From Caballeronia sp. NK8 (GTDB lineage Bacteria; Pseudomonadota; Gammaproteobacteria; Burkholderiales; Burkholderiaceae): DNA of 64,000 bases. Below, piece by piece: positions 1 through 64,000 of the stretch (its first letter is position 1; the number at the start of each line of letters is the position of its first letter). A program made the translations under genes and the position numbers. Where the stretch lies: the NCBI RefSeq assembly GCF_018408855.1, contig NZ_AP024324.1, forward strand, positions 434,001-498,000. The letters run 5' to 3'. The notes beneath the pieces were generated by a model. The model was not told the DNA's origin. It made no database searches and saw only the letters and a list, made by a program, of their open reading frames with translations.

Positions 1-122
1 TAGAACAGATATTGGGCCGCGATTCGGCTGCCAGCTTGCGCTCGCTCGCCGATCACGTGGCGTCGGATGCGTTCCTCGACGCGTATAACGATGGCCAGAC
101 TCGAATTGACAGGCGCTCCTAG
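1..122 (+). CDS. 3' end of an unidentified protein (partial)
   Basis: A frame entering from the left edge stays open for 39 codons (positions 3-119) and stops at TAG 120-122. The visible C-terminus is hydrophilic, with acidic and basic residues mixed, ending in DGQTRIDRRS. No family is recognised and no start is visible. It may be a real gene tail, because the composition is protein-like, but the stretch is too short to exclude chance. About 190 gene-free bases follow before the convergent methyltransferase gene. Confidence 0.35.
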   Translation, partial: EQILGRDSAASLRSLADHVASDAFLDAYNDGQTRIDRRS

Positions 123-315
123 TCACGCTCGTCCGCGAGTCGACGGCAAAGGTCGAGGTTGCGTGCTATCAGCCCAAAATCGACAAGACGTCAATTTGAG
201 CGACTCCAGTGACCGTACTGGCCTTAAAACGGTCGTACGTTGCTGGCTGCCGAATGTCGCAAACTGGCCGGTCACTGCCTGACGGCGGCCGTCCACCCGA
301 ACCCATGCGTGCCAT

Positions 316-1044
316 CTATGTGGAGGCAGACACCATCAGAATCATGGGGCGCTCCAGTTCTTCGACCAATTGCGGCATCTCCTCTATCTGTCCGGGTGTT
401 GGAGCAAACTCCTCAACCCGGCGAATTTCGAAGCCCGTGTCGATCAGCGCATTCAACGTCGTACCAAGCGTTCTGTGGTACTTCAGAACGCCCTCAACAA
501 ACCAGTTTGTTCGACGTTCACCTTCGACCGAGTATCCGTTCACCGGCCAGGTTTTGCGGCCCCCTTCATCGTTGATCCAGCGCGCATGAGTTGCTGCCAT
601 AAAGATCGGATGTTCGGTCGTAAAAACCAAATGCCCATTGGGAACGAGTGCCTGGTAAATCACGCGCATGAGGCGGCCAAAATCCTGGATATAGTGGAAA
701 CTCAGCGCGCTGTAAGCCAGATCGAAAGCCTTCTCGGCAAGCTCCAACGTGTTGAGATCGGCCATACGATACTCAATCGCGGCGTCCGTCGTGCTCGCCC
801 TAGCCCGCTCAATCATATTCTTCGACAGGTCGAGTCCAAGGACCGAAATCGCGCCTTGATCCCGCATCCAGCGGGAGGCCCAGCCAAAGCCACACCCTAG
901 ATCGACAACACGCTTGCCGTTTAGATCAGGCAGCAAGGCTTGGATTGCGCGCCATTCGGGTGCGCCGTCGAGTCCATGCACCTGCCGGGGAATCTGGCTG
1001 TAGCCCAGGAAGAACTCGGGATCGTCGTAGATGTTCTGCGCCAT
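316..1044 (-). CDS. class I SAM-dependent methyltransferase
   Basis: A 242-residue cytoplasmic protein with the Rossmann-type SAM-binding motif VVDLGCGFGWASRW near residue 48, an acidic motif II (GLDLSKNMIERA), and the post-motif ALVPNGHLVFTTEHP typical of Methyltransf_11/25 proteins. The start is placed at the ATG at 1044 (MAQNIYDDPEFF) because related proteins begin this way; an upstream in-frame start would add 18 residues of poor quality. The substrate cannot be told: this family methylates small molecules and its members are hard to separate by sequence. It stands alone, convergent with the partial gene at the left edge. Confidence 0.85.
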   Translation of the reverse strand: MAQNIYDDPEFFLGYSQIPRQVHGLDGAPEWRAIQALLPDLNGKRVVDLGCGFGWASRWMRDQGAISVLGLDLSKNMIERARASTTDAAIEYRMADLNTLELAEKAFDLAYSALSFHYIQDFGRLMRVIYQALVPNGHLVFTTEHPIFMAATHARWINDEGGRKTWPVNGYSVEGERRTNWFVEGVLKYHRTLGTTLNALIDTGFEIRRVEEFAPTPGQIEEMPQLVEELERPMILMVSAST

Positions 1045-1459
1045 GTGTTGCACCGGAAGATAAAAGATAAGGCTGGTGGGCACGCCGACATACCCCATCC
1101 GGAGGGAACGCCGAAGGCAGCGGTCAGCGTGGTCGCCGTTTCGCTCGGCGGGACATTATCCTGCCCGGGCGACAACATGGCTAACCAGTTACTGGTCGGT
1201 GCCGATTGTCAGCAATCCACGCGATTATGTCGAAATTTCAAATTGGCCGATCGCTACCCGGTAGCCGGTAGCCGTCGGAAAACTCGTGCTAAGTCGTTTT
1301 TGCGCCAAGTACGCTCATTACACCCTGATTATCATGATGCTCATTGAATTGAAAAGGCGCCTGACGGAAAGGGCGTTTTACGCTTTTGGTGGGCAGTTTT
1401 CCACGAGATAATTCCGCGCGCGCCAGGCACAAATTCAAAACAAGGCTAGGACCGCCATC
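1045..1459. other. gene-free stretch, 415 bases
   Basis: This spacer separates the divergent methyltransferase and propeller/TonB-like genes, so it should hold both promoters. I see only short out-of-frame ORFs and no convincing promoter hexamers, repeats or RNA gene. Confidence 0.5.
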
Positions 1460-2443
1460 ATGAACGATCCATTCAAACTGATAGCAATCGCCGCCGCACT
1501 GATCGCGTTCTTGTTCGCCGCGGCCGCGGACGCACAATCCGTCGTTGTCCAGTACGGCAACCTTGTCTATCGCAACGCCTCAGGCGCAACCGAAGTGCTC
1601 ACGGAGACAGGGGCCGACGGGAGCCCGACGATTTCCCCGGATGGCAATCTGGTGGCCTTCACGCGCCTGCAGCCAGGCGAACGGGAGAACAAGAAGATTG
1701 CGGGTAGCGGGCCTCAGCGCGACGTTTACGTGATTCGCATCTCGGACCATGTGTCCAGGAAGATCGTTACAGCAGCGCATTCGGCACAACCTGAGAATGA
1801 GCTATCTGGCATCAACTCACTTACGTTTTCGCCGGATGGCTCGACGCTCTATTTCAACACGGCAGCGTGGGCGACATCGAAAGCGATTCATGCCGTTTCG
1901 GTTCAAGGCGGTCGCGAGCGGTTTGTTACAAACGGCAATGGCTTTGCGGTTGTCCAGCACGGTGAATACGCGGGCTACCTAGTGACGAGCCAGCACCGAT
2001 ACATGGAAGCCCATGGATCATGGAATCCATACGTCTTGGTGAGCCCGGAAGGCAAGGAAATCAAGGTGCTAGGGGAGTTCGGCGACGACAAATCGCGCGC
2101 CGAGATAGCGGCGCCTCAAAGTGTGGAGGGGAAGGGTGTTCCGCCGATTCCTGCAGCAGCAGGGCCCAACTCTACAAGTCCTGGCTACTCGGAAAAGGTC
2201 CAGCGGCGCGTTCGCCCGAATATCGTGTGGGCCGGCGAAACCGCCGGGCTTGAAACGATCGTCTCGGTGCGCTGCTCGCCGTCGGGCACGTTGCTTTCCG
2301 CGACAATCACACGCTCGAGCGGCGACGAGCAGTGGGATCAGGCCGTGTTGCGTGCGGTCCAGCGCTCGGACCCGATGCCTGTCGACATCGACGGCAAGGC
2401 GCCCGCTGGCTTCACGATCCCGCTACGCCCAGTTGGAGGGTAG
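1460..2443 (+). CDS. secreted propeller-like protein with TonB/TolA C-terminal domain
   Basis: A 327-residue protein with a clear Sec signal peptide (about residues 1-25, cleavage after ADA). Residues 30-200 carry PD40/WD40-like blades: SPTISPDGNLVAF and SLTFSPDGSTLYF are the classic TolB-type repeat. A short linker follows, then a C-terminal domain (about 245-325) with the TonB_C/TolA pattern, including SVRCSPSGTLLSATITRSSG and WDQAVLRAVQRSDPMP. The combination suggests a periplasmic or envelope protein that binds a partner through the propeller and contacts a Tol/Ton-type complex; this role is inferred. There are no operon partners. The start follows directly from the signal peptide. Confidence 0.75.
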   Translation: MNDPFKLIAIAAALIAFLFAAAADAQSVVVQYGNLVYRNASGATEVLTETGADGSPTISPDGNLVAFTRLQPGERENKKIAGSGPQRDVYVIRISDHVSRKIVTAAHSAQPENELSGINSLTFSPDGSTLYFNTAAWATSKAIHAVSVQGGRERFVTNGNGFAVVQHGEYAGYLVTSQHRYMEAHGSWNPYVLVSPEGKEIKVLGEFGDDKSRAEIAAPQSVEGKGVPPIPAAAGPNSTSPGYSEKVQRRVRPNIVWAGETAGLETIVSVRCSPSGTLLSATITRSSGDEQWDQAVLRAVQRSDPMPVDIDGKAPAGFTIPLRPVGG

Positions 2444-2711
2444 TCCAACCTCAACGCGCCCGAGGTCGTCGCCGTCCGCCATCTTTTTCACCGCAAGGAG
2501 GCCCGAGGGCAACCCGCGAGGAGGCGATTGGCAATCCAATTTTGCTGTGAATCGATGCGGCAGACGAGTGTCCGCTGGCCGGCCGACCCCCGACGGTTGA
2601 CCATCCGCGGCGTCCTTCGTACAAACGTCGCTTCGTGGCCGAGAGGAGCGATGCCCCAAATGCGACAGTGGCCGCAGCGACAAACAGCCTGTCCCATGGC
2701 CACGACCTTTT

Positions 2712-2876
2712 TTAGATCTCCGTTTGTTCGGAAATCTCGAGCGCATCGTCGACCTCTATGCCGAGCGCACGGAAGTTCGGGCTGAGTCGCCGTGTATGCT
2801 CGGCGCTCGGACTGCGACCTTCGGGGACCGTACAGGTCCGGTGATCCGCCTCAACCCACTCGCGGACAGCTGAGCG
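2712..2876 (-). pseudogene. remnant C-terminus of a tyrosine recombinase (phage integrase family)
   Basis: On the minus strand a frame of 54 codons, closed upstream by a TGA and ending at TAA 2714-2712, encodes a tail with LGIEVDDALEISEQTEI. This is nearly the hallmark C-terminus of proteobacterial integrases (LGIEVDDALEIAEQTEV). Just upstream, EHTRRLSPNFRA takes the place of the GHTKLESTVRY segment that carries the catalytic His and Tyr, so the active site is ruined. No start codon or N-terminal catalytic domain is present. It is best read as a scar of an integrated element, and it fits the gene-poor stretch 2444-3033, where I see no other gene. Confidence 0.6.
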
Positions 2877-3033
2877 TCAGGCTTGCCGCTGACAGCGGGC
2901 CGTCGGATGCTCCTGACCAGCGTCGCTGATGAGTGAAGTCCTTCGGGGCGTCACTCCAATCGTCGATCCATCGACGTTTCGTTACTCGCAGCGGCCCATT
3001 GATTTGAATGTGACAATCCGTGCTTAACGGTCG

Positions 3034-3318
3034 TCAGTTGCAACCGTGGCTGTTGGCGGTCCGGTAGCAGGTTTGTCCGCCGGGGCCGTGAACCACGCCT
3101 TTGCCGTTCTTCGTCTGAGCTTCTCCGCCCCGATTGGTTTGCGTCGTATGCACACCATTCTGGTTCGTCTGTGACGTCCAGCCCGTACCTGTGTTCCGGT
3201 TATAGCCGCCGGCCGTCTGTCCGTTGCCGCAGACCGTCTCGCCACGGGCGTTCGTCGCACATTCTGCAAACGCATTCGTGGAAAGCATTACGCATGCCAG
3301 TAGTATTAGTTTCTTCAT
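3034..3318 (-). CDS. small secreted protein, Gly/Asn/Thr-rich
   Basis: A 94-residue precursor starting at the ATG at 3318 (MKKLILLACVMLSTNAFA), preceded by GGAGG nine bases upstream; an ATG two codons earlier lies too close to that site. After the signal peptide the mature part (about 74 residues) is polar and rich in Gly, Asn and Thr, with four cysteines (ECATNARGETVC near the N-terminus, and C...C in the last ten residues) that could form two disulfides. It resembles small secreted hypothetical proteins common in Burkholderiaceae. No function is assigned. It has no operon partner. Confidence 0.7.
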   Translation of the reverse strand: MKKLILLACVMLSTNAFAECATNARGETVCGNGQTAGGYNRNTGTGWTSQTNQNGVHTTQTNRGGEAQTKNGKGVVHGPGGQTCYRTANSHGCN

Positions 3319-4037
3319 GGACATTTTCCTCCAAGGGCTGCGGCAGCCGATGTACTCGCCGCGCCAATTGAGGCTTCGCCTCGGGCGCTGGCCAGTATCG
3401 CGAACTGGCGGCATTGGATATCAGTTTAGGTCTTACCGGACCAGTTTTCTCCCTCAAATAGCATTCAGTCCGGCGAATTCGGGGCGACCGGCAGGCGATG
3501 CGATCGAACTGCACTGCGCAGGAGCTTTGCGGGTTCATCAGTGGTTTTGCACCCCTAAAATTGATATCCGACGAACGGTGGCCATGGACCGCGCGGGGCC
3601 GCCGACGTGACAGCACGAGTGACCGTTTGCACCGTTGGAAGCGGTCTTCGAGCGATAGCAACGCGTGTGACCGGAGAGGGTCGTGAGTGTGAGTTCGCGG
3701 ATGCAGTCGGTTGCAGTCCGTTCGGGCGATGTCGCCAAGATCAGCAATGCGTCGGGCTGAAGCCGTAGACCGCAGCCGGCTTCAACGTCCTCAAAGGCCG
3801 AGATGCTCGCGTCGGCCGGTCCGCGTGGTCCGCACGATCCGGTGACTTCCCTGCTTACACACACCGCGTTGCTCGAGCGTCCGAATCCCCCGCACCGCTG
3901 CCGCTTGCCAAGCGGCGCGGAGCGCGCCCAACCTCAATTACAGCGGGCACGTTCCGCACGCACGGAACGCGAAAAGAAGACAACATGCTTCGCACGAGGC
4001 GCGGTAGCTCAGACTCCCGAGCTACCGCGCGCCACTA
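3319..4037. other. gene-free stretch of about 720 bases with a strong hairpin at its right end
   Basis: ORFs here have poor protein character on both strands. The clear structure is an inverted repeat with 12-base arms GCGCGGTAGCTC (3999-4010) and GAGCTACCGCGC (4019-4030) around an 8-base loop, just beyond the stop codon of the minus-strand reductase gene. It probably ends that transcript, although no T tract follows. With the recombinase scar nearby, this may be decayed accessory DNA. Confidence 0.5.
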
Positions 4038-5435
4038 CTACACGGCGCGCTCAGGCAACCTGGATAGCAGTGGTCCGAGACCTTCGGCAATAGTCAAATG
4101 GGAAATCACGGCATCCCGGAGCTTCGGATAAGGAAGTTCTGCGATCATCGCCGTCTGCACCGCCGCCAGCACTTCTCCCGCTTCCGAGCCGATCATCGTG
4201 AAGCCGAGAATGCGGTCGTCTTCCGCGCTGACGAGCACCTTCATGAAGCCCTGCGTTTCGTCAGTCGCTTCTGTTCGCAGCACACTGCTCATCGGTAGCG
4301 TCGCGATGCGCGCGGCGATGCCCTCGCGCCGTGCATCGGTTTCGCTCAGGCCGACGCGCGCGAGCGGCGGATCGGTGAACAGCGTGTATGGAATCAGCCG
4401 GTCGCCGGTGCTGCGATGTCCGCCCGCCATGTTGTCGCGCACGATGCGGAAGTCATCGACGGAAACATGCGTGAATTGCGGGCTTCCCGCGACCTCGCCA
4501 ATTGCCCACACATCGCGCGCCGACGTTTGCAGCCGATCGTTCACGCGGATATAGCCGCGCTCATCCAGCTCGATGCCTGCCCGCTCCAAACCGATATCGA
4601 CCGTGTTCGGAATGCGCCCGGCCGCGACCAGAATGTCGCTGCCCTCGATGGTCTGCTCGCCCGAAGGCGTGCGCACGGCGACGCGCACCTGCGTACCCGA
4701 GTGCCCTTCGACACGGATCGTCTGCGCGTCCAGCACGACGTCGATCTCTTCCGCGCGAAGTATGCGCAGCATTTCGTCGCCTATGTCCGCATCTTCGCGG
4801 GCCATCAGCCGGGCACCGCGCTCGATGATCGTCACGCGGCTGCCGAAGCGCCGATACGCCTGCGCCATCTCTACGCCGATATAGCCGCCGCCCATCACGA
4901 TCAGATGCGATGGCGCGCGATCGAGATCCAGCGCGCCGATGTGCGTCAACGGATCGGCCGACGCCAGGCCCGGCACGTCCGGAATCGCGGCATGCGTGCC
5001 GACGTTGACCACGACCTGATCGCCGCGAAGCGTGCGGGTGCCGCCGTCATTGAACTGCACCTCGATGGTCTTCGGCCCGACGAACCGTCCGACGCCCATG
5101 ATCAGCTCGGCGCCGCTCGATGCATACGCCTGTACGTGAAACGCGGCTTCCCGTTCGACCATGCCGCGTTTGCGATCGCGAACCTTCGCCATATCAACGA
5201 GTACGTGTCCCGTCGCTACCCCGAAATCGGCGGCATGCCGCGTCAGATGCGCCACGCGCGCGCTCCAGATTTCATTCTTGCTCGGCAGACACGCGACAGC
5301 GGGACACGAGCCGCCTACCCACTGCCGCTCGACCACGGCCACGCGCTGCCCCGAGCGCGCCAGATGCCACGCCAGAAGCTTGCCGCCCTGGCCACTGCCA
5401 AGAATCAACGTATCGAACTGTTCGATCTGAGACAT
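4038..5435 (-). CDS. FAD-dependent pyridine nucleotide-disulfide oxidoreductase (mercuric reductase-like)
   Basis: A 465-residue flavoprotein. It has an N-terminal FAD motif (LILGSGQGGKLLAWHLA), the redox-active disulfide in GGSCPAVACLPSKN (CX4C), a central NAD(P)H motif (VMGGGYIGVEMAQAYRRFGS), the second FAD motif (DVWAIGEVAG) and the C-terminal dimerisation domain with SHLTIAEGL, where His takes the place of the usual HPT base. Length and layout match MerA/Lpd-like reductases without a MerA heavy-metal domain, so mercury as substrate is not supported. The ATG at 5435 is preceded by GGGAGAAGG. It lies downstream of, and likely co-transcribed with, the AhpD-like gene, and both are probably controlled by the divergent AraC regulator. 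Confidence 0.85.
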   Translation of the reverse strand: MSQIEQFDTLILGSGQGGKLLAWHLARSGQRVAVVERQWVGGSCPAVACLPSKNEIWSARVAHLTRHAADFGVATGHVLVDMAKVRDRKRGMVEREAAFHVQAYASSGAELIMGVGRFVGPKTIEVQFNDGGTRTLRGDQVVVNVGTHAAIPDVPGLASADPLTHIGALDLDRAPSHLIVMGGGYIGVEMAQAYRRFGSRVTIIERGARLMAREDADIGDEMLRILRAEEIDVVLDAQTIRVEGHSGTQVRVAVRTPSGEQTIEGSDILVAAGRIPNTVDIGLERAGIELDERGYIRVNDRLQTSARDVWAIGEVAGSPQFTHVSVDDFRIVRDNMAGGHRSTGDRLIPYTLFTDPPLARVGLSETDARREGIAARIATLPMSSVLRTEATDETQGFMKVLVSAEDDRILGFTMIGSEAGEVLAAVQTAMIAELPYPKLRDAVISHLTIAEGLGPLLSRLPERAV

Positions 5436-5503
5436 GACCTTCTCCCAATCAGCTAACGGATGAATCGATGTGGAGCGGACGGATCCGCTCGCGAGTGTCT
5501 GCA

Positions 5504-6043
5504 TTACTCGACGGGCGGAAAATCGACGTCGGTGTCGTTGATGCGATTGAACGTGTTGGTGAAGATCGTCATGGCAATCGCCAGCGATATCTCCGCCAGT
5601 TGCGTATCGCGATAGCCTGCCGCGCGAATGGCGGCGAGTTCGTCAGCGCCAATCGTGCCGCGCGTCGTCTGCAAAAGCCGCACGAAGCGGATCAGCGCAT
5701 CGCGCCTGGGATCACCGGTCGGCTGGCCGGCGCGAATCTGTCTGAGCGCTTCCGGCGTCAGACCGGTCATCTTGCCCAGCATCACGTGCGCGGCTACGCA
5801 GTAGTCGCAACCCGTCTGCTCGCTGACCAGCAGCTTGATGGTTTCCAGATCCTGCTTGCTCAGGCTGCTGGCGGCCAGCGCGCCTTCGGCGTCGAGCGCG
5901 GCGTTCAACGTCGCGGGCGCGAGATGGCCGAGCGCCGCGAACAGATTCGGCACGCTGCCGCCCGCGATCTTGCGAACGCGTGCGTAGACGTCGGCGGTGT
6001 CGCCGGTGGCGTTGGCGACGGCGGGAATGGCGATGCGACTCAT
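5504..6043 (-). CDS. carboxymuconolactone decarboxylase/AhpD-like protein
   Basis: A 179-residue all-helical protein with the AhpD-type active-site pattern CDYCVAAH (two cysteines two apart, His four after the second) around residue 78, as in peroxidase-related and alkylhydroperoxidase-like proteins. Such proteins use the Cys pair to reduce peroxides or act in thiol chemistry. Pairing with a disulfide reductase downstream (gap 68 bases) suggests that the two form a reducing system; this is inference. The ATG at 6043 has GAGG upstream. Its promoter region is shared with the AraC gene 119 bases away. Confidence 0.8.
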   Translation of the reverse strand: MSRIAIPAVANATGDTADVYARVRKIAGGSVPNLFAALGHLAPATLNAALDAEGALAASSLSKQDLETIKLLVSEQTGCDYCVAAHVMLGKMTGLTPEALRQIRAGQPTGDPRRDALIRFVRLLQTTRGTIGADELAAIRAAGYRDTQLAEISLAIAMTIFTNTFNRINDTDVDFPPVE

Positions 6044-6162
6044 GGTGGACCTCGTTCGGTGGTGGTTAGGAGCCTCCACTTTAGAGTTGCCGGATGAGCT
6101 TGTTGAGTCGCTAAATTCTCAATATCATGCTCAAAAGTCTCATCGTGTCATTCGAGGTAAGC

Positions 6163-7134
6163 ATGTCGATGTCGATTGATTGGCTGAGCCGCCTGCTCGG
6201 CATGATGACCGTGCGCGGTCAGCTTGAGCTTCGCTGTTCGTACGGCGCGCCGTGGGAAGTGATCTACGCCGATTCAGACGCGGGCGAGATGCCGTATCAC
6301 ATCGTGCTCGGCGGATCGGCCGTGCTGGAGACGCCCGGCGGCGGCAAGCCGCAACATCTGCGCGCGGGGGACATCGTGATGCTCACACACGGTTCGGCGC
6401 ATACGCTTCGCGATGGCAGCGGGGCGCGGCCGAAGCCTGCCCGGCAACGCGCGGCGCTCAACCTGATCATCAGCGAAAACAAGGGCGCCGGCGAGCGTCT
6501 GGACATGCTGTGCGGACGGATCATCCTGGCGCCGCCGCATGACCGCTTCGTTCGTGCGTATCTGCCGGCGCGGCTCGTAGTCCGTACGTCGACAGCGAAG
6601 GGCAGCGGACAGGACGCGGCGCTGGAACAGTTGAATGGTCTCGTCGCGCTGATGCGCACGGAATCGATCGCCGGCAATCTCGGCGGCTACGCGATGATGA
6701 ACGCGCTGTCGGCGGCGCTTTTCGCGCTGGCGTTGCGTGCGAGCGCGGAGTCCGACGAAGCGCCCGCCGGTCTGTTGACGCTCGCGGGACATTCGCGTCT
6801 GTCGCCCGCGCTCGTCGCGATCTTCAACGATCCTGCGCGTGACTGGACCCTGCCGGAACTGGCGAGTCTATGCAGCATGTCGCGCGCAACATTGATCCGT
6901 CATTTTCAGAACAAGGTGGGACGTTCACCCATCGATCTGCTGACCAGCGTCCGAATGGCGCTGGCGGCAAATGAGCTGAAGAGGCCAGGCGTATCGACCG
7001 AAGTGGTGGCCGAGACCGTCGGCTATCAATCCGTGGCGGCCTTCAGGCGTGCGTTCAGTCAGCACTTCGACATGACGCCGGCGCACTGGCGGCGCTCGAA
7101 CGTGGAGACGCAGCAGGCGCGTGTAGAGGACTGA
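6163..7134 (+). CDS. AraC-family transcriptional regulator
   Basis: A 323-residue regulator with an N-terminal cupin sensor domain (about residues 20-190; PYHIVLGGSAVLETPGGG is the conserved cupin_6-type strand pair) and a C-terminal double helix-turn-helix (WTLPELASLCSMSRATLIRHF and VVAETVGYQSVAAFRRAFSQ). The ATG at 6163 follows GAGGTAAGC. It is divergent from the AhpD-like/disulfide reductase pair, the usual layout for an activator of that operon. Relatives of this subfamily often sit beside oxidoreductase genes, but the ligand is unknown. Confidence 0.88.
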   Translation: MSMSIDWLSRLLGMMTVRGQLELRCSYGAPWEVIYADSDAGEMPYHIVLGGSAVLETPGGGKPQHLRAGDIVMLTHGSAHTLRDGSGARPKPARQRAALNLIISENKGAGERLDMLCGRIILAPPHDRFVRAYLPARLVVRTSTAKGSGQDAALEQLNGLVALMRTESIAGNLGGYAMMNALSAALFALALRASAESDEAPAGLLTLAGHSRLSPALVAIFNDPARDWTLPELASLCSMSRATLIRHFQNKVGRSPIDLLTSVRMALAANELKRPGVSTEVVAETVGYQSVAAFRRAFSQHFDMTPAHWRRSNVETQQARVED

Positions 7135-7162
7135 GGATACGCGCCCGCGCTCACAATCGCGT

Positions 7163-8278
7163 TCAGGCGGAGAACTGCATCGCTAACTCGTCGTCCTTGA
7201 TGCTGGCGATGGGTTGCAGTATCGAGCTATCGAACTGCCTCGGTTCGCGCCCGCTCGCGAGAATCATCGGCAAATCGGGATTGGCGAGCGCGCCGCGTCC
7301 GACCGTCACGATGTCCGCGCCGGACCCGAGCGCATGGGCGATACGGTCGGCCGTATGCAAGCCGCCATTCGCGATGATCGTCACCTCCGGCGCGTAGCGG
7401 CGCGCCAGCGCGATGAAGCTGTCGCGCGTGCCTTCGAATGCGGGCTGCCACGCTTCGTGCTCGGTCACGTGGATGAAGTTCACGCCTGCGTCGGCGAGCG
7501 TGCCGAAGATCACTTCTGCGTCCGCCTCGCCGCCGGGCCACTTCGACGCGAAGTCGTTGACCTTGCCCTGCGAGATGCGGATGCCGACCGGCACTGCATT
7601 GCCGACGCCGAGCCGGACCGACTTCACGACATCGACGAGCAGTTGTACTCGCGCCCTCGTGCTGCCACCCCAACGGTCGTTTCTGAGATTCGTGTGTGCG
7701 CCCAGAAACTGGTCGAGCAGATAGCCATTCGCGCCGTGAATTTCCACACCGTTGAATCCCCCGATATTCACCGCGCGCTGCGCCGCCTGCACGAAGCCCC
7801 GGATCGCTTCATCGATCTCGGCATCCGTCATCTGCCTGGGCTCGGGATACGGTCCATCGCCGTAATAGAACGCCATCTGTTCGCCTTTGGGCCGAACGGC
7901 CGATGGCGCCACCGTGTGCTTGCGATAAACATTGCCCTGACTCAGCGCGCCTGCGTGCATCAGTTGCGCGAATACGCGTGCGCCATGTGCCTGCATGTCG
8001 CGATTGAAGGCTGCCCATGCGCGCGCCTGTTCGTCATCGGCCAGGCCAGGCTGAAAACGGTATCCTTGCGAAAACGCCTTGTCGGTATAGATACCTTCTG
8101 TCGTTACGAGGCCGAAGCCGCCTTTCGCGAACCGACCGTAGTAGTCGAACATCGTCTGTGTCGGATGGCCGTATTCGGTGGCCGTGATGCGCGTCATCGG
8201 GGCGACTGCGATGCGGTTGCGCACTGCAATGCCGTTGCCGGCGTACGGGGTAAGGATCTGCGAGGTGAAGTCGTTCAT
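7163..8278 (-). CDS. NADH:flavin oxidoreductase, Old Yellow Enzyme family
   Basis: A 371-residue FMN-dependent TIM-barrel enzyme that reduces activated C=C bonds or nitro groups with NAD(P)H. It shows the N-terminal APMTRITATEYGHPTQTMFDYYGRFA segment in part, the active-site pair in EIHGANGYLLDQFL (His and Asn), and the phosphate-binding region ITIIANGGLHTADRIAHAL-like near the C-terminus followed by GADIVTVGRGALANPDLP. The start is set at the ATG at 8278 (MNDFTSQ); a TTG five codons upstream is possible. It is divergent from the LysR gene at 8384, which probably regulates it. Confidence 0.88.
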   Translation of the reverse strand: MNDFTSQILTPYAGNGIAVRNRIAVAPMTRITATEYGHPTQTMFDYYGRFAKGGFGLVTTEGIYTDKAFSQGYRFQPGLADDEQARAWAAFNRDMQAHGARVFAQLMHAGALSQGNVYRKHTVAPSAVRPKGEQMAFYYGDGPYPEPRQMTDAEIDEAIRGFVQAAQRAVNIGGFNGVEIHGANGYLLDQFLGAHTNLRNDRWGGSTRARVQLLVDVVKSVRLGVGNAVPVGIRISQGKVNDFASKWPGGEADAEVIFGTLADAGVNFIHVTEHEAWQPAFEGTRDSFIALARRYAPEVTIIANGGLHTADRIAHALGSGADIVTVGRGALANPDLPMILASGREPRQFDSSILQPIASIKDDELAMQFSA

Positions 8279-8383
8279 TTCGCGGCTCTTCAAGGAAGGA
8301 AAGTGACTTCATCCTAGGCGTTGGGAGGGCGGGAAAACAGACGTCGAATGGTGAAGCCGCCGTAACGTTATCGGATATAAACC

Positions 8384-9280
8384 ATGTTCCTTCCAGACGT
8401 TCGAACCTTCCTCGCGGTTGCGTCGGCGGGCAGTCTTTCCGCTGCGGCGCGCCAGCTCGACGTCGTCCCCATGCAGGTATCGCGTCGCATCGCCGTGCTG
8501 GAAGAAGATCTCGGCGTGCGTCTTTTTCATCGGACGACCCGATCGCTCACGCTGACTGCCGAAGGTGAAGCGTTCGTCCCATTTGCCACGGCGATGGTGG
8601 ATGCGGAATCCGGCGCGCGCGCCGAGCTCAGCCCGTCGGAGGGAAAGGCGTCGGGTGTGCTTCGTTTGACGGCGCCAAGCGGGTTCGGACAATCCGTCGT
8701 GCTGCCCATGCTTGCGAGTTTGCTTGAAGCCAATCCGGAGCTTCGCATCGACCTCGATCTTTCGGATCGTCAGGTGGATATCGTCGGGCAGGGCCTCGAC
8801 GTGGCCTTGCGGATTGCGCCGTTGGAGGACTCCGAGCTGGTGGCGAAGAAGATCGCTCCCAATCCTCGCCTCGTTTGCGCCGCGCCGTCCTATCTGAAGA
8901 AACACGGACGACCTTCGACGGTTGCCGACCTGGACAATCACGCCTGTATCCGACTGAGTACCGTGCGACGGTGGCCGCTTGTCGTCGACGGAGCGCTGAC
9001 TCGCAAGCGCGTGGATGCTTGTTTCACCACGACCAGTGTCGAAGCGGCGCGAACCGCTGCCGTGCAAGGGCTCGGACTCGCGCAGTTGACGTATTGGGAC
9101 GTCTTCCGGCAATTAGCCGACAACTCGCTGGTGCAGATTCATTTGGAGGATGCGGCGATGGAGGACTTGTCGGTCTGGGCGGTGATGCCGAGCAGGCGAT
9201 ACGTTCCAAACAGGGTGAGCGTCTTTCTCGGCGCGCTGCAAAGTCAGATCGCCGAACTCAGCGAAGGACTCCGACGCTGA
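8384..9280 (+). CDS. LysR-family transcriptional regulator
   Basis: A 298-residue LysR-type regulator. The N-terminal winged helix-turn-helix is clear (FLAVASAGSLSAAARQL, then RIAVLEEDLGVRLFHRTTR) and is followed by the periplasmic-binding-protein-like effector domain (about 90-295). It is divergent from the Old Yellow Enzyme gene with a 105-base shared promoter region, so it likely controls that gene. It is closest to the short-linker, DmlR-like LysR proteins abundant in Burkholderiaceae; the inducer is unknown. Confidence 0.9.
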   Translation: MFLPDVRTFLAVASAGSLSAAARQLDVVPMQVSRRIAVLEEDLGVRLFHRTTRSLTLTAEGEAFVPFATAMVDAESGARAELSPSEGKASGVLRLTAPSGFGQSVVLPMLASLLEANPELRIDLDLSDRQVDIVGQGLDVALRIAPLEDSELVAKKIAPNPRLVCAAPSYLKKHGRPSTVADLDNHACIRLSTVRRWPLVVDGALTRKRVDACFTTTSVEAARTAAVQGLGLAQLTYWDVFRQLADNSLVQIHLEDAAMEDLSVWAVMPSRRYVPNRVSVFLGALQSQIAELSEGLRR

Positions 9281-9444
9281 GCACAGCCTACCTCCGATTT
9301 CGGGGCGTTGCCCCTTTCCCGCGAAGGCGATGGGCAGTCGAGTGGCGTCTTGCCGAACTGACTAATCAAACAGAAAATGCAATATCAAGACAACCTGGTC
9401 CGGCAAAACAGTAACTATCGGCAGCGGAAATCCCGGGGCGCAGT

Positions 9445-9534
9445 TTAATACTGCATCAGCGATTTGAAGTCGGCGACGACAACGCCGGTGCAGGCCCCAA
9501 AGATACAAGTCAGATAGCCAACCCAACCTAGCAT
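9445..9534 (-). CDS. possible 29-residue membrane microprotein
   Basis: An ATG at 9534 preceded by GGAG seven bases upstream opens a frame of 29 residues. Its first 20 residues (MLGWVGYLTCIFGACTGVVV) would form one transmembrane helix; a short polar tail ADFKSLMQY follows, then TAA. It lies in the 380-base gap between two LysR genes, where nothing else is visible. No relative is recognised. Ribosome-binding spacing and helix pattern support it, but the size leaves room for chance. A larger minus-strand ORF overlapping it (9362-9616) has poor protein character. Confidence 0.3.
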   Translation of the reverse strand: MLGWVGYLTCIFGACTGVVVADFKSLMQY

Positions 9535-9663
9535 GAACAAGCTCCACACATGCACGCGATCGCCCCAAGACGCAAAAGCGCCACCACTCTCCCCCCTTCA
9601 CGCGGCGCCGCCTCAAAGAATGCCCGCTAAATATCGACGATCGCGCGCACTAACTTGAAGAGG

Positions 9664-10584
9664 TCAATGCTCGACTTCCGGATTCATATCGAGCGCAAAA
9701 GGACCACAACTGAATTGATCTTTCAGGAACTCGAGGCACACCCTCACCTTCGCAGAATTCGCTGACCTGCTGCTCAGGACCGCCCAGATGTCGGCGGGCT
9801 CCGAGTACTGCGCCAGGACGCGCACCGCCTGTCCGCTGCGAATCGCATCGGCAATATCCCATACCGACAGCAAACAGATGCCTTTCCCGTCGAGACACCA
9901 GTTTCGGACTACGTCGCTCATGTTCGATCCGAAGCGGCTCGTCACTTTCACGGATTCGAAGCCCTTCGGCCCCTCGAGACGCCAGGTGCCGAACGCCTGC
10001 TCACGCTCCCGGTACAGCAGGCATTCGTGTTCCGCGAGTTCGGCCAGCGAAGCCGGAGCGCCGTGCCGGCTCAGGTAGTCCGGCGCGGCAACCAGCAAGC
10101 GGCGGTTGCTGGCGAGGCGATGCGCTATCAGCTGCGGCTGCGTCGGATCCCCGAAGCGAATGTCGATGTCGATATTCTCGTTGATGAGATCGGTGCGCCG
10201 GTCGAGCAGCTCCAGCCAGACATCGAGCTTCGGATACTGATTGCCCAGACTCGAAAGGATCGGCGCGACATGCAGCCGGCCCAGACGCAGGCTCGTGCTG
10301 ATGCGCAGCAGTCCGGAGAGTTCGCTGCGCGTGCTTTGCAAAGTCTCCGTCATCGACGTCACGTCTTCCAGAATCCTTCGCGCCCATTGATAGGCGATCT
10401 CGCCATCTGCGGTGATCGCGACACGCCGCGTGGTGCGATGAAACAGCCGCACTGCAAGCGTCGCTTCGAGAATCGCAATCCGCTTGCTGACGTGCGCCGG
10501 CGTGGTGCCAAGCTCTTTTGCCACGGCGGCAAAACTCGCCCGCCGCGCCGCGATGCAAAAGACTTTCAGGTCGTCGATATCCAT
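9664..10584 (-). CDS. LysR-family transcriptional regulator
   Basis: A 306-residue LysR-type regulator starting at the ATG at 10584. The DNA-binding domain is at residues 3-62 (VFCIAARRASFAAVAKELGTTPAHVSKRIAILEATLAVRLFHRTTR, of which the middle is the recognition helix) and the effector domain covers about 90-290. It is divergent from the MFS/isomerase/dehydrogenase operon beginning at 10710, with a 125-base intergenic region, so it is the likely regulator of that operon. The inducer is probably the transported sugar-like compound or a product of it. Confidence 0.9.
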   Translation of the reverse strand: MDIDDLKVFCIAARRASFAAVAKELGTTPAHVSKRIAILEATLAVRLFHRTTRRVAITADGEIAYQWARRILEDVTSMTETLQSTRSELSGLLRISTSLRLGRLHVAPILSSLGNQYPKLDVWLELLDRRTDLINENIDIDIRFGDPTQPQLIAHRLASNRRLLVAAPDYLSRHGAPASLAELAEHECLLYREREQAFGTWRLEGPKGFESVKVTSRFGSNMSDVVRNWCLDGKGICLLSVWDIADAIRSGQAVRVLAQYSEPADIWAVLSSRSANSAKVRVCLEFLKDQFSCGPFALDMNPEVEH

Positions 10585-10709
10585 ACACCGATTCTAAACG
10601 AAGTGTGAATGATGAAACAACGAAAGCTCCGTTGATATCCAAAGTGTTGTCTATAGAATCGCCTCAGATGCTGCCTTCGAGGCGGACTTTCACAACAGTG
10701 GAGACAACG

Positions 10710-12059
10710 ATGAAATACGCATCAGGCGTTCAGGCTGGCGACGCGGCGTCCGCGACCGCGCGCCGCACGCGCGCTCGCTTCGGCATTCTCGGATTGCTCG
10801 CAGTCGGCACGATGATCAACTATCTCGACCGCAGCGTCGCTGGCATCGCCGCGCCGAACATGAGCCACGACCTCGGACTGACTCCCGCGACGATGGGTGT
10901 CATCTTCTCGGCGTTCTCGTGGACCTATACGGCTTCGCAGATTCCGGGCGGCATTCTGCTCGACCGCATCGGCACCAAATGGACGTATTTCTTCGCCCTG
11001 ACGCTGTGGTCGCTCTTCACCGGCCTGCAAGGGCTGGCGCTGGGCTTCGTCACGCTGCTGATCCTGCGCCTCCTGGTGGGCATGGCCGAAGCGCCCTGCT
11101 TTCCGACCAACAGCCGGGTCGTCGCCACCTGGTTTCCACAGAGCGAGCGGGCACGCGCGACAGGCGTCTACACGTTCGCGGAATACGCGGGGCTGGCATT
11201 CCTCAGCCCGCTTCTCTTCTGGCTCGAGCACCGTTACGGATGGCGCGCGCTGTTCGGAATCGTGGGCGCTGTGGGGATCGTTTTCGGCTGGATCTGGCTC
11301 GCGCGCTTCAGGGAACCGCATGAGTCCAGCCGTGCGAATCGCGCGGAACTGCAACATATCGAAGCCGGCGGCGGCGTGGTGAGTAGCGGCCGCATCCATG
11401 TGCGCTTTCAGTGGTCGCACCTCGTCGCGATCCTGAAAGAGCGCCGCATGCTCGGCATCTGCATCGCACAGTTCGCGAGCAATGCGACCAACGTTTTCTT
11501 TCTCACGTGGTTTCCGACCTATCTGGTGACGGAACGCCATATGCCCTGGCTCAAGGTCGGGATACTCGCCGTGCTGCCCTTTATCGCGGCTTCCGTCGGC
11601 ACGCTCGCGGGCGGCTGGATTTCCGACGCGATGCTTCGTCGAGGCATGTCGCTCAACTGGGCCCGCAAGCTGCCTGTGACGGCGGGCCTCCTCACCGGAT
11701 CGACCATTGTCCTCGCGAACTTCGTCGACTCGACGGAAGCGGTGATCGCCATTCTGTGCGTCGCGTACTTTTCGCAGGGACTCTCGGCGCTGGCGTGGAT
11801 GATCGTCTCCGATATCGCGCCGAAAGGACTGCTCGGCCTGAGCGGCGGCATCTTCAACCTGTTCGCGAATGCTTCCGGAATCGTGACGCCGCTCGTCATC
11901 GGGCTGATCGTCAACGCCACCGGATCGTTCGTGTATGCGCTGGCGTTCGTCTCCGCCATCACCCTGGTGGGCGCGTTCTGCTACCTCTTCGTGGTCGGCG
12001 ACATCAAGCGCATCGAACTCGAAGCCTCTTCTTTCGAAAGCAAGGATGTCAATCAATGA
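10710..12059 (+). CDS. MFS transporter, anion:cation symporter (ACS) type
   Basis: A 449-residue inner-membrane protein with about 12 transmembrane helices. The N-terminal segment MINYLDRSVAGIAAPNMSHDLGL and the GILLDRIGTKW loop (MFS motif A region) match the GudP/ExuT-like ACS family that imports sugar acids such as glucarate, galactonate or hexuronates with protons. The ATG at 10710 has GGAGA upstream; upstream in-frame codons are non-coding. Its stop overlaps the next start by four bases (ATGA), so it is translationally coupled to the isomerase gene. A sugar acid or polyol substrate is inferred from the family and the neighbours. Confidence 0.87.
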   Translation: MKYASGVQAGDAASATARRTRARFGILGLLAVGTMINYLDRSVAGIAAPNMSHDLGLTPATMGVIFSAFSWTYTASQIPGGILLDRIGTKWTYFFALTLWSLFTGLQGLALGFVTLLILRLLVGMAEAPCFPTNSRVVATWFPQSERARATGVYTFAEYAGLAFLSPLLFWLEHRYGWRALFGIVGAVGIVFGWIWLARFREPHESSRANRAELQHIEAGGGVVSSGRIHVRFQWSHLVAILKERRMLGICIAQFASNATNVFFLTWFPTYLVTERHMPWLKVGILAVLPFIAASVGTLAGGWISDAMLRRGMSLNWARKLPVTAGLLTGSTIVLANFVDSTEAVIAILCVAYFSQGLSALAWMIVSDIAPKGLLGLSGGIFNLFANASGIVTPLVIGLIVNATGSFVYALAFVSAITLVGAFCYLFVVGDIKRIELEASSFESKDVNQ

Positions 12060-12880
12060 ACGCATTTCGAATCGGCGTAGCGCACCTCACCGCGCTGGAA
12101 CTGAATCCGTCCGAACTCGTGATGGAGAGCGCGAGAGCAGGCTTCACCGCAGTCGGACTGCGCACCAGTCCCGTGGCGCCGGGCGCAATCCACTATCCGC
12201 TGAAGGCCGGCAGCGCTGAACATCGCCGGCTCGCCCGCTTGCTCGACGATCACGGCATGACCGTTCGCGAGGTCGAGTTCATCCCGATTCTGCCGGAGAT
12301 CGTCGTCTCCTCTTACGAAGCGATGTTCGAAGCGGCAGCGGGACTGGGCGCGCAGACCGTGACCGTGTCCGGTGACGACAGCGACTTTTCGCGCCTCGTC
12401 GCAAACTTCGTGGCGCTGTGCGACCTCGCCGCGGGCTTCGGCTTGCGGATCGATCTCGAGTTCATGCGCTGGCGGCATGTCGGCACCCTCGGCGACGCGC
12501 GACGCGTGCTCGACGCCGCCGAAAGGCCGAACGGCTCGATTCTGGTCGATGCATTGCATCTGATGCGCTCCGGAGGCACGCCTGCCGATGTGAGTGAACT
12601 CCCGGCCGCGTACCTGCACGCAGTCCAGATTTGCGACGCGCCAGCGGTCTCGCCGGTGGGCGACGACGCGATCATCCGGGAGGCGCGCGAGGGCCGCCTG
12701 CCGCCCGGCCAGGGTGCGTTGCCGCTCGCGGGGCTAATGCGTTCACTACCGTCCCATACGCTCATCAGCGCCGAAATGCCGTTCGCGGCGCTCAAGGCCG
12801 CCGAACGGCTCGCGCTGGCGTTCAAGGCATCGAAGCAAGTGATCGAGCAAAGCCTGCTTGACGAGCAGCGGTCGGCCTGA
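12056..12880 (+). CDS. sugar phosphate isomerase/epimerase-type TIM-barrel protein
   Basis: A 274-residue protein of the xylose-isomerase-like TIM-barrel family (AP endonuclease 2 superfamily; IolE/IolI relatives). Likely metal ligands are visible in order: Glu in LRIDLEFM, Asp in GSILVDALHLMRSGG, His in AYLHAVQICD and Glu in LISAEMP. Family members isomerise, epimerise or dehydrate sugars and inositols. The ATG at 12056 overlaps the transporter stop, which supports the start and a shared operon with the dehydrogenase 39 bases downstream. The exact substrate cannot be read from the sequence. Confidence 0.8.
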   Translation: MNAFRIGVAHLTALELNPSELVMESARAGFTAVGLRTSPVAPGAIHYPLKAGSAEHRRLARLLDDHGMTVREVEFIPILPEIVVSSYEAMFEAAAGLGAQTVTVSGDDSDFSRLVANFVALCDLAAGFGLRIDLEFMRWRHVGTLGDARRVLDAAERPNGSILVDALHLMRSGGTPADVSELPAAYLHAVQICDAPAVSPVGDDAIIREAREGRLPPGQGALPLAGLMRSLPSHTLISAEMPFAALKAAERLALAFKASKQVIEQSLLDEQRSA

Positions 12881-12919
12881 GCGCGTCCCTGTTTTCCAAC
12901 GAACCTGAAAATCTCAATC

Positions 12920-13960
12920 ATGAGCAAAATGCCCGTAGCCGTGATCGGCGCTGGATTGATCGGCAAGGTACATATCGACCTGGCCGCCAGGCATGACGAA
13001 GTATCACTCGCGGCAATCGCCGATCCGACCGATGCGGCCAAACAAATGGCTGCGTCCTTCAACGTACCGTGGTTTGCGGACTACCGGGCGATGCTCGATA
13101 CCGTGAAGCCGAAAGGCGTGGTCATCGCGACGCCCAACGCCACGCATGCGCGCATCGCGCTCGATTGCATCGAGCGCGGCGTTGCGGTGATCGTGGAGAA
13201 GCCGATCGCGCATACGGTCGAGGACGCAAAGCGCATCAGCGACGCTTCCCGCGAGTTCCGGATCCCGGTGCTCGTGGGCCACCAGCGGCGACACAATCCG
13301 ATCGTGCGCCGTGCGCGCGAGATCGTCGCATCGGGGCGCCTCGGAAAGCCTGTGAGCGCAACGGCCCTGTGCACCTGGCTCAAGCCCGATGACTACTTCA
13401 ATACCTCGTGGCGACGCACGGAAGGCGGCGGCCCGATCCTCATCAATCTGATCCACGATATCGATTTGCTTCGTCATCTCTTCGGCGACCTCGAGAGCCT
13501 TCAGGCGGTCACATCGAATGAGACGCGTGGATTCGAAGTTGAAGACACCGCGGCAGTCGTGCTGAAGTTTCGCAACGGAGCGCTCGCGACGGTCAGCGTA
13601 AGCGATACCGTCGCGGCACCGTGGAACTACGACCTCGCTGCAGGAGAAGTCGAACGCTTCCCGCGTCAGGACGTCAATTCCCACTACCTCTGCGGTACAG
13701 ACGCTTCACTGACGCTTCCGCGGCTCGAACTGTGGGAATACCGCAGCGGTAAAGGATGGCATGACCCGTTGACGCGGGAACGCACCGCGCCCCATGCCGG
13801 CTGCCCCTACACCGAGCAGCTTCGTCATTTCCGGGCGGTGGTCGATGGTACTGAGGCACCGATCTGCTCGGCGCTCGACGGACTGCGCACGCTCGAAGCA
13901 ACTACGGCCGTGCATGTCGCCGCGAAGTCGGGAAGCACTGTGTACCTGCCCGGCGATTGA
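12920..13960 (+). CDS. Gfo/Idh/MocA-family NAD(P)-dependent oxidoreductase
   Basis: A 346-residue dehydrogenase. The Rossmann motif VIGAGLIGKVH is at residues 8-18, the conserved EKPIAHT (catalytic Lys) near residue 95, and the C-terminal alpha/beta substrate domain runs from about 125, with the GGGPILINLIHDIDLLRHLFG segment in which the Asp and His of the family's active site sit. It oxidises a sugar, inositol or similar polyol. It is third in the transporter/isomerase/dehydrogenase operon, which together resembles a small sugar or inositol-like uptake and oxidation unit. No kinase or aldolase is present in the window. Confidence 0.88.
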   Translation: MSKMPVAVIGAGLIGKVHIDLAARHDEVSLAAIADPTDAAKQMAASFNVPWFADYRAMLDTVKPKGVVIATPNATHARIALDCIERGVAVIVEKPIAHTVEDAKRISDASREFRIPVLVGHQRRHNPIVRRAREIVASGRLGKPVSATALCTWLKPDDYFNTSWRRTEGGGPILINLIHDIDLLRHLFGDLESLQAVTSNETRGFEVEDTAAVVLKFRNGALATVSVSDTVAAPWNYDLAAGEVERFPRQDVNSHYLCGTDASLTLPRLELWEYRSGKGWHDPLTRERTAPHAGCPYTEQLRHFRAVVDGTEAPICSALDGLRTLEATTAVHVAAKSGSTVYLPGD

Positions 13961-14052
13961 CTGCATGACGCTTGTCGACGCAAAAGCGCCGGAGCCTGAA
14001 ACGAGATCGCGATGCACCGTCTGATGCATCGCTGTCCGATGTCGTTTCGCGT

Positions 14053-14292
14053 TCAGAGCAGACGCGGGTCTTGCGCCTGAGGAACCGGTTGCCCAGGCCA
14101 CGATACCGGAATGTGCAGATCCTTCAGGATCGCGGCGAGGCCGGGCAACGACGCCGGAATGGACGGCGGCAATGGACCGGGGTTGCCGTTCGGCGGCAGG
14201 GTGATCGTGGCGATGCCGCCGCGAATGGAGGACATCGCATCGCGATGCAGGGTGTCGGTGCGCGGCAGATCGTTGATGGTCAGCGTAGTCAT
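14053..14292 (-). CDS. small peptide with double-glycine leader and proline-rich core
   Basis: A 79-residue product starting at the ATG at 14292, preceded by AGGAGA. The N-terminal 26 residues look like a double-glycine export leader: MTTLTINDLP, a spacer, then LHRDAMSSIRGG, comparable with the microcin V leader MRTLTLNELDSVSGG. The remaining 53 residues are rich in Pro (PPNGNPGPLPPSIPASLPG) with one amphipathic stretch, LAAILKDLHIPVSW. Leaders of this kind are cut after GG by C39-peptidase ABC exporters. None is encoded in this window, so it would rely on an exporter elsewhere. A bacteriocin-like or signalling role is inference. Confidence 0.6.
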   Translation of the reverse strand: MTTLTINDLPRTDTLHRDAMSSIRGGIATITLPPNGNPGPLPPSIPASLPGLAAILKDLHIPVSWPGQPVPQAQDPRLL

Positions 14293-14524
14293 GGCTGGTC
14301 TCCTGGCAAAAATAAAGTGAATGGCGTGAAAGTCGCCACCCGGTCTTCTGCATAGGGCGTGCCAATGAGCGTGCAAGACATCGATTTCCGGCTTGTGTCG
14401 AATTTTATGCGCAGGTTCAGGTTGCTCGAAGTCGAATTCGCGCGCGTGTTCGCCTCACGCGATGGGCGCGAACAACAGTCCGATCGTGTGATGTCGGCAA
14501 ACGCCAGACATTTTCAAGTGAGCT

Positions 14525-14956
14525 CTAACGATCGTACGAATATGCGCGACTGAAGGGCGCCGACGCGTGGCGCAGTGCATCGCGCAGGGCGACGCACTGC
14601 GTGATGCCCGAACTGCGCGCCTCTTCGAAACCGCCCTCCCCGGCGCTCACCGCGACGACGCGATGCGCAGGCGTCGCGAGCGTATGAAGCGCCATCGCAT
14701 AGCGCGACTCGCTTGCACCCGATGACAGAATCGATGAGAAGTACGTAACACCTTCGTCGCCGAGCTTGTCGGCGATGGCGTCGTTCAGGCGCGCGGCATC
14801 GAGGTCGCTCACCAGCGCAAGCGGATAGCCGTCGTCACGCATGGTCTGCAGGAAGCGTTTGAGGGAGGCGTCATGCACGTGCGCCGCCTGTTTCGTGTCC
14901 TTGCCGCCTGCGGTCCAGACGGAGTCCATGTTCGCCACGATCGCGTCGATTGCCAT
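14525..14956 (-). CDS. HAD-superfamily-like protein with degenerate catalytic motifs
   Basis: A 143-residue protein starting at the ATG at 14956, preceded by GGGAG. The order of segments follows small HAD phosphatases: an N-terminal strand IVANMDSVWTAGG where motif I (DxDxT) would be, YPLALVSDLDAARL as the motif II strand with Ser, and HRVVAVSAGEGGFEEARSSGI where motif IV (DSPGGVxAARAAG) would be. Motif I keeps one Asp, and the acidic pair of motif IV is replaced by SAGE, so classical phosphatase activity is doubtful. It precedes the double-glycine peptide gene on the same strand by 232 bases. No close family is recognised. Confidence 0.5.
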   Translation of the reverse strand: MAIDAIVANMDSVWTAGGKDTKQAAHVHDASLKRFLQTMRDDGYPLALVSDLDAARLNDAIADKLGDEGVTYFSSILSSGASESRYAMALHTLATPAHRVVAVSAGEGGFEEARSSGITQCVALRDALRHASAPFSRAYSYDR

Positions 14957-15149
14957 TTGCTGTCTCCCAGAGTCGCTGAATGCGTGTGTCGCCAGAGGTA
15001 TGAGCGCTATTGACGACTTCGAGAGCAAAACTATAAGGCCCCTGAAATATTTGCGCTATTTAGCATTTATAACCGACTCATAAGTTTTCACTAATGTGAG
15101 AGACGACGACCTTCCGTCAGTCGAGGTCAGAGCCGCCCGCGCAGGGCGT

Positions 15150-15183
15150 GACTTTGACCGGCGGCATGCCGCCGGTCAAAGTC
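15150..15183. terminator. perfect 34-base palindrome downstream of the aldehyde dehydrogenase gene
   Basis: Positions 15150-15183 read identically on both strands (left arm GACTTTGACCGGCGGCA). It lies 15 bases past the stop of the minus-strand aldehyde dehydrogenase gene and can form a long GC-rich stem. There is no T tract on either side, so it is a terminator or mRNA-stabilising hairpin, or possibly a protein-binding palindrome. Confidence 0.5.
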
Positions 15184-15197
15184 GACTGCGCGCGACG

Positions 15198-16661
15198 TCA
15201 GCCGCGCGACACGATGGCGTGGCGCAATTCCTGATAGCTGCGCAATCCGGCGACGCCGAGTTCGCGGCCCATGCCGCTCAGGCCGAGTCCGCCCCAGCAC
15301 ACCTGCGGAAAGATCAGTTGTGGCGTGTTGATCCACACGAGGCCCGCGCGCAGCGCTCGGCGATAGCGGCGCGCGGCATCTTCATCGCGCGTCACGACGG
15401 TCGCGACGAGTCCGTACCGCGTGTCGTTGGCGAGCGCGATGGCTTCGTCGTCGGTGCGGAAGGATTTCACGCACGCGACCGGTCCGAACACCTCTTCGGT
15501 CCATAACACGTTCGCCGTATCCGGTTCCGCGATGACCACGGGCGCCATGAAAAAGCCTTCTGCGCAGGCATTTTCGAGCGCACCGCTGAACGCGACAGCC
15601 GCGCCGCCCGCGATGCCTTGCTCGAGCAGCGCCTGAACGCGCTCACGCTGGGCGCGCGACACGAGCGGCCCCATCGCGACATTGTCGATGTGAGGCGGCG
15701 CGACTACGAGCGCGCGCACGGCCGCTTCGAAAGCCGCGACGAACTTGCGATAGACATCGTCGTGCACGATGATGCGCGACGTGGCCGAGCACATCTGCCC
15801 CGCGTTCGTGAACGCGCCGCCCACCGCGAGCGCGACCGCATGCTCGACGTCCGCGTCGGCGCGCACGATCAGCGCGGACTTGCCGCCGAGTTCGAGCGTC
15901 AGCCGCTTCATGTCCTGCGCAGCGGCCTGCATGACCTTGCGGCCGACCGCCGTGCTGCCGGTGAACGAAATCTTGTCGACGAGCTGATGCGCCGCGAGCA
16001 GCGCGCCCACCTCGCCGCCGCCGTTCACGAGATTCACGACGCCATCGGGCACGCCCGCCGCCGTCATGATCTCCGCGAGCCGATGCTCGACCGGCGAGGT
16101 GAATTCGGACGGTTTCAGCACTGCCGTGCAGCCGGCCGCGAGCGCGGGCGCGATCTTCCACGCGGTCGTGACCATCGGGAAATTCCACGGCACGATCAGT
16201 GCGGCCACGCCCACCGCTTCGTAATGCCGTTCGCCTGTCACGGTGTCGTCGGGCAGCGCGAGCGTATCGGCGGCGAAGAGCGACGCGTCGGCGCACAGGT
16301 CCGCGTAGTAATCGAAAGTGGCGATGGCGTCGCTCACGTCGGTGTCGGCTTCGAGCGGCGGCTTGCCGCTCACCCGCTGCTGCATCGAAGAGAGCTGCGC
16401 GCGGTTCGCCGCGAGCAGCTCGGCGATCCCGCGCAACACCTTGCCGCGCGCGGCGGGCGGCTGGTTGCGCCATGCATCGAGCGCGCCGTGCGCGGCACTC
16501 ACGGCGGCATCGACTTGCGCGGCATCGGCGTGTTCCTGCCAGCCGATGATCTCGCCCGTGGAAGCATTGTGGATCGCGTTGCCCGCTTCCCGGTTCGACG
16601 CGTCGACACGCATGCCCGCGATCGTCGCGGCGGGCAGCGCGAATGAAGTGTGATTGGTCAT
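15198..16661 (-). CDS. NAD(P)-dependent aldehyde dehydrogenase (amino/guanidino-aldehyde type)
   Basis: A 487-residue aldehyde dehydrogenase of the betaine/aminobutyraldehyde group. Visible landmarks are VPWNFPMVTTAWKIAPALAAG (oxyanion Asn), KPSEFTS (cofactor Lys), ISFTGSTAVGRKV, LTLELGGKSALI (general-base Glu) and TNAGQMCSATSRI (catalytic Cys). The ATG at 16661 follows AGGACG; the in-frame extension upstream is the antisense of the next gene. It starts 17 bases after the ureohydrolase stop, so the two form an operon: the dehydrogenase would make an omega-guanidino or amino acid, and the ureohydrolase would remove urea from a guanidino compound. Confidence 0.85.
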   Translation of the reverse strand: MTNHTSFALPAATIAGMRVDASNREAGNAIHNASTGEIIGWQEHADAAQVDAAVSAAHGALDAWRNQPPAARGKVLRGIAELLAANRAQLSSMQQRVSGKPPLEADTDVSDAIATFDYYADLCADASLFAADTLALPDDTVTGERHYEAVGVAALIVPWNFPMVTTAWKIAPALAAGCTAVLKPSEFTSPVEHRLAEIMTAAGVPDGVVNLVNGGGEVGALLAAHQLVDKISFTGSTAVGRKVMQAAAQDMKRLTLELGGKSALIVRADADVEHAVALAVGGAFTNAGQMCSATSRIIVHDDVYRKFVAAFEAAVRALVVAPPHIDNVAMGPLVSRAQRERVQALLEQGIAGGAAVAFSGALENACAEGFFMAPVVIAEPDTANVLWTEEVFGPVACVKSFRTDDEAIALANDTRYGLVATVVTRDEDAARRYRRALRAGLVWINTPQLIFPQVCWGGLGLSGMGRELGVAGLRSYQELRHAIVSRG

Positions 16662-16678
16662 GATCGTCCTCGCGTGGT

Positions 16679-17629
16679 TCATCGGTAGGCGACGCCCGGC
16701 ATCACGCAGAGCATCTCGAACGCGAGATTGGCGCCGACGAGCGCGGTCGTGCCGGCCTGATCGTAAGGCGGCGAGACCTCGACGAGATCCGCGCCCACGA
16801 CGTTGAGCCCTTTCATGCCGCGCACGATTTCGAGGCCCTGCTGCACGCTCAGGCCGCCCACTTCGGGCGTGCCGGTGCCGGGTGCGAACGCGGGATCGAG
16901 CCCGTCGATATCGAAGCTCAGATACACGGGCGTGTCGCCCACGCGCGCGCGCACTTCTTCCATCAGCGGCGCGAGCGAGCGGTTCCAGCACGCTTCGGCC
17001 TGCACCACGGTGAAGCCCTGTTCGCGGCACCAGTCGAAGTCGTCGGCGTGATAGCCGGTGCCGCGCAAACCGATCTGCGTGACCTTGTCGCACCGGAGCA
17101 GGCCGTCTTCGACCGCGCGGCGAAACGGCGTGCCGTGCGCGATCTTCTCGCCGAACATCGTGTCGTTGACGTCGGCATGCGCGTCCACGTGCACCACGGC
17201 GACCTTGCCGTATTTCTTGTGCAACGCGCGCAGGATCGGCCACGCGATCGTGTGATCGCCGCCGAGCGTGATCGGACGGCAGCCGTTTGCGACGATCGCG
17301 TCGTAAGCCGACTCGATCAGACGCATCGAGTCCTTCAGGTCGTACGGGTTCGTGGCTACATCGCCCAGATCGGCCACTTGCAGCGAATCGAAGGGCGCGG
17401 CGCGCGTCGCCATGTTGTAGGGGCGCAGCAGCACGGATTCCGAGCGGATCTGGCGCGGCCCGAAGCGCGCGCCCGAGCGGTTCGACGTGCCGATATCGAG
17501 CGGCACGCCGACGAAACATGCGTCGAGGCCATCGGCGCTGGCCGCCTGCGGCAGGCGCATCATCGTCGCGATGCCGCCGAAGCGCGGCATGTCGTTGCCG
17601 CCGAGCGGCTGGTTGAGTTCGCGCTGCAT
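16679..17629 (-). CDS. ureohydrolase: agmatinase/guanidinobutyrase
   Basis: A 316-residue binuclear manganese ureohydrolase that splits a guanidino compound into urea and an amine. All metal-binding motifs are present: LGGDHTI, VHVDAHADVND and SFDIDGLDPAFAPGTGTPE, with the C-terminal GADLVEVSPPYD. The length and the N-terminal region (MPRFGGIATMMRLP) favour GbuA/SpeB-type enzymes (4-guanidinobutyrase or agmatinase) over arginase; the substrate cannot be fixed by eye. The ATG at 17629 has GGGAGAC upstream. It is the first gene of an operon with the aldehyde dehydrogenase. The LuxR gene upstream may regulate it. Confidence 0.87.
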   Translation of the reverse strand: MQRELNQPLGGNDMPRFGGIATMMRLPQAASADGLDACFVGVPLDIGTSNRSGARFGPRQIRSESVLLRPYNMATRAAPFDSLQVADLGDVATNPYDLKDSMRLIESAYDAIVANGCRPITLGGDHTIAWPILRALHKKYGKVAVVHVDAHADVNDTMFGEKIAHGTPFRRAVEDGLLRCDKVTQIGLRGTGYHADDFDWCREQGFTVVQAEACWNRSLAPLMEEVRARVGDTPVYLSFDIDGLDPAFAPGTGTPEVGGLSVQQGLEIVRGMKGLNVVGADLVEVSPPYDQAGTTALVGANLAFEMLCVMPGVAYR

Positions 17630-17740
17630 GGGAGTCTCCCGTCATCGTAATGTGGACGGGCCGATGTTAGGCGACGCCTGCGCCGCGCGAATCACGAAGT
17701 GGGAATGTTTACATCGAACCCGGTCTATGTGAACGGGCCT

Positions 17741-18586
17741 TCAGAGCGCTGCCAGACGGGAGCAAGTCTGGCCCCACGCGATCAGGTCGCGCTTGGTGCG
17801 CACGCCGAGCTTCGCGAACGCGCGCTTCACATACGACTCGGCCGTGCCGATTCGCACGCCGATGATCTCAGCGGCTTCCGGCACCGTGCGGCCCGTGATG
17901 AGGTGCGCGCAGATTTCGTACTCGCGTTTGGACAGACGCACGTGGTCGGCGGCGATGCGCGCATCGAATTGCGCGAGCGGATGCAGGAACGATGTGGGAT
18001 GCGCGACACGTCGCGCGGCGCTCGTCGAGGCGTGAAGCTCCAGCAGCGGAAACAGAAATTCGCTCACCTTGCGAAAGCGGTTCATCTCGGCGAGCGTGAA
18101 CGGCGGCGCATCGAGCGCGCGTTCGAGCGCGATCGAATCCTGCGCGTGCGGCGTGCCGCGCGCGAGCACGCATTCGTGCGCGATCAGCGCTTCGTCGAAG
18201 AGGCGCTGACGAAATTCGCCGGGCGGTATCGCGCCGATGTCGCGCACCACGAGCAGCGTGCCGATCTTGCCGCGAATGCCCGCGAAAAGCGGATCGCTGT
18301 CGTAGAAGCGGTCGTAGTAGAGCGTCATGACTTCGGAGATCACGCCGCTGTCCATGCCCACGCCGCTGCTGCCGATCCATTCGCGGCGAAAGCCGGTGGG
18401 CCTGCTGTGATCGACACGCGAGCGCTCGATGTGCACGACATTGAGCGGCACGATTTCATTGAGAAACAGCGTGAGACGCGGCACGAAATCGGGTGTGCCG
18501 ACCGCTTCGATCACTTGCCCGAGCGCCTTGAACGAAAGCGGAAAGTCGGCTGAGTCGCGGTTGAGCGGGGGTACGTTGAGCAGCAT
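17741..18586 (-). CDS. LuxR-family transcriptional regulator
   Basis: A 281-residue regulator with a C-terminal LuxR/GerE helix-turn-helix (about 205-265): REYEICAHLITGRTVPEAA then IGTAESYVKRAFAKLGVRTKRDLIAW. The N-terminal 200 residues show no receiver or autoinducer domain that I recognise and resemble the N-terminal part of solitary LuxR regulators of amine catabolism in Burkholderia and Pseudomonas. It lies between the ureohydrolase operon, read in the same direction, and the divergent cupin/amine oxidase genes, so it is placed to control both. The start is the ATG at 18586. Confidence 0.85.
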   Translation of the reverse strand: MLLNVPPLNRDSADFPLSFKALGQVIEAVGTPDFVPRLTLFLNEIVPLNVVHIERSRVDHSRPTGFRREWIGSSGVGMDSGVISEVMTLYYDRFYDSDPLFAGIRGKIGTLLVVRDIGAIPPGEFRQRLFDEALIAHECVLARGTPHAQDSIALERALDAPPFTLAEMNRFRKVSEFLFPLLELHASTSAARRVAHPTSFLHPLAQFDARIAADHVRLSKREYEICAHLITGRTVPEAAEIIGVRIGTAESYVKRAFAKLGVRTKRDLIAWGQTCSRLAAL

Positions 18587-18676
18587 TGCGCGCCCCAGAG
18601 AAAAGGCAGTCCGATTTTAGCCCATGCGCCGCAATGCCCGCCACACGGGGTTTCCAGCGAATACTCCGCGCGCTCT

Positions 18677-18706
18677 ACGTGTTTACCCGCGAATCAGGAA
18701 ACACGT
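18677..18706. promoter_or_regulatory. inverted repeat in the LuxR/cupin intergenic region
   Basis: Arms ACGTGTTT (18677-18684) and AAACACGT (18699-18706) are perfect inverted copies separated by 14 bases, in the 214-base divergent region between the LuxR gene and the cupin gene. Size and position suit an operator for the LuxR protein, but binding is inferred only. Confidence 0.4.
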
Positions 18707-18800
18707 TTTGCCTCCCCTGAGGGGGGGCATACCGGGGCGTCCCGAATCGGTAACTTTCCTCCACCGATTCAATTGAAAACCGACGCAATCAAGGACGCAC

Positions 18801-19148
18801 ATGAGCAAGCTGATTCAGGACATCGCGCCGCTGGGCGCAGGCATTGGCCAATTCACGAAGCTGGACTACGGCATGGACGAAAGCGACTGGCGCGCTGCGC
18901 AAGGCCAGAACGGCAACTACGTGATCGGCTGGTGGGAAGGCAAGGTCGGCGCCGTCGATTTCCCCGCGACGACCGCCGACGAAGCCGTGTGGCTCGTCGA
19001 AGGCAGGATCGCGCTGACCGACGTGAACGGCGGCCGCAAGGAGTTCGAAGCGGGACAGGGATATCTCTTGCCGGCGGGCTTCGCGGGCCGCTGGGAAACC
19101 ATCGAAGACGCGAAGAAGTTCTACATCGTGCTCGAACCGCAGCAATAA
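18801..19148 (+). CDS. cupin-domain protein (EutQ-like/DUF861 type)
   Basis: A 115-residue single-domain cupin. The two cupin motifs appear as a shortened, His-poor form (ADEAVWLVEGRIALTDVNGG and GQGYLLPAGFAGRWETIE), as in cupin_3/DUF861 proteins that often lack a metal site. Such proteins accompany amine oxidase and amidohydrolase genes, but their role is undefined. It lies 49 bases upstream of the FAD oxidoreductase gene and is probably co-transcribed with it. Confidence 0.8.
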   Translation: MSKLIQDIAPLGAGIGQFTKLDYGMDESDWRAAQGQNGNYVIGWWEGKVGAVDFPATTADEAVWLVEGRIALTDVNGGRKEFEAGQGYLLPAGFAGRWETIEDAKKFYIVLEPQQ

Positions 19149-19197
19149 CCGTCGTCGAACGCCGCCGCCCGCACGGCAGCCGAACAGGAGACCAGGC

Positions 19198-20631
19198 ATG
19201 AACGACCGCGCCCAATTTCTCGAAGCGGAGGTGGCCGCGCCCGCGCTCAGCGTCGAAGAAGCGCTCGCCCACACGAAGCTCTTTCCCTACTGGCTCGACA
19301 ATCCCGCCGAGCCGCCCGCCGAAGCCGCGCTCACGAGCGAGACGCGCGCCGATCTGCTGATCGTCGGCGGCGGCTTCACCGGCCTGTGGGCCGCGGTGCA
19401 GGCGAAGGAGCAGATGCCCGAACTCGATGTCGTGCTGATCGAAGCGGGACAGGTCGCGCACGGCGCGTCGGGGCGCGCGGGCGGCATCATTTCGACCTCG
19501 GTGATGCACGGCCTGCCCAACGCCGTGCGGGTGTTTCCGAACGATATCGCCGAGCTGGAGGAATTCGGGCAGCGCAATCTCGATGGCTTCGAAGCGACGC
19601 TCAAGCGCTACGACATCGACGCCGACATCGAATGGAACGGCGAGATGACGGTGGCGGTCGACCCCGATCACGTCGATCATCTGCGCGCCGATTTCGACCT
19701 GCACAAGTCTTACGGCCACGATGTCGAACTGCTCGACGCGGCGGCCACGCGCGCGCAGCTCGATTCGCCGCTGTTCGCGGGCGCGCTCTGGTCGCGCAAC
19801 CGCAGCGGCATCGTGCATCCGGCCAAGCTCGCGTGGGGCCTCAAGCGCGCGGCGCTCAAGCTCGGGGTGCGGCTCTACGAAAACACGCCGCTGATGAGCG
19901 TGAGCGACGAAGGCGCGAGCGTCTTCGTGAAGACGCCCGCGGGCACGGTGCGCGCGACGCGCGTGCTGTTCGGCAGCGGCACCGCGAAGGTCGGCATTGC
20001 GGATATCAACCGGCGCGTGCTGCAGGTGCGCGATCACGTGCTCGCCACCGAGCCGCTCACCGACGAACAACTCTCGCGCATCGGCTGGGCGCAGCGTCAG
20101 GGCATTTACGACACGCGCACGCAGCTCAACTATTTCCGTCTCACGAAGAACAACAACATCATCTTCGGCGGCCTCGTGAGCTATCACTTCGATGGCGATC
20201 CCAATCCGCCGGGCGACCAGAACCGCGAAACGTATTACCGGCTCGCGCAGGCGTTCTACACGACCTTTCCGCAATTGAGCGACGTGCGCTTCTCGCATGC
20301 GTGGGGCGGCCCGATCGATTACTGTTCGCGCGGTTCGGTGTTCGCGAAGCGCTATCTCGGCGACAAGGCCGTGTTCGTCGCGGGCTACACGGGTTTCGGC
20401 GTGGCCGCGAGCCGCTTCGGCGCGTTCATGGGCCTGAACATCCTGTTCGATCGCGACAGCCCCGAGCGCGCGCTCGATATCGCCAATCAAAGCCCCACCT
20501 ACATTCCGCCCGAGCCGGTGCGCTGGCTGGCCGCGAAGGTGACCTTCCACGCGTTCGACGGCGCCGATGCCGAAGGCGGCTGGAAACGCGCGTGGATCAA
20601 GGGCATCAAGGCGATGGGTTTCCCCATGTGA
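19198..20631 (+). CDS. FAD-dependent amine oxidoreductase (PuuB-like, DAO family)
   Basis: A 477-residue flavoprotein. An N-terminal region (LFPYWLDNPAEPP) typical of gamma-glutamylputrescine oxidase relatives precedes the FAD motif DLLIVGGGFTGLWAAVQAKE and the ASGRAGGI segment; the C-terminal FAD loop is VFVAGYTGFGVAASRFGA. These enzymes oxidise primary amines to aldehydes with H2O2 and NH3 release. The aldehyde dehydrogenase at 15198-16661 would be the natural next step. The amine is unknown; putrescine-, agmatine- or guanidino-type amines fit the neighbourhood. The start ATG at 19198 follows AGGAG. Confidence 0.84.
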   Translation: MNDRAQFLEAEVAAPALSVEEALAHTKLFPYWLDNPAEPPAEAALTSETRADLLIVGGGFTGLWAAVQAKEQMPELDVVLIEAGQVAHGASGRAGGIISTSVMHGLPNAVRVFPNDIAELEEFGQRNLDGFEATLKRYDIDADIEWNGEMTVAVDPDHVDHLRADFDLHKSYGHDVELLDAAATRAQLDSPLFAGALWSRNRSGIVHPAKLAWGLKRAALKLGVRLYENTPLMSVSDEGASVFVKTPAGTVRATRVLFGSGTAKVGIADINRRVLQVRDHVLATEPLTDEQLSRIGWAQRQGIYDTRTQLNYFRLTKNNNIIFGGLVSYHFDGDPNPPGDQNRETYYRLAQAFYTTFPQLSDVRFSHAWGGPIDYCSRGSVFAKRYLGDKAVFVAGYTGFGVAASRFGAFMGLNILFDRDSPERALDIANQSPTYIPPEPVRWLAAKVTFHAFDGADAEGGWKRAWIKGIKAMGFPM

Positions 20632-20660
20632 ACGCGGCGTTGCCAACGCGAGCCATCCGC

Positions 20661-21596
20661 ATGTTCTCCAATACTTCCGATCTCGACCTGCGCCTCGTGC
20701 GCGTCTTTCTCGCCGTGGTCGACGCACGCGGCATCACCGCCGCCGAAGCGACGCTCGGCGTGCGCCAGTCGACCATCAGCTCGCAGCTTTCCGCGCTGGA
20801 GGCGCGCATGGGCTTCAGGCTGTGCGAGCGCGGGCGCGGCGGCTTCCGGCTCACGTCGAAGGGCGAGCGCTTCGTCGCATCGGCGCGCGCGCTGATCGCC
20901 GCGACCTCGCAGTTCGTCGCACAGGTGCGCGATATCGACCGCAAGCTCGTGGGCACCTTGTCGATCGGTCTGATCGGCCAGGCGTCGCACGTCGAGAACG
21001 CGCGCCTCGCCGAAGCGATCGGCGCATTCCGCAAGCGCGATCAGGCCGTGCGCTTCGCGATGCACGTCGCGCCGCCGCAGGAACTCGAAGAGAGCCTCGT
21101 CAATTCGCAACTCGATCTCGCGATCGGTTACTTCTGGCATCGGGTCGCGGGGCTGTCGTACAGCCGCCTGTTCAGCGAACGGCAGGTGATCTGCTGCGGG
21201 CGCGGTCATCCGCTCTTTCATGGCGGACCGGATGTGACGCTCGACCAGTTGCGCGCGCACGACTGGATCTGGCGCAGCTATCCCGTGCCCGAGGAACTCG
21301 CGAGCATCGGCGAGCGCAGGGTGACGGCCATCGCGGACAGCATCGATGCGGCCACCGTGCTGATTCTGTCGGGCAGTCATATCGGCTATCTGCCCGCGCA
21401 TCACGCGGAAAGCTTCGAGCGGCGCGGCCTGATCCGCGTGCTCGGGCGCACCGCGTTCGGCTTCGACGTGCCGCTGCATCTCGCGATGAAGCGCGGCACG
21501 GCCGACCAGCCGATCGTGCGAGCGTTCTGTGAGGACCTTTTCGGCGTCTATGGCACGCGTGCGCACGAGCGTGACGTCCGCGTGAAACACGCCTGA
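20661..21596 (+). CDS. LysR-family transcriptional regulator
   Basis: A 311-residue LysR-type regulator. The N-terminal helix-turn-helix is FLAVVDARGITAAEATLGVRQSTISSQLSALEARMGF in part, followed by CERGRGGFRLTSKG and an effector domain. The ATG at 20661 is preferred; a GTG at 20628 that overlaps the amine oxidase stop would add 11 residues. It lies 29 bases after the amine oxidase gene and in the same direction, followed by the permease gene, so it may regulate the whole amine unit from inside. Confidence 0.87.
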   Translation: MFSNTSDLDLRLVRVFLAVVDARGITAAEATLGVRQSTISSQLSALEARMGFRLCERGRGGFRLTSKGERFVASARALIAATSQFVAQVRDIDRKLVGTLSIGLIGQASHVENARLAEAIGAFRKRDQAVRFAMHVAPPQELEESLVNSQLDLAIGYFWHRVAGLSYSRLFSERQVICCGRGHPLFHGGPDVTLDQLRAHDWIWRSYPVPEELASIGERRVTAIADSIDAATVLILSGSHIGYLPAHHAESFERRGLIRVLGRTAFGFDVPLHLAMKRGTADQPIVRAFCEDLFGVYGTRAHERDVRVKHA

Positions 21597-21711
21597 ACTA
21601 GCAGTGGAAGCATGAGCATGGTTTATTCGAGTGCATCAGAGTGACCGCCACATAACGACAGTGCGGTAGCAGGCGCGACGCGCCTGACGACACCTAAAGG
21701 AGCGAGACAAT

Positions 21712-23268
21712 ATGGCTGACAGCACGAGCATCACGCAGATCGAAACATTCGGTTTCGAGCGCATTCCCGACGCGTCGCGATATGCGCGGCCCATCGATCT
21801 ATTCCGGCTGCTGTTCGGCGGCTGCAACACGTTTTCGACATCGGTGCTCGGCAGCTTTCCGATCCTCGTCGGCCTCTCGTTCGAGGCGAGCCTGTGGGCG
21901 ATCATCCTCGGCGTGCTCGCGGGCACCTGCATCCTCGCGCCGATGAGCCTGTTCGGGCCGCGCAACGGCACGAGCGATCCGGTTTCGTCGGGCGCGCACT
22001 TCGGCATTCACGGGCGGATCGTCGGCTCGTTTCTCGCGGTGCTGACCTCGGTCGCGTTCTTCTCGCTCGCGGTGTGGAGTTCGGGCGACGCCCTCGTGGG
22101 CGGCGCGCACGACATGGTCGGCCTGCCCGTCAATCCGTGGACGCTCGGCACGGCGTACATGGTGTTCGCCGTGCTCGTGCTGATCGTGTGCATCTACGGC
22201 TTTCGCTTCATGCTGTGGGTGAACAAGATCGCGGTATGGGCGGCGAGCCTCATGTTCGTGCTCGGCGCGTTCGCCTTCGCGAACGCCTTCGACATGCACT
22301 ACGCGGGCACGCTCCAGCACGGCAGCGCGGGCTTCTGGGCCGCGTTCATCGGCGCTGCGCTGGTGGCGCTCAGCAATCCGGTGTCGTTCGCTTCGACGCT
22401 CGGCGACTGGGCGCGCTACATTCCGCAAGCAACGCCGCGTCATCGCGTGATGGGCGCCGTGTTCGTCGCGCAGATCGCGACCTTCGTGCCGTTCTTCTTC
22501 GGCCTCGTCACCGCGACGATCATCGCGACGAAGGCGCCGAGCTACATCAGCGCGAACGACTACGTGGGCGGCCTGCTCGCCGTGTCGCCGCGCTGGTTCC
22601 TCTTGCCGATGTGCCTCATCGCGATCATCGGCGGGATGTCGACGGGCACGACCGCGCTCTACGGCACGGGCCTCGACATGTCGAGCATGTTTCCGCGCTT
22701 CCTCAACCGGGTGCGCGCGACGATGCTGATCGGCACGCTCGCCATCGGCTTCATTTTCGTCGGCCGCTTTGCGTTCAATCTCGTCGAAAGCGTGGCGACG
22801 TTCTCAACGCTCATCTGCACCTTCAGTTGCCCGTGGATGGCGATCATGGTGATCGGCTTCCTGCAGCGCCGCGGCTTCTATCTCGCCGACGATCTGCAGG
22901 TGTTCAACCGCGGCGGCCGCGGCGGCCATTACTGGTTCACGCATGGCTGGAACTGGCGCGCAATGGGCGCGTGGCTGCCGGCGGCGTTCGTCGGCCTCGC
23001 GTTCGTGAATCTGCCGGGGCAGTTCGTCGGGCCGCTCGGCGCGCTCGCGGGCGGCTGCGATCTGAGCGTGCCGGTGTCGTTCGCCGTCGGCGGGGTGCTG
23101 TATCTGGCGATGCTGTGGCGCTTTCCCGAACCCGACGCCGTGTACGGCCCGCAAGGACGCCGGTTCTTCGGCGCACGGCAGCAGCGACAGCGCGGGCGCA
23201 ACGCCGCGCCGGTCGCCGTGGGCTCGCGCGTGCATAACCTCGCGAGGAGTCGCGAGCAGGCCGAGTGA
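21712..23268 (+). CDS. NCS1-family permease (cytosine/purine/allantoin/thiamine transporter type)
   Basis: A 518-residue inner-membrane transporter with about 12 helices. NCS1 landmarks are the N-terminal FGFERIPDASRYARPIDLFRLLFGG in part, GPRNGTSDPVSSGAHFG on helix 3, and a mid-protein DWARYIP. NCS1 carriers import nucleobases, hydantoins, allantoin or related amides with H+ or Na+. Beside ureohydrolase and amine oxidase genes, a guanidino or ureido compound is a reasonable substrate; this is inferred. The start ATG at 21712 has AAGGAG nine bases upstream. A GC-rich inverted repeat at 23296-23317 follows the gene. Confidence 0.88.
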   Translation: MADSTSITQIETFGFERIPDASRYARPIDLFRLLFGGCNTFSTSVLGSFPILVGLSFEASLWAIILGVLAGTCILAPMSLFGPRNGTSDPVSSGAHFGIHGRIVGSFLAVLTSVAFFSLAVWSSGDALVGGAHDMVGLPVNPWTLGTAYMVFAVLVLIVCIYGFRFMLWVNKIAVWAASLMFVLGAFAFANAFDMHYAGTLQHGSAGFWAAFIGAALVALSNPVSFASTLGDWARYIPQATPRHRVMGAVFVAQIATFVPFFFGLVTATIIATKAPSYISANDYVGGLLAVSPRWFLLPMCLIAIIGGMSTGTTALYGTGLDMSSMFPRFLNRVRATMLIGTLAIGFIFVGRFAFNLVESVATFSTLICTFSCPWMAIMVIGFLQRRGFYLADDLQVFNRGGRGGHYWFTHGWNWRAMGAWLPAAFVGLAFVNLPGQFVGPLGALAGGCDLSVPVSFAVGGVLYLAMLWRFPEPDAVYGPQGRRFFGARQQRQRGRNAAPVAVGSRVHNLARSREQAE

Positions 23269-23295
23269 CACCGCAGTTCAAGACCTGAAGCGCGG

Positions 23296-23317
23296 GCGCG
23301 CGATGCGCGTCGCGCGC
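23296..23317. terminator. GC-rich hairpin between convergent genes
   Basis: Arms GCGCGCGA (23296-23303) and TCGCGCGC (23310-23317) with a 6-base loop lie 27 bases past the permease stop and before the convergent DauR-like gene. No T tract follows, so termination is only probable. Confidence 0.35.
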
Positions 23318-23435
23318 TCCGTCCGGCACGCTTCACATTCGACGTCGACTCGACGGGTCGGATTTCATCGAGCCGGCTGGCGCGGCGTCCATCGCTACGA
23401 CGAGCGACTCGGTACCACACCGAAAAATCGATTGT

Positions 23436-24089
23436 TCAGGCTTCGCCCTTCATCTCGCGCAGATGCTTGTATACCGTCGCGCGTCCCATCCCGAGCACCT
23501 TGGCGACATAGTTGGCTGAGCTCTTGCCCTTGAACGCGCCCTGAGCATGCAGCGCTTCGACGAGTTCGCGCCGGTGATCGCGCGTGAGCGAGTTGAGCGC
23601 AATCTGCCGCTCGCGGAGCCACCCGTGCAGGAAGGTGTTGATACGCTCCTGCCAATCGTCCTTGAACAGCTCGACAGGCTGTGCCACGACGCCCGCACCG
23701 CGCAGGAAGAGATCGAGCGTGGAGCGGATGTCGTCGAAGGCTGCAATGTTGAAGTTGATGCACATCACGCCTGCGGCATTGCCCGCATCGTCGAACAGCA
23801 CCGTACTCATGCAGCGCATGCGGCGTCCGTCCCAGTTGAGCTTCTCATAGGGACCAACACGGCGCTCGCGCGCAGTTTCCTCGACGTCTTCCAGCGCCGA
23901 GTCATCGCCAATCTCGCGCTTGGAGAGATTGTTCGACAGATACGCGATCGTCTGGTCGGAGAGATCGTGAATCACCACTTCCGCATAGGGGAAGAAAAGC
24001 GTCGTGATGCTGTCCGCGATGTGCGCATAGCGCGCGAGCAGCGCTTCGCGGGCGGATTGAACGGGCGTGGGCGTCTTGCGTCGTGGCAT
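23436..24089 (-). CDS. dauR: YheO-like PAS/helix-turn-helix regulator (DauR-like)
   Basis: A 217-residue regulator with an N-terminal YheO-type PAS domain (about 20-135; YAEVVIHDLSDQTIAYLSNN, and VLFDDAGNAAGVMCINFN) and a C-terminal HTH_22 domain (ALHAQGAFKGKSSANYVAKVL, GRATVYKHLREMKG). This is the architecture of DauR, the repressor of D-arginine use in Pseudomonas. The start is the ATG at 24089 (MPRRKTPTP). It lies just downstream of the ornithine cyclodeaminase-family gene (gap 35 bases), and a DadA/DauA-like dehydrogenase is close by, which supports the assignment. The symbol is by analogy. Confidence 0.75.
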   Translation of the reverse strand: MPRRKTPTPVQSAREALLARYAHIADSITTLFFPYAEVVIHDLSDQTIAYLSNNLSKREIGDDSALEDVEETARERRVGPYEKLNWDGRRMRCMSTVLFDDAGNAAGVMCINFNIAAFDDIRSTLDLFLRGAGVVAQPVELFKDDWQERINTFLHGWLRERQIALNSLTRDHRRELVEALHAQGAFKGKSSANYVAKVLGMGRATVYKHLREMKGEA

Positions 24090-24124
24090 GGAAGTAGAGA
24101 TCAGTTCGGGCCGTCGAAGGCCGA

Positions 24125-25129
24125 TCATACCGCCAGCGCCGCCGCGCGCCGCTTCACGAGATGGACATAGAGCGCATGCGCGACCGCAATATCCTCGAGG
24201 CCGAGGCCGATCGAGCGAAAAAACACGGAACGTTCGTGCGAGGGCGCAGGACACGCGCCGCGCGCAAGCTCCGCAAGGTCCCCGACGACCGCCTCCGGCG
24301 ACCAGCCGTGACGTTCCCGGGCGATCACCATTTCGCCCGCGCTCGACGGCGTCGTCTGCCGATAGTCGCAGTAGACATCGAGCAGGCTCAGCATTGCCGG
24401 ATCGATCTCGTGCGCGAGCGCGACGTTCGTGCTGATCGAGGTGACGAGCGCGGGTTGCGTGAGCGCATCGAGCGCGAGCACCGGCGTACCCGAGGATGTG
24501 CAGAGCATCACGACATCCGCGTCGCGTACGCACTCTTCAGCCGAAGCCGCGACGCGCACCCGCGCGTCGATCGCCTGCAGCGCACTCGCGCGCTCGCTGA
24601 CAAGACGCGGCGAGTAGATGCGGATCTCCGACCATTCGCGTAACGGCGCGACATGCCGCAGATGCGCAAGCGCGACGCTCCCCGAGCCAATGATCGCAAG
24701 ACGCTCGCTCGATTGGCGCGCAAGGCGCTCGACCGCGAGCGCTGTCGTGCCCGCCGTGCGCTCGGTCGTGAGGCGAGCCGAATCGCACCACATCAGCGGC
24801 GCGCCGGTACGCATCGACATGAGCGTGGTCCAGGCAGTGACGATCGGCGCGCCCGGCTGCGCCAGATACGGCGAGAGCTTGGCGCCGAATACCTCGTGCT
24901 TTGCGAGCGCCCCGAGATAGGTGATGAAATCACCCGCGCTCTTCGGGAAAAGCGTCAGTGTCTGCGGCGGCTGCACGGCTTCGCCCTCGCCGAGTGCGGC
25001 GAACATCTCGTGGAGCGCGCCGCGGATATCGAGCGAGGGCAGCGCCAGCCGCACTTCGTCGTCGTGAACGATGAAAGGCATCTGTTCGGCGCGCGCGCCA
25101 AGCCCCGATTCTTCGGACAGAGAAATCAT
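24125..25129 (-). CDS. ornithine cyclodeaminase/mu-crystallin family NAD(P)-enzyme (DauB-like)
   Basis: A 334-residue Rossmann enzyme of the ornithine cyclodeaminase family. It has the substrate-side motif AGAKLSPY-like VFGAKLSPYLAQPGAP, the Arg/Thr segment LTTERTAGTTALAVERLA and the dinucleotide-binding LAIIGSGSVALAHLRHVA. Family members include ornithine cyclodeaminase, pyrroline-2-carboxylate reductase and DauB, which converts the imino/keto product of D-arginine to L-arginine. Next to a DauR-like regulator and a DadA/DauA-like dehydrogenase, the DauB role is the most economical. The ATG at 25129 has GAGG upstream. It is divergent from the binding-protein gene. Confidence 0.75.
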   Translation of the reverse strand: MISLSEESGLGARAEQMPFIVHDDEVRLALPSLDIRGALHEMFAALGEGEAVQPPQTLTLFPKSAGDFITYLGALAKHEVFGAKLSPYLAQPGAPIVTAWTTLMSMRTGAPLMWCDSARLTTERTAGTTALAVERLARQSSERLAIIGSGSVALAHLRHVAPLREWSEIRIYSPRLVSERASALQAIDARVRVAASAEECVRDADVVMLCTSSGTPVLALDALTQPALVTSISTNVALAHEIDPAMLSLLDVYCDYRQTTPSSAGEMVIARERHGWSPEAVVGDLAELARGACPAPSHERSVFFRSIGLGLEDIAVAHALYVHLVKRRAAALAV

Positions 25130-25285
25130 TTGAAAGCCTCCGGTTCAGATCCGTCAAAACAGACATTTTTGTCTATTCTAGACTTTTATTTTATTTTTGG
25201 TCTATATTCCGGATGAGCGCGTGGCGACACTCGCGCGCCCGACGCGACAGACGGTGTGGTTCACAAACGAACTTTGGTGACGACA

Positions 25286-26068
25286 ATGAACTGGAAGATG
25301 ATTTGCTTCGCTGGCGCGACGAGCCTCGCGTTCACATTCGGTCTCGCGCATGCGCAGGCGCAGACCTTGCGATTCGGCGTCGAGGCCTCGTATCCGCCGT
25401 TCGAAAGCAAGACGCCAACGGGCCAGCTCGAGGGCTTCGACATCGATATCGGCAACGCGGTGTGCCAGCGCATCAAGATGAAGTGCGTGTGGGTGGAAAA
25501 CAGCTTCGATGGGCTGATTCCCGCATTGCAGGCGCGCAAGTTCGACGCGATCAATTCGGCGATGAACATAACGGGCAAGCGCAAGCAGGCGATCGACTTC
25601 ACGCCGCCCATCTACGTCATGCCGATCCAGATGATCGCCAGGCGAGGCTCGAACCTCCTGCCGACGCCCGCAAGCCTGAAAGGCAAGTCGGTGGGCGTGT
25701 TGCAGGGTTCGACGCAGGAAGATTACGTGCGCAAGCACTGGGCGAGCGAGGGCGTGCAGATCGTGACGTATCAAAGCCAGGATCAGATCTTTGCGGATCT
25801 GTCGGCCGGGCGGCTCGAGGGCGCCGTGCAGGAAGTGCAAACCGCGATCGACGGATTCCTCGCGAAGCCCGAAGGCAAGAACTTCGACTTCGCGGGCGGC
25901 GCGCTCACCGATCCTTCGACGCTTGGCGAAGGCACCGGCATCGGCTTGCGCAAGGACGATGCGGCGCTGAAAGCGAAGGTGGTCGCCGCGCTCGATTCAT
26001 TGAAGAAGGACGGCACACTGAGTCAACTGTCGCAAAAGTACTTCAAACGCGACATCATTGCGAAGTAA
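25286..26068 (+). CDS. periplasmic amino-acid-binding protein of an ABC transporter
   Basis: A 260-residue solute-binding protein (SBP_bac_3) with a signal peptide (about 1-24, MNWKMICFAGATSLAFTFGL, cleaved near AQA). The mature start LRFGVEASYPPFE and the segment GLIPALQARKFDAINSAMNITGKRKQAIDFTPP are typical of Lys/Arg/Orn- and His-binding proteins. No permease or ATPase gene is adjacent, so it must use components encoded elsewhere. The ATG at 25286 is chosen from the signal peptide; a GTG at 25256 would add ten residues. It lies 23 bases upstream of the FAD dehydrogenase, giving a capture-and-oxidise operon for a basic amino acid. Confidence 0.85.
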   Translation: MNWKMICFAGATSLAFTFGLAHAQAQTLRFGVEASYPPFESKTPTGQLEGFDIDIGNAVCQRIKMKCVWVENSFDGLIPALQARKFDAINSAMNITGKRKQAIDFTPPIYVMPIQMIARRGSNLLPTPASLKGKSVGVLQGSTQEDYVRKHWASEGVQIVTYQSQDQIFADLSAGRLEGAVQEVQTAIDGFLAKPEGKNFDFAGGALTDPSTLGEGTGIGLRKDDAALKAKVVAALDSLKKDGTLSQLSQKYFKRDIIAK

Positions 26069-26091
26069 GGACTCTATCAAGGCATCGGAAT

Positions 26092-27333
26092 ATGGCTCAG
26101 GACGCAATCGTGCTCGGCGCGGGGATCGTGGGGGTGAGTGTCGCGCTACATTTGCGGCAGCGCGGATGGCAGGTGACGCTCGTCGACCGCCAGGCGCCCG
26201 GCGAAGCGGCGAGCTTCGGTAACGCGGGGCTGATCGAGGCGTCGTCGGTCGTGCCTTATGCGTTCCCTCGTGACTGGGCCACGGTGCTGAAATTCGCAAT
26301 GAACCGCTCGACTGCGTTTCGCTACGACCTGCGCTCGTTGCCCGCGTATGCGCCGTGGCTCGCGCGGTTCTGGTGGGAATCGGCGCCCAGACGTCTCGCT
26401 GCCGCCGCGCACGACCTGCTCCCGCTCATCCGCAGAAGCGTGGCCGAGCACGAGGCGCTCGCCTCGCGGGCAGGTCACGCCGATCTCGTGCGGCCCACGG
26501 GCTGGCTCGAAGCCTATCGCTCGCGCGAGCAGTTCGAGCGGGAGGCGAGCGCCGCGAGACGGATCTCGAACGAATACCAGCTCGGCATGCAGGTGCTCGA
26601 GGGAAGCGCGCTGCATGGACTGGAGGCGTCGCTCGAAGGCGCTTACGCGGGTGCGATTCACTGGACAGACCCACGCAGCGTGATCGATCCCGGCGCCCTG
26701 ACGAAAGGCTACGCGGCGCTATTCGAGCGCGAGGGCGGACGCTTCCTGATCGGCGATGCCGCGACGCTCGAACCGTCGGGAAGCGGATGGCGCGTGATGA
26801 CCGCGAGCGGACCTGTCGAAGCGCAGTCGGCCGTGGTCGCGCTCGGCATCTGGTCCGGCGATGTGGTGCGCAAGTTTGGATACCGCATTCCGCTCATGGC
26901 CAAGCGCGGATACCACATGCATTACGAGAGTGATGGACGCGCTGCGCTCGCGAGGCCGGTCGTCGACATCGAGAACGGCTATGTCGTGGCGCCGATGCGG
27001 CGTGGCATGCGTCTGACTACCGGCGTCGAGCTTGCCTGCCGGAACCGGCCACCGAGCCCGCTGCAACTGGAGCGCGCCGAGCAACTCGCGCGACCGGCAT
27101 TCGGCCTCGGGGCGCGAATCGACGCGTCGCCGTGGCTGGGCTTGCGGCCGTGTACGCCGGATATGCGCCCGGTGATCGGGCCTGCTGATCGCCACCCCGG
27201 GCTCTGGTTCGCGTTCGGGCACGCGCATCATGGACTTACACTTGGTCCGGTAACGGGAAGGCTCGTCAGTGAGTTGATGAACGGGGAGGCGGGCTTCACC
27301 GATCCGGCTCCGTACAGGCCGGGAAGGTTCTAG
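26092..27333 (+). CDS. FAD-dependent D-amino-acid dehydrogenase (DadA/DauA-like)
   Basis: A 413-residue flavoprotein of the DAO family. The FAD motif is at the N-terminus (IVLGAGIVGVSVALHLRQRGW), followed by DRQAPGEAASFGNAGLIE, the GN-rich segment conserved in DadA, and the C-terminal GLWFAFGHAHHGLTLGPVTGRLV, equivalent to the FAD-binding GHGxLGWT loop. It oxidises D-amino acids to imino acids and passes electrons to the respiratory chain. The DauB-like gene on the other strand would complete a D-to-L conversion of a basic amino acid. The ATG at 26092 follows the binding-protein gene closely. Confidence 0.82.
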   Translation: MAQDAIVLGAGIVGVSVALHLRQRGWQVTLVDRQAPGEAASFGNAGLIEASSVVPYAFPRDWATVLKFAMNRSTAFRYDLRSLPAYAPWLARFWWESAPRRLAAAAHDLLPLIRRSVAEHEALASRAGHADLVRPTGWLEAYRSREQFEREASAARRISNEYQLGMQVLEGSALHGLEASLEGAYAGAIHWTDPRSVIDPGALTKGYAALFEREGGRFLIGDAATLEPSGSGWRVMTASGPVEAQSAVVALGIWSGDVVRKFGYRIPLMAKRGYHMHYESDGRAALARPVVDIENGYVVAPMRRGMRLTTGVELACRNRPPSPLQLERAEQLARPAFGLGARIDASPWLGLRPCTPDMRPVIGPADRHPGLWFAFGHAHHGLTLGPVTGRLVSELMNGEAGFTDPAPYRPGRF

Positions 27334-27360
27334 CATTGCCGTGCGCGTCGCGTCTCCCGC

Positions 27361-29703
27361 TCAGTGCGCTGCATGCCTGACCTGAGCGGAGGCCTGTTCG
27401 AGGTCCGTCCACGCCGGCTGGTCCGGCGCATATCGCGCCCGAATATAGGCCGCGAGTTCGGCCATCTGCCTGTCGTCGTAGACATCACCGAAGCCGGGCA
27501 TATATCCCAGCTCTGCCGTGGCCGGACTGTCGATGCCGTTGTGAAGTACATGCAGCAAGTTGTCGGGCCGGCTCTGCGCCACGCTGGTATTGAGACCCAT
27601 CAGCGGCCTCACGCCCAGATGCCCGACGCCGCCCGATGCCGCGTGGCAGACCGCACACGCCGTCTCGAAGGTCTGCCGCCCGCGCTCCAGGCCCATGACG
27701 CTGACCACATCGGCGCCATTTGACTGCTTTTGCGCCGCGTGGGCGGCAGCCGCCTCGTCGACCTGCGGCGACAAGGACGTGATGTAGTGAGCGATCGCTT
27801 TTACATCGGACTCCGGAAGTTCGGACAGCCCGGTCACAACCGGACCCATCGGACCCGCTGCCACGCCATGCTCTTTCGAAAAGCCGGTGCGAAGGTAGTC
27901 GAACAGCGCCTTCTCGGTCCAGGGCACGGGTCCGCGATGGCCGACCAAAGCCGGCGCGTCCCAGCCTTCCGCCTCGCCGCCGGCCAGATACGCCAGACCG
28001 CCCTGCTCCGCGCCCAGCCGGTTGCGCGGTGTGTGACACGCGCCGCAATGCGCCGCGCCATCGACGAGATATTTGCCGCGATTCCACAGCGCCGATTTCG
28101 ATGCATCGGGCTTGAACTCGCTGTCGTCATGAAACAGCCAGTTCCATCCGGCGACCGCAGGGCGCAGGTTCATCGGAAACGGCAGGCTCGTCTTCGGCGG
28201 TGCGTGCTTCACCGCTGGCTGCGACATCAGATACGCGTAAAGCGCCAGCATGTCCGGCTCGCTCATCTTCGCGAAAGCTGTATAGGGGAAAGCGGGATAG
28301 AGATGCGTGCCATCGCGCGCGATACCCTTGCGCATGGCGCGCTCGAACGCTGCATACGACCAGAGGCCGATGCCCGTCTCCGGGTCCGGCGTGATGTTGG
28401 TCGAGTAGATGGTGCCGAACGGCGTTTCGAGCGCGAAACCGCCAGCATTCTTCTGTCCGCCCGGCGCCGTGTGACACACCGCGCAGTCGCCGGCCAAGGC
28501 GATCTGCCGGCCGCGTTCGAGCGTCGCCGCGCTCCATGTCGACGCGCCGAGGCTGCCCGGCGCGATAGGCGCGATCTCTCGCGGACCCGGAATGATCGCG
28601 CACGCAAGACCGACGAGGCCGCCGATGAATCCCGCGATGCCGCCTCCGGCGAGCAGCTTTTTGATGCGGCCAGGACGCGGCGCGGCCACGCCGTGATGAA
28701 TTGGCTGCGGAGGCTCCGTGCCGGCCAGTTTCGCCTGCAGGTGCTGCGAATCGAACGGCGGTTGCCTGAAACGTACGCCGGTTGCATCGAAGATCGCGTT
28801 TGCGATGGCGGCGACCGCCGGCGCCGCGGCCCGCTGCGCGCCCGGTGTCGGCAACGCATCCGGCGTGCCTTGCGTGCTCAGGGACGCCGGGCCGGCAGCC
28901 GCCGCGATATCGAACGACATCGGCGCGGACGCGGCAGCTTCGTCATGCGCGGGTCGCGCGCTCGACGCGTGGCCAAGCGCCAGCGACACCGCGCTCTCGA
29001 TGAGCGCATGCGGCACGCCATGCAAGACCGGCAGGCTGGCGGAGCCTTCGCCGTATCCGGCGACGACGCGGCGCACCGCGACATCCCCGGTCTGCCGATG
29101 CACATCGATATCCACGACCCACGCGGACCAGTTCGGCTCGCCTTCCCGCTCGCCGTCCATCGCGAAACCACGGCCACTGAACCACTGCGAACCGGCGTCG
29201 GTACGCGTCTTGCGTCCCCACGCCGCGCGTTCCGTGACCATCCGCACGACTTCCCGCGCGCCCGCATCTTCATTCCTGTCGAGATGACGCAGGCGCAATT
29301 CGACGGGATCGAGGGCAAGCTCGCTCGCCGTCTCGTCCATGAAGGACTCGCGCGCAAACACGTGCGCATGCTCGGGAACGGCGCGCGCCGGGCCGTCGAA
29401 CGTCAGCGAGGCGTGCGCGTGGCGGTACAGCGTGCTTTGCGGGGACGCGGGTTGCCAGTCCGGCGCGAACAGACCTTTTCCCGATGCGCCCGCGGACTCG
29501 TCCAGCGACACGCGGTATCGATAGCTTCGCAGCACGCCCGACGGTGTCGTATCGACGCTCACTTCCAGCGAGGCGAGACAGGCCTCCTGGCCGGCCGGCC
29601 AGCGATAGGTGTGCGTCCGATGCGTGGTCGGCTCCGGGCCCGTCGTCCCGGTGTGCGGCGGCACATCCGCGATATCCACGCTATCGCTCGTTTTACTGTT
29701 CAT
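27361..29703 (-). CDS. nicotinate dehydrogenase cytochrome c subunit with vestigial molybdopterin domain (NicB-like)
   Basis: A 780-residue protein in two parts. Residues about 30-335 match only the C-terminal half of an isoquinoline/nicotinate-type Moco subunit: HVFARESFMDETASELALDP and AIANAIFDATGVRFRQPPF are clear. The catalytic GxGE segment expected before AIANAIF is replaced by PTPGAQRAAAPAVA, so it should not carry out molybdenum chemistry. After one transmembrane helix (about 345-372) come three CxxCH heme sites: CAVCHTAPG, CGACHTPRN and CAVCHAASG. The ATG at 29703 overlaps the nicA stop by 11 bases. It probably passes electrons from NicA to the respiratory chain. An intact Moco subunit is encoded at 35137-37443. 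Confidence 0.82.
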   Translation of the reverse strand: MNSKTSDSVDIADVPPHTGTTGPEPTTHRTHTYRWPAGQEACLASLEVSVDTTPSGVLRSYRYRVSLDESAGASGKGLFAPDWQPASPQSTLYRHAHASLTFDGPARAVPEHAHVFARESFMDETASELALDPVELRLRHLDRNEDAGAREVVRMVTERAAWGRKTRTDAGSQWFSGRGFAMDGEREGEPNWSAWVVDIDVHRQTGDVAVRRVVAGYGEGSASLPVLHGVPHALIESAVSLALGHASSARPAHDEAAASAPMSFDIAAAAGPASLSTQGTPDALPTPGAQRAAAPAVAAIANAIFDATGVRFRQPPFDSQHLQAKLAGTEPPQPIHHGVAAPRPGRIKKLLAGGGIAGFIGGLVGLACAIIPGPREIAPIAPGSLGASTWSAATLERGRQIALAGDCAVCHTAPGGQKNAGGFALETPFGTIYSTNITPDPETGIGLWSYAAFERAMRKGIARDGTHLYPAFPYTAFAKMSEPDMLALYAYLMSQPAVKHAPPKTSLPFPMNLRPAVAGWNWLFHDDSEFKPDASKSALWNRGKYLVDGAAHCGACHTPRNRLGAEQGGLAYLAGGEAEGWDAPALVGHRGPVPWTEKALFDYLRTGFSKEHGVAAGPMGPVVTGLSELPESDVKAIAHYITSLSPQVDEAAAAHAAQKQSNGADVVSVMGLERGRQTFETACAVCHAASGGVGHLGVRPLMGLNTSVAQSRPDNLLHVLHNGIDSPATAELGYMPGFGDVYDDRQMAELAAYIRARYAPDQPAWTDLEQASAQVRHAAH

Positions 29704-30196
29704 CTTGCTGCTGAAGATAGCGAGCGGCCCGGCGCACCGCGTTCATGATTTCGATGTGCGTTCCGCATCGGCACAGGTTGTAGCGCAACGCGTCGCGGAT
29801 TTCGTCGTCGCTGGGAACGGGATTGCGCTCGAGCAGCACGCTGGTGCTCATGATCATGCCGTTGAGACAGTAGCCGCACTGGGCCGCCTGTTCCTCGATG
29901 AACGCGCGCTGAATGAAGTGCGGATTGTCCGGCGTCCCGAGTCCTTCGAGCGTCACGATATCGCGGCCGGTCGCGGCGACGGCGGGCACGACGCAGGCGC
30001 GCGTCGCGTGGCCATCGACGATCACGGTGCACGCGCCGCACTGTCCGAGCCCGCAGCCGAACTTGGGTCCGTTCAACTCGAAATCGTTGCGCAGGACCGT
30101 GAGCAACGGAGCATCCGACGCCACGAACTCGACGGTGCGCGTGCGCCCGTTCACGCGAAGCGTGACGGGACCATCGACCGGGCGTGGATGAGACAT
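29693..30196 (-). CDS. nicA: nicotinate dehydrogenase small [2Fe-2S] subunit
   Basis: A 167-residue protein with two iron-sulfur domains as in molybdenum hydroxylase small subunits. The plant-type [2Fe-2S] motif is FGCGLGQCGACTVIVDG, and the helical second cluster uses CGYCLNGM and NLCRCGTH. Start ATG at 30196 (MSHPRPVDG). It passes electrons from the Moco site during hydroxylation of nicotinate to 6-hydroxynicotinate, the first step of the pathway. It lies 103 bases downstream of nicC and overlaps the cytochrome subunit gene, so nicC, nicA and the cytochrome subunit form one minus-strand operon. Confidence 0.88.
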   Translation of the reverse strand: MSHPRPVDGPVTLRVNGRTRTVEFVASDAPLLTVLRNDFELNGPKFGCGLGQCGACTVIVDGHATRACVVPAVAATGRDIVTLEGLGTPDNPHFIQRAFIEEQAAQCGYCLNGMIMSTSVLLERNPVPSDDEIRDALRYNLCRCGTHIEIMNAVRRAARYLQQQDEQ

Positions 30197-30299
30197 GACA
30201 TGAACCCCGAAAAGAAAGCGGCAAACGCGAGACGCAGCGCACGCCGGAAACATTCGATGCTAGCCTGCCCCGCCCCCGAAGGCGAGGCAGTCAAAAACC

Positions 30300-31619
<1,320 letters not shown>

Positions 31620-31666
31620 CTAGGGAAAATACCGATCCAATCGATGCTCGAAAGTCTTTTATCAGG

Positions 31667-31695
31667 TTGTCGTTTTATAACGTACACGCTAGACT
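31667..31695 (+). promoter_or_regulatory. nicE operon promoter with operator inverted repeat
   Basis: A -35-like TTGTCG (31667-31672) and a -10 TAGACT (31690-31695) are 17 bases apart, 35 bases before the nicE start. The spacer holds AACGTACACGCT (31679-31690), a copy of the nic repeat in the same position as in the nicC promoter. Confidence 0.6.
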
Positions 31696-31729
31696 TCAAT
31701 GCAATTCCCCTCACCGGCCAGGAGTATCC

Positions 31730-32482
31730 ATGTTCAAGACCTATCGCATCGGCCAGATCGTGCCGAGTTCCAACACGACGATGGAAACCGAGATTCCCGC
31801 GATGCTGCGCCTGCGCGAAGCCATCCGGCCCGAGCGCTTCACGTTTCATTCGAGCCGCATGCGCATGAAAAAGGTCGTCAAGGAAGAACTGGCTGCGATG
31901 GACGCCGAATCGGACCGCTGCGCGATCGAACTGTCGGATGCGCGTGTCGACGTGCTCGGTTACGCCTGCCTCGTCGCCATCATGGCGATGGGTCGCGGCT
32001 ATCACCGCGTGTCGCAGGAGCGCCTGACGAAGCACACCACCGAGAACGGTGCTCACGCGCCCGTGCTCACCAGCGCAGGCGCACTCGTCGATGCATTGAA
32101 AGTGATTGGCGCGAAGCGGATCGTGGTCGTCGCCCCATACATGAAGCCGCTGACGGAGCTCGTCGTGGATTACATCGGCAGCGAAGGCTACGAAGTCATC
32201 GACTGGCGGGCGCTCGAGATTCCCGACAACCTCGAAGTCGGGCGTCATGACCCGTCGCGGCTGCCGGACATCGTCTCGAAGATGAAGTATCAGGACGCTG
32301 ACGCCATCGTGCTCTCGGCGTGCGTTCAGATGCCATCCCTGCCTGCGGTTGCAAAGGTCGAAGCGATGACCGGCAAGCCCGTCATCACGGCCGCCATCGC
32401 CACCACCTACGCGATGCTGCGCCATCTCGATCTGGAGCCCATCGTTCCCGGCGCCGGCGCGCTGCTGTCCGGCGCGTACTGA
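31730..32482 (+). CDS. nicE: maleate isomerase
   Basis: A 250-residue member of the Asp/Glu racemase superfamily that converts maleate to fumarate, the last step of nicotinate breakdown. The two conserved cysteines lie in GYACLVAIMAMG (about residue 83) and LSACVQMPSLPAV (about 199); the N-terminal IGQIVPSSNTTMETEIP is typical of maleate isomerases. The ATG at 31730 is preceded by GGAG. It is first in the plus-strand operon with nicD, nicX, nicF and the Moco subunit, under the operator-bearing promoter at 31667-31695. Confidence 0.92.
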   Translation: MFKTYRIGQIVPSSNTTMETEIPAMLRLREAIRPERFTFHSSRMRMKKVVKEELAAMDAESDRCAIELSDARVDVLGYACLVAIMAMGRGYHRVSQERLTKHTTENGAHAPVLTSAGALVDALKVIGAKRIVVVAPYMKPLTELVVDYIGSEGYEVIDWRALEIPDNLEVGRHDPSRLPDIVSKMKYQDADAIVLSACVQMPSLPAVAKVEAMTGKPVITAAIATTYAMLRHLDLEPIVPGAGALLSGAY

Positions 32483-32512
32483 GCCGCCCGGCAACTTTTG
32501 CGGAGCCACATC

Positions 32513-33355
32513 ATGTCATCCACGTTTGTTCACGGCGGCAATGTGTTCGCCAACGGCATTCGCCAGCATTACCTGCGTTATGGACCCAACGCGGGTGAGC
32601 GTTCGACGCGGCCGGTCATCGTCCTGATTCCGGGCATCACCAGTCCGGCGATCACCTGGGGCTTCGTCGGCGAAGTCCTCGGAAGCCGCTTCGATACCTA
32701 TATTCTGGATGTGCGCGGGCGCGGGCTTTCGTCGGCGTCGGACACGCTCGACTACAGTCTAGACGCGCAAGCCGACGACGTCGTCGCGTTCGTCAAGGCG
32801 CTGGGCCTCGACGCCTTCAGTCTTCTCGGCCACTCGATGGGCGCGCGCATCGCCGCGCGCGCGGCGGGACGCATCGAGCGCGGGCTCAGGAGCGTCGTGC
32901 TGGTCGATCCGCCCGCGTCCGGCCCGGGGCGCCGTCCTTATCCTTCGCAGTTGCCCTGGTACGTCGATTCGATGGCGCTCGCGCGCAAGGGCATGGACGC
33001 GCAAGCCATGAGCCAGTTCTGTCCGACGTGGACCTTCGAGCAGCGCCAGTTGCGCGCGGAATGGCTGCATACGTGCGATGAACGCGCCGTGCTGGCGTCG
33101 TTCAAGGGCTTTCATGAAGACGACTTCTTCGCCGATGCAGCGCGCCTGAACGTGCCGTCGCTTCTCATCACCGCCGAGCGCGGCGACGTGGTCCGGCCGG
33201 AAGACGTCGCCGAATTGCAGCGCGCCACGCCTTCGATGCTGCACACGCGCGTGCCGGATGCAGGCCACATGATCCCATGGGACAACGAAGCCGGCTTCTA
33301 TGCGGCGCTGGGCGATTTCCTCGGCGCGCCCGTGTCCCTGAACAAGCCTGCGTGA
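32513..33355 (+). CDS. nicD: N-formylmaleamate deformylase
   Basis: A 280-residue alpha/beta hydrolase that splits N-formylmaleamate into maleamate and formate. The N-terminus (FVHGGNVFANGIRQHYLRYG) closely matches NicD of P. putida as I recall it. The nucleophile elbow is LLGHSMGARIAAR, the oxyanion region IPGITSPAITWGF, and the catalytic His is in DAGHMIPWDNEAG. The ATG at 32513 has GGAG seven bases upstream, better than a TTG five codons earlier. It is second in the operon, 30 bases after nicE. Confidence 0.92.
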   Translation: MSSTFVHGGNVFANGIRQHYLRYGPNAGERSTRPVIVLIPGITSPAITWGFVGEVLGSRFDTYILDVRGRGLSSASDTLDYSLDAQADDVVAFVKALGLDAFSLLGHSMGARIAARAAGRIERGLRSVVLVDPPASGPGRRPYPSQLPWYVDSMALARKGMDAQAMSQFCPTWTFEQRQLRAEWLHTCDERAVLASFKGFHEDDFFADAARLNVPSLLITAERGDVVRPEDVAELQRATPSMLHTRVPDAGHMIPWDNEAGFYAALGDFLGAPVSLNKPA

Positions 33356-33383
33356 GCGCACCGCACATTCCTTGGAGATGACG

Positions 33384-34427
33384 ATGGCTATCAGCGACTA
33401 TCAACTCATCGAAGCGTGGAAGGAAGTGCTCACGCTCTCGAAGCTCGAACGCGGGCAGACGGTCACCATTCTGACGAGCGCGGGCACGCATCCTCAGACC
33501 TTGTCGTGCGCGCTCATCGCAACGCAGTCGATGGGCGCGATCGTGAACCGGCTGGACCTGCCGCCCATCAACGGCGAGAAAGGCTTCAGCCGCGATTCGC
33601 TCGCGTATCTCGGCACGACGCCGCTCACCGGCAATCAGGCGGCGATCGCCGCGCTCAAGAACAGCGATCTCGTGCTGGACCTGATGACCTTGTTGTTCTC
33701 GCCGGAGCAGCACGAAATCCTGCAGTCGGGGACCAAGATCCTGCTCGCGGTGGAGCCGCCCGAGGTGCTCGTGCGCCTCGTGCCGACGGTCGCGGACCGC
33801 ACCCGCGTGCTCGCCGCGACCGAGCGCATCAAGGCGGCGCGTCAGATGCACGTGCATTCCGACGCGGGCACGGACTTCACCTGCCCGATGGGCAACTTTC
33901 CCGCCATCGCCGAATACGGTTTCGTCGATGAACCCGGCCGCTGGGACCACTGGCCGAGCGGCTTCGCGCTGACGTTTCCGAACGACAGGACCGCGCACGG
34001 CAAGATCGTCATCGACCGGGGCGATATTCTGCTGCCGCAAAAGCACTACGTCAGCGAGCCGATCACGCTCACGGTGGAAGGCGGCTATGCGGTGCGGATC
34101 GAAGGCGGCACGGATGCGGCGCTCTTGCGCGACTACATGGAAACCTTCGACGATCCCGAGGGCTATGCGATCTCGCACATCGGCTGGGGGCTGCAGCCGC
34201 GTGCGCGCTGGTCGACGCTCGGTCTCTACGATCGCGAAGCCACCATCGGCATGGACGCGCGTGCGTTCGAGGGCAACTTCCTGTTCTCGCTCGGACCGAA
34301 CAACGAAGGCGGCGGCGATCGCACGACGACCTGCCATATCGACATCCCGCTGCGCCATTGCACCGTCTCTCTCGACAACGAGGTCGTCGTCCGGGATGGC
34401 CGCGTGCTCGACGCCAACCACGCATAA
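33384..34427 (+). CDS. nicX: 2,5-dihydroxypyridine 5,6-dioxygenase
   Basis: A 347-residue Fe(II) extradiol-type dioxygenase that opens the ring of 2,5-dihydroxypyridine to N-formylmaleamate. It belongs to the small NicX family, whose metal ligands are two His and one Asp near the C-terminus; here ISHIGWGLQP and TTTCHIDIPLRH supply them. The ATG at 33384 is set by GGAG six bases upstream; an ATG two codons earlier is less well spaced. Length matches P. putida NicX (about 350). It is third in the operon. Confidence 0.92.
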   Translation: MAISDYQLIEAWKEVLTLSKLERGQTVTILTSAGTHPQTLSCALIATQSMGAIVNRLDLPPINGEKGFSRDSLAYLGTTPLTGNQAAIAALKNSDLVLDLMTLLFSPEQHEILQSGTKILLAVEPPEVLVRLVPTVADRTRVLAATERIKAARQMHVHSDAGTDFTCPMGNFPAIAEYGFVDEPGRWDHWPSGFALTFPNDRTAHGKIVIDRGDILLPQKHYVSEPITLTVEGGYAVRIEGGTDAALLRDYMETFDDPEGYAISHIGWGLQPRARWSTLGLYDREATIGMDARAFEGNFLFSLGPNNEGGGDRTTTCHIDIPLRHCTVSLDNEVVVRDGRVLDANHA

Positions 34428-34436
34428 AGGCACGAC

Positions 34437-35090
34437 ATGAACGATCTCACCCAGCATGCGGAAGCGCATGTCTACCGGCAACAGGGCTTCGGCACGCCGA
34501 TGGCGCCCAAGGGCCGGGTCGCGCTGCTGATCGTGGATCTCGTGGTTGGCTTCGCCGACCCCGCGGTCTTCGGCGGCGGCAATATCCCGCAGGCGATCGA
34601 GCGCACGAAGCACGCGCTCAAGGCCGCGCGCGAGAACGGCTGGCCCGTCGCGCACAGCCGCATCGTCTACGCGGCCGACGGCAGCGACGACAACGTCTTC
34701 TCGCTGAAAGTCCCCGGCATGGCGACGCTCACCGAGGACAATCCCAACAGCGCCATCGTCGCGGAACTGACTCCGGCAAAGGGCGAACTGGTGGTTCGCA
34801 AGACGGTTCCGTCGGCATTCTTCGGCACGCAACTGACGCCGTGGCTCGCGCAGCAAGGCATCCAGACGCTGCTGGTGGCGGGCGCGGTGACGAGCGGCTG
34901 CGTGCGCGCGAGCGTCGTCGACGCCATGTCGTTCGGCTTCCGACCGTTCGTGCTGTCGGACTGCGTCGGCGATCGCGCGCTGGCGCCGCACGAAGCGAGT
35001 CTCTTCGACATGGCGCAGAAATACGCGACCGTACTTCCGCTGTCCGACGCGCTCGCGGCGATCTCGGCAGCCGAAGCCGAAGCGCGGTAG
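34437..35090 (+). CDS. nicF: maleamate amidohydrolase
   Basis: A 217-residue isochorismatase-family hydrolase that converts maleamate to maleate and ammonia. The catalytic triad is readable: Asp in ALLIVDLVVGFADP, Lys in LVVRKTVPSAFFGTQL and Cys in AGAVTSGCVRASVVDAM with the cis-peptide region before it. The gap after nicX is nine bases, so co-translation is likely. Family, length and place in a complete nic operon make NicF the only sensible call. Confidence 0.9.
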   Translation: MNDLTQHAEAHVYRQQGFGTPMAPKGRVALLIVDLVVGFADPAVFGGGNIPQAIERTKHALKAARENGWPVAHSRIVYAADGSDDNVFSLKVPGMATLTEDNPNSAIVAELTPAKGELVVRKTVPSAFFGTQLTPWLAQQGIQTLLVAGAVTSGCVRASVVDAMSFGFRPFVLSDCVGDRALAPHEASLFDMAQKYATVLPLSDALAAISAAEAEAR

Positions 35091-35136
35091 TGTAGGAAGC
35101 GGGCGCGGACCGCTTCGGCGGTTCACGCGCCGAGAG

Positions 35137-37443
35137 ATGCCCGAGTGCATGACGAGGAAGAACGTGAATCGCGCCGATCTGCTTGCCCGAAACGGCCGCC
35201 TGGCCATCATTCGCCAGCCGCTCAGCCCGGTCGCCCCCGCGCGGGGCCAGCCGGGAAGCCCTTCGACCTTCGTGCCGGATGTGCCCGAGGTGTTCGTGGC
35301 CGTTCTCGACGACGAAAGCATCCTCGCGTTCAACGGGCATGTGGATCTGGGCACGGGCATTCGCACGTCGCTCGCGCAGATCGTGGCGGAAGAGCTCGAC
35401 GTTCCCGCCGAACGCGTGCGCATGATCCTCGGCTCGACCGCCGCGACGCCGAATCAGGGGCCGACCATCGCCAGCGCCACGATCCAGATATCGGCGGTTC
35501 CGCTTCGCTGCGCGGCGGCGCAGGCACGGCTCGCCCTCCTCGACCTGGCCGCGCAACGCATGGACGTCGCCATCGAGCGCCTCACGGCGGCGAACGGGCG
35601 TGTGTTCCTCAAAGACGCCGATGCCACCGGCGGCTGTACTTTCGGCGAGCTGGTGAAAGACCGGCAGATCACGGCCGAACTCGATACGCAGGTCAAGACG
35701 AAGGACCCGGCCGACTATCGGCTCATCGGCCGTTCGTCGAGACGTGTGGATATGCCTGCCAAAGCCACCGGCCAGCTGACCTTCGTGCACGACGTGCGCG
35801 TGCCCGGCATGCTGCATGGCCGCGTGGTGCGGCCGCCTTACAGCGGCATCGACTCGGGTCCGTTCGTCGGCCGGTCCCTGATTTCGGTCGATGAATCTTC
35901 CGTCGCCGATATCCCCGGACTTCGCGCGGTGGTCGTCGTCGGCGATTTCGTGGGCGTCGTGGCCGAGCGCGAGGAGTTCGCGGCACGCGCCGCGCGCAGA
36001 CTCAAGGTGCAATGGCGCGAAACGCCGGCCCTGACGTCGATGGACGATATCTGGCAAGCCATCTCGAATGCGCCAGCGACGCGCCGGCTTCTGCTCGAAG
36101 AAGGCGATGTCGAACGCGTGCGCGACGCGACAGGCACCACGACCCTTTCGCGCACTTACGTGTGGCCTTATCAGATGCACGGATCCATCGGGCCATCGTG
36201 CGCGGTCGCGGATTACCGCGAGCCCGGCGACGGACGCATCACGGTCTGGTCCGGCACACAGAATCCGGTTTCGTTGCGACATGACCTCGCGAAACTCGTC
36301 GGACGCAGCGAAGCCGACTTCGACATCGAACGCATGGAAGCGGCCGGATGCTACGGCCGCAACTGCGCGGACGATGTCTGCGGCGATGCGCTGCTGCTCT
36401 CACGCGCGGCCGGGCATCCGGTCCGGGTCCAGTTGACGCGTCAGGACGAGCACCTTTGGGAACCCAAGGGCACCGGGCAGGTGATGCAGGTCACGGGCAC
36501 GGTCACGGACAGCGGCGAACTCGTCGGCTACGACTTCTCGACGCGCTATCCGTCCAACGATGCGCCGCTGCTCGCCCTGCTGCTGAGCGGTGTTCAGCCG
36601 GCTGTATCCGGTGTGTTCGAAATGGGCGACCGCACGGCTGTGTCGCCCTACGAGTCGCCGAACCGGCGTTTCGTCTGCGAGGATCTGGCGTCGATCGTGC
36701 GTGCGTCGTGGCTGCGCGGCGTCTCGGCGCTGCCCAATTCGTTCGCCCACGACGCGTTTGCCGATGAGTGCGCGGCGCTGACGGGCACCGACCCGCTCGA
36801 GTATCGCATCCGGCATCTGAGGGACGATCGGGCGATCGACCTCCTGCGCGCCGTCGCTCAGCGCGCCGGCTGGCAGGCTCGGCCAGAGCGTATCGAGAAG
36901 CACGGCCGCCTCGTGCGCGGACGGGGCATCGCCTACGCGCGCTATGTGCATAGCCGCTTTCCCGGCTTCGGCGCGGCGTGGGCTGCGTGGATCGTCGATC
37001 TCATGGTCGACAGATTGAGTGGCGAGATCACCGTCGAGCGCGTCGTGATCGGACAGGACACGGGCACGATGATCAACCCGGATGGCGTGCGTCACCAGAT
37101 TCACGGCAATGTGATCCAGGTGCTGAGCCGTTCATTGAAAGAGCGCGTGCGTTTCAGCGAAGGCAGGACCGCTGCGCGCGACTGGTCCAGCTACCCGATA
37201 CTCACCTTCGCCGAGGTGCCCGCGATCGACGTGGTGCTCATGCCCCGGCAAGGCGAACCGCCGATGGGTGCGGGCGAATCGGCTTCGGTGCCCGGCCCTG
37301 CCGCGCTGGCCAACGCCGTCTTCGATGCAACCGGCGTGCGATTCTTCGCCCCGCCGTACACGCCGGACGCCATCCGCGCCGGTCTGGACGAAGCCGGGCG
37401 GCGCTACACGTCGAACGAGGACGCTCGCACCGTTTCCTCTTAG
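35137..37443 (+). CDS. molybdopterin-binding large subunit of nicotinate dehydrogenase (xanthine oxidase family)
   Basis: A 768-residue Moco subunit with a full set of domains: an N-terminal part with FNGHVDLGTGIRTSLAQIVAEEL, the cofactor region with TPNQGPTIASATIQ, and the C-terminal PPMGAGESASVPGPAAL, whose GAGES carries the catalytic Glu. It has no heme or iron-sulfur motif, so it needs NicA and the cytochrome subunit encoded 6-10 kb away. It is last in the nicE-D-X-F operon. The start is uncertain: ATG 35137, ATG 35149 or GTG 35164, the last with the best ribosome site (AGGA). NicB of P. putida joins Moco and cytochrome parts in one chain. Confidence 0.85.
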   Translation: MPECMTRKNVNRADLLARNGRLAIIRQPLSPVAPARGQPGSPSTFVPDVPEVFVAVLDDESILAFNGHVDLGTGIRTSLAQIVAEELDVPAERVRMILGSTAATPNQGPTIASATIQISAVPLRCAAAQARLALLDLAAQRMDVAIERLTAANGRVFLKDADATGGCTFGELVKDRQITAELDTQVKTKDPADYRLIGRSSRRVDMPAKATGQLTFVHDVRVPGMLHGRVVRPPYSGIDSGPFVGRSLISVDESSVADIPGLRAVVVVGDFVGVVAEREEFAARAARRLKVQWRETPALTSMDDIWQAISNAPATRRLLLEEGDVERVRDATGTTTLSRTYVWPYQMHGSIGPSCAVADYREPGDGRITVWSGTQNPVSLRHDLAKLVGRSEADFDIERMEAAGCYGRNCADDVCGDALLLSRAAGHPVRVQLTRQDEHLWEPKGTGQVMQVTGTVTDSGELVGYDFSTRYPSNDAPLLALLLSGVQPAVSGVFEMGDRTAVSPYESPNRRFVCEDLASIVRASWLRGVSALPNSFAHDAFADECAALTGTDPLEYRIRHLRDDRAIDLLRAVAQRAGWQARPERIEKHGRLVRGRGIAYARYVHSRFPGFGAAWAAWIVDLMVDRLSGEITVERVVIGQDTGTMINPDGVRHQIHGNVIQVLSRSLKERVRFSEGRTAARDWSSYPILTFAEVPAIDVVLMPRQGEPPMGAGESASVPGPAALANAVFDATGVRFFAPPYTPDAIRAGLDEAGRRYTSNEDARTVSS

Positions 37444-37460
37444 CGAGCCGTCGGCGGCGA

Positions 37461-37904
37461 TCAGCTTTCGTCGAGTTCGAGCATCTTGCGCAGCAAGTAC
37501 TGCAGCGCCACCCGCTCGCCCGGATTGAGCTTGCCGTAGGTGCGCTCCGTGACCTGCGCGGCGAACGGCACGGTCGCGTCGATCAGCGCTTCCCCCTGGG
37601 GCGTGGCGTTCACCACCAGCTTGCGGCCATCCGTCGGGTCCGGCACGACTTGCACCAGCGCGCGCGCCTTGAGGCGATCGACGACGCCACGGATCGTCGC
37701 CTGGTCGATCGCCGTCGTCTTGACGATGTCGTTGAGCGAACATCCCCTGCTCTCCTTGACCGCGGACAACGCCACGAACTGCGCGGCGGTCAGTTGCGAA
37801 TCGGGAATCGCCTCCTGAAAGATCGCGACGTGGCGCTGATACGCACGACGCAACAGGTGACCGATCTGGTCATGAAAGTCGTAATCGTCGTTGGGAAGCG
37901 ACAT
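37461..37904 (-). CDS. nicR: MarR-family regulator of the nicotinate cluster (NicR-like)
   Basis: A 147-residue MarR protein. The winged helix region is LTAAQFVALSAV through CSLNDIVKTTAIDQATIRGVVDRLKARALV, with the wing PDPTDGRKLVVNATPQG. NicR of P. putida is a MarR repressor relieved by 6-hydroxynicotinate; position, family and the shared inverted repeats at all nic promoters support the same role here. The start is set at the ATG at 37904 (MSLPNDDYDF); longer in-frame starts upstream have no protein character. It is convergent with the Moco subunit gene and divergent from the transporter. Confidence 0.85.
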   Translation of the reverse strand: MSLPNDDYDFHDQIGHLLRRAYQRHVAIFQEAIPDSQLTAAQFVALSAVKESRGCSLNDIVKTTAIDQATIRGVVDRLKARALVQVVPDPTDGRKLVVNATPQGEALIDATVPFAAQVTERTYGKLNPGERVALQYLLRKMLELDES

Positions 37905-38098
37905 ATCCGGAGAGGCGGTTTCAAAAGAGTGAGGCGCGTGGCGACGCGCTTGCAGGGCTTCCATTTTAACGGACCGACTCCGAAGCAAGATTCGATGATC
38001 GACGGCGGCCGACGAAAGGGCCACCGCGGCGTGTTGCGCCACCTCGACGACACCTGCACGAAGATGGTGCCGGTGATTGTCGTCTCGGTGCATATTTG

Positions 38099-38110
38099 AG
38101 CGCATACGCT
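38099..38110. promoter_or_regulatory. nic operator copy upstream of nicR
   Basis: AGCGCATACGCT is a copy of the 12-base nic repeat, 195 bases upstream of the nicR start, in the 458-base nicR/transporter region. It suggests autoregulation through a long leader. Confidence 0.5.
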
Positions 38111-38267
38111 TAATATCTGTGCGAAATTAATTTTCATCCATGGGGTTTTACCCCTGTCGTGGCGATGTCCAGCATCGCGAGCATAATTGCTATACGAAGC
38201 AGTAACACGTAATTTCGCGGCTCTCTTCCCGCCGCGCGGACCGCAAACGGCTCTTAGGGTAATTTCT

Positions 38268-38279
38268 AGCGTGTACGCT
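38268..38279. promoter_or_regulatory. nic operator copy upstream of the transporter gene
   Basis: AGCGTGTACGCT is the most symmetric copy of the nic repeat, 84 bases upstream of the MFS gene. TGTATT directly after it could be a -10, and a TGCTATACA extended -10-like run lies at 38291-38299. Confidence 0.5.
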
Positions 38280-38362
38280 GTATTTTGACATGCTATACAG
38301 GATCCTGCGGACGCAAAACACATGTTTTCGTCAAGGAACCTTCACCTAACCAGGGTCGCCCC

Positions 38363-39667
38363 ATGTCAACTGTTCAATCTGGCGTAAGCATCGCGTCGAG
38401 AGACACGCATCAAGAGCTATACCGGAAGGTCACGTTTCGCCTCATCACGCTGTTCTGCCTGTGTTATTTCGCGGCGTACCTGGACCGCGTGAACATCGGT
38501 CTGGCAAAGCTTCAGATGCTCGACGCATTGAAGTTCGGCGATGCCGTCTACGGACTCGGCGCGGGTCTGTTCTTCGTCGGCTACGTGCTGTTCGAAGTCC
38601 CGAGCAATCTCATCCTTCAGCGCGTGGGCGCGAAGTTCTGGATTGCGCGCATCATGATCACGTGGGGTCTGTTGTCGGGCGCGACGATGTTCGTGCATAC
38701 GCCGATGCAGTTCTACATCGTGCGATTCCTGCTGGGCGTGGCCGAAGCAGGCTTCCTGCCGGGCGTGCTGCTCTACCTCACGCAGTGGTATCCGGATGCG
38801 CGGCGTGCACGGATCGTGGCGCTGTTCATGGTCGGCCTGCCGATGTCGAGCATGGTCGGCAGCCCGATCTCCGGCTGGATCATGCGCTTCTTCGATGGCA
38901 CGCATGGACTCGGCGGCTGGCAATGGCTCTTTCTGCTCGAAGCATTGCCTTCCATCCTGCTGGGCTTCGCGGTGCTGCGCTGGCTGCCGAACACCATCGA
39001 ATCGGCGAAGTGGCTGACCGACGATGAAAAGAAGACGCTGCGCGCGGAACTCGTCGAGGAAGGGGCGGAGCACAAGAGCCACAAGCTGAGCGAAGCCTTC
39101 TCCAACCGTAAGGTGTGGTCGCTCGGGCTCATCGATCTGTGTGTGCTGCTGGGCCTGTACGCCTTGAGCTTCTGGCTGCCGACCATTCTTCGTGACACGG
39201 GCGTCACGGACTCGTATCACATCGGCTGGCTGATGGTCATTCCGAACGCCGCCGCCGTGGTCGGCACCTTGCTGTGCGGATCGAGCTCGGACCGGGCGCG
39301 CGAGCGGCGCTGGCATATCGTCGTGCCATTCGCCGTGGCTGCGGCTGCGCTGGTGGTCGCCGGTGCGACGACGCCGAGTACCGCGATGACCGTCGTGCTC
39401 TTCTCGCTCGTGAATGCAGGCGCTGCAGCAGCGATGCCCGTGGTATGGGCGCTTCCTTCGACGTTTCTCCGGGGCACAGCGGCGGCCGGCGGAATTGCTT
39501 TTGCGTGCTCGATTGCGAACGTGGGTGGCTTCGGAAGCACGTATCTCATCGGCTATCTTCGCGACACGTTCCACACGCAAAGCGCCGGGCTCTACGCGTT
39601 CGCCGCGTTCATCCTGTTCGGTTGCGCGCTGGCGCTCGCATTCCCGAAGAAGCTGGTCAATCGTTGA
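38363..39667 (+). CDS. nicT: MFS transporter of the nicotinate cluster (ACS family, NicT-like)
   Basis: A 434-residue, roughly 12-helix transporter. YLDRVNIGLAKLQML is the ACS-family helix 1, and VLFEVPSNLILQRVGAKFWIARIMITWG in part covers helix 2-3 with motif A. It resembles tartrate/phthalate-type and nicotinate-type MFS carriers; the nic operator upstream and the adjacent nicR make nicotinate, or 6-hydroxynicotinate, the expected substrate. The ATG at 38363 is chosen from the family N-terminus; the in-frame region upstream is promoter DNA. The symbol is by context. Confidence 0.8.
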   Translation: MSTVQSGVSIASRDTHQELYRKVTFRLITLFCLCYFAAYLDRVNIGLAKLQMLDALKFGDAVYGLGAGLFFVGYVLFEVPSNLILQRVGAKFWIARIMITWGLLSGATMFVHTPMQFYIVRFLLGVAEAGFLPGVLLYLTQWYPDARRARIVALFMVGLPMSSMVGSPISGWIMRFFDGTHGLGGWQWLFLLEALPSILLGFAVLRWLPNTIESAKWLTDDEKKTLRAELVEEGAEHKSHKLSEAFSNRKVWSLGLIDLCVLLGLYALSFWLPTILRDTGVTDSYHIGWLMVIPNAAAVVGTLLCGSSSDRARERRWHIVVPFAVAAAALVVAGATTPSTAMTVVLFSLVNAGAAAAMPVVWALPSTFLRGTAAAGGIAFACSIANVGGFGSTYLIGYLRDTFHTQSAGLYAFAAFILFGCALALAFPKKLVNR

Positions 39668-39837
39668 CTCGGCTGCACTCGAAACCCCAGGACGGCACAA
39701 GGTCACCGCGCTCCTTCACGACCTTCGTCACGACGTACGTGAAGCAGCGACTCGATCCCGAGACCTTCGGTGAGCAGACCATCCATGAAGCGCTGGTAAT
39801 GATCGATGTCGCGGGAAACGACGCCAGGAAGGCTCAT
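39657..39837 (-). pseudogene. frameshifted C-terminal remnant of an Lrp/AsnC-family regulator
   Basis: Two minus-strand frames join into an Lrp ligand-binding tail. From the ATG at 39837 the frame reads GVVSRDIDHYQRFMDGLLTEGLGIES, like the Lrp segment RVVxRDLDxYQRFL. About 80 bases on, the reading continues in another frame as FTYVVTKVVKERGDLVPSWGFE, matching the ending TxVVxKVVKETTxLP. No helix-turn-helix part is found upstream. The end overlaps the last bases of the transporter gene. It is a broken relic, not a working gene. Confidence 0.55.
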
Positions 39838-40052
39838 TGAGGGAGGACACCATGAACGATCCATGTTTGCCCTCGCGCACCGAAAGGGTTTGAGTCGAAC
39901 TGGAAGCCGGCATCACATTGATGCAGCGCCTCGCTGTACGCATTGCGTTTCCTTCCGTCACCCGTCGAATAGTATGCATGCGCGTGTACGTCACGACAGT
40001 TCAGCGTCTCGTCTTCATGAAAGCGCGGGAGAGGCAAGCTGCCCATTGCCAA
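39834..40052 (-). CDS. possible small hypothetical protein
   Basis: A 72-codon frame starts at TTG 40052 (or ATG 40046) behind a good AGGGAGG site. The product is polar, with RFHEDETLNCRDVHAHAYYS and FQFDSNPFGARGQTWIVHGV, and has no signal peptide or helix bundle. I do not recognise it. It overlaps the Lrp remnant by four bases and may itself be part of decayed DNA. Apart from this and the remnant, the 446-base gap before the DASS transporter shows nothing. Confidence 0.25.
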   Translation of the reverse strand: MAMGSLPLPRFHEDETLNCRDVHAHAYYSTGDGRKRNAYSEALHQCDAGFQFDSNPFGARGQTWIVHGVLPQ

Positions 40053-40113
40053 ATGGACCTCCCTGAACTATGTTCCAGCGGACGCGAACAACTATTCCGG
40101 GAAGGATCGCAGA

Positions 40114-41619
40114 ATGCTCACGAGACTAAAAGCGACGTTCCGCTATTTCAACAACGTTGTTCCGTTCCGACTTGGCCCCGCGCTGATCACGACGGCCGTG
40201 CTTGTAACATTGCTGCTGTTACCCGTGCCCGAAGGGCTGAAGCCCAAGGCCTGGGGCCTCGTTGCCATATTTCTGACAACAATCGTCGCGATCATTTTAA
40301 AGGTCATGCCGATCGGGGTCATGGCGGTGATGGCAATCGTAGTTCTCTCGCTGTCACAGGTGACCTCGACCTCGTCCAAGGGGGCGATCGCCGATGCGCT
40401 GACCGCCTTCGACAGTCCGCTGATCTGGTTGATCGTGGTGGCCATCCTGATCTCCCGCGGGCTGAAGAAGACTGGTCTGGGCAGCCGCATCGGCCTGATA
40501 TTCATCTCACTGATCGGCAAGCGCACGGTAGGCATCGGCTATGGTCTGGCCGTCTGTGAACTGGTGCTGGCGCCGTTCACACCGAGCAATACCGCGCGCG
40601 GTGGAGGTATCGTGCATCCGGTCATGAAGTCGATAGCCAACGCGTTCGACTCGGATCCGGCCAAGGGCACCGAGGGCAAGGTCGGCACCTACCTGGCGAT
40701 GGTCAACTATCACGCCAACCCGATCACTTCGGCGATGTTTCTGACCGCCACCGCGCCCAATCCGCTGGTGGTGGACTACATCGCCAAGGCGACCAGTCAG
40801 AGCCTGCATCTGACCTGGACGAGCTGGGCGCTGTGCATGCTGCTGCCCGGCCTGCTATGCCTGCTGGTCATGCCACTTGTGATCTATGTGCTGGCGCCGC
40901 CGCAAATCCATGCCACACCCAATGCAGTAGCGTACGCCCGCGCCGAACTGGCTAAGATGGGTCCCATGTCACCGAAGGAACTGGTCATGTCGGGGACCTT
41001 CGCGCTGCTACTGCTGCTCTGGGCCGACGTGCCGGCGATGGTGTTCGGTACGTCGTTCGTCCTGGATCCGACAGTGGTCGCCTTTGTCGGCCTGTTTCTG
41101 CTGATCATCACCGGCACCATTGACTGGGACGATGTGCTGTCGGAGAAGAGCGCCTGGGACACGCTGGTGTGGTTTGGCGCGCTGATCATGCTGGCCGAGC
41201 AACTGAACAAGCAAGGCGTGATCACCTGGTTCTCGGAAGCCATGAAGGGCGCGATCGTTGCCAGCGGCATCGGCTGGGGCGCCACTGCCACGATCCTGGT
41301 ACTGGCCTTCGTTCTTTCACACTACCTGTTCGCCAGCACGACAGCGCACATCAGTGCGATGATGCTCGCCTTCCTGACGGTCGGGGTGCACCTGATTCCA
41401 CCTGAATATGTGGCGCCGTTCATGCTGATGATGGCGGCCGGCTCGGCGATCATGATGACGCTGACCCACTATGCGACGGGCACCTCGCCGATCATCTTCG
41501 GTAGCGGCTACGTCACGATGGGTACCTGGTGGCGCGTCGGTTTTGTGATGTGTGTGGTGGAGCTGCTGATCTTCGCGGTGGTCGGCAGCCTCTGGTGGAA
41601 GATGCTTGGCTTCTGGTGA
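40114..41619 (+). CDS. DASS-family anion (dicarboxylate/tricarboxylate) transporter
   Basis: A 501-residue inner-membrane protein of the divalent anion:sodium symporter family (CitT/TtdT/2-oxoglutarate-malate translocator branch). Family signatures are LAPFTPSNTARGGGIVHPVM (the SNT motif that binds a carboxylate), NYHANPITSAMFLTATAPNP and the C-terminal second SNT-like LTHYATGTSPIIFGSGY. The ATG at 40114 has AAGGA eight bases upstream. It stands alone beside regulator debris, and its codon choice (more CTA, GTA and CTG runs) feels slightly different from its neighbours, so recent acquisition is possible. The substrate could be fumarate, malate or a similar acid. Confidence 0.85.
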   Translation: MLTRLKATFRYFNNVVPFRLGPALITTAVLVTLLLLPVPEGLKPKAWGLVAIFLTTIVAIILKVMPIGVMAVMAIVVLSLSQVTSTSSKGAIADALTAFDSPLIWLIVVAILISRGLKKTGLGSRIGLIFISLIGKRTVGIGYGLAVCELVLAPFTPSNTARGGGIVHPVMKSIANAFDSDPAKGTEGKVGTYLAMVNYHANPITSAMFLTATAPNPLVVDYIAKATSQSLHLTWTSWALCMLLPGLLCLLVMPLVIYVLAPPQIHATPNAVAYARAELAKMGPMSPKELVMSGTFALLLLLWADVPAMVFGTSFVLDPTVVAFVGLFLLIITGTIDWDDVLSEKSAWDTLVWFGALIMLAEQLNKQGVITWFSEAMKGAIVASGIGWGATATILVLAFVLSHYLFASTTAHISAMMLAFLTVGVHLIPPEYVAPFMLMMAAGSAIMMTLTHYATGTSPIIFGSGYVTMGTWWRVGFVMCVVELLIFAVVGSLWWKMLGFW

Positions 41620-41691
41620 AGCCGTAGTCGTCCTGCTTCCGCCTGCTTACCGCATGGGCGCCGGTCCGCTGACTCGCCGGAGCTGCCAACG

Positions 41692-41734
41692 AAAAAACGG
41701 GCGGCGAGCAGCCTCGAAAGCCGCTCCCCGCCCG
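41692..41734 (-). terminator. rho-independent terminator of the curli operon
   Basis: Read on the minus strand, a GC-rich stem (41734-41698, outer arms CGGGCGG and CCGCCCG) is followed by TTTTTT (41697-41692), 25 bases past the major curlin stop. It is a textbook terminator. Confidence 0.85.
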
Positions 41735-41758
41735 TGCATGGCTCAGTTCGCGTCGTGC

Positions 41759-43033
41759 TTACTTCTGAACGATGTTCGCCTTGTTGAACGCACCGGCCTG
41801 ATTGACGACCGTCGCATTGCCCACGCCGCTTTGTGACGTCGTAGCCGTGTTGGCGAAGCCGACTTGCGTGATCAATGCCGTGTTGTACGAACCCGCTTGC
41901 GAAGCGTTCGCGCTGTTGAGGTCGCCGACTTGCGCGATGGTCAGATCTTCCTTCGCGCCCGACTGCGATGCCTTGATGTCGTTGTAGCCGCCGAGCTGGC
42001 CGGCCAGCAGCGTGGATTCGAACGCGGCCTGCTGCGTCAGATCCATCTTGTTGTGCCCGCCGATTTGTGCCGCGATGACGGTGTTGCCGCTTCCGTAGTT
42101 CTGGCGCGCGGCTGCCTTGTTGGTGTCGCCGTCCTGAATCAGGAGCGCCGTGTCGTTCGACGAACGGATCTGGTCGACATAGCCTTCGTTGTATTGCGAG
42201 CCGGTCTGGATGATCGTCGTCGTATCGTTGGTGGCGAAGCTCTGGTTGATCTGAGCGTAGTGCGGTGCGTTCGCGCCGCTCTGTACGATCGTATTGGTGT
42301 TGTTGCCGCCGTATTCCGAGTGGATGCGCGAACGTGCCGCGTCGCTTTCCTTGATCGACGCGTGATCGCCCACTTCCGACCATTGCTCGATCGTCGCGTC
42401 CGTGCCACCGCCCGTTTGCTCGACGCGCGCATGGTTGTAGCCGCCGTCACGCTGCTCGATCGTCGCGATGCCCGCCTTGTTGCCTTGCAGGATGTCGACC
42501 GTGTTGGCGACCGTGTTGGTCTGCGTGACCGTCGCCTTGGCGCCGTCGGTCTGGCCCGAGGTCATGCCCGTGCCCTGATCGATGTTGACCGTGTTGTAGG
42601 CCGAGCCGTTGCGGGTGATCGAAGCCGTCGCGTTCTTGCCGGCTTGCTTGACCGTATCGGTGTCGTACATCGACGACGTTTGCGAGATCGTCGCGGTGAG
42701 GCTGTTGCCGTTTTGGCGGACCGTCGTGTTCTCGCCGACCGTCTGCTTTTGCGTGACGGTCGCGTTCAGCTTCGACGCACCCTTGCCGTTCGCGGTCTGC
42801 TTGATATCGGTGACGTTGTAGCCGCCCGCGTCCGAGCTGACGCTGGCGTTCGCGCCGTCCGCGGTTTGCAGCACGTTCACCTTGTCGTTGTGCGAATTCG
42901 TCTGCGTCACACCTGCGGTGTTGCCATTGCCGAACTGGTTGACCGTTGCGCCTTCGAAGCTCGAATCAGCGAATGCCGACGTCGAAGCCAGTGCTGCCAG
43001 ACCCATAGCGATAGTGATTGCCTTGACTTTCAT
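41759..43033 (-). CDS. csgA: major curlin-like amyloid protein, extended
   Basis: A 424-residue secreted protein: signal peptide (about 1-22, ending AFA), then about 17 degenerate curlin repeats of the type Q-x-G-x-x-N-x-A-x-x-x-Q, for example IAQVGDLNSANASQAG and ITQVGFANTATTSQSG. E. coli CsgA has five repeats in 151 residues, so this chain is about three times longer. The C-terminal repeats are the most regular; the middle is rich in Asn, Thr, Asp and Gln. It should form the curli fibre outside the cell after export through CsgG. Last gene of csgE-F-G-B-A, followed by a strong terminator. The symbol is by role. Confidence 0.8.
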   Translation of the reverse strand: MKVKAITIAMGLAALASTSAFADSSFEGATVNQFGNGNTAGVTQTNSHNDKVNVLQTADGANASVSSDAGGYNVTDIKQTANGKGASKLNATVTQKQTVGENTTVRQNGNSLTATISQTSSMYDTDTVKQAGKNATASITRNGSAYNTVNIDQGTGMTSGQTDGAKATVTQTNTVANTVDILQGNKAGIATIEQRDGGYNHARVEQTGGGTDATIEQWSEVGDHASIKESDAARSRIHSEYGGNNTNTIVQSGANAPHYAQINQSFATNDTTTIIQTGSQYNEGYVDQIRSSNDTALLIQDGDTNKAAARQNYGSGNTVIAAQIGGHNKMDLTQQAAFESTLLAGQLGGYNDIKASQSGAKEDLTIAQVGDLNSANASQAGSYNTALITQVGFANTATTSQSGVGNATVVNQAGAFNKANIVQK

Positions 43034-43192
43034 TTTTATGCCTCGTTGATTGATGTTTTATTTACAGCAATTCGTAACCCTAAAGGTCGCCAGCCCCCGC
43101 CGACGACCGATTCCACCCTACCCACCACATTCACACTGAAATCAAACTTCCTGGCCCCCTCGCTCCGGCATATCACCGGGAAGGATCACTGC

Positions 43193-43711
43193 CTACTTCA
43201 TGAGGACTGCCGCCCTCGCACCGCCGGTCTGCGTGACCGACAGTCCCGAGCCATTACGGTTCTGCAGAATGGAAATCTCGTTGTTGGCGCCGAGCTGCGT
43301 CACCTGCGACGACATCGAGTTTCCGATCTGCGTGACCGTTGCTTCATTACCGCTGCCGCTCTGCACCGCGATCGAACGGTTGTACTGTCCCGCCTGATAC
43401 CCGGCGTACTGGTTGGCGACGCCGCTTTGCTGCAGCACCGTCCAGTTATCGTTGCCCGCCTGCGCCGTCGCCGCCGCATTGGCGATGCCCATCTGATTCG
43501 CCATCAGGCCGTTATGTCCGGCCTGGACGGCGTTCAACCGGTTGGCCGTGCCCTGCTGCGATACACGCGCCACCTGTGTCGCACCACCGAAACCCGGCTC
43601 GGGCGGACCGAAGTCCGACACCGACGATAGATCGGCGGCATACACCGCGAGCGATACGGCCGCGCCGAGCGCTGCACACAGCGCGGCTTTCGAGGCGCGC
43701 AGTGATTTCAT
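43193..43711 (-). CDS. csgB: minor curlin/nucleator-like protein
   Basis: A 172-residue secreted protein with a signal peptide (about 1-26, ending VYA), a short linker, and about six curlin repeats (VSQQGTANRLNAVQAG, LQQSGVANQYAGYQAG, VTQLGANNEISILQNR). The short length and place directly before the long curlin gene suit a CsgB-type nucleator anchoring fibres to the cell surface; a second structural curlin is the alternative. The ATG at 43711 has a strong AGGAGGAG site. The 159-base gap before csgA may hold a separate promoter or processing site. Confidence 0.75.
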   Translation of the reverse strand: MKSLRASKAALCAALGAAVSLAVYAADLSSVSDFGPPEPGFGGATQVARVSQQGTANRLNAVQAGHNGLMANQMGIANAAATAQAGNDNWTVLQQSGVANQYAGYQAGQYNRSIAVQSGSGNEATVTQIGNSMSSQVTQLGANNEISILQNRNGSGLSVTQTGGARAAVLMK

Positions 43712-43761
43712 GCTGGTCTCCTCCTGTTCAGTTTCGCTTGGCTACCCATTCGGCAGCCGAT

Positions 43762-44682
43762 TCAGCTGCCGATGGTCTTCGGCGGATCGATCTTCACCGG
43801 GCTATACGGCGGATTCACGTCTTCCATCGTCTGCGCGTAGCCCTGGTTTTCCTGCAGGTAGCGCTGCATCGTCGGGTCGTACCAGTCCTCCATGTCCTTG
43901 AGCGCCCAGGTCTGGTTCGCCACGCCCTGCACGATCAGATGCACGAGCGCCGATTCGATCGCCTCGTTCACGCAAAGCTGCTGCGGCTCGTTGCGCGTCA
44001 TGCCGGCTTCGGCCTGCAACAGATCCTTGAAGCCGATGAAGCGGTACACGCCCGTATCGATCTGAATCGAATAGATGGTCTTGGTCGTCGACACGCTGTT
44101 CAGAATCGTGCCGTTGCGGATATCGACCGCGCGCAGGTTCACCGTTACCTGATCGACGCGATATTGCTGCGACGCCGATATCCCCAGATACGCGACACCC
44201 GCGCCGCCCGTCCGGATGTTGGTGTCATACCCGACGATGCCGCCTTCGAGCACGATGCTCGCGGGCGCCAGCGCGCCGATCTGGGGAATCGCGTTCTTCT
44301 TGTCGTCGGGCGTTTCGAGCGCGCGCATGATCTTGCGCTCGGTCAGCAGGTCCTGCAGATTCTCGCGCTCGACCGGCGTGAACCAGCCGGAATCGCGCAT
44401 CGCCTTGACGAGGAACGACGCGCCGCCCTGCGTCACCTGCGACGAAAACGAACTGTCCGGCGACGGCTTGTACTGACCGGTCAGATCACGAAAGCCATAC
44501 ACCGCCGCGACGATCCTGCCCTTGGGCGATGGCAGATGCGTGAGGTCGCGCGTGACGCGCGTCGGCGGTGTGAGCGTGGCGTTGCCGGCGGAAGGCATCG
44601 GCGTGGTGACGCAACCGGTGAGCAGCGCCGACGCGACGATGACAGCGCCCATCGCAGCGGTCCTGAAAGCATTCTTGTTCAT
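43762..44682 (-). CDS. csgG: curli secretion channel CsgG
   Basis: A 306-residue outer-membrane lipoprotein: signal peptide with lipobox LLTGC (Cys about residue 24). The CsgG core is clear: GRIVAAVYGFRDLTGQYKPSPDSSFSSQVTQGG in part, DSGWFTPVERENLQDLLTERKI, and APASIVLEGGIVGYDTN. Nine subunits form the pore for curlin export. Compared with E. coli (277 residues) it has about 30 extra C-terminal residues (YLQENQGYAQTMEDVNPPYS). The gap to the csgB-like gene is 50 bases. Confidence 0.92.
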   Translation of the reverse strand: MNKNAFRTAAMGAVIVASALLTGCVTTPMPSAGNATLTPPTRVTRDLTHLPSPKGRIVAAVYGFRDLTGQYKPSPDSSFSSQVTQGGASFLVKAMRDSGWFTPVERENLQDLLTERKIMRALETPDDKKNAIPQIGALAPASIVLEGGIVGYDTNIRTGGAGVAYLGISASQQYRVDQVTVNLRAVDIRNGTILNSVSTTKTIYSIQIDTGVYRFIGFKDLLQAEAGMTRNEPQQLCVNEAIESALVHLIVQGVANQTWALKDMEDWYDPTMQRYLQENQGYAQTMEDVNPPYSPVKIDPPKTIGS

Positions 44683-44700
44683 TGCGTGTGTGCTCTCGCG

Positions 44701-45138
44701 TTACTGGCCGTTGCCGACGATGAACGTCGTGGATGCGCCTGTGGTCTTGTCGGTCGTCGTCACTTGCAGATTGCCGCCCGTGACTTGCGAGATTGCGATC
44801 GAGAAGTTGCCCGTGTTGATCGTGCCCGGATGAAGCGTGCCGTCCGTGCCGACGATCGAACTCGAAATCGACGACGCGACGCGCGACAGGATCGCCTGCT
44901 GCAATTGCGTGTTGAACTGATCGAGCGTCGACTGGCTGCCCGCGCCGAGACTGGCGGTCGACGGATCCTTGTACTTGTTCTGCGCATTCGCCTCGTTCAG
45001 CAGATTAGGGCCATTCAGCGGATTGCCGCCGAAGTTCGGATTCACCGGCTCATAGACGAGCGAGGTGGCGTTCGCGGCGAGCGGTATCGTCAGCGCGCAA
45101 GCGAGCAGCGCGCGTTGCAGGAGCGCATTCGTTTTCAT
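44701..45138 (-). CDS. csgF: curli assembly protein CsgF
   Basis: A 145-residue secreted protein with a signal peptide (about 1-24). The mature N-terminus carries LVYEPVNPNFGGNPLNGP, the highly conserved CsgF segment that inserts in the CsgG pore. The C-terminal part (VTGGNLQVTTTDKTTGASTTFIVG) forms the surface domain that guides curlin nucleation. Length is near E. coli CsgF (138). It lies 18 bases upstream of csgG. Confidence 0.92.
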   Translation of the reverse strand: MKTNALLQRALLACALTIPLAANATSLVYEPVNPNFGGNPLNGPNLLNEANAQNKYKDPSTASLGAGSQSTLDQFNTQLQQAILSRVASSISSSIVGTDGTLHPGTINTGNFSIAISQVTGGNLQVTTTDKTTGASTTFIVGNGQ

Positions 45139-45191
45139 CGTGATTCCCCGTAGGTTTTTGGCCTTACTGCTTTATTTTTTGTGATGCGTTT

Positions 45192-45854
45192 TTATAGTTC
45201 GTCCGTGGCCATGTCGGCGTCACGGAACAGCAGACGGGTCAGGTCCGCCTGCATGACATTCTGAAAAGCGATCTGCGCCGCGCCTTCCGCCACCGGCTTC
45301 ACGTTCGAGCGGGCAATCGGCAGGAACGCCTGAAATACGCGGCGCTGGTTGTATTCGACCCACACGAGGCTGCCGTAGCGCGCGGAAGGACGCTCGTGAA
45401 CCGAGACGATGTAACGGTCGGACAGGGGAATCGTGCCCCACGCCTGCGCGAACCAGGTGTAGAAGTCCTGCCCCGCGAGCGTCACCGTATCGGTCGTCAC
45501 GACGCCGCCGAGTTCGTCGGCGAGCGGCTGCTTGCCTTCGATGTCCGCCGTGCGGGCGCGCGGCGTGCCGGACAACGTGGCGCTCTTGTCGAGCGACGAC
45601 GCTGCGTTCACCGTGCCGCGCGGCGTAAGAGGCGCGCCACTCGGGGCGGGCTGCGCCGTCGTGTTGCCGACGGGACTGGGCGTCGGCGTGCTGGGCAGCG
45701 AAATAAGCGGTTGTGCCTGGGGCGTCGCGTTGATGCGTGCATCCGGAGGCGCTTCCGCATCCTGCGCACTTGAATGCGTAGTGACAACAGACGCCCCGAT
45801 GCACACCGCAATGACACACGCTTTCAGGCGCAGATTGTTCTTCTCTCGCTGCAT
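45192..45854 (-). CDS. csgE: curli assembly protein CsgE with long N-terminal linker
   Basis: A 220-residue secreted protein. Residues about 115-210 are the CsgE domain (GGVVTTDTVTLAGQDFYTWFAQAW, SVHERPSARYGSLVWVEYNQRRVFQAFLP, AAQIAFQNV). CsgE caps the periplasmic side of CsgG and gives substrate specificity. Between the signal peptide and this domain lies an extra stretch of about 85 residues rich in Pro, Ala, Thr and Ser, absent from E. coli CsgE (129 residues). The ATG at 45854 has GGGGAAG upstream. It is first in the operon; no csgD or csgC is present. Confidence 0.87.
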   Translation of the reverse strand: MQREKNNLRLKACVIAVCIGASVVTTHSSAQDAEAPPDARINATPQAQPLISLPSTPTPSPVGNTTAQPAPSGAPLTPRGTVNAASSLDKSATLSGTPRARTADIEGKQPLADELGGVVTTDTVTLAGQDFYTWFAQAWGTIPLSDRYIVSVHERPSARYGSLVWVEYNQRRVFQAFLPIARSNVKPVAEGAAQIAFQNVMQADLTRLLFRDADMATDEL

Positions 45855-46185
45855 GACTTCCCCGTATGTCCATGACCGCTATGGTGCGGTTTTCGGACGT
45901 TCTGTCTTAAGCGTTTCGCTTTTTGTATTTGTACGACGGAACGGATTTTCCGTAATTACTTGTAACCATAATGTTGTCCGCCCCACATTCGAACGCCGAA
46001 AGATGCAAGGAACGAGGCATTAAAAGAAAGCGTTTTGTCGACGCTTTATTTGCGTGGCGTAAGAAAACGTTTGCTCCGCGCAGACAGGTCGTATCGAAGT
46101 TGAAGGCTTGACCGCATAGACTTCGATTGCCAGTAACCGAAGCATGCATCGGCCACGGGACCCTGGCATCCTCAAGGAGGTCACC
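45855..46185. other. divergent intergenic region upstream of csgE, 331 bases
   Basis: This gene-free region is the most AT-rich in the neighbourhood (for example GTAATTACTTGTAACCATAA around 45951-45970) and should contain the curli promoter and the promoter of the DUF4148 gene. I could not fix hexamers or operator sites. Confidence 0.45.
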
Positions 46186-46509
46186 ATGAAATCATTTGCG
46201 ATGGCAATCGCCGTAGCGTCGGCGCTTGCGTTGCCCATTGCCGCGCTCTCGCAGACGGACGCGACACCCACGCGTGCGCAGGTACGCGCTGAACTGCAGC
46301 AGTTGGAGCAGGCCGGATATGACCCGGCCAAAGGTGATGACGCGAATTATCCGGGAGACATTCAGACTGCAGAAGCGCGCGTTTCGAGCCAGAACGGCGC
46401 AACCGCTTATGGTGGAATCACCCCAGGCTCATCTGCATCCGGCTCTCGTATCATCACGCGCCCGGCGTCGACGGACGAAATGAAGCAACTCTATTTTGGA
46501 GGCCAGTAG
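46186..46509 (+). CDS. DUF4148-type small secreted protein
   Basis: A 107-residue protein with a signal peptide (about 1-22, MKSFAMAIAVASALALPIAA) followed by TRAQVRAELQQLEQAGYDPAKGDDANYPGDIQTAEARV, of which the segment up to YPxDIQxAE is the DUF4148 hallmark common in Burkholderiaceae. No function is known. The ATG at 46186 has a perfect AAGGAGG site. It is divergent from the curli operon; a functional link is not shown. Confidence 0.85.
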   Translation: MKSFAMAIAVASALALPIAALSQTDATPTRAQVRAELQQLEQAGYDPAKGDDANYPGDIQTAEARVSSQNGATAYGGITPGSSASGSRIITRPASTDEMKQLYFGGQ

Positions 46510-46662
46510 CGCGTTCTGTTTCTATAGGAGTACAAGCTGTAAGGCCCAGTCAGCTCGTCTTGGCGGCGAACACCATGTCGCTCCTCTCGACTATTCTCGA
46601 TTCTTCACTGCTGTTACCTGTGATGGAAATCAGGATTCCGGAGCGCTTATGGCTCTTCCGGC

Positions 46663-47448
46663 TCATCCCTTGCCGAGCGGCGGCCGACTCGGGAAACCGG
46701 CCAGATTGCTCAACTGGGCCAGCTCGTTGGCCGCCTCTCGCAGGAGAACCGAGTATTCGTGAATCTTCTCGACCGTCAGCCGCACCCGCGGACCCGCCAG
46801 GCTGATGACGCCGACGCAACGCGAGCCGCTGACAACGGGCGTCGCGACCGCCGACATGCGCGGCGCAAAAACCTCGTCGATCATCGCGTAGCCGCGCACG
46901 CGCGCGGCGTGCAGGAAACCCAGCAGCGCCTTGAGTGTCGTTGGCGCATTGGGACCGAACTCGTTCGGCTGTCCGAAGCCCTGCTTCAGGACGAGCGCAG
47001 CCGCCTGTTCGTCGGTCATCGTCATGAGCCACGCGTGTCCGGTCGATGTGCATGAAAGCCGCGCCGCCTGGCCCATGTCGGGATCGTAACGAAAGCCGGT
47101 GCGCTGTCCATCCGCCTTGCCCACCCAGATGATCGCGTCACCGTCGACCAGCGACAGCCGCGCCAGCTCGCCCGTGTGCGCCGCGACGCGTTCGATGATC
47201 GGCTGGGCGATATCCGCGAGGCCGGTCAGGCTCAGGAATTCCAGGCCGTTCGACGTCATACGCATCGTCAGGATATAGCGGCTGTGATCGGTCAATTGCC
47301 GCACGTAACCGCTCTCGACCAGTTCGGCGAGCACGCGATGGCACGAGCTGCGCGGAATGCCCAGCGCATCCGCGATGTCGACCAGCCCCGCGCCTTCGCC
47401 TTGCGACGCGAGGAAATCGAGCATTCTCAGGCCATTCTTGAGCGACAT
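46663..47448 (-). CDS. IclR-family transcriptional regulator
   Basis: A 261-residue IclR protein: N-terminal winged helix (MLDFLASQGEGAGLVDIADALGIPRSSCHRVLAELVESGYV in part) and C-terminal ligand domain (about 75-250; TSTGHAWLMTMTDEQAA, ATPVVSGSRCVGVISLAGP). The start ATG at 47448 (MSLKNGLRML) matches the family; an upstream extension is unlikely. It is divergent from a shikimate/quinate-type transporter and dehydroquinase. IclR members such as PcaR, PobR and QuiR-like proteins often control such hydroaromatic pathways. Confidence 0.88.
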   Translation of the reverse strand: MSLKNGLRMLDFLASQGEGAGLVDIADALGIPRSSCHRVLAELVESGYVRQLTDHSRYILTMRMTSNGLEFLSLTGLADIAQPIIERVAAHTGELARLSLVDGDAIIWVGKADGQRTGFRYDPDMGQAARLSCTSTGHAWLMTMTDEQAAALVLKQGFGQPNEFGPNAPTTLKALLGFLHAARVRGYAMIDEVFAPRMSAVATPVVSGSRCVGVISLAGPRVRLTVEKIHEYSVLLREAANELAQLSNLAGFPSRPPLGKG

Positions 47449-47577
47449 GATCGGTCTAATTTCATGATATGAAATGCAGTTCCGGTGCGGAACACCTTGC
47501 TTTCGGAGCGCAAACAATAGCATCTGTTCGCCACGAGACGCGAACGTTACGACATACCGAGAATCCAGGAGACACCC

Positions 47578-48921
47578 ATGTCAGTTATCGCTGACCCAAA
47601 CCTTGCCGCGGGCGAACGATCCGCACAGGCTCACCAGATGGCGCGTCGCGCGGTAGCGGGCGCCACCGTCGGCACGGCGCTGGAATGGTTCGACTTCGCG
47701 TTGTACGGCGTCGTCGCTGCCACGATCTTTCCGAAGCTATTCTTTCCGTCGCTCGATCCGACCGCCTCGCTGCTCGCGTCGCTGGCGAGCTTCTGGGCGG
47801 GGCTCGCCGCTCGTCCGCTCGGCGCGGTGATCTGCGGCATGCTCGGCGACCGCTGGGGACGCCGCAACCTGATGCTCGTTACGGTCTCGGTGATGGGCGC
47901 GTCGTCGTTCCTGATGGGGCTGCTTCCCACTTACCAGCAAGTCGGCATTCTTGCGCCGACGCTACTGGTCTCGCTGCGCATCATTCAGGGCTTCGCGCTC
48001 GGCGGGGAATCGACGGGCGCGCAACTGATGGCGGTCGAACACGCGTCCGCGACGAAACGCGGCCTGTATTCGGGCCTGCTCGGCATCTGCTCGCCGCTCA
48101 GCCAGATCCTCGCCAACTTCGCCCTCTTTGCGTTGTCCGCTCTGCTTTCGGCCGACGACTTCGAATCGTTCGGATGGAGGATCCCGTTCCTCGCGAGCTT
48201 CGTGCTCGTGCTGCTGGGCATCTATATCCGCATGAAAGTCAGCGAGACGCCGGCCTTCGAGGCGCTCAAAAAGAAAGGCGAAGGTGCGCGCGCCGCGAAT
48301 CCGCTCGGCATCGTGTTCAAGTTTCACTGGCGAACCGCGCTGCGCCTGACGCTGTTCTTCTGCGGCCCGGCTGCGCTGTTCTACCTGATCGTGGTGTTCT
48401 CGCTCAGCTATCTGACCAAGAACCTCGGCGTGCCCAAACAGACCGGCTTCATGCTGTTGATGGTCGCCAATGTCTGCGCCATCGTGGGCGCGCTGGCAGG
48501 CGGCTATCTGAGCGACCGGATCGGGCGCAAACGCGCGCTGCTGATCGGCTCGTTTTGCACGCTGATCTGCTGCCTGATCTACTTTCCGATCCTCAACCAG
48601 CACTCGGTCGCAATGACGATGGCCGTGATGGGCGCCTTCCTCGGCTTCACGCAGTTCCAGAGCGGCATTCAGCCCGTGTGGTTCGCCGAGTCCTTCCCGA
48701 CCGAGGCGCGTTACACGGGGTCCGCACTGTCCTATTCGGGCGCCAACCTGCTCACCGGCGGGCCGATGCCGATCGTCGCCGTGGCGCTGCTCAACGCCTT
48801 TCATGGTTCACCGTGGGCGATCGTGGCGGTCTGCGGCTCGCTGAACCTGCTCTCCTTCCTCATGATCGCGACGTCGCGGGAAACCAAAGGCACCGCCCTC
48901 GAACGTAGCGCTACACACTGA
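47578..48921 (+). CDS. MHS-family MFS transporter, shikimate/alpha-ketoglutarate type
   Basis: A 447-residue, roughly 12-helix proton symporter of the metabolite:H+ symporter family. Signatures are TALEWFDFALYGVVAATIFPKLFFP, ARPLGAVICGMLGDRWGRRNLML (motif A) and RIIQGFALGGESTGAQLMAVEH, each in part. Relatives import shikimate, 2-oxoglutarate or aromatic acids. The dehydroquinase gene four bases downstream makes shikimate or quinate-type acids the likely substrate. The ATG at 47578 has AGGAG. Confidence 0.88.
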   Translation: MSVIADPNLAAGERSAQAHQMARRAVAGATVGTALEWFDFALYGVVAATIFPKLFFPSLDPTASLLASLASFWAGLAARPLGAVICGMLGDRWGRRNLMLVTVSVMGASSFLMGLLPTYQQVGILAPTLLVSLRIIQGFALGGESTGAQLMAVEHASATKRGLYSGLLGICSPLSQILANFALFALSALLSADDFESFGWRIPFLASFVLVLLGIYIRMKVSETPAFEALKKKGEGARAANPLGIVFKFHWRTALRLTLFFCGPAALFYLIVVFSLSYLTKNLGVPKQTGFMLLMVANVCAIVGALAGGYLSDRIGRKRALLIGSFCTLICCLIYFPILNQHSVAMTMAVMGAFLGFTQFQSGIQPVWFAESFPTEARYTGSALSYSGANLLTGGPMPIVAVALLNAFHGSPWAIVAVCGSLNLLSFLMIATSRETKGTALERSATH

Positions 48922-48925
48922 AACC

Positions 48926-49372
48926 ATGACTCGCAAACTCTACATTCTCAATGGCTCCAACCTGAACATGCTGGGTTTGAGGGAGCCTCACCTGTACGGC
49001 ACCACCACGCTGAAGGATATCGAGCAGAACTGTCTCGCGCTGGCCGAGGATCTCAAGTTCGACTGCGTTTTCCGTCAGACCAACAGCGAGAGCCAACTGA
49101 TCGACTGGATTCAGGAAGCGTTCCTGCAGGATGCGGCGCTGATCATCAACCCGGCCGGCTTTTCTTTCGGACGGATTCCCGTGCTCGACGCAGTCAAGCT
49201 GATCCGCCGTCCGGTGGTGGAAGTGCACATCACGAACATTCACCGTCGCTCCGAGGAGTACCGTCACTCGACGATCTCGGTCGCCGCCACCGCGGTGATC
49301 TGCGGGGCTGGCGCGAACGGCTACTTGCTGGCGATTCGCTCGGTTGACGACCTCTGGAGCAGTCAGAGTTAA
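48926..49372 (+). CDS. aroQ: type II 3-dehydroquinate dehydratase
   Basis: A 148-residue flavodoxin-like enzyme that interconverts 3-dehydroquinate and 3-dehydroshikimate. Type II landmarks are ILNGSNLNMLGLREPHLYG in part (the LNGPNLNxLGxREP motif with Arg and the nearby catalytic Tyr), FRQTNSESQLIDWI, INPAGFSFGRIPVLDA in place of INPAAYTHTSVA, and VEVHITNIHRREEYRHSTIS-like SEEYRHSTIS. The usual Asn-Pro-Gly/Ala-Ala-Tyr-Thr-His region is altered to FSFGR, so activity may be shifted. Being co-transcribed with a transporter suggests a catabolic role. Confidence 0.85.
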   Translation: MTRKLYILNGSNLNMLGLREPHLYGTTTLKDIEQNCLALAEDLKFDCVFRQTNSESQLIDWIQEAFLQDAALIINPAGFSFGRIPVLDAVKLIRRPVVEVHITNIHRRSEEYRHSTISVAATAVICGAGANGYLLAIRSVDDLWSSQS

Positions 49373-49395
49373 ATCTGCCTCTCGTTTTATCGATC

Positions 49396-49423
49396 AAGCG
49401 GACTCCGCAAGGAGTCCGCTTTC
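49396..49423. terminator. bidirectional hairpin terminator
   Basis: Arms AGCGGACTCC (49397-49406) and GGAGTCCGCT (49411-49420) with a GCAA loop, flanked by short A and T runs, lie between the convergent aroQ and SDR genes. It can serve both. Confidence 0.75.
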
Positions 49424-49442
49424 GCCTCGTTAAGGACGAACG

Positions 49443-50201
49443 CTACTGCGCCGTCCATCCTCCGTCGATACGCAGACTCGTACCGGTGATCATTGCGGCG
49501 GCGGGAGACGCGAGATAAAGCACCGCCGCAGCCACCTGTTCACTTTCGAGCAGACGGCCCATCGGAATCCGGTCGAAGACCCAGCGCCTGAACTGTTCGT
49601 TCTCGAAGAACGGCTGCGTCATCGGGGTATCGACGAACGTCGGTGCCACCGAGTTCACGCGTATCCTCGGCGCAAGCTCGACTGCCGCCGCTTTCGTCAG
49701 CCCTTCCATCGCGTGCTTCGTCATGCAGTACACGGATCGATCAGGCGCGCCCACATGCCCCATCTGCGACGATATGTTGATGATGGCGCGGTCACCGGTC
49801 GCGTCGCCTTCGAGCATCTTCAGAACGGCCGCGCGCGTTGCCAGAAACGTCGCCCTGACGTTCAGGCCGATCACGAAGTCCAGATCTGAAGTTTTGACGT
49901 CCGCGAGTCGCGACGGGATGTTGGTGCCCGCATTGTTGACAAGGATGTCCAGGCTGGGCAGTTCAGCGAATGCCCGCTCCAGTTGCTCATCCTTCAGAAG
50001 ATCACAAACCAGTGGAGTGCAGGCGCCACCGTTTCGATGGATGCGACTAGCCACTTCGTCCAGCTCCCCTGCTTCCTTGCTCAGCAGATAGACGTGTGCG
50101 CCGGACCCGGCGAGCATCGAGGCGATATCCGCGCCAAGGCCACGGCCCGCGCCCGTCACAACAGCGGTCTTACCATCGAGACTAAAAAGTCCGTTAGACA
50201 T
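49443..50201 (-). CDS. SDR-family oxidoreductase
   Basis: A 252-residue classical short-chain dehydrogenase: cofactor motif VVTGAGRGLGADIA, NNAGTN, ISSQMGHVG with catalytic Ser, and YCMTKHA (Tyr-x-x-x-Lys), ending in the typical ITGTSLRIDGGW. NAD(H) is the likely cofactor. The ATG at 50201 has GGGAGGA upstream. It is the last gene of a minus-strand group: tautomerase, MHS transporter, LacI and SDR. Related SDRs oxidise sugar acids or polyols. The substrate is unknown. Confidence 0.88.
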   Translation of the reverse strand: MSNGLFSLDGKTAVVTGAGRGLGADIASMLAGSGAHVYLLSKEAGELDEVASRIHRNGGACTPLVCDLLKDEQLERAFAELPSLDILVNNAGTNIPSRLADVKTSDLDFVIGLNVRATFLATRAAVLKMLEGDATGDRAIINISSQMGHVGAPDRSVYCMTKHAMEGLTKAAAVELAPRIRVNSVAPTFVDTPMTQPFFENEQFRRWVFDRIPMGRLLESEQVAAAVLYLASPAAAMITGTSLRIDGGWTAQ

Positions 50202-50217
50202 AGGTTCCTCCCGGATT

Positions 50218-51344
50218 TCAAATGCGGTTGATTGATTGTTTCGCCGGCTGCATCCACACCGTGCGCCCGCCGACTTGCGACAACCCATTCGGAGGAAGGC
50301 GAGCAGAGTCGCGCACGACCAGTTGACCACTGACGATGCGTGATCCAGCCGATGAATCACGTCCACTGCAGGCATCGACGAGTATCGCAACAGCGCTGTC
50401 CACCATCTCGTCCAGGGGCTGTGAGAAGGTGGTGAGGCGATACGCAGGTGAGGCTGCAAGCTGCGTGTCGTCAAAACCCACAATGGAAAGCGCTCTGCCA
50501 ACGTCGAGACCAAACTCGCTGCGCGCGACATCGATCGCCGCCATCGCCATCTGGTCGTTAGCGCAAAAGATGGCGTCTGGTCGCGTGTCAGCCTCAAGAA
50601 AAGTTCTCGAGTGGCGCGAGCGGCGTCCTCGACGGTGTAGCTTCCGTGGACCGTGAGCGGTGGCACGGCGCCCGCCCGATGGAGTCGCTCGCAGAACCCT
50701 GCCTCCCGGTCACGACTGGTCGATGACGAATCGAGGCCAGCCATGAACGCAAAGCGATGGTGCAAACCAGCGAGTAAAAAGGACCCAATGCAGGCCGCGC
50801 CCGCCCGGTTATCCCCTGTCACGCTCGATACCACGTCGCTATCCGTTTTTCGATTGACCATCACGACAGGCAGGCCAACCTCCGCACACTCTTCCGCAAG
50901 ACGAGAGGAGAGTTGCGCTGATACGAGCACCAGCGCATCGAGCCGATAGCGCAGGATCTCTTCGAGAATCGGATCGGCAGACGTTCCATGCCGTGCTGTG
51001 AACAGCATCACGCGATAGTCGCGCACGGAAAGCGCCGCCGACAGCGCATCGATCAGAGCGGCATAGAACGGATTGTTCAAACCCGGTACGACGACGCCGA
51101 CAATGCGCGACTTTCCCGTGATCAACGAACTTGCGATGAGGTTGGGCCGGTAACCCAACATGGTCGCTGCGGCGAGCACCTTCGCACGCGTCCGGTCGGA
51201 GACGCTCGCGCCGGGTGTGAAGACGCGAGACACCGCCGACTGCGAAACGCCCGCGAATCGCGCGACTTCATGGCCGGTGACGGGACGCCTGAGCTCCCGT
51301 GGTCGCTTCTTCTCGGGCATGTCGCTAGTCGAAAGTTGCTTCAT
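50218..51344 (-). pseudogene. LacI-family regulator interrupted by a frameshift
   Basis: Two frames make one LacI protein. The first (from the ATG at 51344) has the HTH VTGHEVARFAGVSQSAVSRVF and the sensor domain through GSYTVEDAARATRELFL. At about 50599-50602, inside a run of four A (T on the coding strand), the reading must slip by one base; after it the second frame gives EADTRPDAIFCANDQMAMAAIDVARSE and SIVGFDDTQLAASPAYRLTTFSQP, both standard LacI segments. Everything else is intact, so it is either a recent mutation, a sequencing error at a homopolymer, or a slippage site. It lies between the MHS transporter and SDR genes it would regulate. Confidence 0.8.
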
Positions 51345-51373
51345 TTTTTCTTCGCGTCTTGACGGATCGCGGC

Positions 51374-52717
51374 TCAACCTTCACGCGTATTGCCTGCCGG
51401 GATCAAGCTGGCTACTGACGGCGCGTTGCGTTCGCTGGCGACCCTTGCGAACAGCGCACAGACGAGCGTGATCGCTGCCGCAACCATTGCGAAGATGGCC
51501 ACGGGTGTGTAGTCGCCGTACTTCGCGAGCAGCGCCGTAGCGATCAATGGCGTCGGCGCACCCGCGACCAATGCGCCCAACTGGAACCCGATCGTCACTC
51601 CGCTGTAACGCACCTCCGGGGCGAACATTTCGGCGAACCATGCGGCCATCGGAGAGAACACGGCAGCGTGAGCAATTGTGAGCACCATGATCTCCGCGAG
51701 CAGGATCATCGTCGGGTTTCCCGTGCCTACCATGTGGAAGAAGGGGAACGGCGCCACCACCGCGACCAGTGCGCCAAAGACGACCACCTGCTTTCGACCC
51801 AATTTGTCAGATAACGCGCCGAAGAAAGGCTTTGTCAGCAATTCGAGCGCTGCGGCGATCAGGATGGCGACGAGGACCGTTTTCCGCGGCAAGCCCAGGT
51901 GGCTCGTCATGTAGGTCAGACCAAACGTCGTGAACACGTAGTACAGGATGTTGTCCGCAAAACGAAGCCCAGCGGACAACAAGATCGCTCTCGGAAACCT
52001 TCGAACCGCTTCGACGATCGGCAGTTTGACGGTTGCATCGCTGTCGAGCACCTTCTTGAACGCAGGCGGCTCTTCGATGCGGAGTCGGATCACGAGACCA
52101 ACCGCGACAAGTACCGCGCTGAACAGGAACGGAACACGCCAACCCCACGCGAGGAACTCCGTTTCGGGCAGGCGACTGGCCAGTTCCATCCCGCCCACCG
52201 CCATGCACAACCCCGCGGGAAGTCCCATCTGAGGGAAGCTGCCATAGAGCCCGCGCCTGTTCGGGTTTGCATGTTCGACAGCAATCAGCGCGGCCCCGCC
52301 CCATTCGCCGCCTACGGCCAACCCTTGCACGATGCGCAGCAGGATCAGCAGAAGCGGCGCAGCAAGTCCGATGCTGTTGTATGACGGCACGAGTCCGATG
52401 AGCGTGGTCGAAATGCCCATTGCCAGCAGCGTGGTGACCAGCACGAACTTGCGCCCGACACGGTCGCCAAGGTGGCCCGCGACGATGCCGCCAAATGGTC
52501 GTGCGACGAACCCGACCGCGAACGTGCCGAAGGCCAGAAGCGTCCCGGTCAACGGATCTCCACCAGGGAAATACAGCTTGCCAAACACGAGTGCCGAGGT
52601 GATTCCGTACAGAAAGAAGTCAAACCACTCAATGGCACTTCCGATAAAACTGGCGATGGCGATCGTCAACATTTTCGGTGAAGAATGCCCTGCCGCAGTC
52701 GAGCGCTTGGTATCCAA
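51374..52717 (-). CDS. MHS-family MFS transporter
   Basis: A 447-residue transporter with about 12 helices. FIGSAIEWFDFFLYG, ARPFGGIVAGHLGDRVGRKFVLV (motif A) and RIVQGLAVGGEWGGAALIAVEH are MHS signatures, as in carboxylate and osmolyte carriers (ShiA, KgtP, ProP group). The start appears to be a TTG at 52717 with AGGAG six to seven bases upstream; an ATG 15 codons later is the alternative. It lies 72 bases downstream of the tautomerase gene and 29 bases upstream of the broken LacI gene. Confidence 0.86.
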   Translation of the reverse strand: MDTKRSTAAGHSSPKMLTIAIASFIGSAIEWFDFFLYGITSALVFGKLYFPGGDPLTGTLLAFGTFAVGFVARPFGGIVAGHLGDRVGRKFVLVTTLLAMGISTTLIGLVPSYNSIGLAAPLLLILLRIVQGLAVGGEWGGAALIAVEHANPNRRGLYGSFPQMGLPAGLCMAVGGMELASRLPETEFLAWGWRVPFLFSAVLVAVGLVIRLRIEEPPAFKKVLDSDATVKLPIVEAVRRFPRAILLSAGLRFADNILYYVFTTFGLTYMTSHLGLPRKTVLVAILIAAALELLTKPFFGALSDKLGRKQVVVFGALVAVVAPFPFFHMVGTGNPTMILLAEIMVLTIAHAAVFSPMAAWFAEMFAPEVRYSGVTIGFQLGALVAGAPTPLIATALLAKYGDYTPVAIFAMVAAAITLVCALFARVASERNAPSVASLIPAGNTREG

Positions 52718-52789
52718 ACCCGTCTCCTAATGCATAGGTATGCAAAGATTTATGAACCTGTCTACAGCTTGTATCAGGGATGCTGTCGA

Positions 52790-53161
52790 TCACGCGTAGG
52801 GAGGGTCGGGCAGCTGCTGGCCGCCGCGAATGATGAACTTGGGGTTGTATTCGAGCAGGCCTGTCTCAATACGGTCTTCTGATATGCCCGCATGGTCGCT
52901 GAAAATCGCGCTCACCTTCCTGACCAGCGTGAGCTTTGCCTCGTCAGATCGACCCGCGCGAATATTGCACATGATGAGCGTGTCGCCACCCGGTTCTCCA
53001 CCCACATAGCTGCTTTCGGACGACAGATCATTGAAGACCACGCTGATGATTTCGAGCGGCGACTTGATGGTCTCGTTCACGGCGATGGTGATCGCCTTGG
53101 CGATCTTGCGCTTGACGTCGACGTCCAGACCGGCGCGCGTGTTGCAAACGATGATGGGCAT
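52790..53161 (-). CDS. tautomerase-superfamily protein
   Basis: A 123-residue protein beginning MPIIVCNTRAGLDVDVKRKIAKAIT. After removal of Met the N-terminal Pro would be the catalytic base of 4-oxalocrotonate tautomerase-like enzymes. The chain covers a full beta-alpha-beta tandem unit with a second half (TLIMCNIRAGRSDEAKLTLVRKVS) that echoes the first (MCNIRAG against VCNTRAG), as in fused-dimer tautomerases. Substrate unknown; malonate-semialdehyde- or dienol-type acids are typical of the family. It is first in the minus-strand group and divergent from the MarR gene. Confidence 0.8.
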   Translation of the reverse strand: MPIIVCNTRAGLDVDVKRKIAKAITIAVNETIKSPLEIISVVFNDLSSESSYVGGEPGGDTLIMCNIRAGRSDEAKLTLVRKVSAIFSDHAGISEDRIETGLLEYNPKFIIRGGQQLPDPPYA

Positions 53162-53273
53162 TTTCGATAACTCCTTCGAGACTGGTTAAGGTGTGCAGCA
53201 GGCAGTACAGCGCGAATACGTATGCGTTTTTCGAGAAGCGCCATTACCGTTTCGCGCCAGGCAAATCACTCTG

Positions 53274-53284
53274 TTGCATATACA
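53274..53284 (+). promoter_or_regulatory. TTGCATATACA motif, copy 1
   Basis: First of three exact copies of an 11-base motif in the 412-base gap between the divergent tautomerase and MarR genes; closest to the tautomerase start. The rest of the gap shows no gene. Confidence 0.5.
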
Positions 53285-53424
53285 TCTATATGAGCGCGGC
53301 ATTTCCGCGCAAAACCGATGGCCACGACAACGCGTGCTCTGCCTCGGTTCCTTCCTACCCTTCTCACTCGCTGCTCCGGACCGTCATACCAGTACCGGTC
53401 CGATGTAGATGTACCCGCAACTGA

Positions 53425-53435
53425 TGTATATGCAA
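53425..53435 (-). promoter_or_regulatory. TTGCATATACA motif, copy 2 (inverted)
   Basis: Same 11 bases as copies 1 and 3 but on the minus strand (plus strand TGTATATGCAA). An exact inverted copy in the same gap is unlikely by chance in GC-rich DNA. Confidence 0.5.
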
Positions 53436-53534
53436 CAGTCTAGTTCGATTCGGCGGGTCTTCAACCTAGTGAGAACCCGAAACACCCTCCTCTTTCATTG
53501 ATTCGACGTGTCTTGTCCCGAAGTGCTACGATTG

Positions 53535-53545
53535 TTGCATATACA
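53535..53545 (+). promoter_or_regulatory. TTGCATATACA motif, copy 3
   Basis: Third copy, 28 bases before the marR start, well placed for autoregulation by the MarR protein. Confidence 0.5.
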
Positions 53546-53573
53546 CTGATCAATCTTTCGAGAGGGATTGTCG

Positions 53574-54005
53574 ATGTTCACAGAATGCTATTGCACCCAG
53601 TTCAGGCGCTCGGCGAATGCCCTGACGAGCATTTACGACGACGCTTTGCGACCGGTGGGTCTGAAAATCACCCAGCTCACGCTGTTGCGTGGGCTCGACC
53701 GCCTTGGTTCGGCGACCTACAACGAGATTGCGGCCGAGTTGTCGCTCGACAAGACGACGATCTCGCGCAACATCAAGTTACTGATCGACGCGGGATGGGT
53801 CGAGGTATCGAGCGATGAGGATGCGCGCTACAAACTGGCAAAGCTCAGCCCCACAGGTGCCCGCGTCTTGAAAGAGGCCGAGCCGCACTGGCGCGCGGCG
53901 CAGGCTCAAGTCGAGAAAGAACTCAAGAAGTACCTGAAGGGGCCGGCCAAGAATGTGCTTCTGGAGGCACTGGAGACGCTGCAGCACGTCAGCGGCGAAC
54001 GATAA
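53574..54005 (+). CDS. MarR-family transcriptional regulator
   Basis: A 143-residue MarR protein with a winged helix (ATYNEIAAELSLDKTTISRNIKLLIDAGWVEV) and wing (SSDEDARYKLAKLSPTG). The ATG at 53574 follows AGAGGGA. It probably binds the TTGCATATACA motifs in the upstream region and controls itself and the divergent tautomerase/transporter group. Its 3' end overlaps the convergent thioesterase gene by 17 bases. Confidence 0.86.
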   Translation: MFTECYCTQFRRSANALTSIYDDALRPVGLKITQLTLLRGLDRLGSATYNEIAAELSLDKTTISRNIKLLIDAGWVEVSSDEDARYKLAKLSPTGARVLKEAEPHWRAAQAQVEKELKKYLKGPAKNVLLEALETLQHVSGER

Positions 54006-54429
54006 TCTGATGGACCGCGTGTCGCAGTTCCTCGGACAGCGGCACGGGCCTTCGCGTGCGACGGTCGACGTAGGCGTGAACGAACGTGCCATGCGCGAAC
54101 GACTGATCGCGGTCGTTTCTGAAGAGACTGATCTCGTACGTCACGCTGGTCGTCCCTACTCTGCTTACGCATAGCCCGCAGGTGACGAGGTCCGGAAAAA
54201 CGACCTCGTCGAAGTATTCGCAGCTCGTGCGTACGACCAGACCAACAGCCTCACCGCGAACGGGGTCCAGGAGGCCTCGTTCGACGAGCCATCCATTGAC
54301 CGCCGTGTCGAACCACGTGTAGTGAACAGCATTGTTCACGTGCCCGTAGATGTCGATGTCTTTCCACTGGGTGTTGACCTGACAAAACCAGTGAAAGTCA
54401 CTTCGAGGCCGTGGCCTGGTCCGTGTCAT
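53989..54429 (-). CDS. acyl-CoA thioesterase, hotdog fold (4-hydroxybenzoyl-CoA thioesterase type)
   Basis: A 146-residue hotdog-fold protein. VNTQWKDIDIYGHVNNAVHYTWFDTAVNGWL in part is the YbgC/FcbC signature, with the catalytic Asp in DIYGHVNN. It hydrolyses an acyl-CoA or aryl-CoA. The ATG at 54429 follows GGAGACGC. It starts 20 bases after the HisD-like gene stop, so both are one minus-strand operon; the metabolic logic of a dehydrogenase to carboxylate enzyme plus a thioesterase is not resolved. Confidence 0.83.
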   Translation of the reverse strand: MTRTRPRPRSDFHWFCQVNTQWKDIDIYGHVNNAVHYTWFDTAVNGWLVERGLLDPVRGEAVGLVVRTSCEYFDEVVFPDLVTCGLCVSRVGTTSVTYEISLFRNDRDQSFAHGTFVHAYVDRRTRRPVPLSEELRHAVHQIIVRR

Positions 54430-54449
54430 GAGCGTCTCCGTGGCGGCAG

Positions 54450-55763
54450 TTACGCGGGAACAGCCGTGCCATACGGCACGTCGCGGTTGCCGAAGCGGCG
54501 CACGCGGATGTTCGCTTGCTCGCCGTGTGCGATCATGCCCTCGATGGCGCACAGTCGCGAGCAGTACGAGCCGATCAGCGCGCTCGCTTCGTCCGTCAGC
54601 ACCTTTTGATACGTGCAGGTCTTGATGAACTTGCCGACCCACAGCCCCCCCGTGTAGCGCGCGGCCTTGCCAGTCGGAAGCGTGTGATTCGTGCCGATGA
54701 CCTTGTCGCCGTACGCAACGTTGGTGCGCGCGCCGAGAAAGAGCGCACCATAGTTCTTCATGTTTTTCAGGAAGTAATCAGGGTCGCGCGTCATCACCTG
54801 AACGTGCTCGGATGCAATGCGATCGGCCACCGCGACCATTTCTTCGAGCGTGTCCGCCACGATCACTTCGCCGTAGTCGCGCCACGAAACCCCGGCCGTG
54901 TTTGCCGTCGGCAGAATTTCGAGCAGGCGTTCGACTTCGGCGATGGTGTCCTTGGCCAACTGCAGCGAGTTCGTGAGGAGAACGGCCGGCGTGTTGAAGC
55001 CGTGCTCCGCCTGACCCAGAAGGTCCGTCGCGCACAGTTCCGCATCGACGCTGTCGTCGGCGATCACCAGCGTTTCAGACGGCCCTGCGATCAGGTCAAT
55101 GCCGATGCGACCGAACAATTGGCGCTTCGCTTCCGCGACGAACGCGTTGCCCGGTCCAACCACCATGGCGACCGGGTCGATCGTCTGCGTGCCGAGCGCC
55201 ATCGCGGCGATGGCCTGGACACCGCCGAACGTATAGATCTCGTCTGCGCCGCCGAGGTGCATGGCGGCGACCACTGCCGGATTCGGCTTGCCACCGACCG
55301 GCGGCGACGCGGTGATGATGCGGGGAACACCCGCCACTTTCGCCGTCACCACACCCATGTGTGCCGAGGCGACCAAGGGAAACTTTCCGCCAGGGACGTA
55401 ACACGCCACGCTGTCGACCGGCATGTTCTTGTGGCCCAACACCACGCCCGGCAGCGTCTCGATTTCGACGTCACGAATCGACTCGCGTTGTGCCTGGGCA
55501 AAGTTGCGCACCTGAGCCTGCGCAAACTTGATGTCGTCGAACTGCCCCGGAGACAGCGTGCGAACACAGCTCGCGATTTCGTCTTCCGACAGTCGGAAGC
55601 GCTCCGGTGACCAGTTGTCGAACTTCGCCGAGAGTTCGGCGACTGCTGTGTCGCCACGCGATGCAACGTCGGCGAGGATGCCGGTGACCACGTCACGAAC
55701 CTTGGCGGCGTCTTGCGAGGACGCTTCCGCGCTACGACCATGCTTCAAGTATTGGATTGCCAT
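54450..55763 (-). CDS. histidinol dehydrogenase-family enzyme (HpsN-like)
   Basis: A 437-residue NAD- and zinc-dependent dehydrogenase of the HisD family, which oxidises an alcohol to a carboxylate in two steps. Visible are [22 protein letters not shown] in part, [30 protein letters not shown] in part, and [12 protein letters not shown] with the zinc-binding Gln/His. The N-terminal MAIQYLKHG is like sulfopropanediol dehydrogenase HpsN, not biosynthetic HisD, and no other his gene is near, so it is catabolic. The ATG at 55763 fits the AAGGA site better than one two codons upstream. It is divergent from the intact LacI gene. Confidence 0.82.
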
Positions 55764-55861
55764 TTGCATTTCCTTTCTGCGGGGTGACCGAGGAGCAGCG
55801 TGACTCGGAGGTTGGAAGGCTTGCTGCGTTGATGCAAATGTAGCGCAATTTTTTCTGCAAA

Positions 55862-55873
55862 ATTTGCGCAAAT
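55862..55873. promoter_or_regulatory. LacI-type operator palindrome ATTTGCGCAAAT
   Basis: A perfect 12-base palindrome with the central CG typical of LacI-family operators lies between the divergent HisD-like and LacI genes. A related half-site AGCGCAATT occurs 30 bases away (55842-55850). It probably serves the LacI protein at 55950. Confidence 0.6.
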
Positions 55874-55949
55874 GCTCCACACTTACCCTAGAAGCCCGCA
55901 TCCACAGCGCGATCGGCGCCTCTCCTGTACAACCTCACAATGCAAATTT

Positions 55950-56996
55950 ATGCAAACCACCAGCCGCTCTTCAGTTCGCTCGAAGGCTTCGAAAGTCCGC
56001 CTCGAGGACGTTGCCGAGCGCCTCGGCATCTCGGTGTCCACCGTGTCGCGTTCACTGGCGGGACACCCCGCCATCAGTAGCGATACCCGTGGCGCCGTGC
56101 AGGCGGTCGCAGCCGAAATGGGATATCGACTGCCCTCACAAGGTCGGTCCACGCGCAAGTCAGCGACCAAGCTGATCGGGGTGGTGGTCGGCGCGCTGCA
56201 CAATCGGTTCATGACCTTGTTGCTGACGCATCTCCATGACGCTCTGCAGGAGTGCGACTACCAGATCACGCTGATGATCGATTCGATGAACGACTCGGAG
56301 AACCTGCTCGCGTTTCGGCCCCTGATCGACGGCTATCTCGATGGGATGATCTTCGCCACCGCGACGCTCGACTCACCCGTGGTGGCAGAGATGCAAAGGC
56401 GCGGCATTCCCCTTGTACTCGTCGTTCGGTCTGTCGACGATGTGAGGGTCGACACGGTCGAAGTCGACAACGTTCACGCCGGCGCCCTCGCGGCCGAGCA
56501 TCTCTATCAACTGGGTCATCGCCGCATCGGGCTGATCATGGGTTCGCAGAACACGTCGACAAGCAGAGACCGCGTCAAAGGGGCCTTGCAGTGGCTCGAG
56601 GGAGCGGGCGTAGCGCCGGCATCGGTGCCGTTGATTCATTGCGACTACACCAGCGAGGCGGGGTATTCCAGCGCCATCGCGATGTTGAGCGACGATAACC
56701 GGGTCACCGGCATCGTCGCGGGCAACGACACGATTGCGCTCGGCGTGCTCGAAGCAGCCAAAAGACAGGGCATCGCAGTGCCGCAGCAGCTCTCGATCAT
56801 CGGCTTTGATGACATGCCGCTGGCTGGATCGCCTCTGGTCGGATTGACGTCGATCCGGCAGCCCGTTGAAGCGATGGCGCGCACCGCCGCCCGCCGACTC
56901 GTCGAGCGCATTCGAGCCGGAGGAATGGGCGCGCCCGTCCACGATGTCTTGCCCATCCAACTGGTCCGTCGCGAAACAACGGGGCCGATAAGCTAA
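55950..56996 (+). CDS. LacI-family transcriptional regulator
   Basis: A 348-residue LacI protein: HTH VRLEDVAERLGISVSTVSRSLAGHPAISSDTR in part, hinge helix, then the periplasmic-binding-like sensor with GVVVGALHNRFMTLLL, AEHLYQLGHRRIGLIMG, VAGNDTIALGVLEAA and SIIGFDDMPLAGSP. The start at the ATG at 55950 gives a normal N-terminus. It is divergent from the HisD-like/thioesterase operon, with a LacI-type palindrome at 55862-55873 between them, so it likely represses that operon and itself. Confidence 0.9.
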   Translation: MQTTSRSSVRSKASKVRLEDVAERLGISVSTVSRSLAGHPAISSDTRGAVQAVAAEMGYRLPSQGRSTRKSATKLIGVVVGALHNRFMTLLLTHLHDALQECDYQITLMIDSMNDSENLLAFRPLIDGYLDGMIFATATLDSPVVAEMQRRGIPLVLVVRSVDDVRVDTVEVDNVHAGALAAEHLYQLGHRRIGLIMGSQNTSTSRDRVKGALQWLEGAGVAPASVPLIHCDYTSEAGYSSAIAMLSDDNRVTGIVAGNDTIALGVLEAAKRQGIAVPQQLSIIGFDDMPLAGSPLVGLTSIRQPVEAMARTAARRLVERIRAGGMGAPVHDVLPIQLVRRETTGPIS

Positions 56997-57058
56997 AAGA
57001 AATCAGCTATCCGAAAAGCCTTGCGCGCCGATCGCTTCAGCAACGTCGATTGGCGGGA

Positions 57059-57868
57059 TTACCGGGTCGTCCCGGCACTCGACGCGTAGCGCGGAGCGGC
57101 CTTGGCATTCGCGAATCTGGGAGCCAGCGCGCGACGGTCCGCTTCCCACTTCGTCCAGTCGTCGCCATCGTGCAGCGTCGGGATAGTCACGAGTTCGCCG
57201 TTATCGAGCCCGACGAGTGCTGCATCGACCAGATCGTCTGCTGTCATCGTGCTCGCCGCTTCCTTCTGCTTCGAATAGCCCGCCACGTCCCAGAACTCGG
57301 TTGCCGTCGCTGCGGGCAGCACGGTCTGCACACGCACACCCTTGCCCGCGAGGTCGCGCTGCAGCGCATGGCCGAAGCTCAGCACGTACGATTTCGAGGC
57401 GCTGTAGACGCCGTTCAGCAGTTCGACCGCAATGCCGACCACCGAACTGATGTTGATGATGGTGCCCGCGCCCCTTGCGGCGAACGCAGGCGCGGCTGCA
57501 TAGGTGAGGCGCGTCAGCGCCGTGATGTTCAGGCCGATCATCGATTCCATGGCGTCGACATTGCCATCGAGAACCGATGCGACCGAACCGACGCCTGCGT
57601 TGTTCACCAGCATCGTGATGCGCTGGTCTTCGTGAAGCATGCTTTCGATTTTCGCGAGCGCAGCCTTGTCGTTGAGATCCGCGGCAACGGTTTCGATCGA
57701 GCGGCCCGTCTCTTTCGCGAGGCGCTCTGCGAGCGCGTTCAGTCGGGTCTGGTTACGCGCCACCAGAATGAGGTCGAAACCGCGCCTGGCGAGGCGGTCT
57801 GCGTAGATGGCGCCAATGCCGGCCGATGCGCCCGTGATCAGCGCGAAACCTTTCGTAGAAGCAGTCAT
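57059..57868 (-). CDS. SDR-family oxidoreductase
   Basis: A 269-residue short-chain dehydrogenase: LITGASAGIGAIYADRLARRG, NNAGVG, NISSVVG with catalytic Ser, YSASKSYVLSF (Tyr/Lys) and a C-terminal region like the DltE/YqjQ-type SDRs. Start ATG at 57868. It is convergent with the LacI gene and divergent from the GlxA-type regulator, with 211 bases between, which suggests control by that regulator. The substrate is unknown. Confidence 0.87.
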   Translation of the reverse strand: MTASTKGFALITGASAGIGAIYADRLARRGFDLILVARNQTRLNALAERLAKETGRSIETVAADLNDKAALAKIESMLHEDQRITMLVNNAGVGSVASVLDGNVDAMESMIGLNITALTRLTYAAAPAFAARGAGTIINISSVVGIAVELLNGVYSASKSYVLSFGHALQRDLAGKGVRVQTVLPAATATEFWDVAGYSKQKEAASTMTADDLVDAALVGLDNGELVTIPTLHDGDDWTKWEADRRALAPRFANAKAAPRYASSAGTTR

Positions 57869-58079
57869 GATCGTTCCTTTGAGTGGGTTGGAACCAACAG
57901 GGTGTCGGTTCATGGAGTGGATTCTGACCTTGACCGCCGACGACCTCAATGCCATATATGCAATGATTCAAGCCATCGACTGTCCTTGCTCCCGATTCGC
58001 AGATTCGACGACGGATGGACCGCACCGCTGTCTGTTTCATGCTACCTTCAATGAATCAGGCCATGACTCGCGGGACATC

Positions 58080-59027
58080 GTGCATACCGTCGGACTTCTC
58101 GTCTATCCAGATTTTCAGTCGCTCGCGCTTGCCGTGGCGAGCGTCTTCGAATACGCCAACCTGCTCCGCGACGAAGCGGCATACCAGTTCACTATCGTGT
58201 CCGAGCACGGCGGACCGGTCGCCTCGTCTCAGGGGTTTTCGGTTCACACCGAACCGCTTGCCAAAGAGGGCTACGACACGCTGATCGTGGCGGGCGACAA
58301 CGAATGCCGCCTTCCCTCGGCTGCGCTGGTGGAATACCTTCGGCAAGCACCGCGGCACTCACGGCGTATCGCTTCGATCTGCACGGGTGCGTTCGTTCTG
58401 GCTGCTGCGGGTCTGCTGGAAGGTAAGCGGGCAACGACGCACTGGTTCCACGCGCGCGCCTTCCAGACGCAGTATCCGGACATTCAACTCGAAGAAGATC
58501 GCATCTACGTTGTCGACGGGCAGATATGGACATCGGCCGGTATGAGCGCGGGCGTGGATCTCGCGCTCGCGATCGTCGAGAACGACTTCGGGCTGGAGAC
58601 CTCGCGTATGGTCGCGCGCAAGCTCGTGCTTTATCAGCGACGCGGGGGCGGCCAGTCGCAGTTCTCGGCGCTGCTGGAGATGGGAGCGCGCTCGGACCGC
58701 GTGCAGATGGCGCTCACCTATGCGAGCGAAAATCTTGCAAGCGATTTGTCGGTCGAGCGACTGGCGGAAGCGGCACGGCTGAGTCCGCGCCAGTTCAGCC
58801 GCGTATTTCGTGAGGAAACGGGTCAATCGCCCGCCAAGGCGATCGAGCGGCTTCGCGTTGAAGCTGCTCGGCTGATGATGGAAACGACTCGTCACCCGAT
58901 CGAGATCGTCGCGAGAGAGACGGGCTTCGGTGACCGCGAACGCATGCGTCAAGCCTTCCTGCGTGCATTCGGTCAGCCACCCCAAACCATACAGCGGGCG
59001 TCAGGTATAACGCCGCTCGCGTCTTAG
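58080..59027 (+). CDS. GlxA-type AraC-family regulator (DJ-1/PfpI domain plus HTH)
   Basis: A regulator of about 315 residues: an N-terminal DJ-1/PfpI-like domain (HTVGLLVYPDFQSLALAV; SICTGAFVLAAAGLLEGKRATTHW in part, with the nucleophile-elbow Cys) and a C-terminal AraC double HTH (LSVERLAEAARLSPRQFSRVF, PIEIVARETGFGDRERMRQAF). The start is uncertain. GTG 58080 is chosen because the domain begins there and the length is usual for GlxA; in-frame ATG codons at 57912 and 57963 would add residues without family resemblance. It probably regulates the divergent SDR gene. Confidence 0.83.
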   Translation: MHTVGLLVYPDFQSLALAVASVFEYANLLRDEAAYQFTIVSEHGGPVASSQGFSVHTEPLAKEGYDTLIVAGDNECRLPSAALVEYLRQAPRHSRRIASICTGAFVLAAAGLLEGKRATTHWFHARAFQTQYPDIQLEEDRIYVVDGQIWTSAGMSAGVDLALAIVENDFGLETSRMVARKLVLYQRRGGGQSQFSALLEMGARSDRVQMALTYASENLASDLSVERLAEAARLSPRQFSRVFREETGQSPAKAIERLRVEAARLMMETTRHPIEIVARETGFGDRERMRQAFLRAFGQPPQTIQRASGITPLAS

Positions 59028-59038
59028 AGTCGCTCGCC

Positions 59039-59434
59039 TCATTGTTCCCCGGGCGTCCATTCCGGGCTGTAGCCACCGAGTGCCGGGTGATACATTTCAT
59101 CCCCCGTATGCTGGGTGAATTCGACGTTGAGCCGGTCTTCACGAAGGCCGAGAATTTCGATGCAATGCGCGCAAAGCGCTTTGGCCACCTCCATACGCAG
59201 TTCGGGCGCCCTGCCCTTTCTGATATCCAGCATCATCACCGCGACCGGCGTGGGCTCTTCACCGGCTTCGGGAATCCGCCAGACACCTCCATCACCCAGT
59301 TCTCGAATTGCGACGCTGATACGCCTGATGTCCACCGACATCATCCGCGCGTAGGTCTCGCTCATCTTCAGCGCCAGGCGCCGCTTGTCGTCCACTGAAT
59401 AGTGGCCGCATACATCCAGTTGCAGGTAGGGCAT
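59039..59434 (-). CDS. tautomerase/MIF-superfamily protein
   Basis: A 131-residue protein starting MPYLQLDVCGHYSVDDKRRLALKMSETYA in part; the Pro after the initiator Met would be the catalytic N-terminal proline. The second half (VAVMMLDIRKGRAPELRMEVAKALCAHC) repeats the beta-alpha unit. It belongs to the tautomerase superfamily but is diverged from the one at 52790. It is convergent with the GlxA-type regulator (11-base gap). Substrate unknown. Confidence 0.75.
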   Translation of the reverse strand: MPYLQLDVCGHYSVDDKRRLALKMSETYARMMSVDIRRISVAIRELGDGGVWRIPEAGEEPTPVAVMMLDIRKGRAPELRMEVAKALCAHCIEILGLREDRLNVEFTQHTGDEMYHPALGGYSPEWTPGEQ

Positions 59435-59633
59435 GGTCGTCGCACTCCTCGAAAATTCCATTCTCGACCGGACGCGGGGCCGTTCCAATGTCGCATGCGC
59501 AAGGTTTCCGGACACGCAAGCTCCGATCCGCGCCAGGCCTCAAGCCAGCGTCCTGGCATGCCGATAACCCGATGAGTTTATGAACTGCGAGTTGTGCCGC
59601 CCTTAACCCTATGTTCCGATGAAGGACCCGAAG

Positions 59634-61079
59634 ATGACGACCAAAAGCATCAGCCGACGCACTTTTCTTCTCGGCATGGGGGCATCGGGCCTCCTCGCCG
59701 CATGCGGTGGCGGTTCGAGTTCGAATCCGGCGTCGGGATCGACTGCGTCGTCGTCAGCGCCGCAGGCGGGCGGCATGCAAGCCACCGCGAAGACGCCGCT
59801 GACGCTCGATCTCACGCAAACCGATTTGCCTGCCGGTACGGCCGTCTACGCCTATGTGATCGGCGAGACGAGTCTCACCTCCGGCGTGACGCAGTACTGG
59901 GTGGACTCGACCGGCACGCCCCACGTGATGAGCGCCGCCGACAACACGATCGCCTCGAAGACGTTTCCCGGCTCGTCCGCGCTGCCCGGCAGCGAAGCCG
60001 CGGTGCTTGCCGAAACCTATCCGCTCGCATGGGCCGATTACAGCATTCCGCTCACGGTCGGGTCGAGCTTCGTGCTGGATCTGTCGAAGCTCAACGCAAC
60101 GAGCGTTCCGGGTCTGGGCACCGGCACGGCGGCGTTCAGCGGCCGCATTTATCTGTCCGTCGGTGTGCCGAAACTGCCGTTCACGGCGCTCGGCAGCAGC
60201 GCTTACACCGCCCCGGTGACCGTCGACGGTCCCGGCTCACTCACCTTGTTCGACTGGATCGAATTCTCGTTCGACAGCGAGGGCAATTTCAACGGCAACA
60301 CCACGCAAGTCGATCAGTTCGGCTTTCCGCTGTTGCTGAGCGGCACGCCGGGCGGCGCGCAGCAAGGCCGGTACGATGCGTCGCGTCCGTCGATCCTCGA
60401 GGCGGTATCGAAGCTGCCCGCCGCGTTCTACCTGCCGCAGAGCGTGCCCGCGCCGTCCGCCTTTCCGGCGGCGCTCGCGGTCAACGGCAGTGTCACCTTG
60501 CGCGCGCTGTCGCCCAAGAGCATCTCGGCGCAGAACCAGTACAACGGCTCGCTGCTGACGTATTTCGACCAGACCATCGAGAACTGGTATCAGACCTGGG
60601 CCACCACGCCGCTGTCCGTCACCGATCTCGCGACGGGCACCTACACCGGCATCGTGCAATCCGGTGTCGGCCTGACGTTCTACGCCGGTTCGACTGCGAG
60701 CGGCACGGCGGCGTTCACGGTCGGTGGCGCGGGCACGCCCGGCATCTCCAGCTATGACGTCTGGCAGTGCGCGAATACGCTCGCGACCGGCAGCGACGCC
60801 GCCAAGAACGTGCAGAAGATGCTGGCCGCCGCGTTCAACCGCGGCGTGATGTCTAACACGCTCGCCGATGCGACCTGCAAGAACGACGCAGCGACCTTCT
60901 ATCAGATCGCCAACCCGAACACACTGGTCTTCAATCCGTGGGCGCAGTTATTCCATCGACTGAGCTCCAACTCGCTCGCCTACGCCTTCCCCTACGACGA
61001 TGTCTGCGACCAGAATCCGTCCATCGGGCTGACGGCGACGCAGTCGGTCACGATCACGCTCGGGAAGTTCTTCAGCTAA
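59634..61079 (+). CDS. GH64-like (beta-1,3-glucanase) secreted lipoprotein
   Basis: A 481-residue protein with a Tat-like and lipobox signal: SRRTFLLGMGASGLLAACGGG (twin Arg, hydrophobic core, LAAC), then a Ser/Gly linker. The rest resembles glycoside hydrolase family 64/thaumatin-like beta-1,3-glucanase domains: DWIEFSFDSEGNFNGNTTQVDQFGFPL in part has the catalytic Glu and, 15-16 residues later, the Asp of that family. It may cut laminarin-type or fungal-wall glucans outside the cell. The ATG at 59634 is chosen because AAGGA is seven bases upstream; an ATG five codons earlier overlaps that site. Confidence 0.72.
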   Translation: MTTKSISRRTFLLGMGASGLLAACGGGSSSNPASGSTASSSAPQAGGMQATAKTPLTLDLTQTDLPAGTAVYAYVIGETSLTSGVTQYWVDSTGTPHVMSAADNTIASKTFPGSSALPGSEAAVLAETYPLAWADYSIPLTVGSSFVLDLSKLNATSVPGLGTGTAAFSGRIYLSVGVPKLPFTALGSSAYTAPVTVDGPGSLTLFDWIEFSFDSEGNFNGNTTQVDQFGFPLLLSGTPGGAQQGRYDASRPSILEAVSKLPAAFYLPQSVPAPSAFPAALAVNGSVTLRALSPKSISAQNQYNGSLLTYFDQTIENWYQTWATTPLSVTDLATGTYTGIVQSGVGLTFYAGSTASGTAAFTVGGAGTPGISSYDVWQCANTLATGSDAAKNVQKMLAAAFNRGVMSNTLADATCKNDAATFYQIANPNTLVFNPWAQLFHRLSSNSLAYAFPYDDVCDQNPSIGLTATQSVTITLGKFFS

Positions 61080-61264
61080 GCGTTCTGCGCGCTCACGTCC
61101 ATGATGCAAGCGGGCCGCGCTCGAACGCTTCGCCGAAGCGGCGCGAGCTCCATGTTTCATTCGTAACCTGAATCCGCTTTTCTGAAACGCGACCGTAACG
61201 GCGCGCCCACAGAATACCTCTCATGCGCTAAACGAACCGCGCCAAACAAACCGGAGAACAAATC

Positions 61265-61753
61265 ATGCCGATGCCGTGCTACCTCACTCTCGAAGGCCAA
61301 AACCAAGGCAAGATCGAAGGCTCGAACAAAGTTCAGGGTCACGAGGGAAAGATTCTCGTCCAGGCCGTCGATCACACCATCGAAATTCCGAAGAGCCCGC
61401 AAACCGGTCTGCCCACGGGCAAGCGCGTGCATGGCGCGATGACGATCACCAAGGAAATCGACAAGTCGTCGCCCAAGCTGTTTCAGGCACTGACCTCGGG
61501 CGAGCAGTTGAAGGACGTGTCGCTGGAGTTCTATCGCATCTCGCCGAAGGGCACGGAAGAGAAGTACTACACCGTGAAGCTGTCGAACGCGATTCTGACG
61601 AATATGAAGTCGTGGACGCCGAATGCGCTGGACCCGAGCAACAAGCAATTGGGACACATGGAAGACCTCGCCTTCACGTACGAGAAGATCACGTGGACGT
61701 ACGAGCCGGACGGTATCGAAGCCGAAGACTCGTGGCTTGCGCCGAAGGCCTGA
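61265..61753 (+). CDS. hcp: Hcp-family type VI secretion tube protein (orphan)
   Basis: A 162-residue Hcp1-type protein: MPCYLTLEGQNQGKIEGS, KILVQAVDHTIEIPKSPQTGLPTGKRVHGAMTITKEIDKSSP in part, and VSLEFYRISPKGTEEKYYTVKLSNAIL in part are standard. Hcp hexamers stack into the inner tube of the type VI system. No tss, vgrG or clpV gene is near, so this is an orphan copy, which often accompanies or carries an effector. The 5' spacer of 185 bases and a strong terminator right after it mark a single-gene unit. Confidence 0.9.
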   Translation: MPMPCYLTLEGQNQGKIEGSNKVQGHEGKILVQAVDHTIEIPKSPQTGLPTGKRVHGAMTITKEIDKSSPKLFQALTSGEQLKDVSLEFYRISPKGTEEKYYTVKLSNAILTNMKSWTPNALDPSNKQLGHMEDLAFTYEKITWTYEPDGIEAEDSWLAPKA

Positions 61754-61771
61754 TGGTGGGTTGATGGAAGT

Positions 61772-61803
61772 AGGCCGCCTCTTGAACGAGGCGGCCTTTT
61801 TTT
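61772..61803 (+). terminator. rho-independent terminator after hcp
   Basis: Arms AGGCCGCCTC (61772-61781) and GAGGCGGCCT (61788-61797) with a 6-base loop are followed by a run of seven T, 19 bases after the hcp stop. Confidence 0.9.
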
Positions 61804-61827
61804 GTTCAGCGGGCGGGCGAGCCCTCG

Positions 61828-63507
61828 CTATCTCGACAACAATCCGAACACGGCCACACCGTTCCTCGTGCCCACATACACTTTGCCGTTCGCGATCATC
61901 GGCGTGATGAACTTGTTGCCCTGGCCGAACTGGTCTCGCGCGCCGAAGTCGTTGCTGCTGTAGAGCTGGCTTGCGAGATTCGTCGCGTCGTACGCGCGCA
62001 GCACACCGATCGTGCCGTTCTCCGCCGCCCACAGAATGCCGTTCGCCGTGCCGTTCGCGGAAATGCTCGGCGTCGTGCCCGGGAAGCCGAACTTGTTCGC
62101 CGTCTGACTCGTGGGCGCTCCCGACAACGTGGCGTTCGAGATCGTGAACGCCTTGATGTTGTCGCCGACCGATCCGAAATAGACCGTGTTGTTGAAATAC
62201 GCGGGCGCGCCGAACACCGACCCGCCGAGCCGGCCGACGAGCTCCTGGTAAATATGGTCGGCGTTCGAATCGAACTTGCCCATCGAATAGCGGTTCACGA
62301 CGTAGATCGTCTTGTTCTTGCCCGCGCCGATTGCGAGATGACGCACCGCGCCGGTCGAATCGGCCATATCGGGCAGCACCATCGCGCCGCCCGAGCCGAG
62401 ATCCTCGTCCTGATTCGATTCCTGCATCGTATTAGACGGCTGGAAATAGTCCTGCACCCGCAATGGTCCGAGATTGAGTCGCAGAAAGCCGTTGCCGTAG
62501 TTGCCGTTGATCGGCATCTCGTGCTCGTTTTGCGTCGGGTCGAAGGTGCCGTTTCCATCGAGCAGATAGATGGCTTCGCCGTCGGACGCGAGGCCCGCTC
62601 CGCTCATCCAGATCGCGCCCATCTGGCCGTTCGGCGTCACGTTCAGCACGCTCGTCTGCTGGAGCGTGCCGGCGTCGTAGCCCATCACCCAGCCGGTATA
62701 CGGCAGGAAATCGCAGTGCGAGGTCCATGCGGTATAGACGGTGCCGTTCAGCAGCAGCAGCGCCGCGCGCTCCACGTACTGGCCCGGATCGAATGTGAGC
62801 GTGCCGTTCTGGCTGCCCGAACCGTTGCCCGGATAGGTCGCGCGAATTTCCGTCGGGCCGTTGAAGAGCTCGGCACCAGTGGCGACGTCGAGCGCGTGAA
62901 TGCGCTGGTGATAGCCGCCCGACGCGTCCCTCGACATGCCGACTACATAGATCGCGCCATTCGGCCCGCGCGTGCGGTCGATGACCGGCGTCGCCGTGAT
63001 GCCGATCCTCGGGGTGATCTGGGTGCAGCCGTGGTCGCCGCTCGGCGACTCGCCGTTGCCGAGCGTCGAAACTTTCCAGAGCACGGCGCCGTTGTCGGCA
63101 TCGAAGGCGTAGACGCTCGCGTTCTCGGTCTCGACGTAGACCACGTTGTGCGAAGCGCCTGCGATCGGCACGTCTGCGAGAAAGAGCGGCTGGGCATCGA
63201 CGAGGCCATCGACGGAAAAGAACCCGAGCTTGCCGAAATTGCTCGCACTGACGTTCGCGGGCGTGAGGATCGTTTCGTTCAGCTGCTGGCCGGTGCGGGC
63301 GATGTCGTTGTGCCAGGTGACGACGTCCATCGGGTTGCCGGCAGCCGACGTGCCCGCACTCGTTGCCTTCGATACGCTCGACGCAGCCCTGCTGGCGGCG
63401 GCCGATGTCGAATCGCCGCTGGAGTCACCGCCGCTGCACGCGCCGATGATTGCCGCGATCAGCGCGGCGCCGAGTGCGACGGCATAAGCGGAATAACGCG
63501 CATTCAT
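61828..63507 (-). CDS. PQQ-type beta-propeller lipoprotein
   Basis: A 559-residue lipoprotein: signal peptide with a lipobox-like IIGAC (Cys about residue 24) and a Ser/Gly/Ala linker. The rest has PQQ/YVTN-type blades: NVVYVETENASVYAFDADNGAVLWKV in part, GAIYVVGMS, KTIYVVNRYSMGKFDSN and NGILWAAENGTIGVLRAYDA in part. It lacks the catalytic residues of quinoprotein dehydrogenases as far as I can see, so a structural or binding role on the periplasmic side is likelier. The ATG at 63507 is set by GGAG; an ATG two codons upstream overlaps it. Convergent with hcp. Confidence 0.75.
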   Translation of the reverse strand: MNARYSAYAVALGAALIAAIIGACSGGDSSGDSTSAAASRAASSVSKATSAGTSAAGNPMDVVTWHNDIARTGQQLNETILTPANVSASNFGKLGFFSVDGLVDAQPLFLADVPIAGASHNVVYVETENASVYAFDADNGAVLWKVSTLGNGESPSGDHGCTQITPRIGITATPVIDRTRGPNGAIYVVGMSRDASGGYHQRIHALDVATGAELFNGPTEIRATYPGNGSGSQNGTLTFDPGQYVERAALLLLNGTVYTAWTSHCDFLPYTGWVMGYDAGTLQQTSVLNVTPNGQMGAIWMSGAGLASDGEAIYLLDGNGTFDPTQNEHEMPINGNYGNGFLRLNLGPLRVQDYFQPSNTMQESNQDEDLGSGGAMVLPDMADSTGAVRHLAIGAGKNKTIYVVNRYSMGKFDSNADHIYQELVGRLGGSVFGAPAYFNNTVYFGSVGDNIKAFTISNATLSGAPTSQTANKFGFPGTTPSISANGTANGILWAAENGTIGVLRAYDATNLASQLYSSNDFGARDQFGQGNKFITPMIANGKVYVGTRNGVAVFGLLSR

Positions 63508-63850
63508 TTGCATTCTCCTTCTCCGGGAGGGCCGGAACGGGCAACGCATGGAGCGACGACGATGCTAACAAAGCAATAACATGTGCGCCCCCGGATGGTG
63601 ACAGAAAAAGAGGACTTTCTCGCCAACGAACGTTCGGATGCAAAGTGGGCGGCCGATTTCGAATCAGGACAGCAATGACGCGTTTGCTTCGAGAACCCTT
63701 TCAATTCCTAAGGCGTATGTATCCGAGGGCACATATTTACCTATTTATTTATCCTCCAGAACGGATCTTGCCGATTTGGACTGCTAGTCTTCGTCCGAGA
63801 GAAATTGCAATACAAAAGAGCCATGGCTGCGACACCTCTGCTCGCGCCTG
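63508..63850. other. gene-free stretch, 343 bases
   Basis: Between the lipoprotein start and the partial gene at the right edge I see no gene, repeat or clear hairpin. Part is AT-rich (TATTTACCTATTTATTTATC, 63733-63752) and may carry the lipoprotein promoter. Confidence 0.4.
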
Positions 63851-64000
63851 TCAGGCCGGATCTTCGACGTACAAGTCGCACCGTGATGCCCCGGAACGGG
63901 GATCGTAAAACGTGTCGATGAGGGCGATTTCGGTGAGCCAGGAAAAGATGCCCGACTGTCTGACATCCGGCATGGGTGCGTTTGCTCCCGCCCTCACTCG
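63851..64000 (-). CDS. 3' end of an unidentified protein (partial)
   Basis: On the minus strand a frame is open from the window edge for 49 codons to TGA 63853-63851. The visible C-terminus reads protein-like, with GIFSWLTEIALIDTFYDP and a polar end RCDLYVEDPA. An internal ATG (MPDVRQSG) could be a start, but the frame continues upstream and the gene probably begins outside the window. I do not recognise the family. Confidence 0.5.
   Translation of the reverse strand, partial: RVRAGANAPMPDVRQSGIFSWLTEIALIDTFYDPRSGASRCDLYVEDPA

Follow-up and report, generated by a model that had tools for sequence, protein, structure and literature searches.

In the NicAB-type nicotinate dehydrogenase of P. 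putida, NicB is reportedly one chain with full Moco and cytochrome parts. The aldehyde dehydrogenase complex 8GY3 presumably stems from Gluconobacter and comprises what we take to be a small FeS chain. In the nicotinate dehydrogenase 3HRD (source presumably Eubacterium barkeri), a single centre is formed from both Moco pieces, each of them live. The glutamate of the GxGE motif is the catalytic residue in such Moco domains.

The locus described here encodes a variant of nicotinate dehydrogenase of the NicAB type in which a dead Moco domain is conserved. It is located in the window, i.e. the whole 64,000-nucleotide stretch of Caballeronia sp. NK8 DNA that was analyzed (source genome of 9.2 Mb on 7 contigs). 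Throughout the text, B denotes the 780-aa cytochrome subunit with its Moco remnant, M the separate 768-aa Moco subunit, and A the product of nicA.

Organization of the locus

The frame of B runs unbroken through 780 codons on the minus strand (an orientation that the earlier note on this DNA had left unstated), and its first 11 nt coincide with the last 11 nt of nicA, located on the same strand. All three CxxCH sites read previously in the 780-aa protein are present (Table 1), and the cytochrome c region was matched both by Pfam (E 2.2e-24) and by the cytochrome subunit 8GY3_A (E 8.7e-100). The nearest named homologues of B are found in Caballeronia pedi (94%) and C. fortuita (91%). The putative anchor resembles a glycine zipper (GGGIAGFIGGLVGLACAII) and is alike in the rows of Burkholderia, Paraburkholderia, and Pandoraea; such a segment may allow tight helix packing against a partner.

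B is part of a nic cluster, as A, C, E, D, X, F, and M are all found within about 10 kb. Judged by homology, this cluster is presumably functional in the strain. For the nicX-like ORF, the NCBIfam search gave no match. The same layout was found in a Paraburkholderia record (L079), where the regulator is annotated as BpsR, the B homologue as 'c-type cytochrome', and the M homologue as 'molybdopterin-dependent oxidoreductase'. Translation of M probably starts at Met5 (35149, giving 764 aa), because the open frame of close relatives opens at the matching Met; positions 35137-35148 would then precede the start codon.

Table 1. Features of the nic locus, in positions of the window
Feature	Position	Strand	Evidence
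B: triheme cytochrome subunit with N-terminal Moco-domain remnant, 780 aa	27361..29703	-	ORF, Pfam, alignment
Triheme cytochrome c region of B, residues 385-770	27394..28551	-	Pfam, 8GY3_A match
B heme site 3, CAVCH, residues 683-687	27643..27657	-	sequence
B heme site 2, CGACH, residues 553-557	28033..28047	-	sequence
B heme site 1, CAVCH, residues 407-411	28471..28485	-	sequence
Putative membrane anchor of B, Gly-rich hydrophobic segment, residues 351-373	28585..28653	-	basic charges N-terminal to segment
Dead Moco-domain remnant of B, residues ~26-330	28714..29628	-	BLASTP, hhalign, dN/dS
nicA-like 2x[2Fe-2S] subunit, 186 aa	29693..30253	-	Pfam Fer2 and Fer2_2
nicC-like FAD monooxygenase	30300..31553	-	NCBIfam; homologues annotated FAD-dependent monooxygenase in L079, L082
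nicE-like maleate isomerase	31667..32482	+	homologue in L079 annotated 'maleate isomerase'
nicD-like alpha/beta hydrolase	32498..33355	+	NCBIfam, neighbourhood comparison with L079
nicX-like 2,5-dihydroxypyridine dioxygenase	33372..34427	+	annotation of Azospirillum L082 homologue
nicF-like isochorismatase-family amidase	34437..35090	+	NCBIfam, neighbourhood comparison with L079
M: separate intact Moco subunit, 768-aa ORF	35137..37443	+	Pfam MoCoBD_1/2; 8GY3_C E 4.3e-47
Possible Tat-signal relic at M N terminus, NRADLLARNGRLAIIRQP...	35167..35241	+	alignment with SRRAFLKAGG signals of split relatives
GCYGRN loop of M, missing in B	36346..36363	+	motif scan
GAGES motif of M, missing in B	37267..37281	+	motif scan
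MarR-like ORF	37461-38105	-	own reading and gene order in L079
MFS-like transporter ORF	38285-39667		own reading and gene order in L079

A Moco domain without its active site

The N-terminal 330 residues of B align with the C-terminal part of M (BLASTP: 32% over 251 aa, E 5e-25), and profile-profile comparison with hhalign gave a probability of 99.7% for this relationship. In M numbering, and with secondary-structure names taken from a weak model of M (pLDDT 54.0), the remnant has kept (i) the YxWP strand 341-344, (ii) strands near 449-467, (iii) helices near 532-577, (iv) strands near 592-642, and (v) C-terminal helices near 719-750. Gone are residues 1-~335, ~345-447 with the GCYGRN loop, ~468-525 with the RASWLRG loop, and most of ~643-718, which holds NPDGVRHQ and GAGES. 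The description of the remnant as the C-terminal half of a Moco subunit was therefore roughly right, but the half is not a clean one, as internal blocks were lost too.

The earlier note had also read that the catalytic GxGE segment is not retained. This region is indeed deleted in the 780-aa gene, and neither G[AS]GES nor GCYGRN was found in any of the 41 aligned B homologues. Both motifs are present in 36/36 M proteins, 9/9 fused NicBs, and 3/3 split-type Moco subunits. A motif scan of 65 loci covered 63 of the 65 genomes carrying B, leaving out G212 and G122 (contig ends in the cytochrome); it detected GCYGRN in the B frame of none of these loci. G.GE[SAT] strings occurred in three of the 65 frames, none of them at the catalytic place, as judged for two by their own letters and their position in the cytochrome and for one by alignment. 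A glutamate occupies the catalytic column in 5 of 46 B proteins (the 41 and five further ones), never within GxGE. Remains of the GCYGRNCADD loop are still partly recognizable in five rows, four from f221 and one from f238 (e.g. GLGRHCGD). Of MoCoBD_1, only the tail was seen in B, below threshold (18.9 bits compared with a cut-off of 27), and MoCoBD_1 and MoCoBD_2 are not complete. B is not a functional XDH-type Moco subunit. Nevertheless, 35 alignment positions are conserved to at least 90% in both the dead (41) and the live (48) domains.

We considered whether the remnant and M form one composite Moco centre, or whether the remnant still binds cofactor. A parallel would be 3HRD, which is listed with large and medium molybdopterin subunits, i.e. 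with a Moco subunit spread over two chains. However, M has both GCYGRN and GAGES itself, motifs that the remnant has retained in none of the 41 homologues. As M is complete, a composite active site is very improbable.

Comparison with relatives, proposed earlier as a check, found the same deletion conserved across several genera, with none of the 41 aligned homologues full length. The shortened gene recurs in many separately sequenced genomes and nothing was found to suggest that a full-length NicB had been missequenced or misassembled, so that we regard the chance of such an artefact as negligible and rejected it. A recent local deletion was likewise rejected, as the same architecture is seen at 57-94% identity in several genera.

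Distribution of B and M

At the E-value limits of the searches, B was found in 65 sampled genomes in total. The genus contributed 24 of its 58 genomes, the family sample (200) added 33, the order sample (300) three, and sampling at class (369) and phylum level (398) together five, the latter from two families outside the order. Named carriers include Burkholderia arboris, B. cenocepacia, B. multivorans, and B. stagnalis as well as Paraburkholderia, Caballeronia, and Pandoraea species. In G122, only the cytochrome was seen because the contig ends there. The pairs of B and M from the two families beyond the order of the window (f221 and f238; L167-L171) display a GCYGRN-like loop that is less decayed.

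A separate M with an open frame of at least 728 aa accompanies B in 64 of the 65 genomes. Within the genus, M was detected in 23 of the 58 genomes, all among the 24 carriers of B; none of the 58 had M without B. In the lone exception (G031, L145:13111-14046), M is truncated to 311 aa and an unrelated ORF lies beyond it (14547-15659); matches to the cytochrome gene and to the remainder of the nic cluster are preserved. Single stops were reported inside four M alignments. In G023, G010, and G170, the alignment overruns the end of the frame; in G465, M has an open frame of 1002 aa despite the reported stop. Among the 28 genomes with a fused NicB (9 + 19), none yielded a second Moco match at E 1e-150; each had one match, inside the fused gene.

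This pattern bears on the notion that M and B act in separate complexes, e.g. M with another electron acceptor. In its favor, the two genes are about 5.4 kb apart in opposite operons, and in G071 they were found on different contigs (L119 and L146), so linkage of B and M is not required. Their co-occurrence, their shared nic cluster, and the recurrence of the main clades of M in the trees of B speak against this notion, which we consider improbable.

Probable origin from a duplicated fused NicB

Fused homologues of 1183-1215 aa, which we take to be NicB of the P. putida type, were found in Azospirillum L082 and in L112-L116 and agree with a one-chain NicB. Their order of parts (Moco, anchor, cytochrome) is the same as in B. 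If a fused NicB is defined by a live Moco part and a triheme cytochrome in one chain, B has the cytochrome but lacks the live Moco part. By descent, B belongs to the fused NicB lineage, since its cytochrome and anchor are homologous and in the same order.

In the Moco tree, M forms one clade (SH-aLRT 98 with 36 rows, and 97 with 32 rows including two more families) located beside a group of fused NicBs, with a joint-node support of 95 and 97, respectively. Because M, although without a cytochrome tail, itself looks derived from a fused NicB, we infer that a fused nicB was duplicated and that complementary losses followed in B and M, a scenario supported by the tree. The main clades are common to the trees of M and B. 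In free cytochrome trees, B fell into two groups, so that a second origin is possible; a single origin of B was not rejected (AU p 0.435, and p 0.19 in a second test). When dead and live Moco domains were combined in one tree, a branch of about 1.5 separated the two, which makes the placing of the dead domains unsure. The dead domains of g3, f4, and f49 group together on a branch of this length, where long-branch effects are likely, and B plus M as a single clade was not rejected (p 0.276).

The earlier note had envisaged a NicB ancestor that lost its N-terminal Moco half. What stands of this proposal is the descent, the loss of the catalytic half, and the retention of the rest in frame beside nicA. 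A single deletion does not account for it: the alignment of 41 proteins showed a shared N-terminal truncation but also internal losses, and their depth varies by lineage.

Erosion of the dead domain and selection

Three stages can be told apart among the B proteins. The least eroded remnants are those of g3, f4, and f49 (960-1043 aa), which have retained 66-76% of residues 190-320 and 86-100% of residues 441-560. A middle stage is represented by a second Caballeronia clade (881-929 aa), with about half of residues 190-320 and 90-96% of residues 321-440 retained. In the minimal stage, comprising the clade of the window, Burkholderia, Paraburkholderia, Pandoraea, and others (760-885 aa), little is left before residue ~441. 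Residues 51-180 are nearly all lost in every B (0-12% aligned; n = 41). The proteins of f221 and f238 (906-1004 aa) resemble the first stage.

Selection was estimated from dN/dS (Nei-Gojobori) for 12 pairs, i.e. from short segments, without confidence limits, and with dS >1 in some. For the remnant core (residues 102-165), five pairs from the Caballeronia clade of the window gave values of 0.125, 0.197, 0.153, 0.152, and 0.164. In the same clade, dN/dS was 0.14-0.21 for residues 166-217 and 0.06-0.19 for residues 294-330; for comparison, M gave 0.09-0.10 and the cytochrome 0.07-0.08. Constraint was uneven over residues 31-101 (0.12-0.70) and loose in the loop 218-293 (0.25-0.47 in this clade and 0.15-0.48 over all pairs). 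For the core, pairs from Caballeronia, Pandoraea, and Burkholderia ranged from 0.07 to 0.20; pairs from g3 and f49 gave 0.53, 0.54, and 0.32, with 0.05-0.17 for residues 294-330. By these estimates, the minimal remnant in the lineage of the window has a core under constraint, somewhat weaker than that on the live enzyme, and constraint is looser in the larger remnants. As the core in g3 and f49 is weakly constrained, much of the remnant there may be ballast.

Possibly, the remnant as a whole is passive debris, useless since M arose and undergoing stepwise deletion, with only a short linker needed before the anchor. Several of the above observations would fit such a history, namely the differing depth of erosion between lineages, the weak core constraint in g3 and f49, the loosely constrained loop, and the fact that the most uniformly constrained piece (294-330) adjoins the anchor. 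They have to be weighed against the persistence of the remnant in all 41 aligned species, though split relatives have cytochrome-only forms, against the near-invariant positions common to dead and live domains, and against the low core dN/dS in the Caballeronia, Pandoraea, and Burkholderia pairs. On balance, we consider that passive debris is an unlikely explanation, yet the most serious of the competing ones.

Membrane side and export signals

Basic residues flank the cytoplasmic side of a membrane segment (positive-inside rule). In B, K+R were more frequent before than after the anchor in 41/41 proteins, and the same was found for 9/9 fused NicBs. The charge bias taken together with this rule places the remnant, presumably, on the cytoplasmic side of the anchor and the hemes outside. 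Among 45 NicB-type N termini (M and fused NicB), an RR pattern occurred in three, none of which had a hydrophobic core; M and the fused NicBs appear to have no convincing export signal.

A different picture was obtained for the split loci with a standalone cytochrome. All 18 of them carry a Tat-type RR signal on the Moco subunit (the Moco gene of one, L163, is itself broken), and a nineteenth locus (L176) agrees. The standalone cytochromes align with B from residue 343 on only, and residues 1-345 of the B remnant did not match any of the 19 standalone cytochrome ORFs up to E 1. The N terminus of M aligns with the Tat signals of the split relatives (NRADLLARNGRLAII under SRRAFLKAGGLLLV) and looks like a relic of such a signal. 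It has neither an RR pair, one arginine being gone, nor a hydrophobic core; three relatives still have RR.

A possible docking role of the remnant

Our leading interpretation, to which we assign a probability of roughly 0.55, is that of a duplicated and split nicotinate 6-hydroxylase, in which the retained dead domain would serve to dock NicA and M, the live Moco subunit, onto the cytochrome. According to this interpretation, an ancestral fused NicB consisting of Moco domain, membrane anchor, and triheme cytochrome would have been duplicated. One copy (M, 768 aa) would have lost its cytochrome tail but stayed a Moco enzyme; in the other (B, 780 aa), anchor and cytochrome would have been retained, while the Moco domain died and eroded. 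NicA and M would hydroxylate nicotinate and pass electrons via the 2Fe-2S clusters toward the hemes of B, both being functions that we assign from the known family. The dead domain would hold NicA and M at the cytoplasmic face of the cytochrome subunit, and would have been kept because it lies on the same membrane side as these two proteins. The docking surface would most likely be the one through which, in fused NicB, either the protein's own domains or two Moco domains contacted each other.

Docking is favored mainly because exported (Tat) enzymes pair with remnant-free cytochromes and inside enzymes with the remnant. With all three subunits exported, a handle on the inside would be superfluous for the cytochrome, and where the enzyme stays inside, B would retain one. 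The contrast is correlational, as both types also differ by descent. A docking scaffold for a separately encoded Moco subunit had been suggested in the earlier note; it survives as our leading guess, and the near-universal presence of a separate M agrees with it, with docking itself still something that we infer. AlphaFold2 models built from 13-row alignments (mean pLDDT 39.5 for B and 54.0 for M) were too poor for use. More tentatively, a duplicated respiratory molybdenum enzyme might have shared out its work between the copies, the Moco domain of the dead copy becoming a pseudo-enzyme adaptor. This adaptor would pair with the live subunit at the cytoplasmic face and link it to a periplasmic triheme cytochrome, and the ancestor would have shifted the enzyme from outside to inside through loss of the Tat signal whose relic is left.

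The docking interpretation leaves the electron path from the inside enzyme to the outside hemes unexplained. It sharpens the question of how electrons pass from a Moco enzyme lacking an export signal to hemes that must lie outside the membrane. From fused live through dead long and dead medium to dead minimal forms, the active-site loops were lost and the frame was kept. This series may reveal which parts of a Moco hydroxylase serve assembly rather than catalysis, and since lineages are at different depths of erosion, a minimal adaptor could be read by comparison. For the Caballeronia, Burkholderia, Paraburkholderia, and Pandoraea records analyzed here, this also means that the catalytic NicB is encoded by the separate gene annotated as 'molybdopterin-dependent oxidoreductase' rather than by the neighbor of nicA.

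Comparison with known systems

Fused NicB (NicAB, P. putida type) shares with B the order of Moco part, anchor, and triheme cytochrome as well as the location next to nicA; in Azospirillum (L082), it adjoins nic genes as B does. In contrast to fused NicB, the Moco part of B is dead and 2-3 times shorter, and a separate Moco gene is present. A fused-type nicB relative on a plasmid of Pseudomonas sp. BYT-5 (L081, ORF 9539-11995) also has no N-terminal Moco half. Unlike B, it keeps a live-type C-terminal half together with the cytochrome; it is located near IS6100 (8784-9548).

The 8GY3 complex consists of separate chains, as found here, and is the best solved match for both the cytochrome of B and M. 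Residue 8 of its 444-aa cytochrome subunit aligns with residue 353 of B onward, which leaves no room for a Moco remnant. The cytochrome of this AldFGH-type split trimer thus starts at the anchor, whereas B has ~350 residues before it. A Tat signal on the Moco subunit, presumably a trait of the AldFGH type as judged from the split relatives, is not found in M. The split, Tat-exported three-gene relatives themselves (L118, L120, L131, L166, and others) carry homologues of the A, M, and cytochrome genes at a single locus; their Moco subunit carries RRxF/LL and a hydrophobic core, both absent from M.

Finally, 3HRD is, like the complex proposed here, a Moco nicotinate hydroxylase, and its Moco subunit is divided, as indicated by the chain names. 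In contrast to 3HRD, the locus described here combines a complete chain with a dead one.
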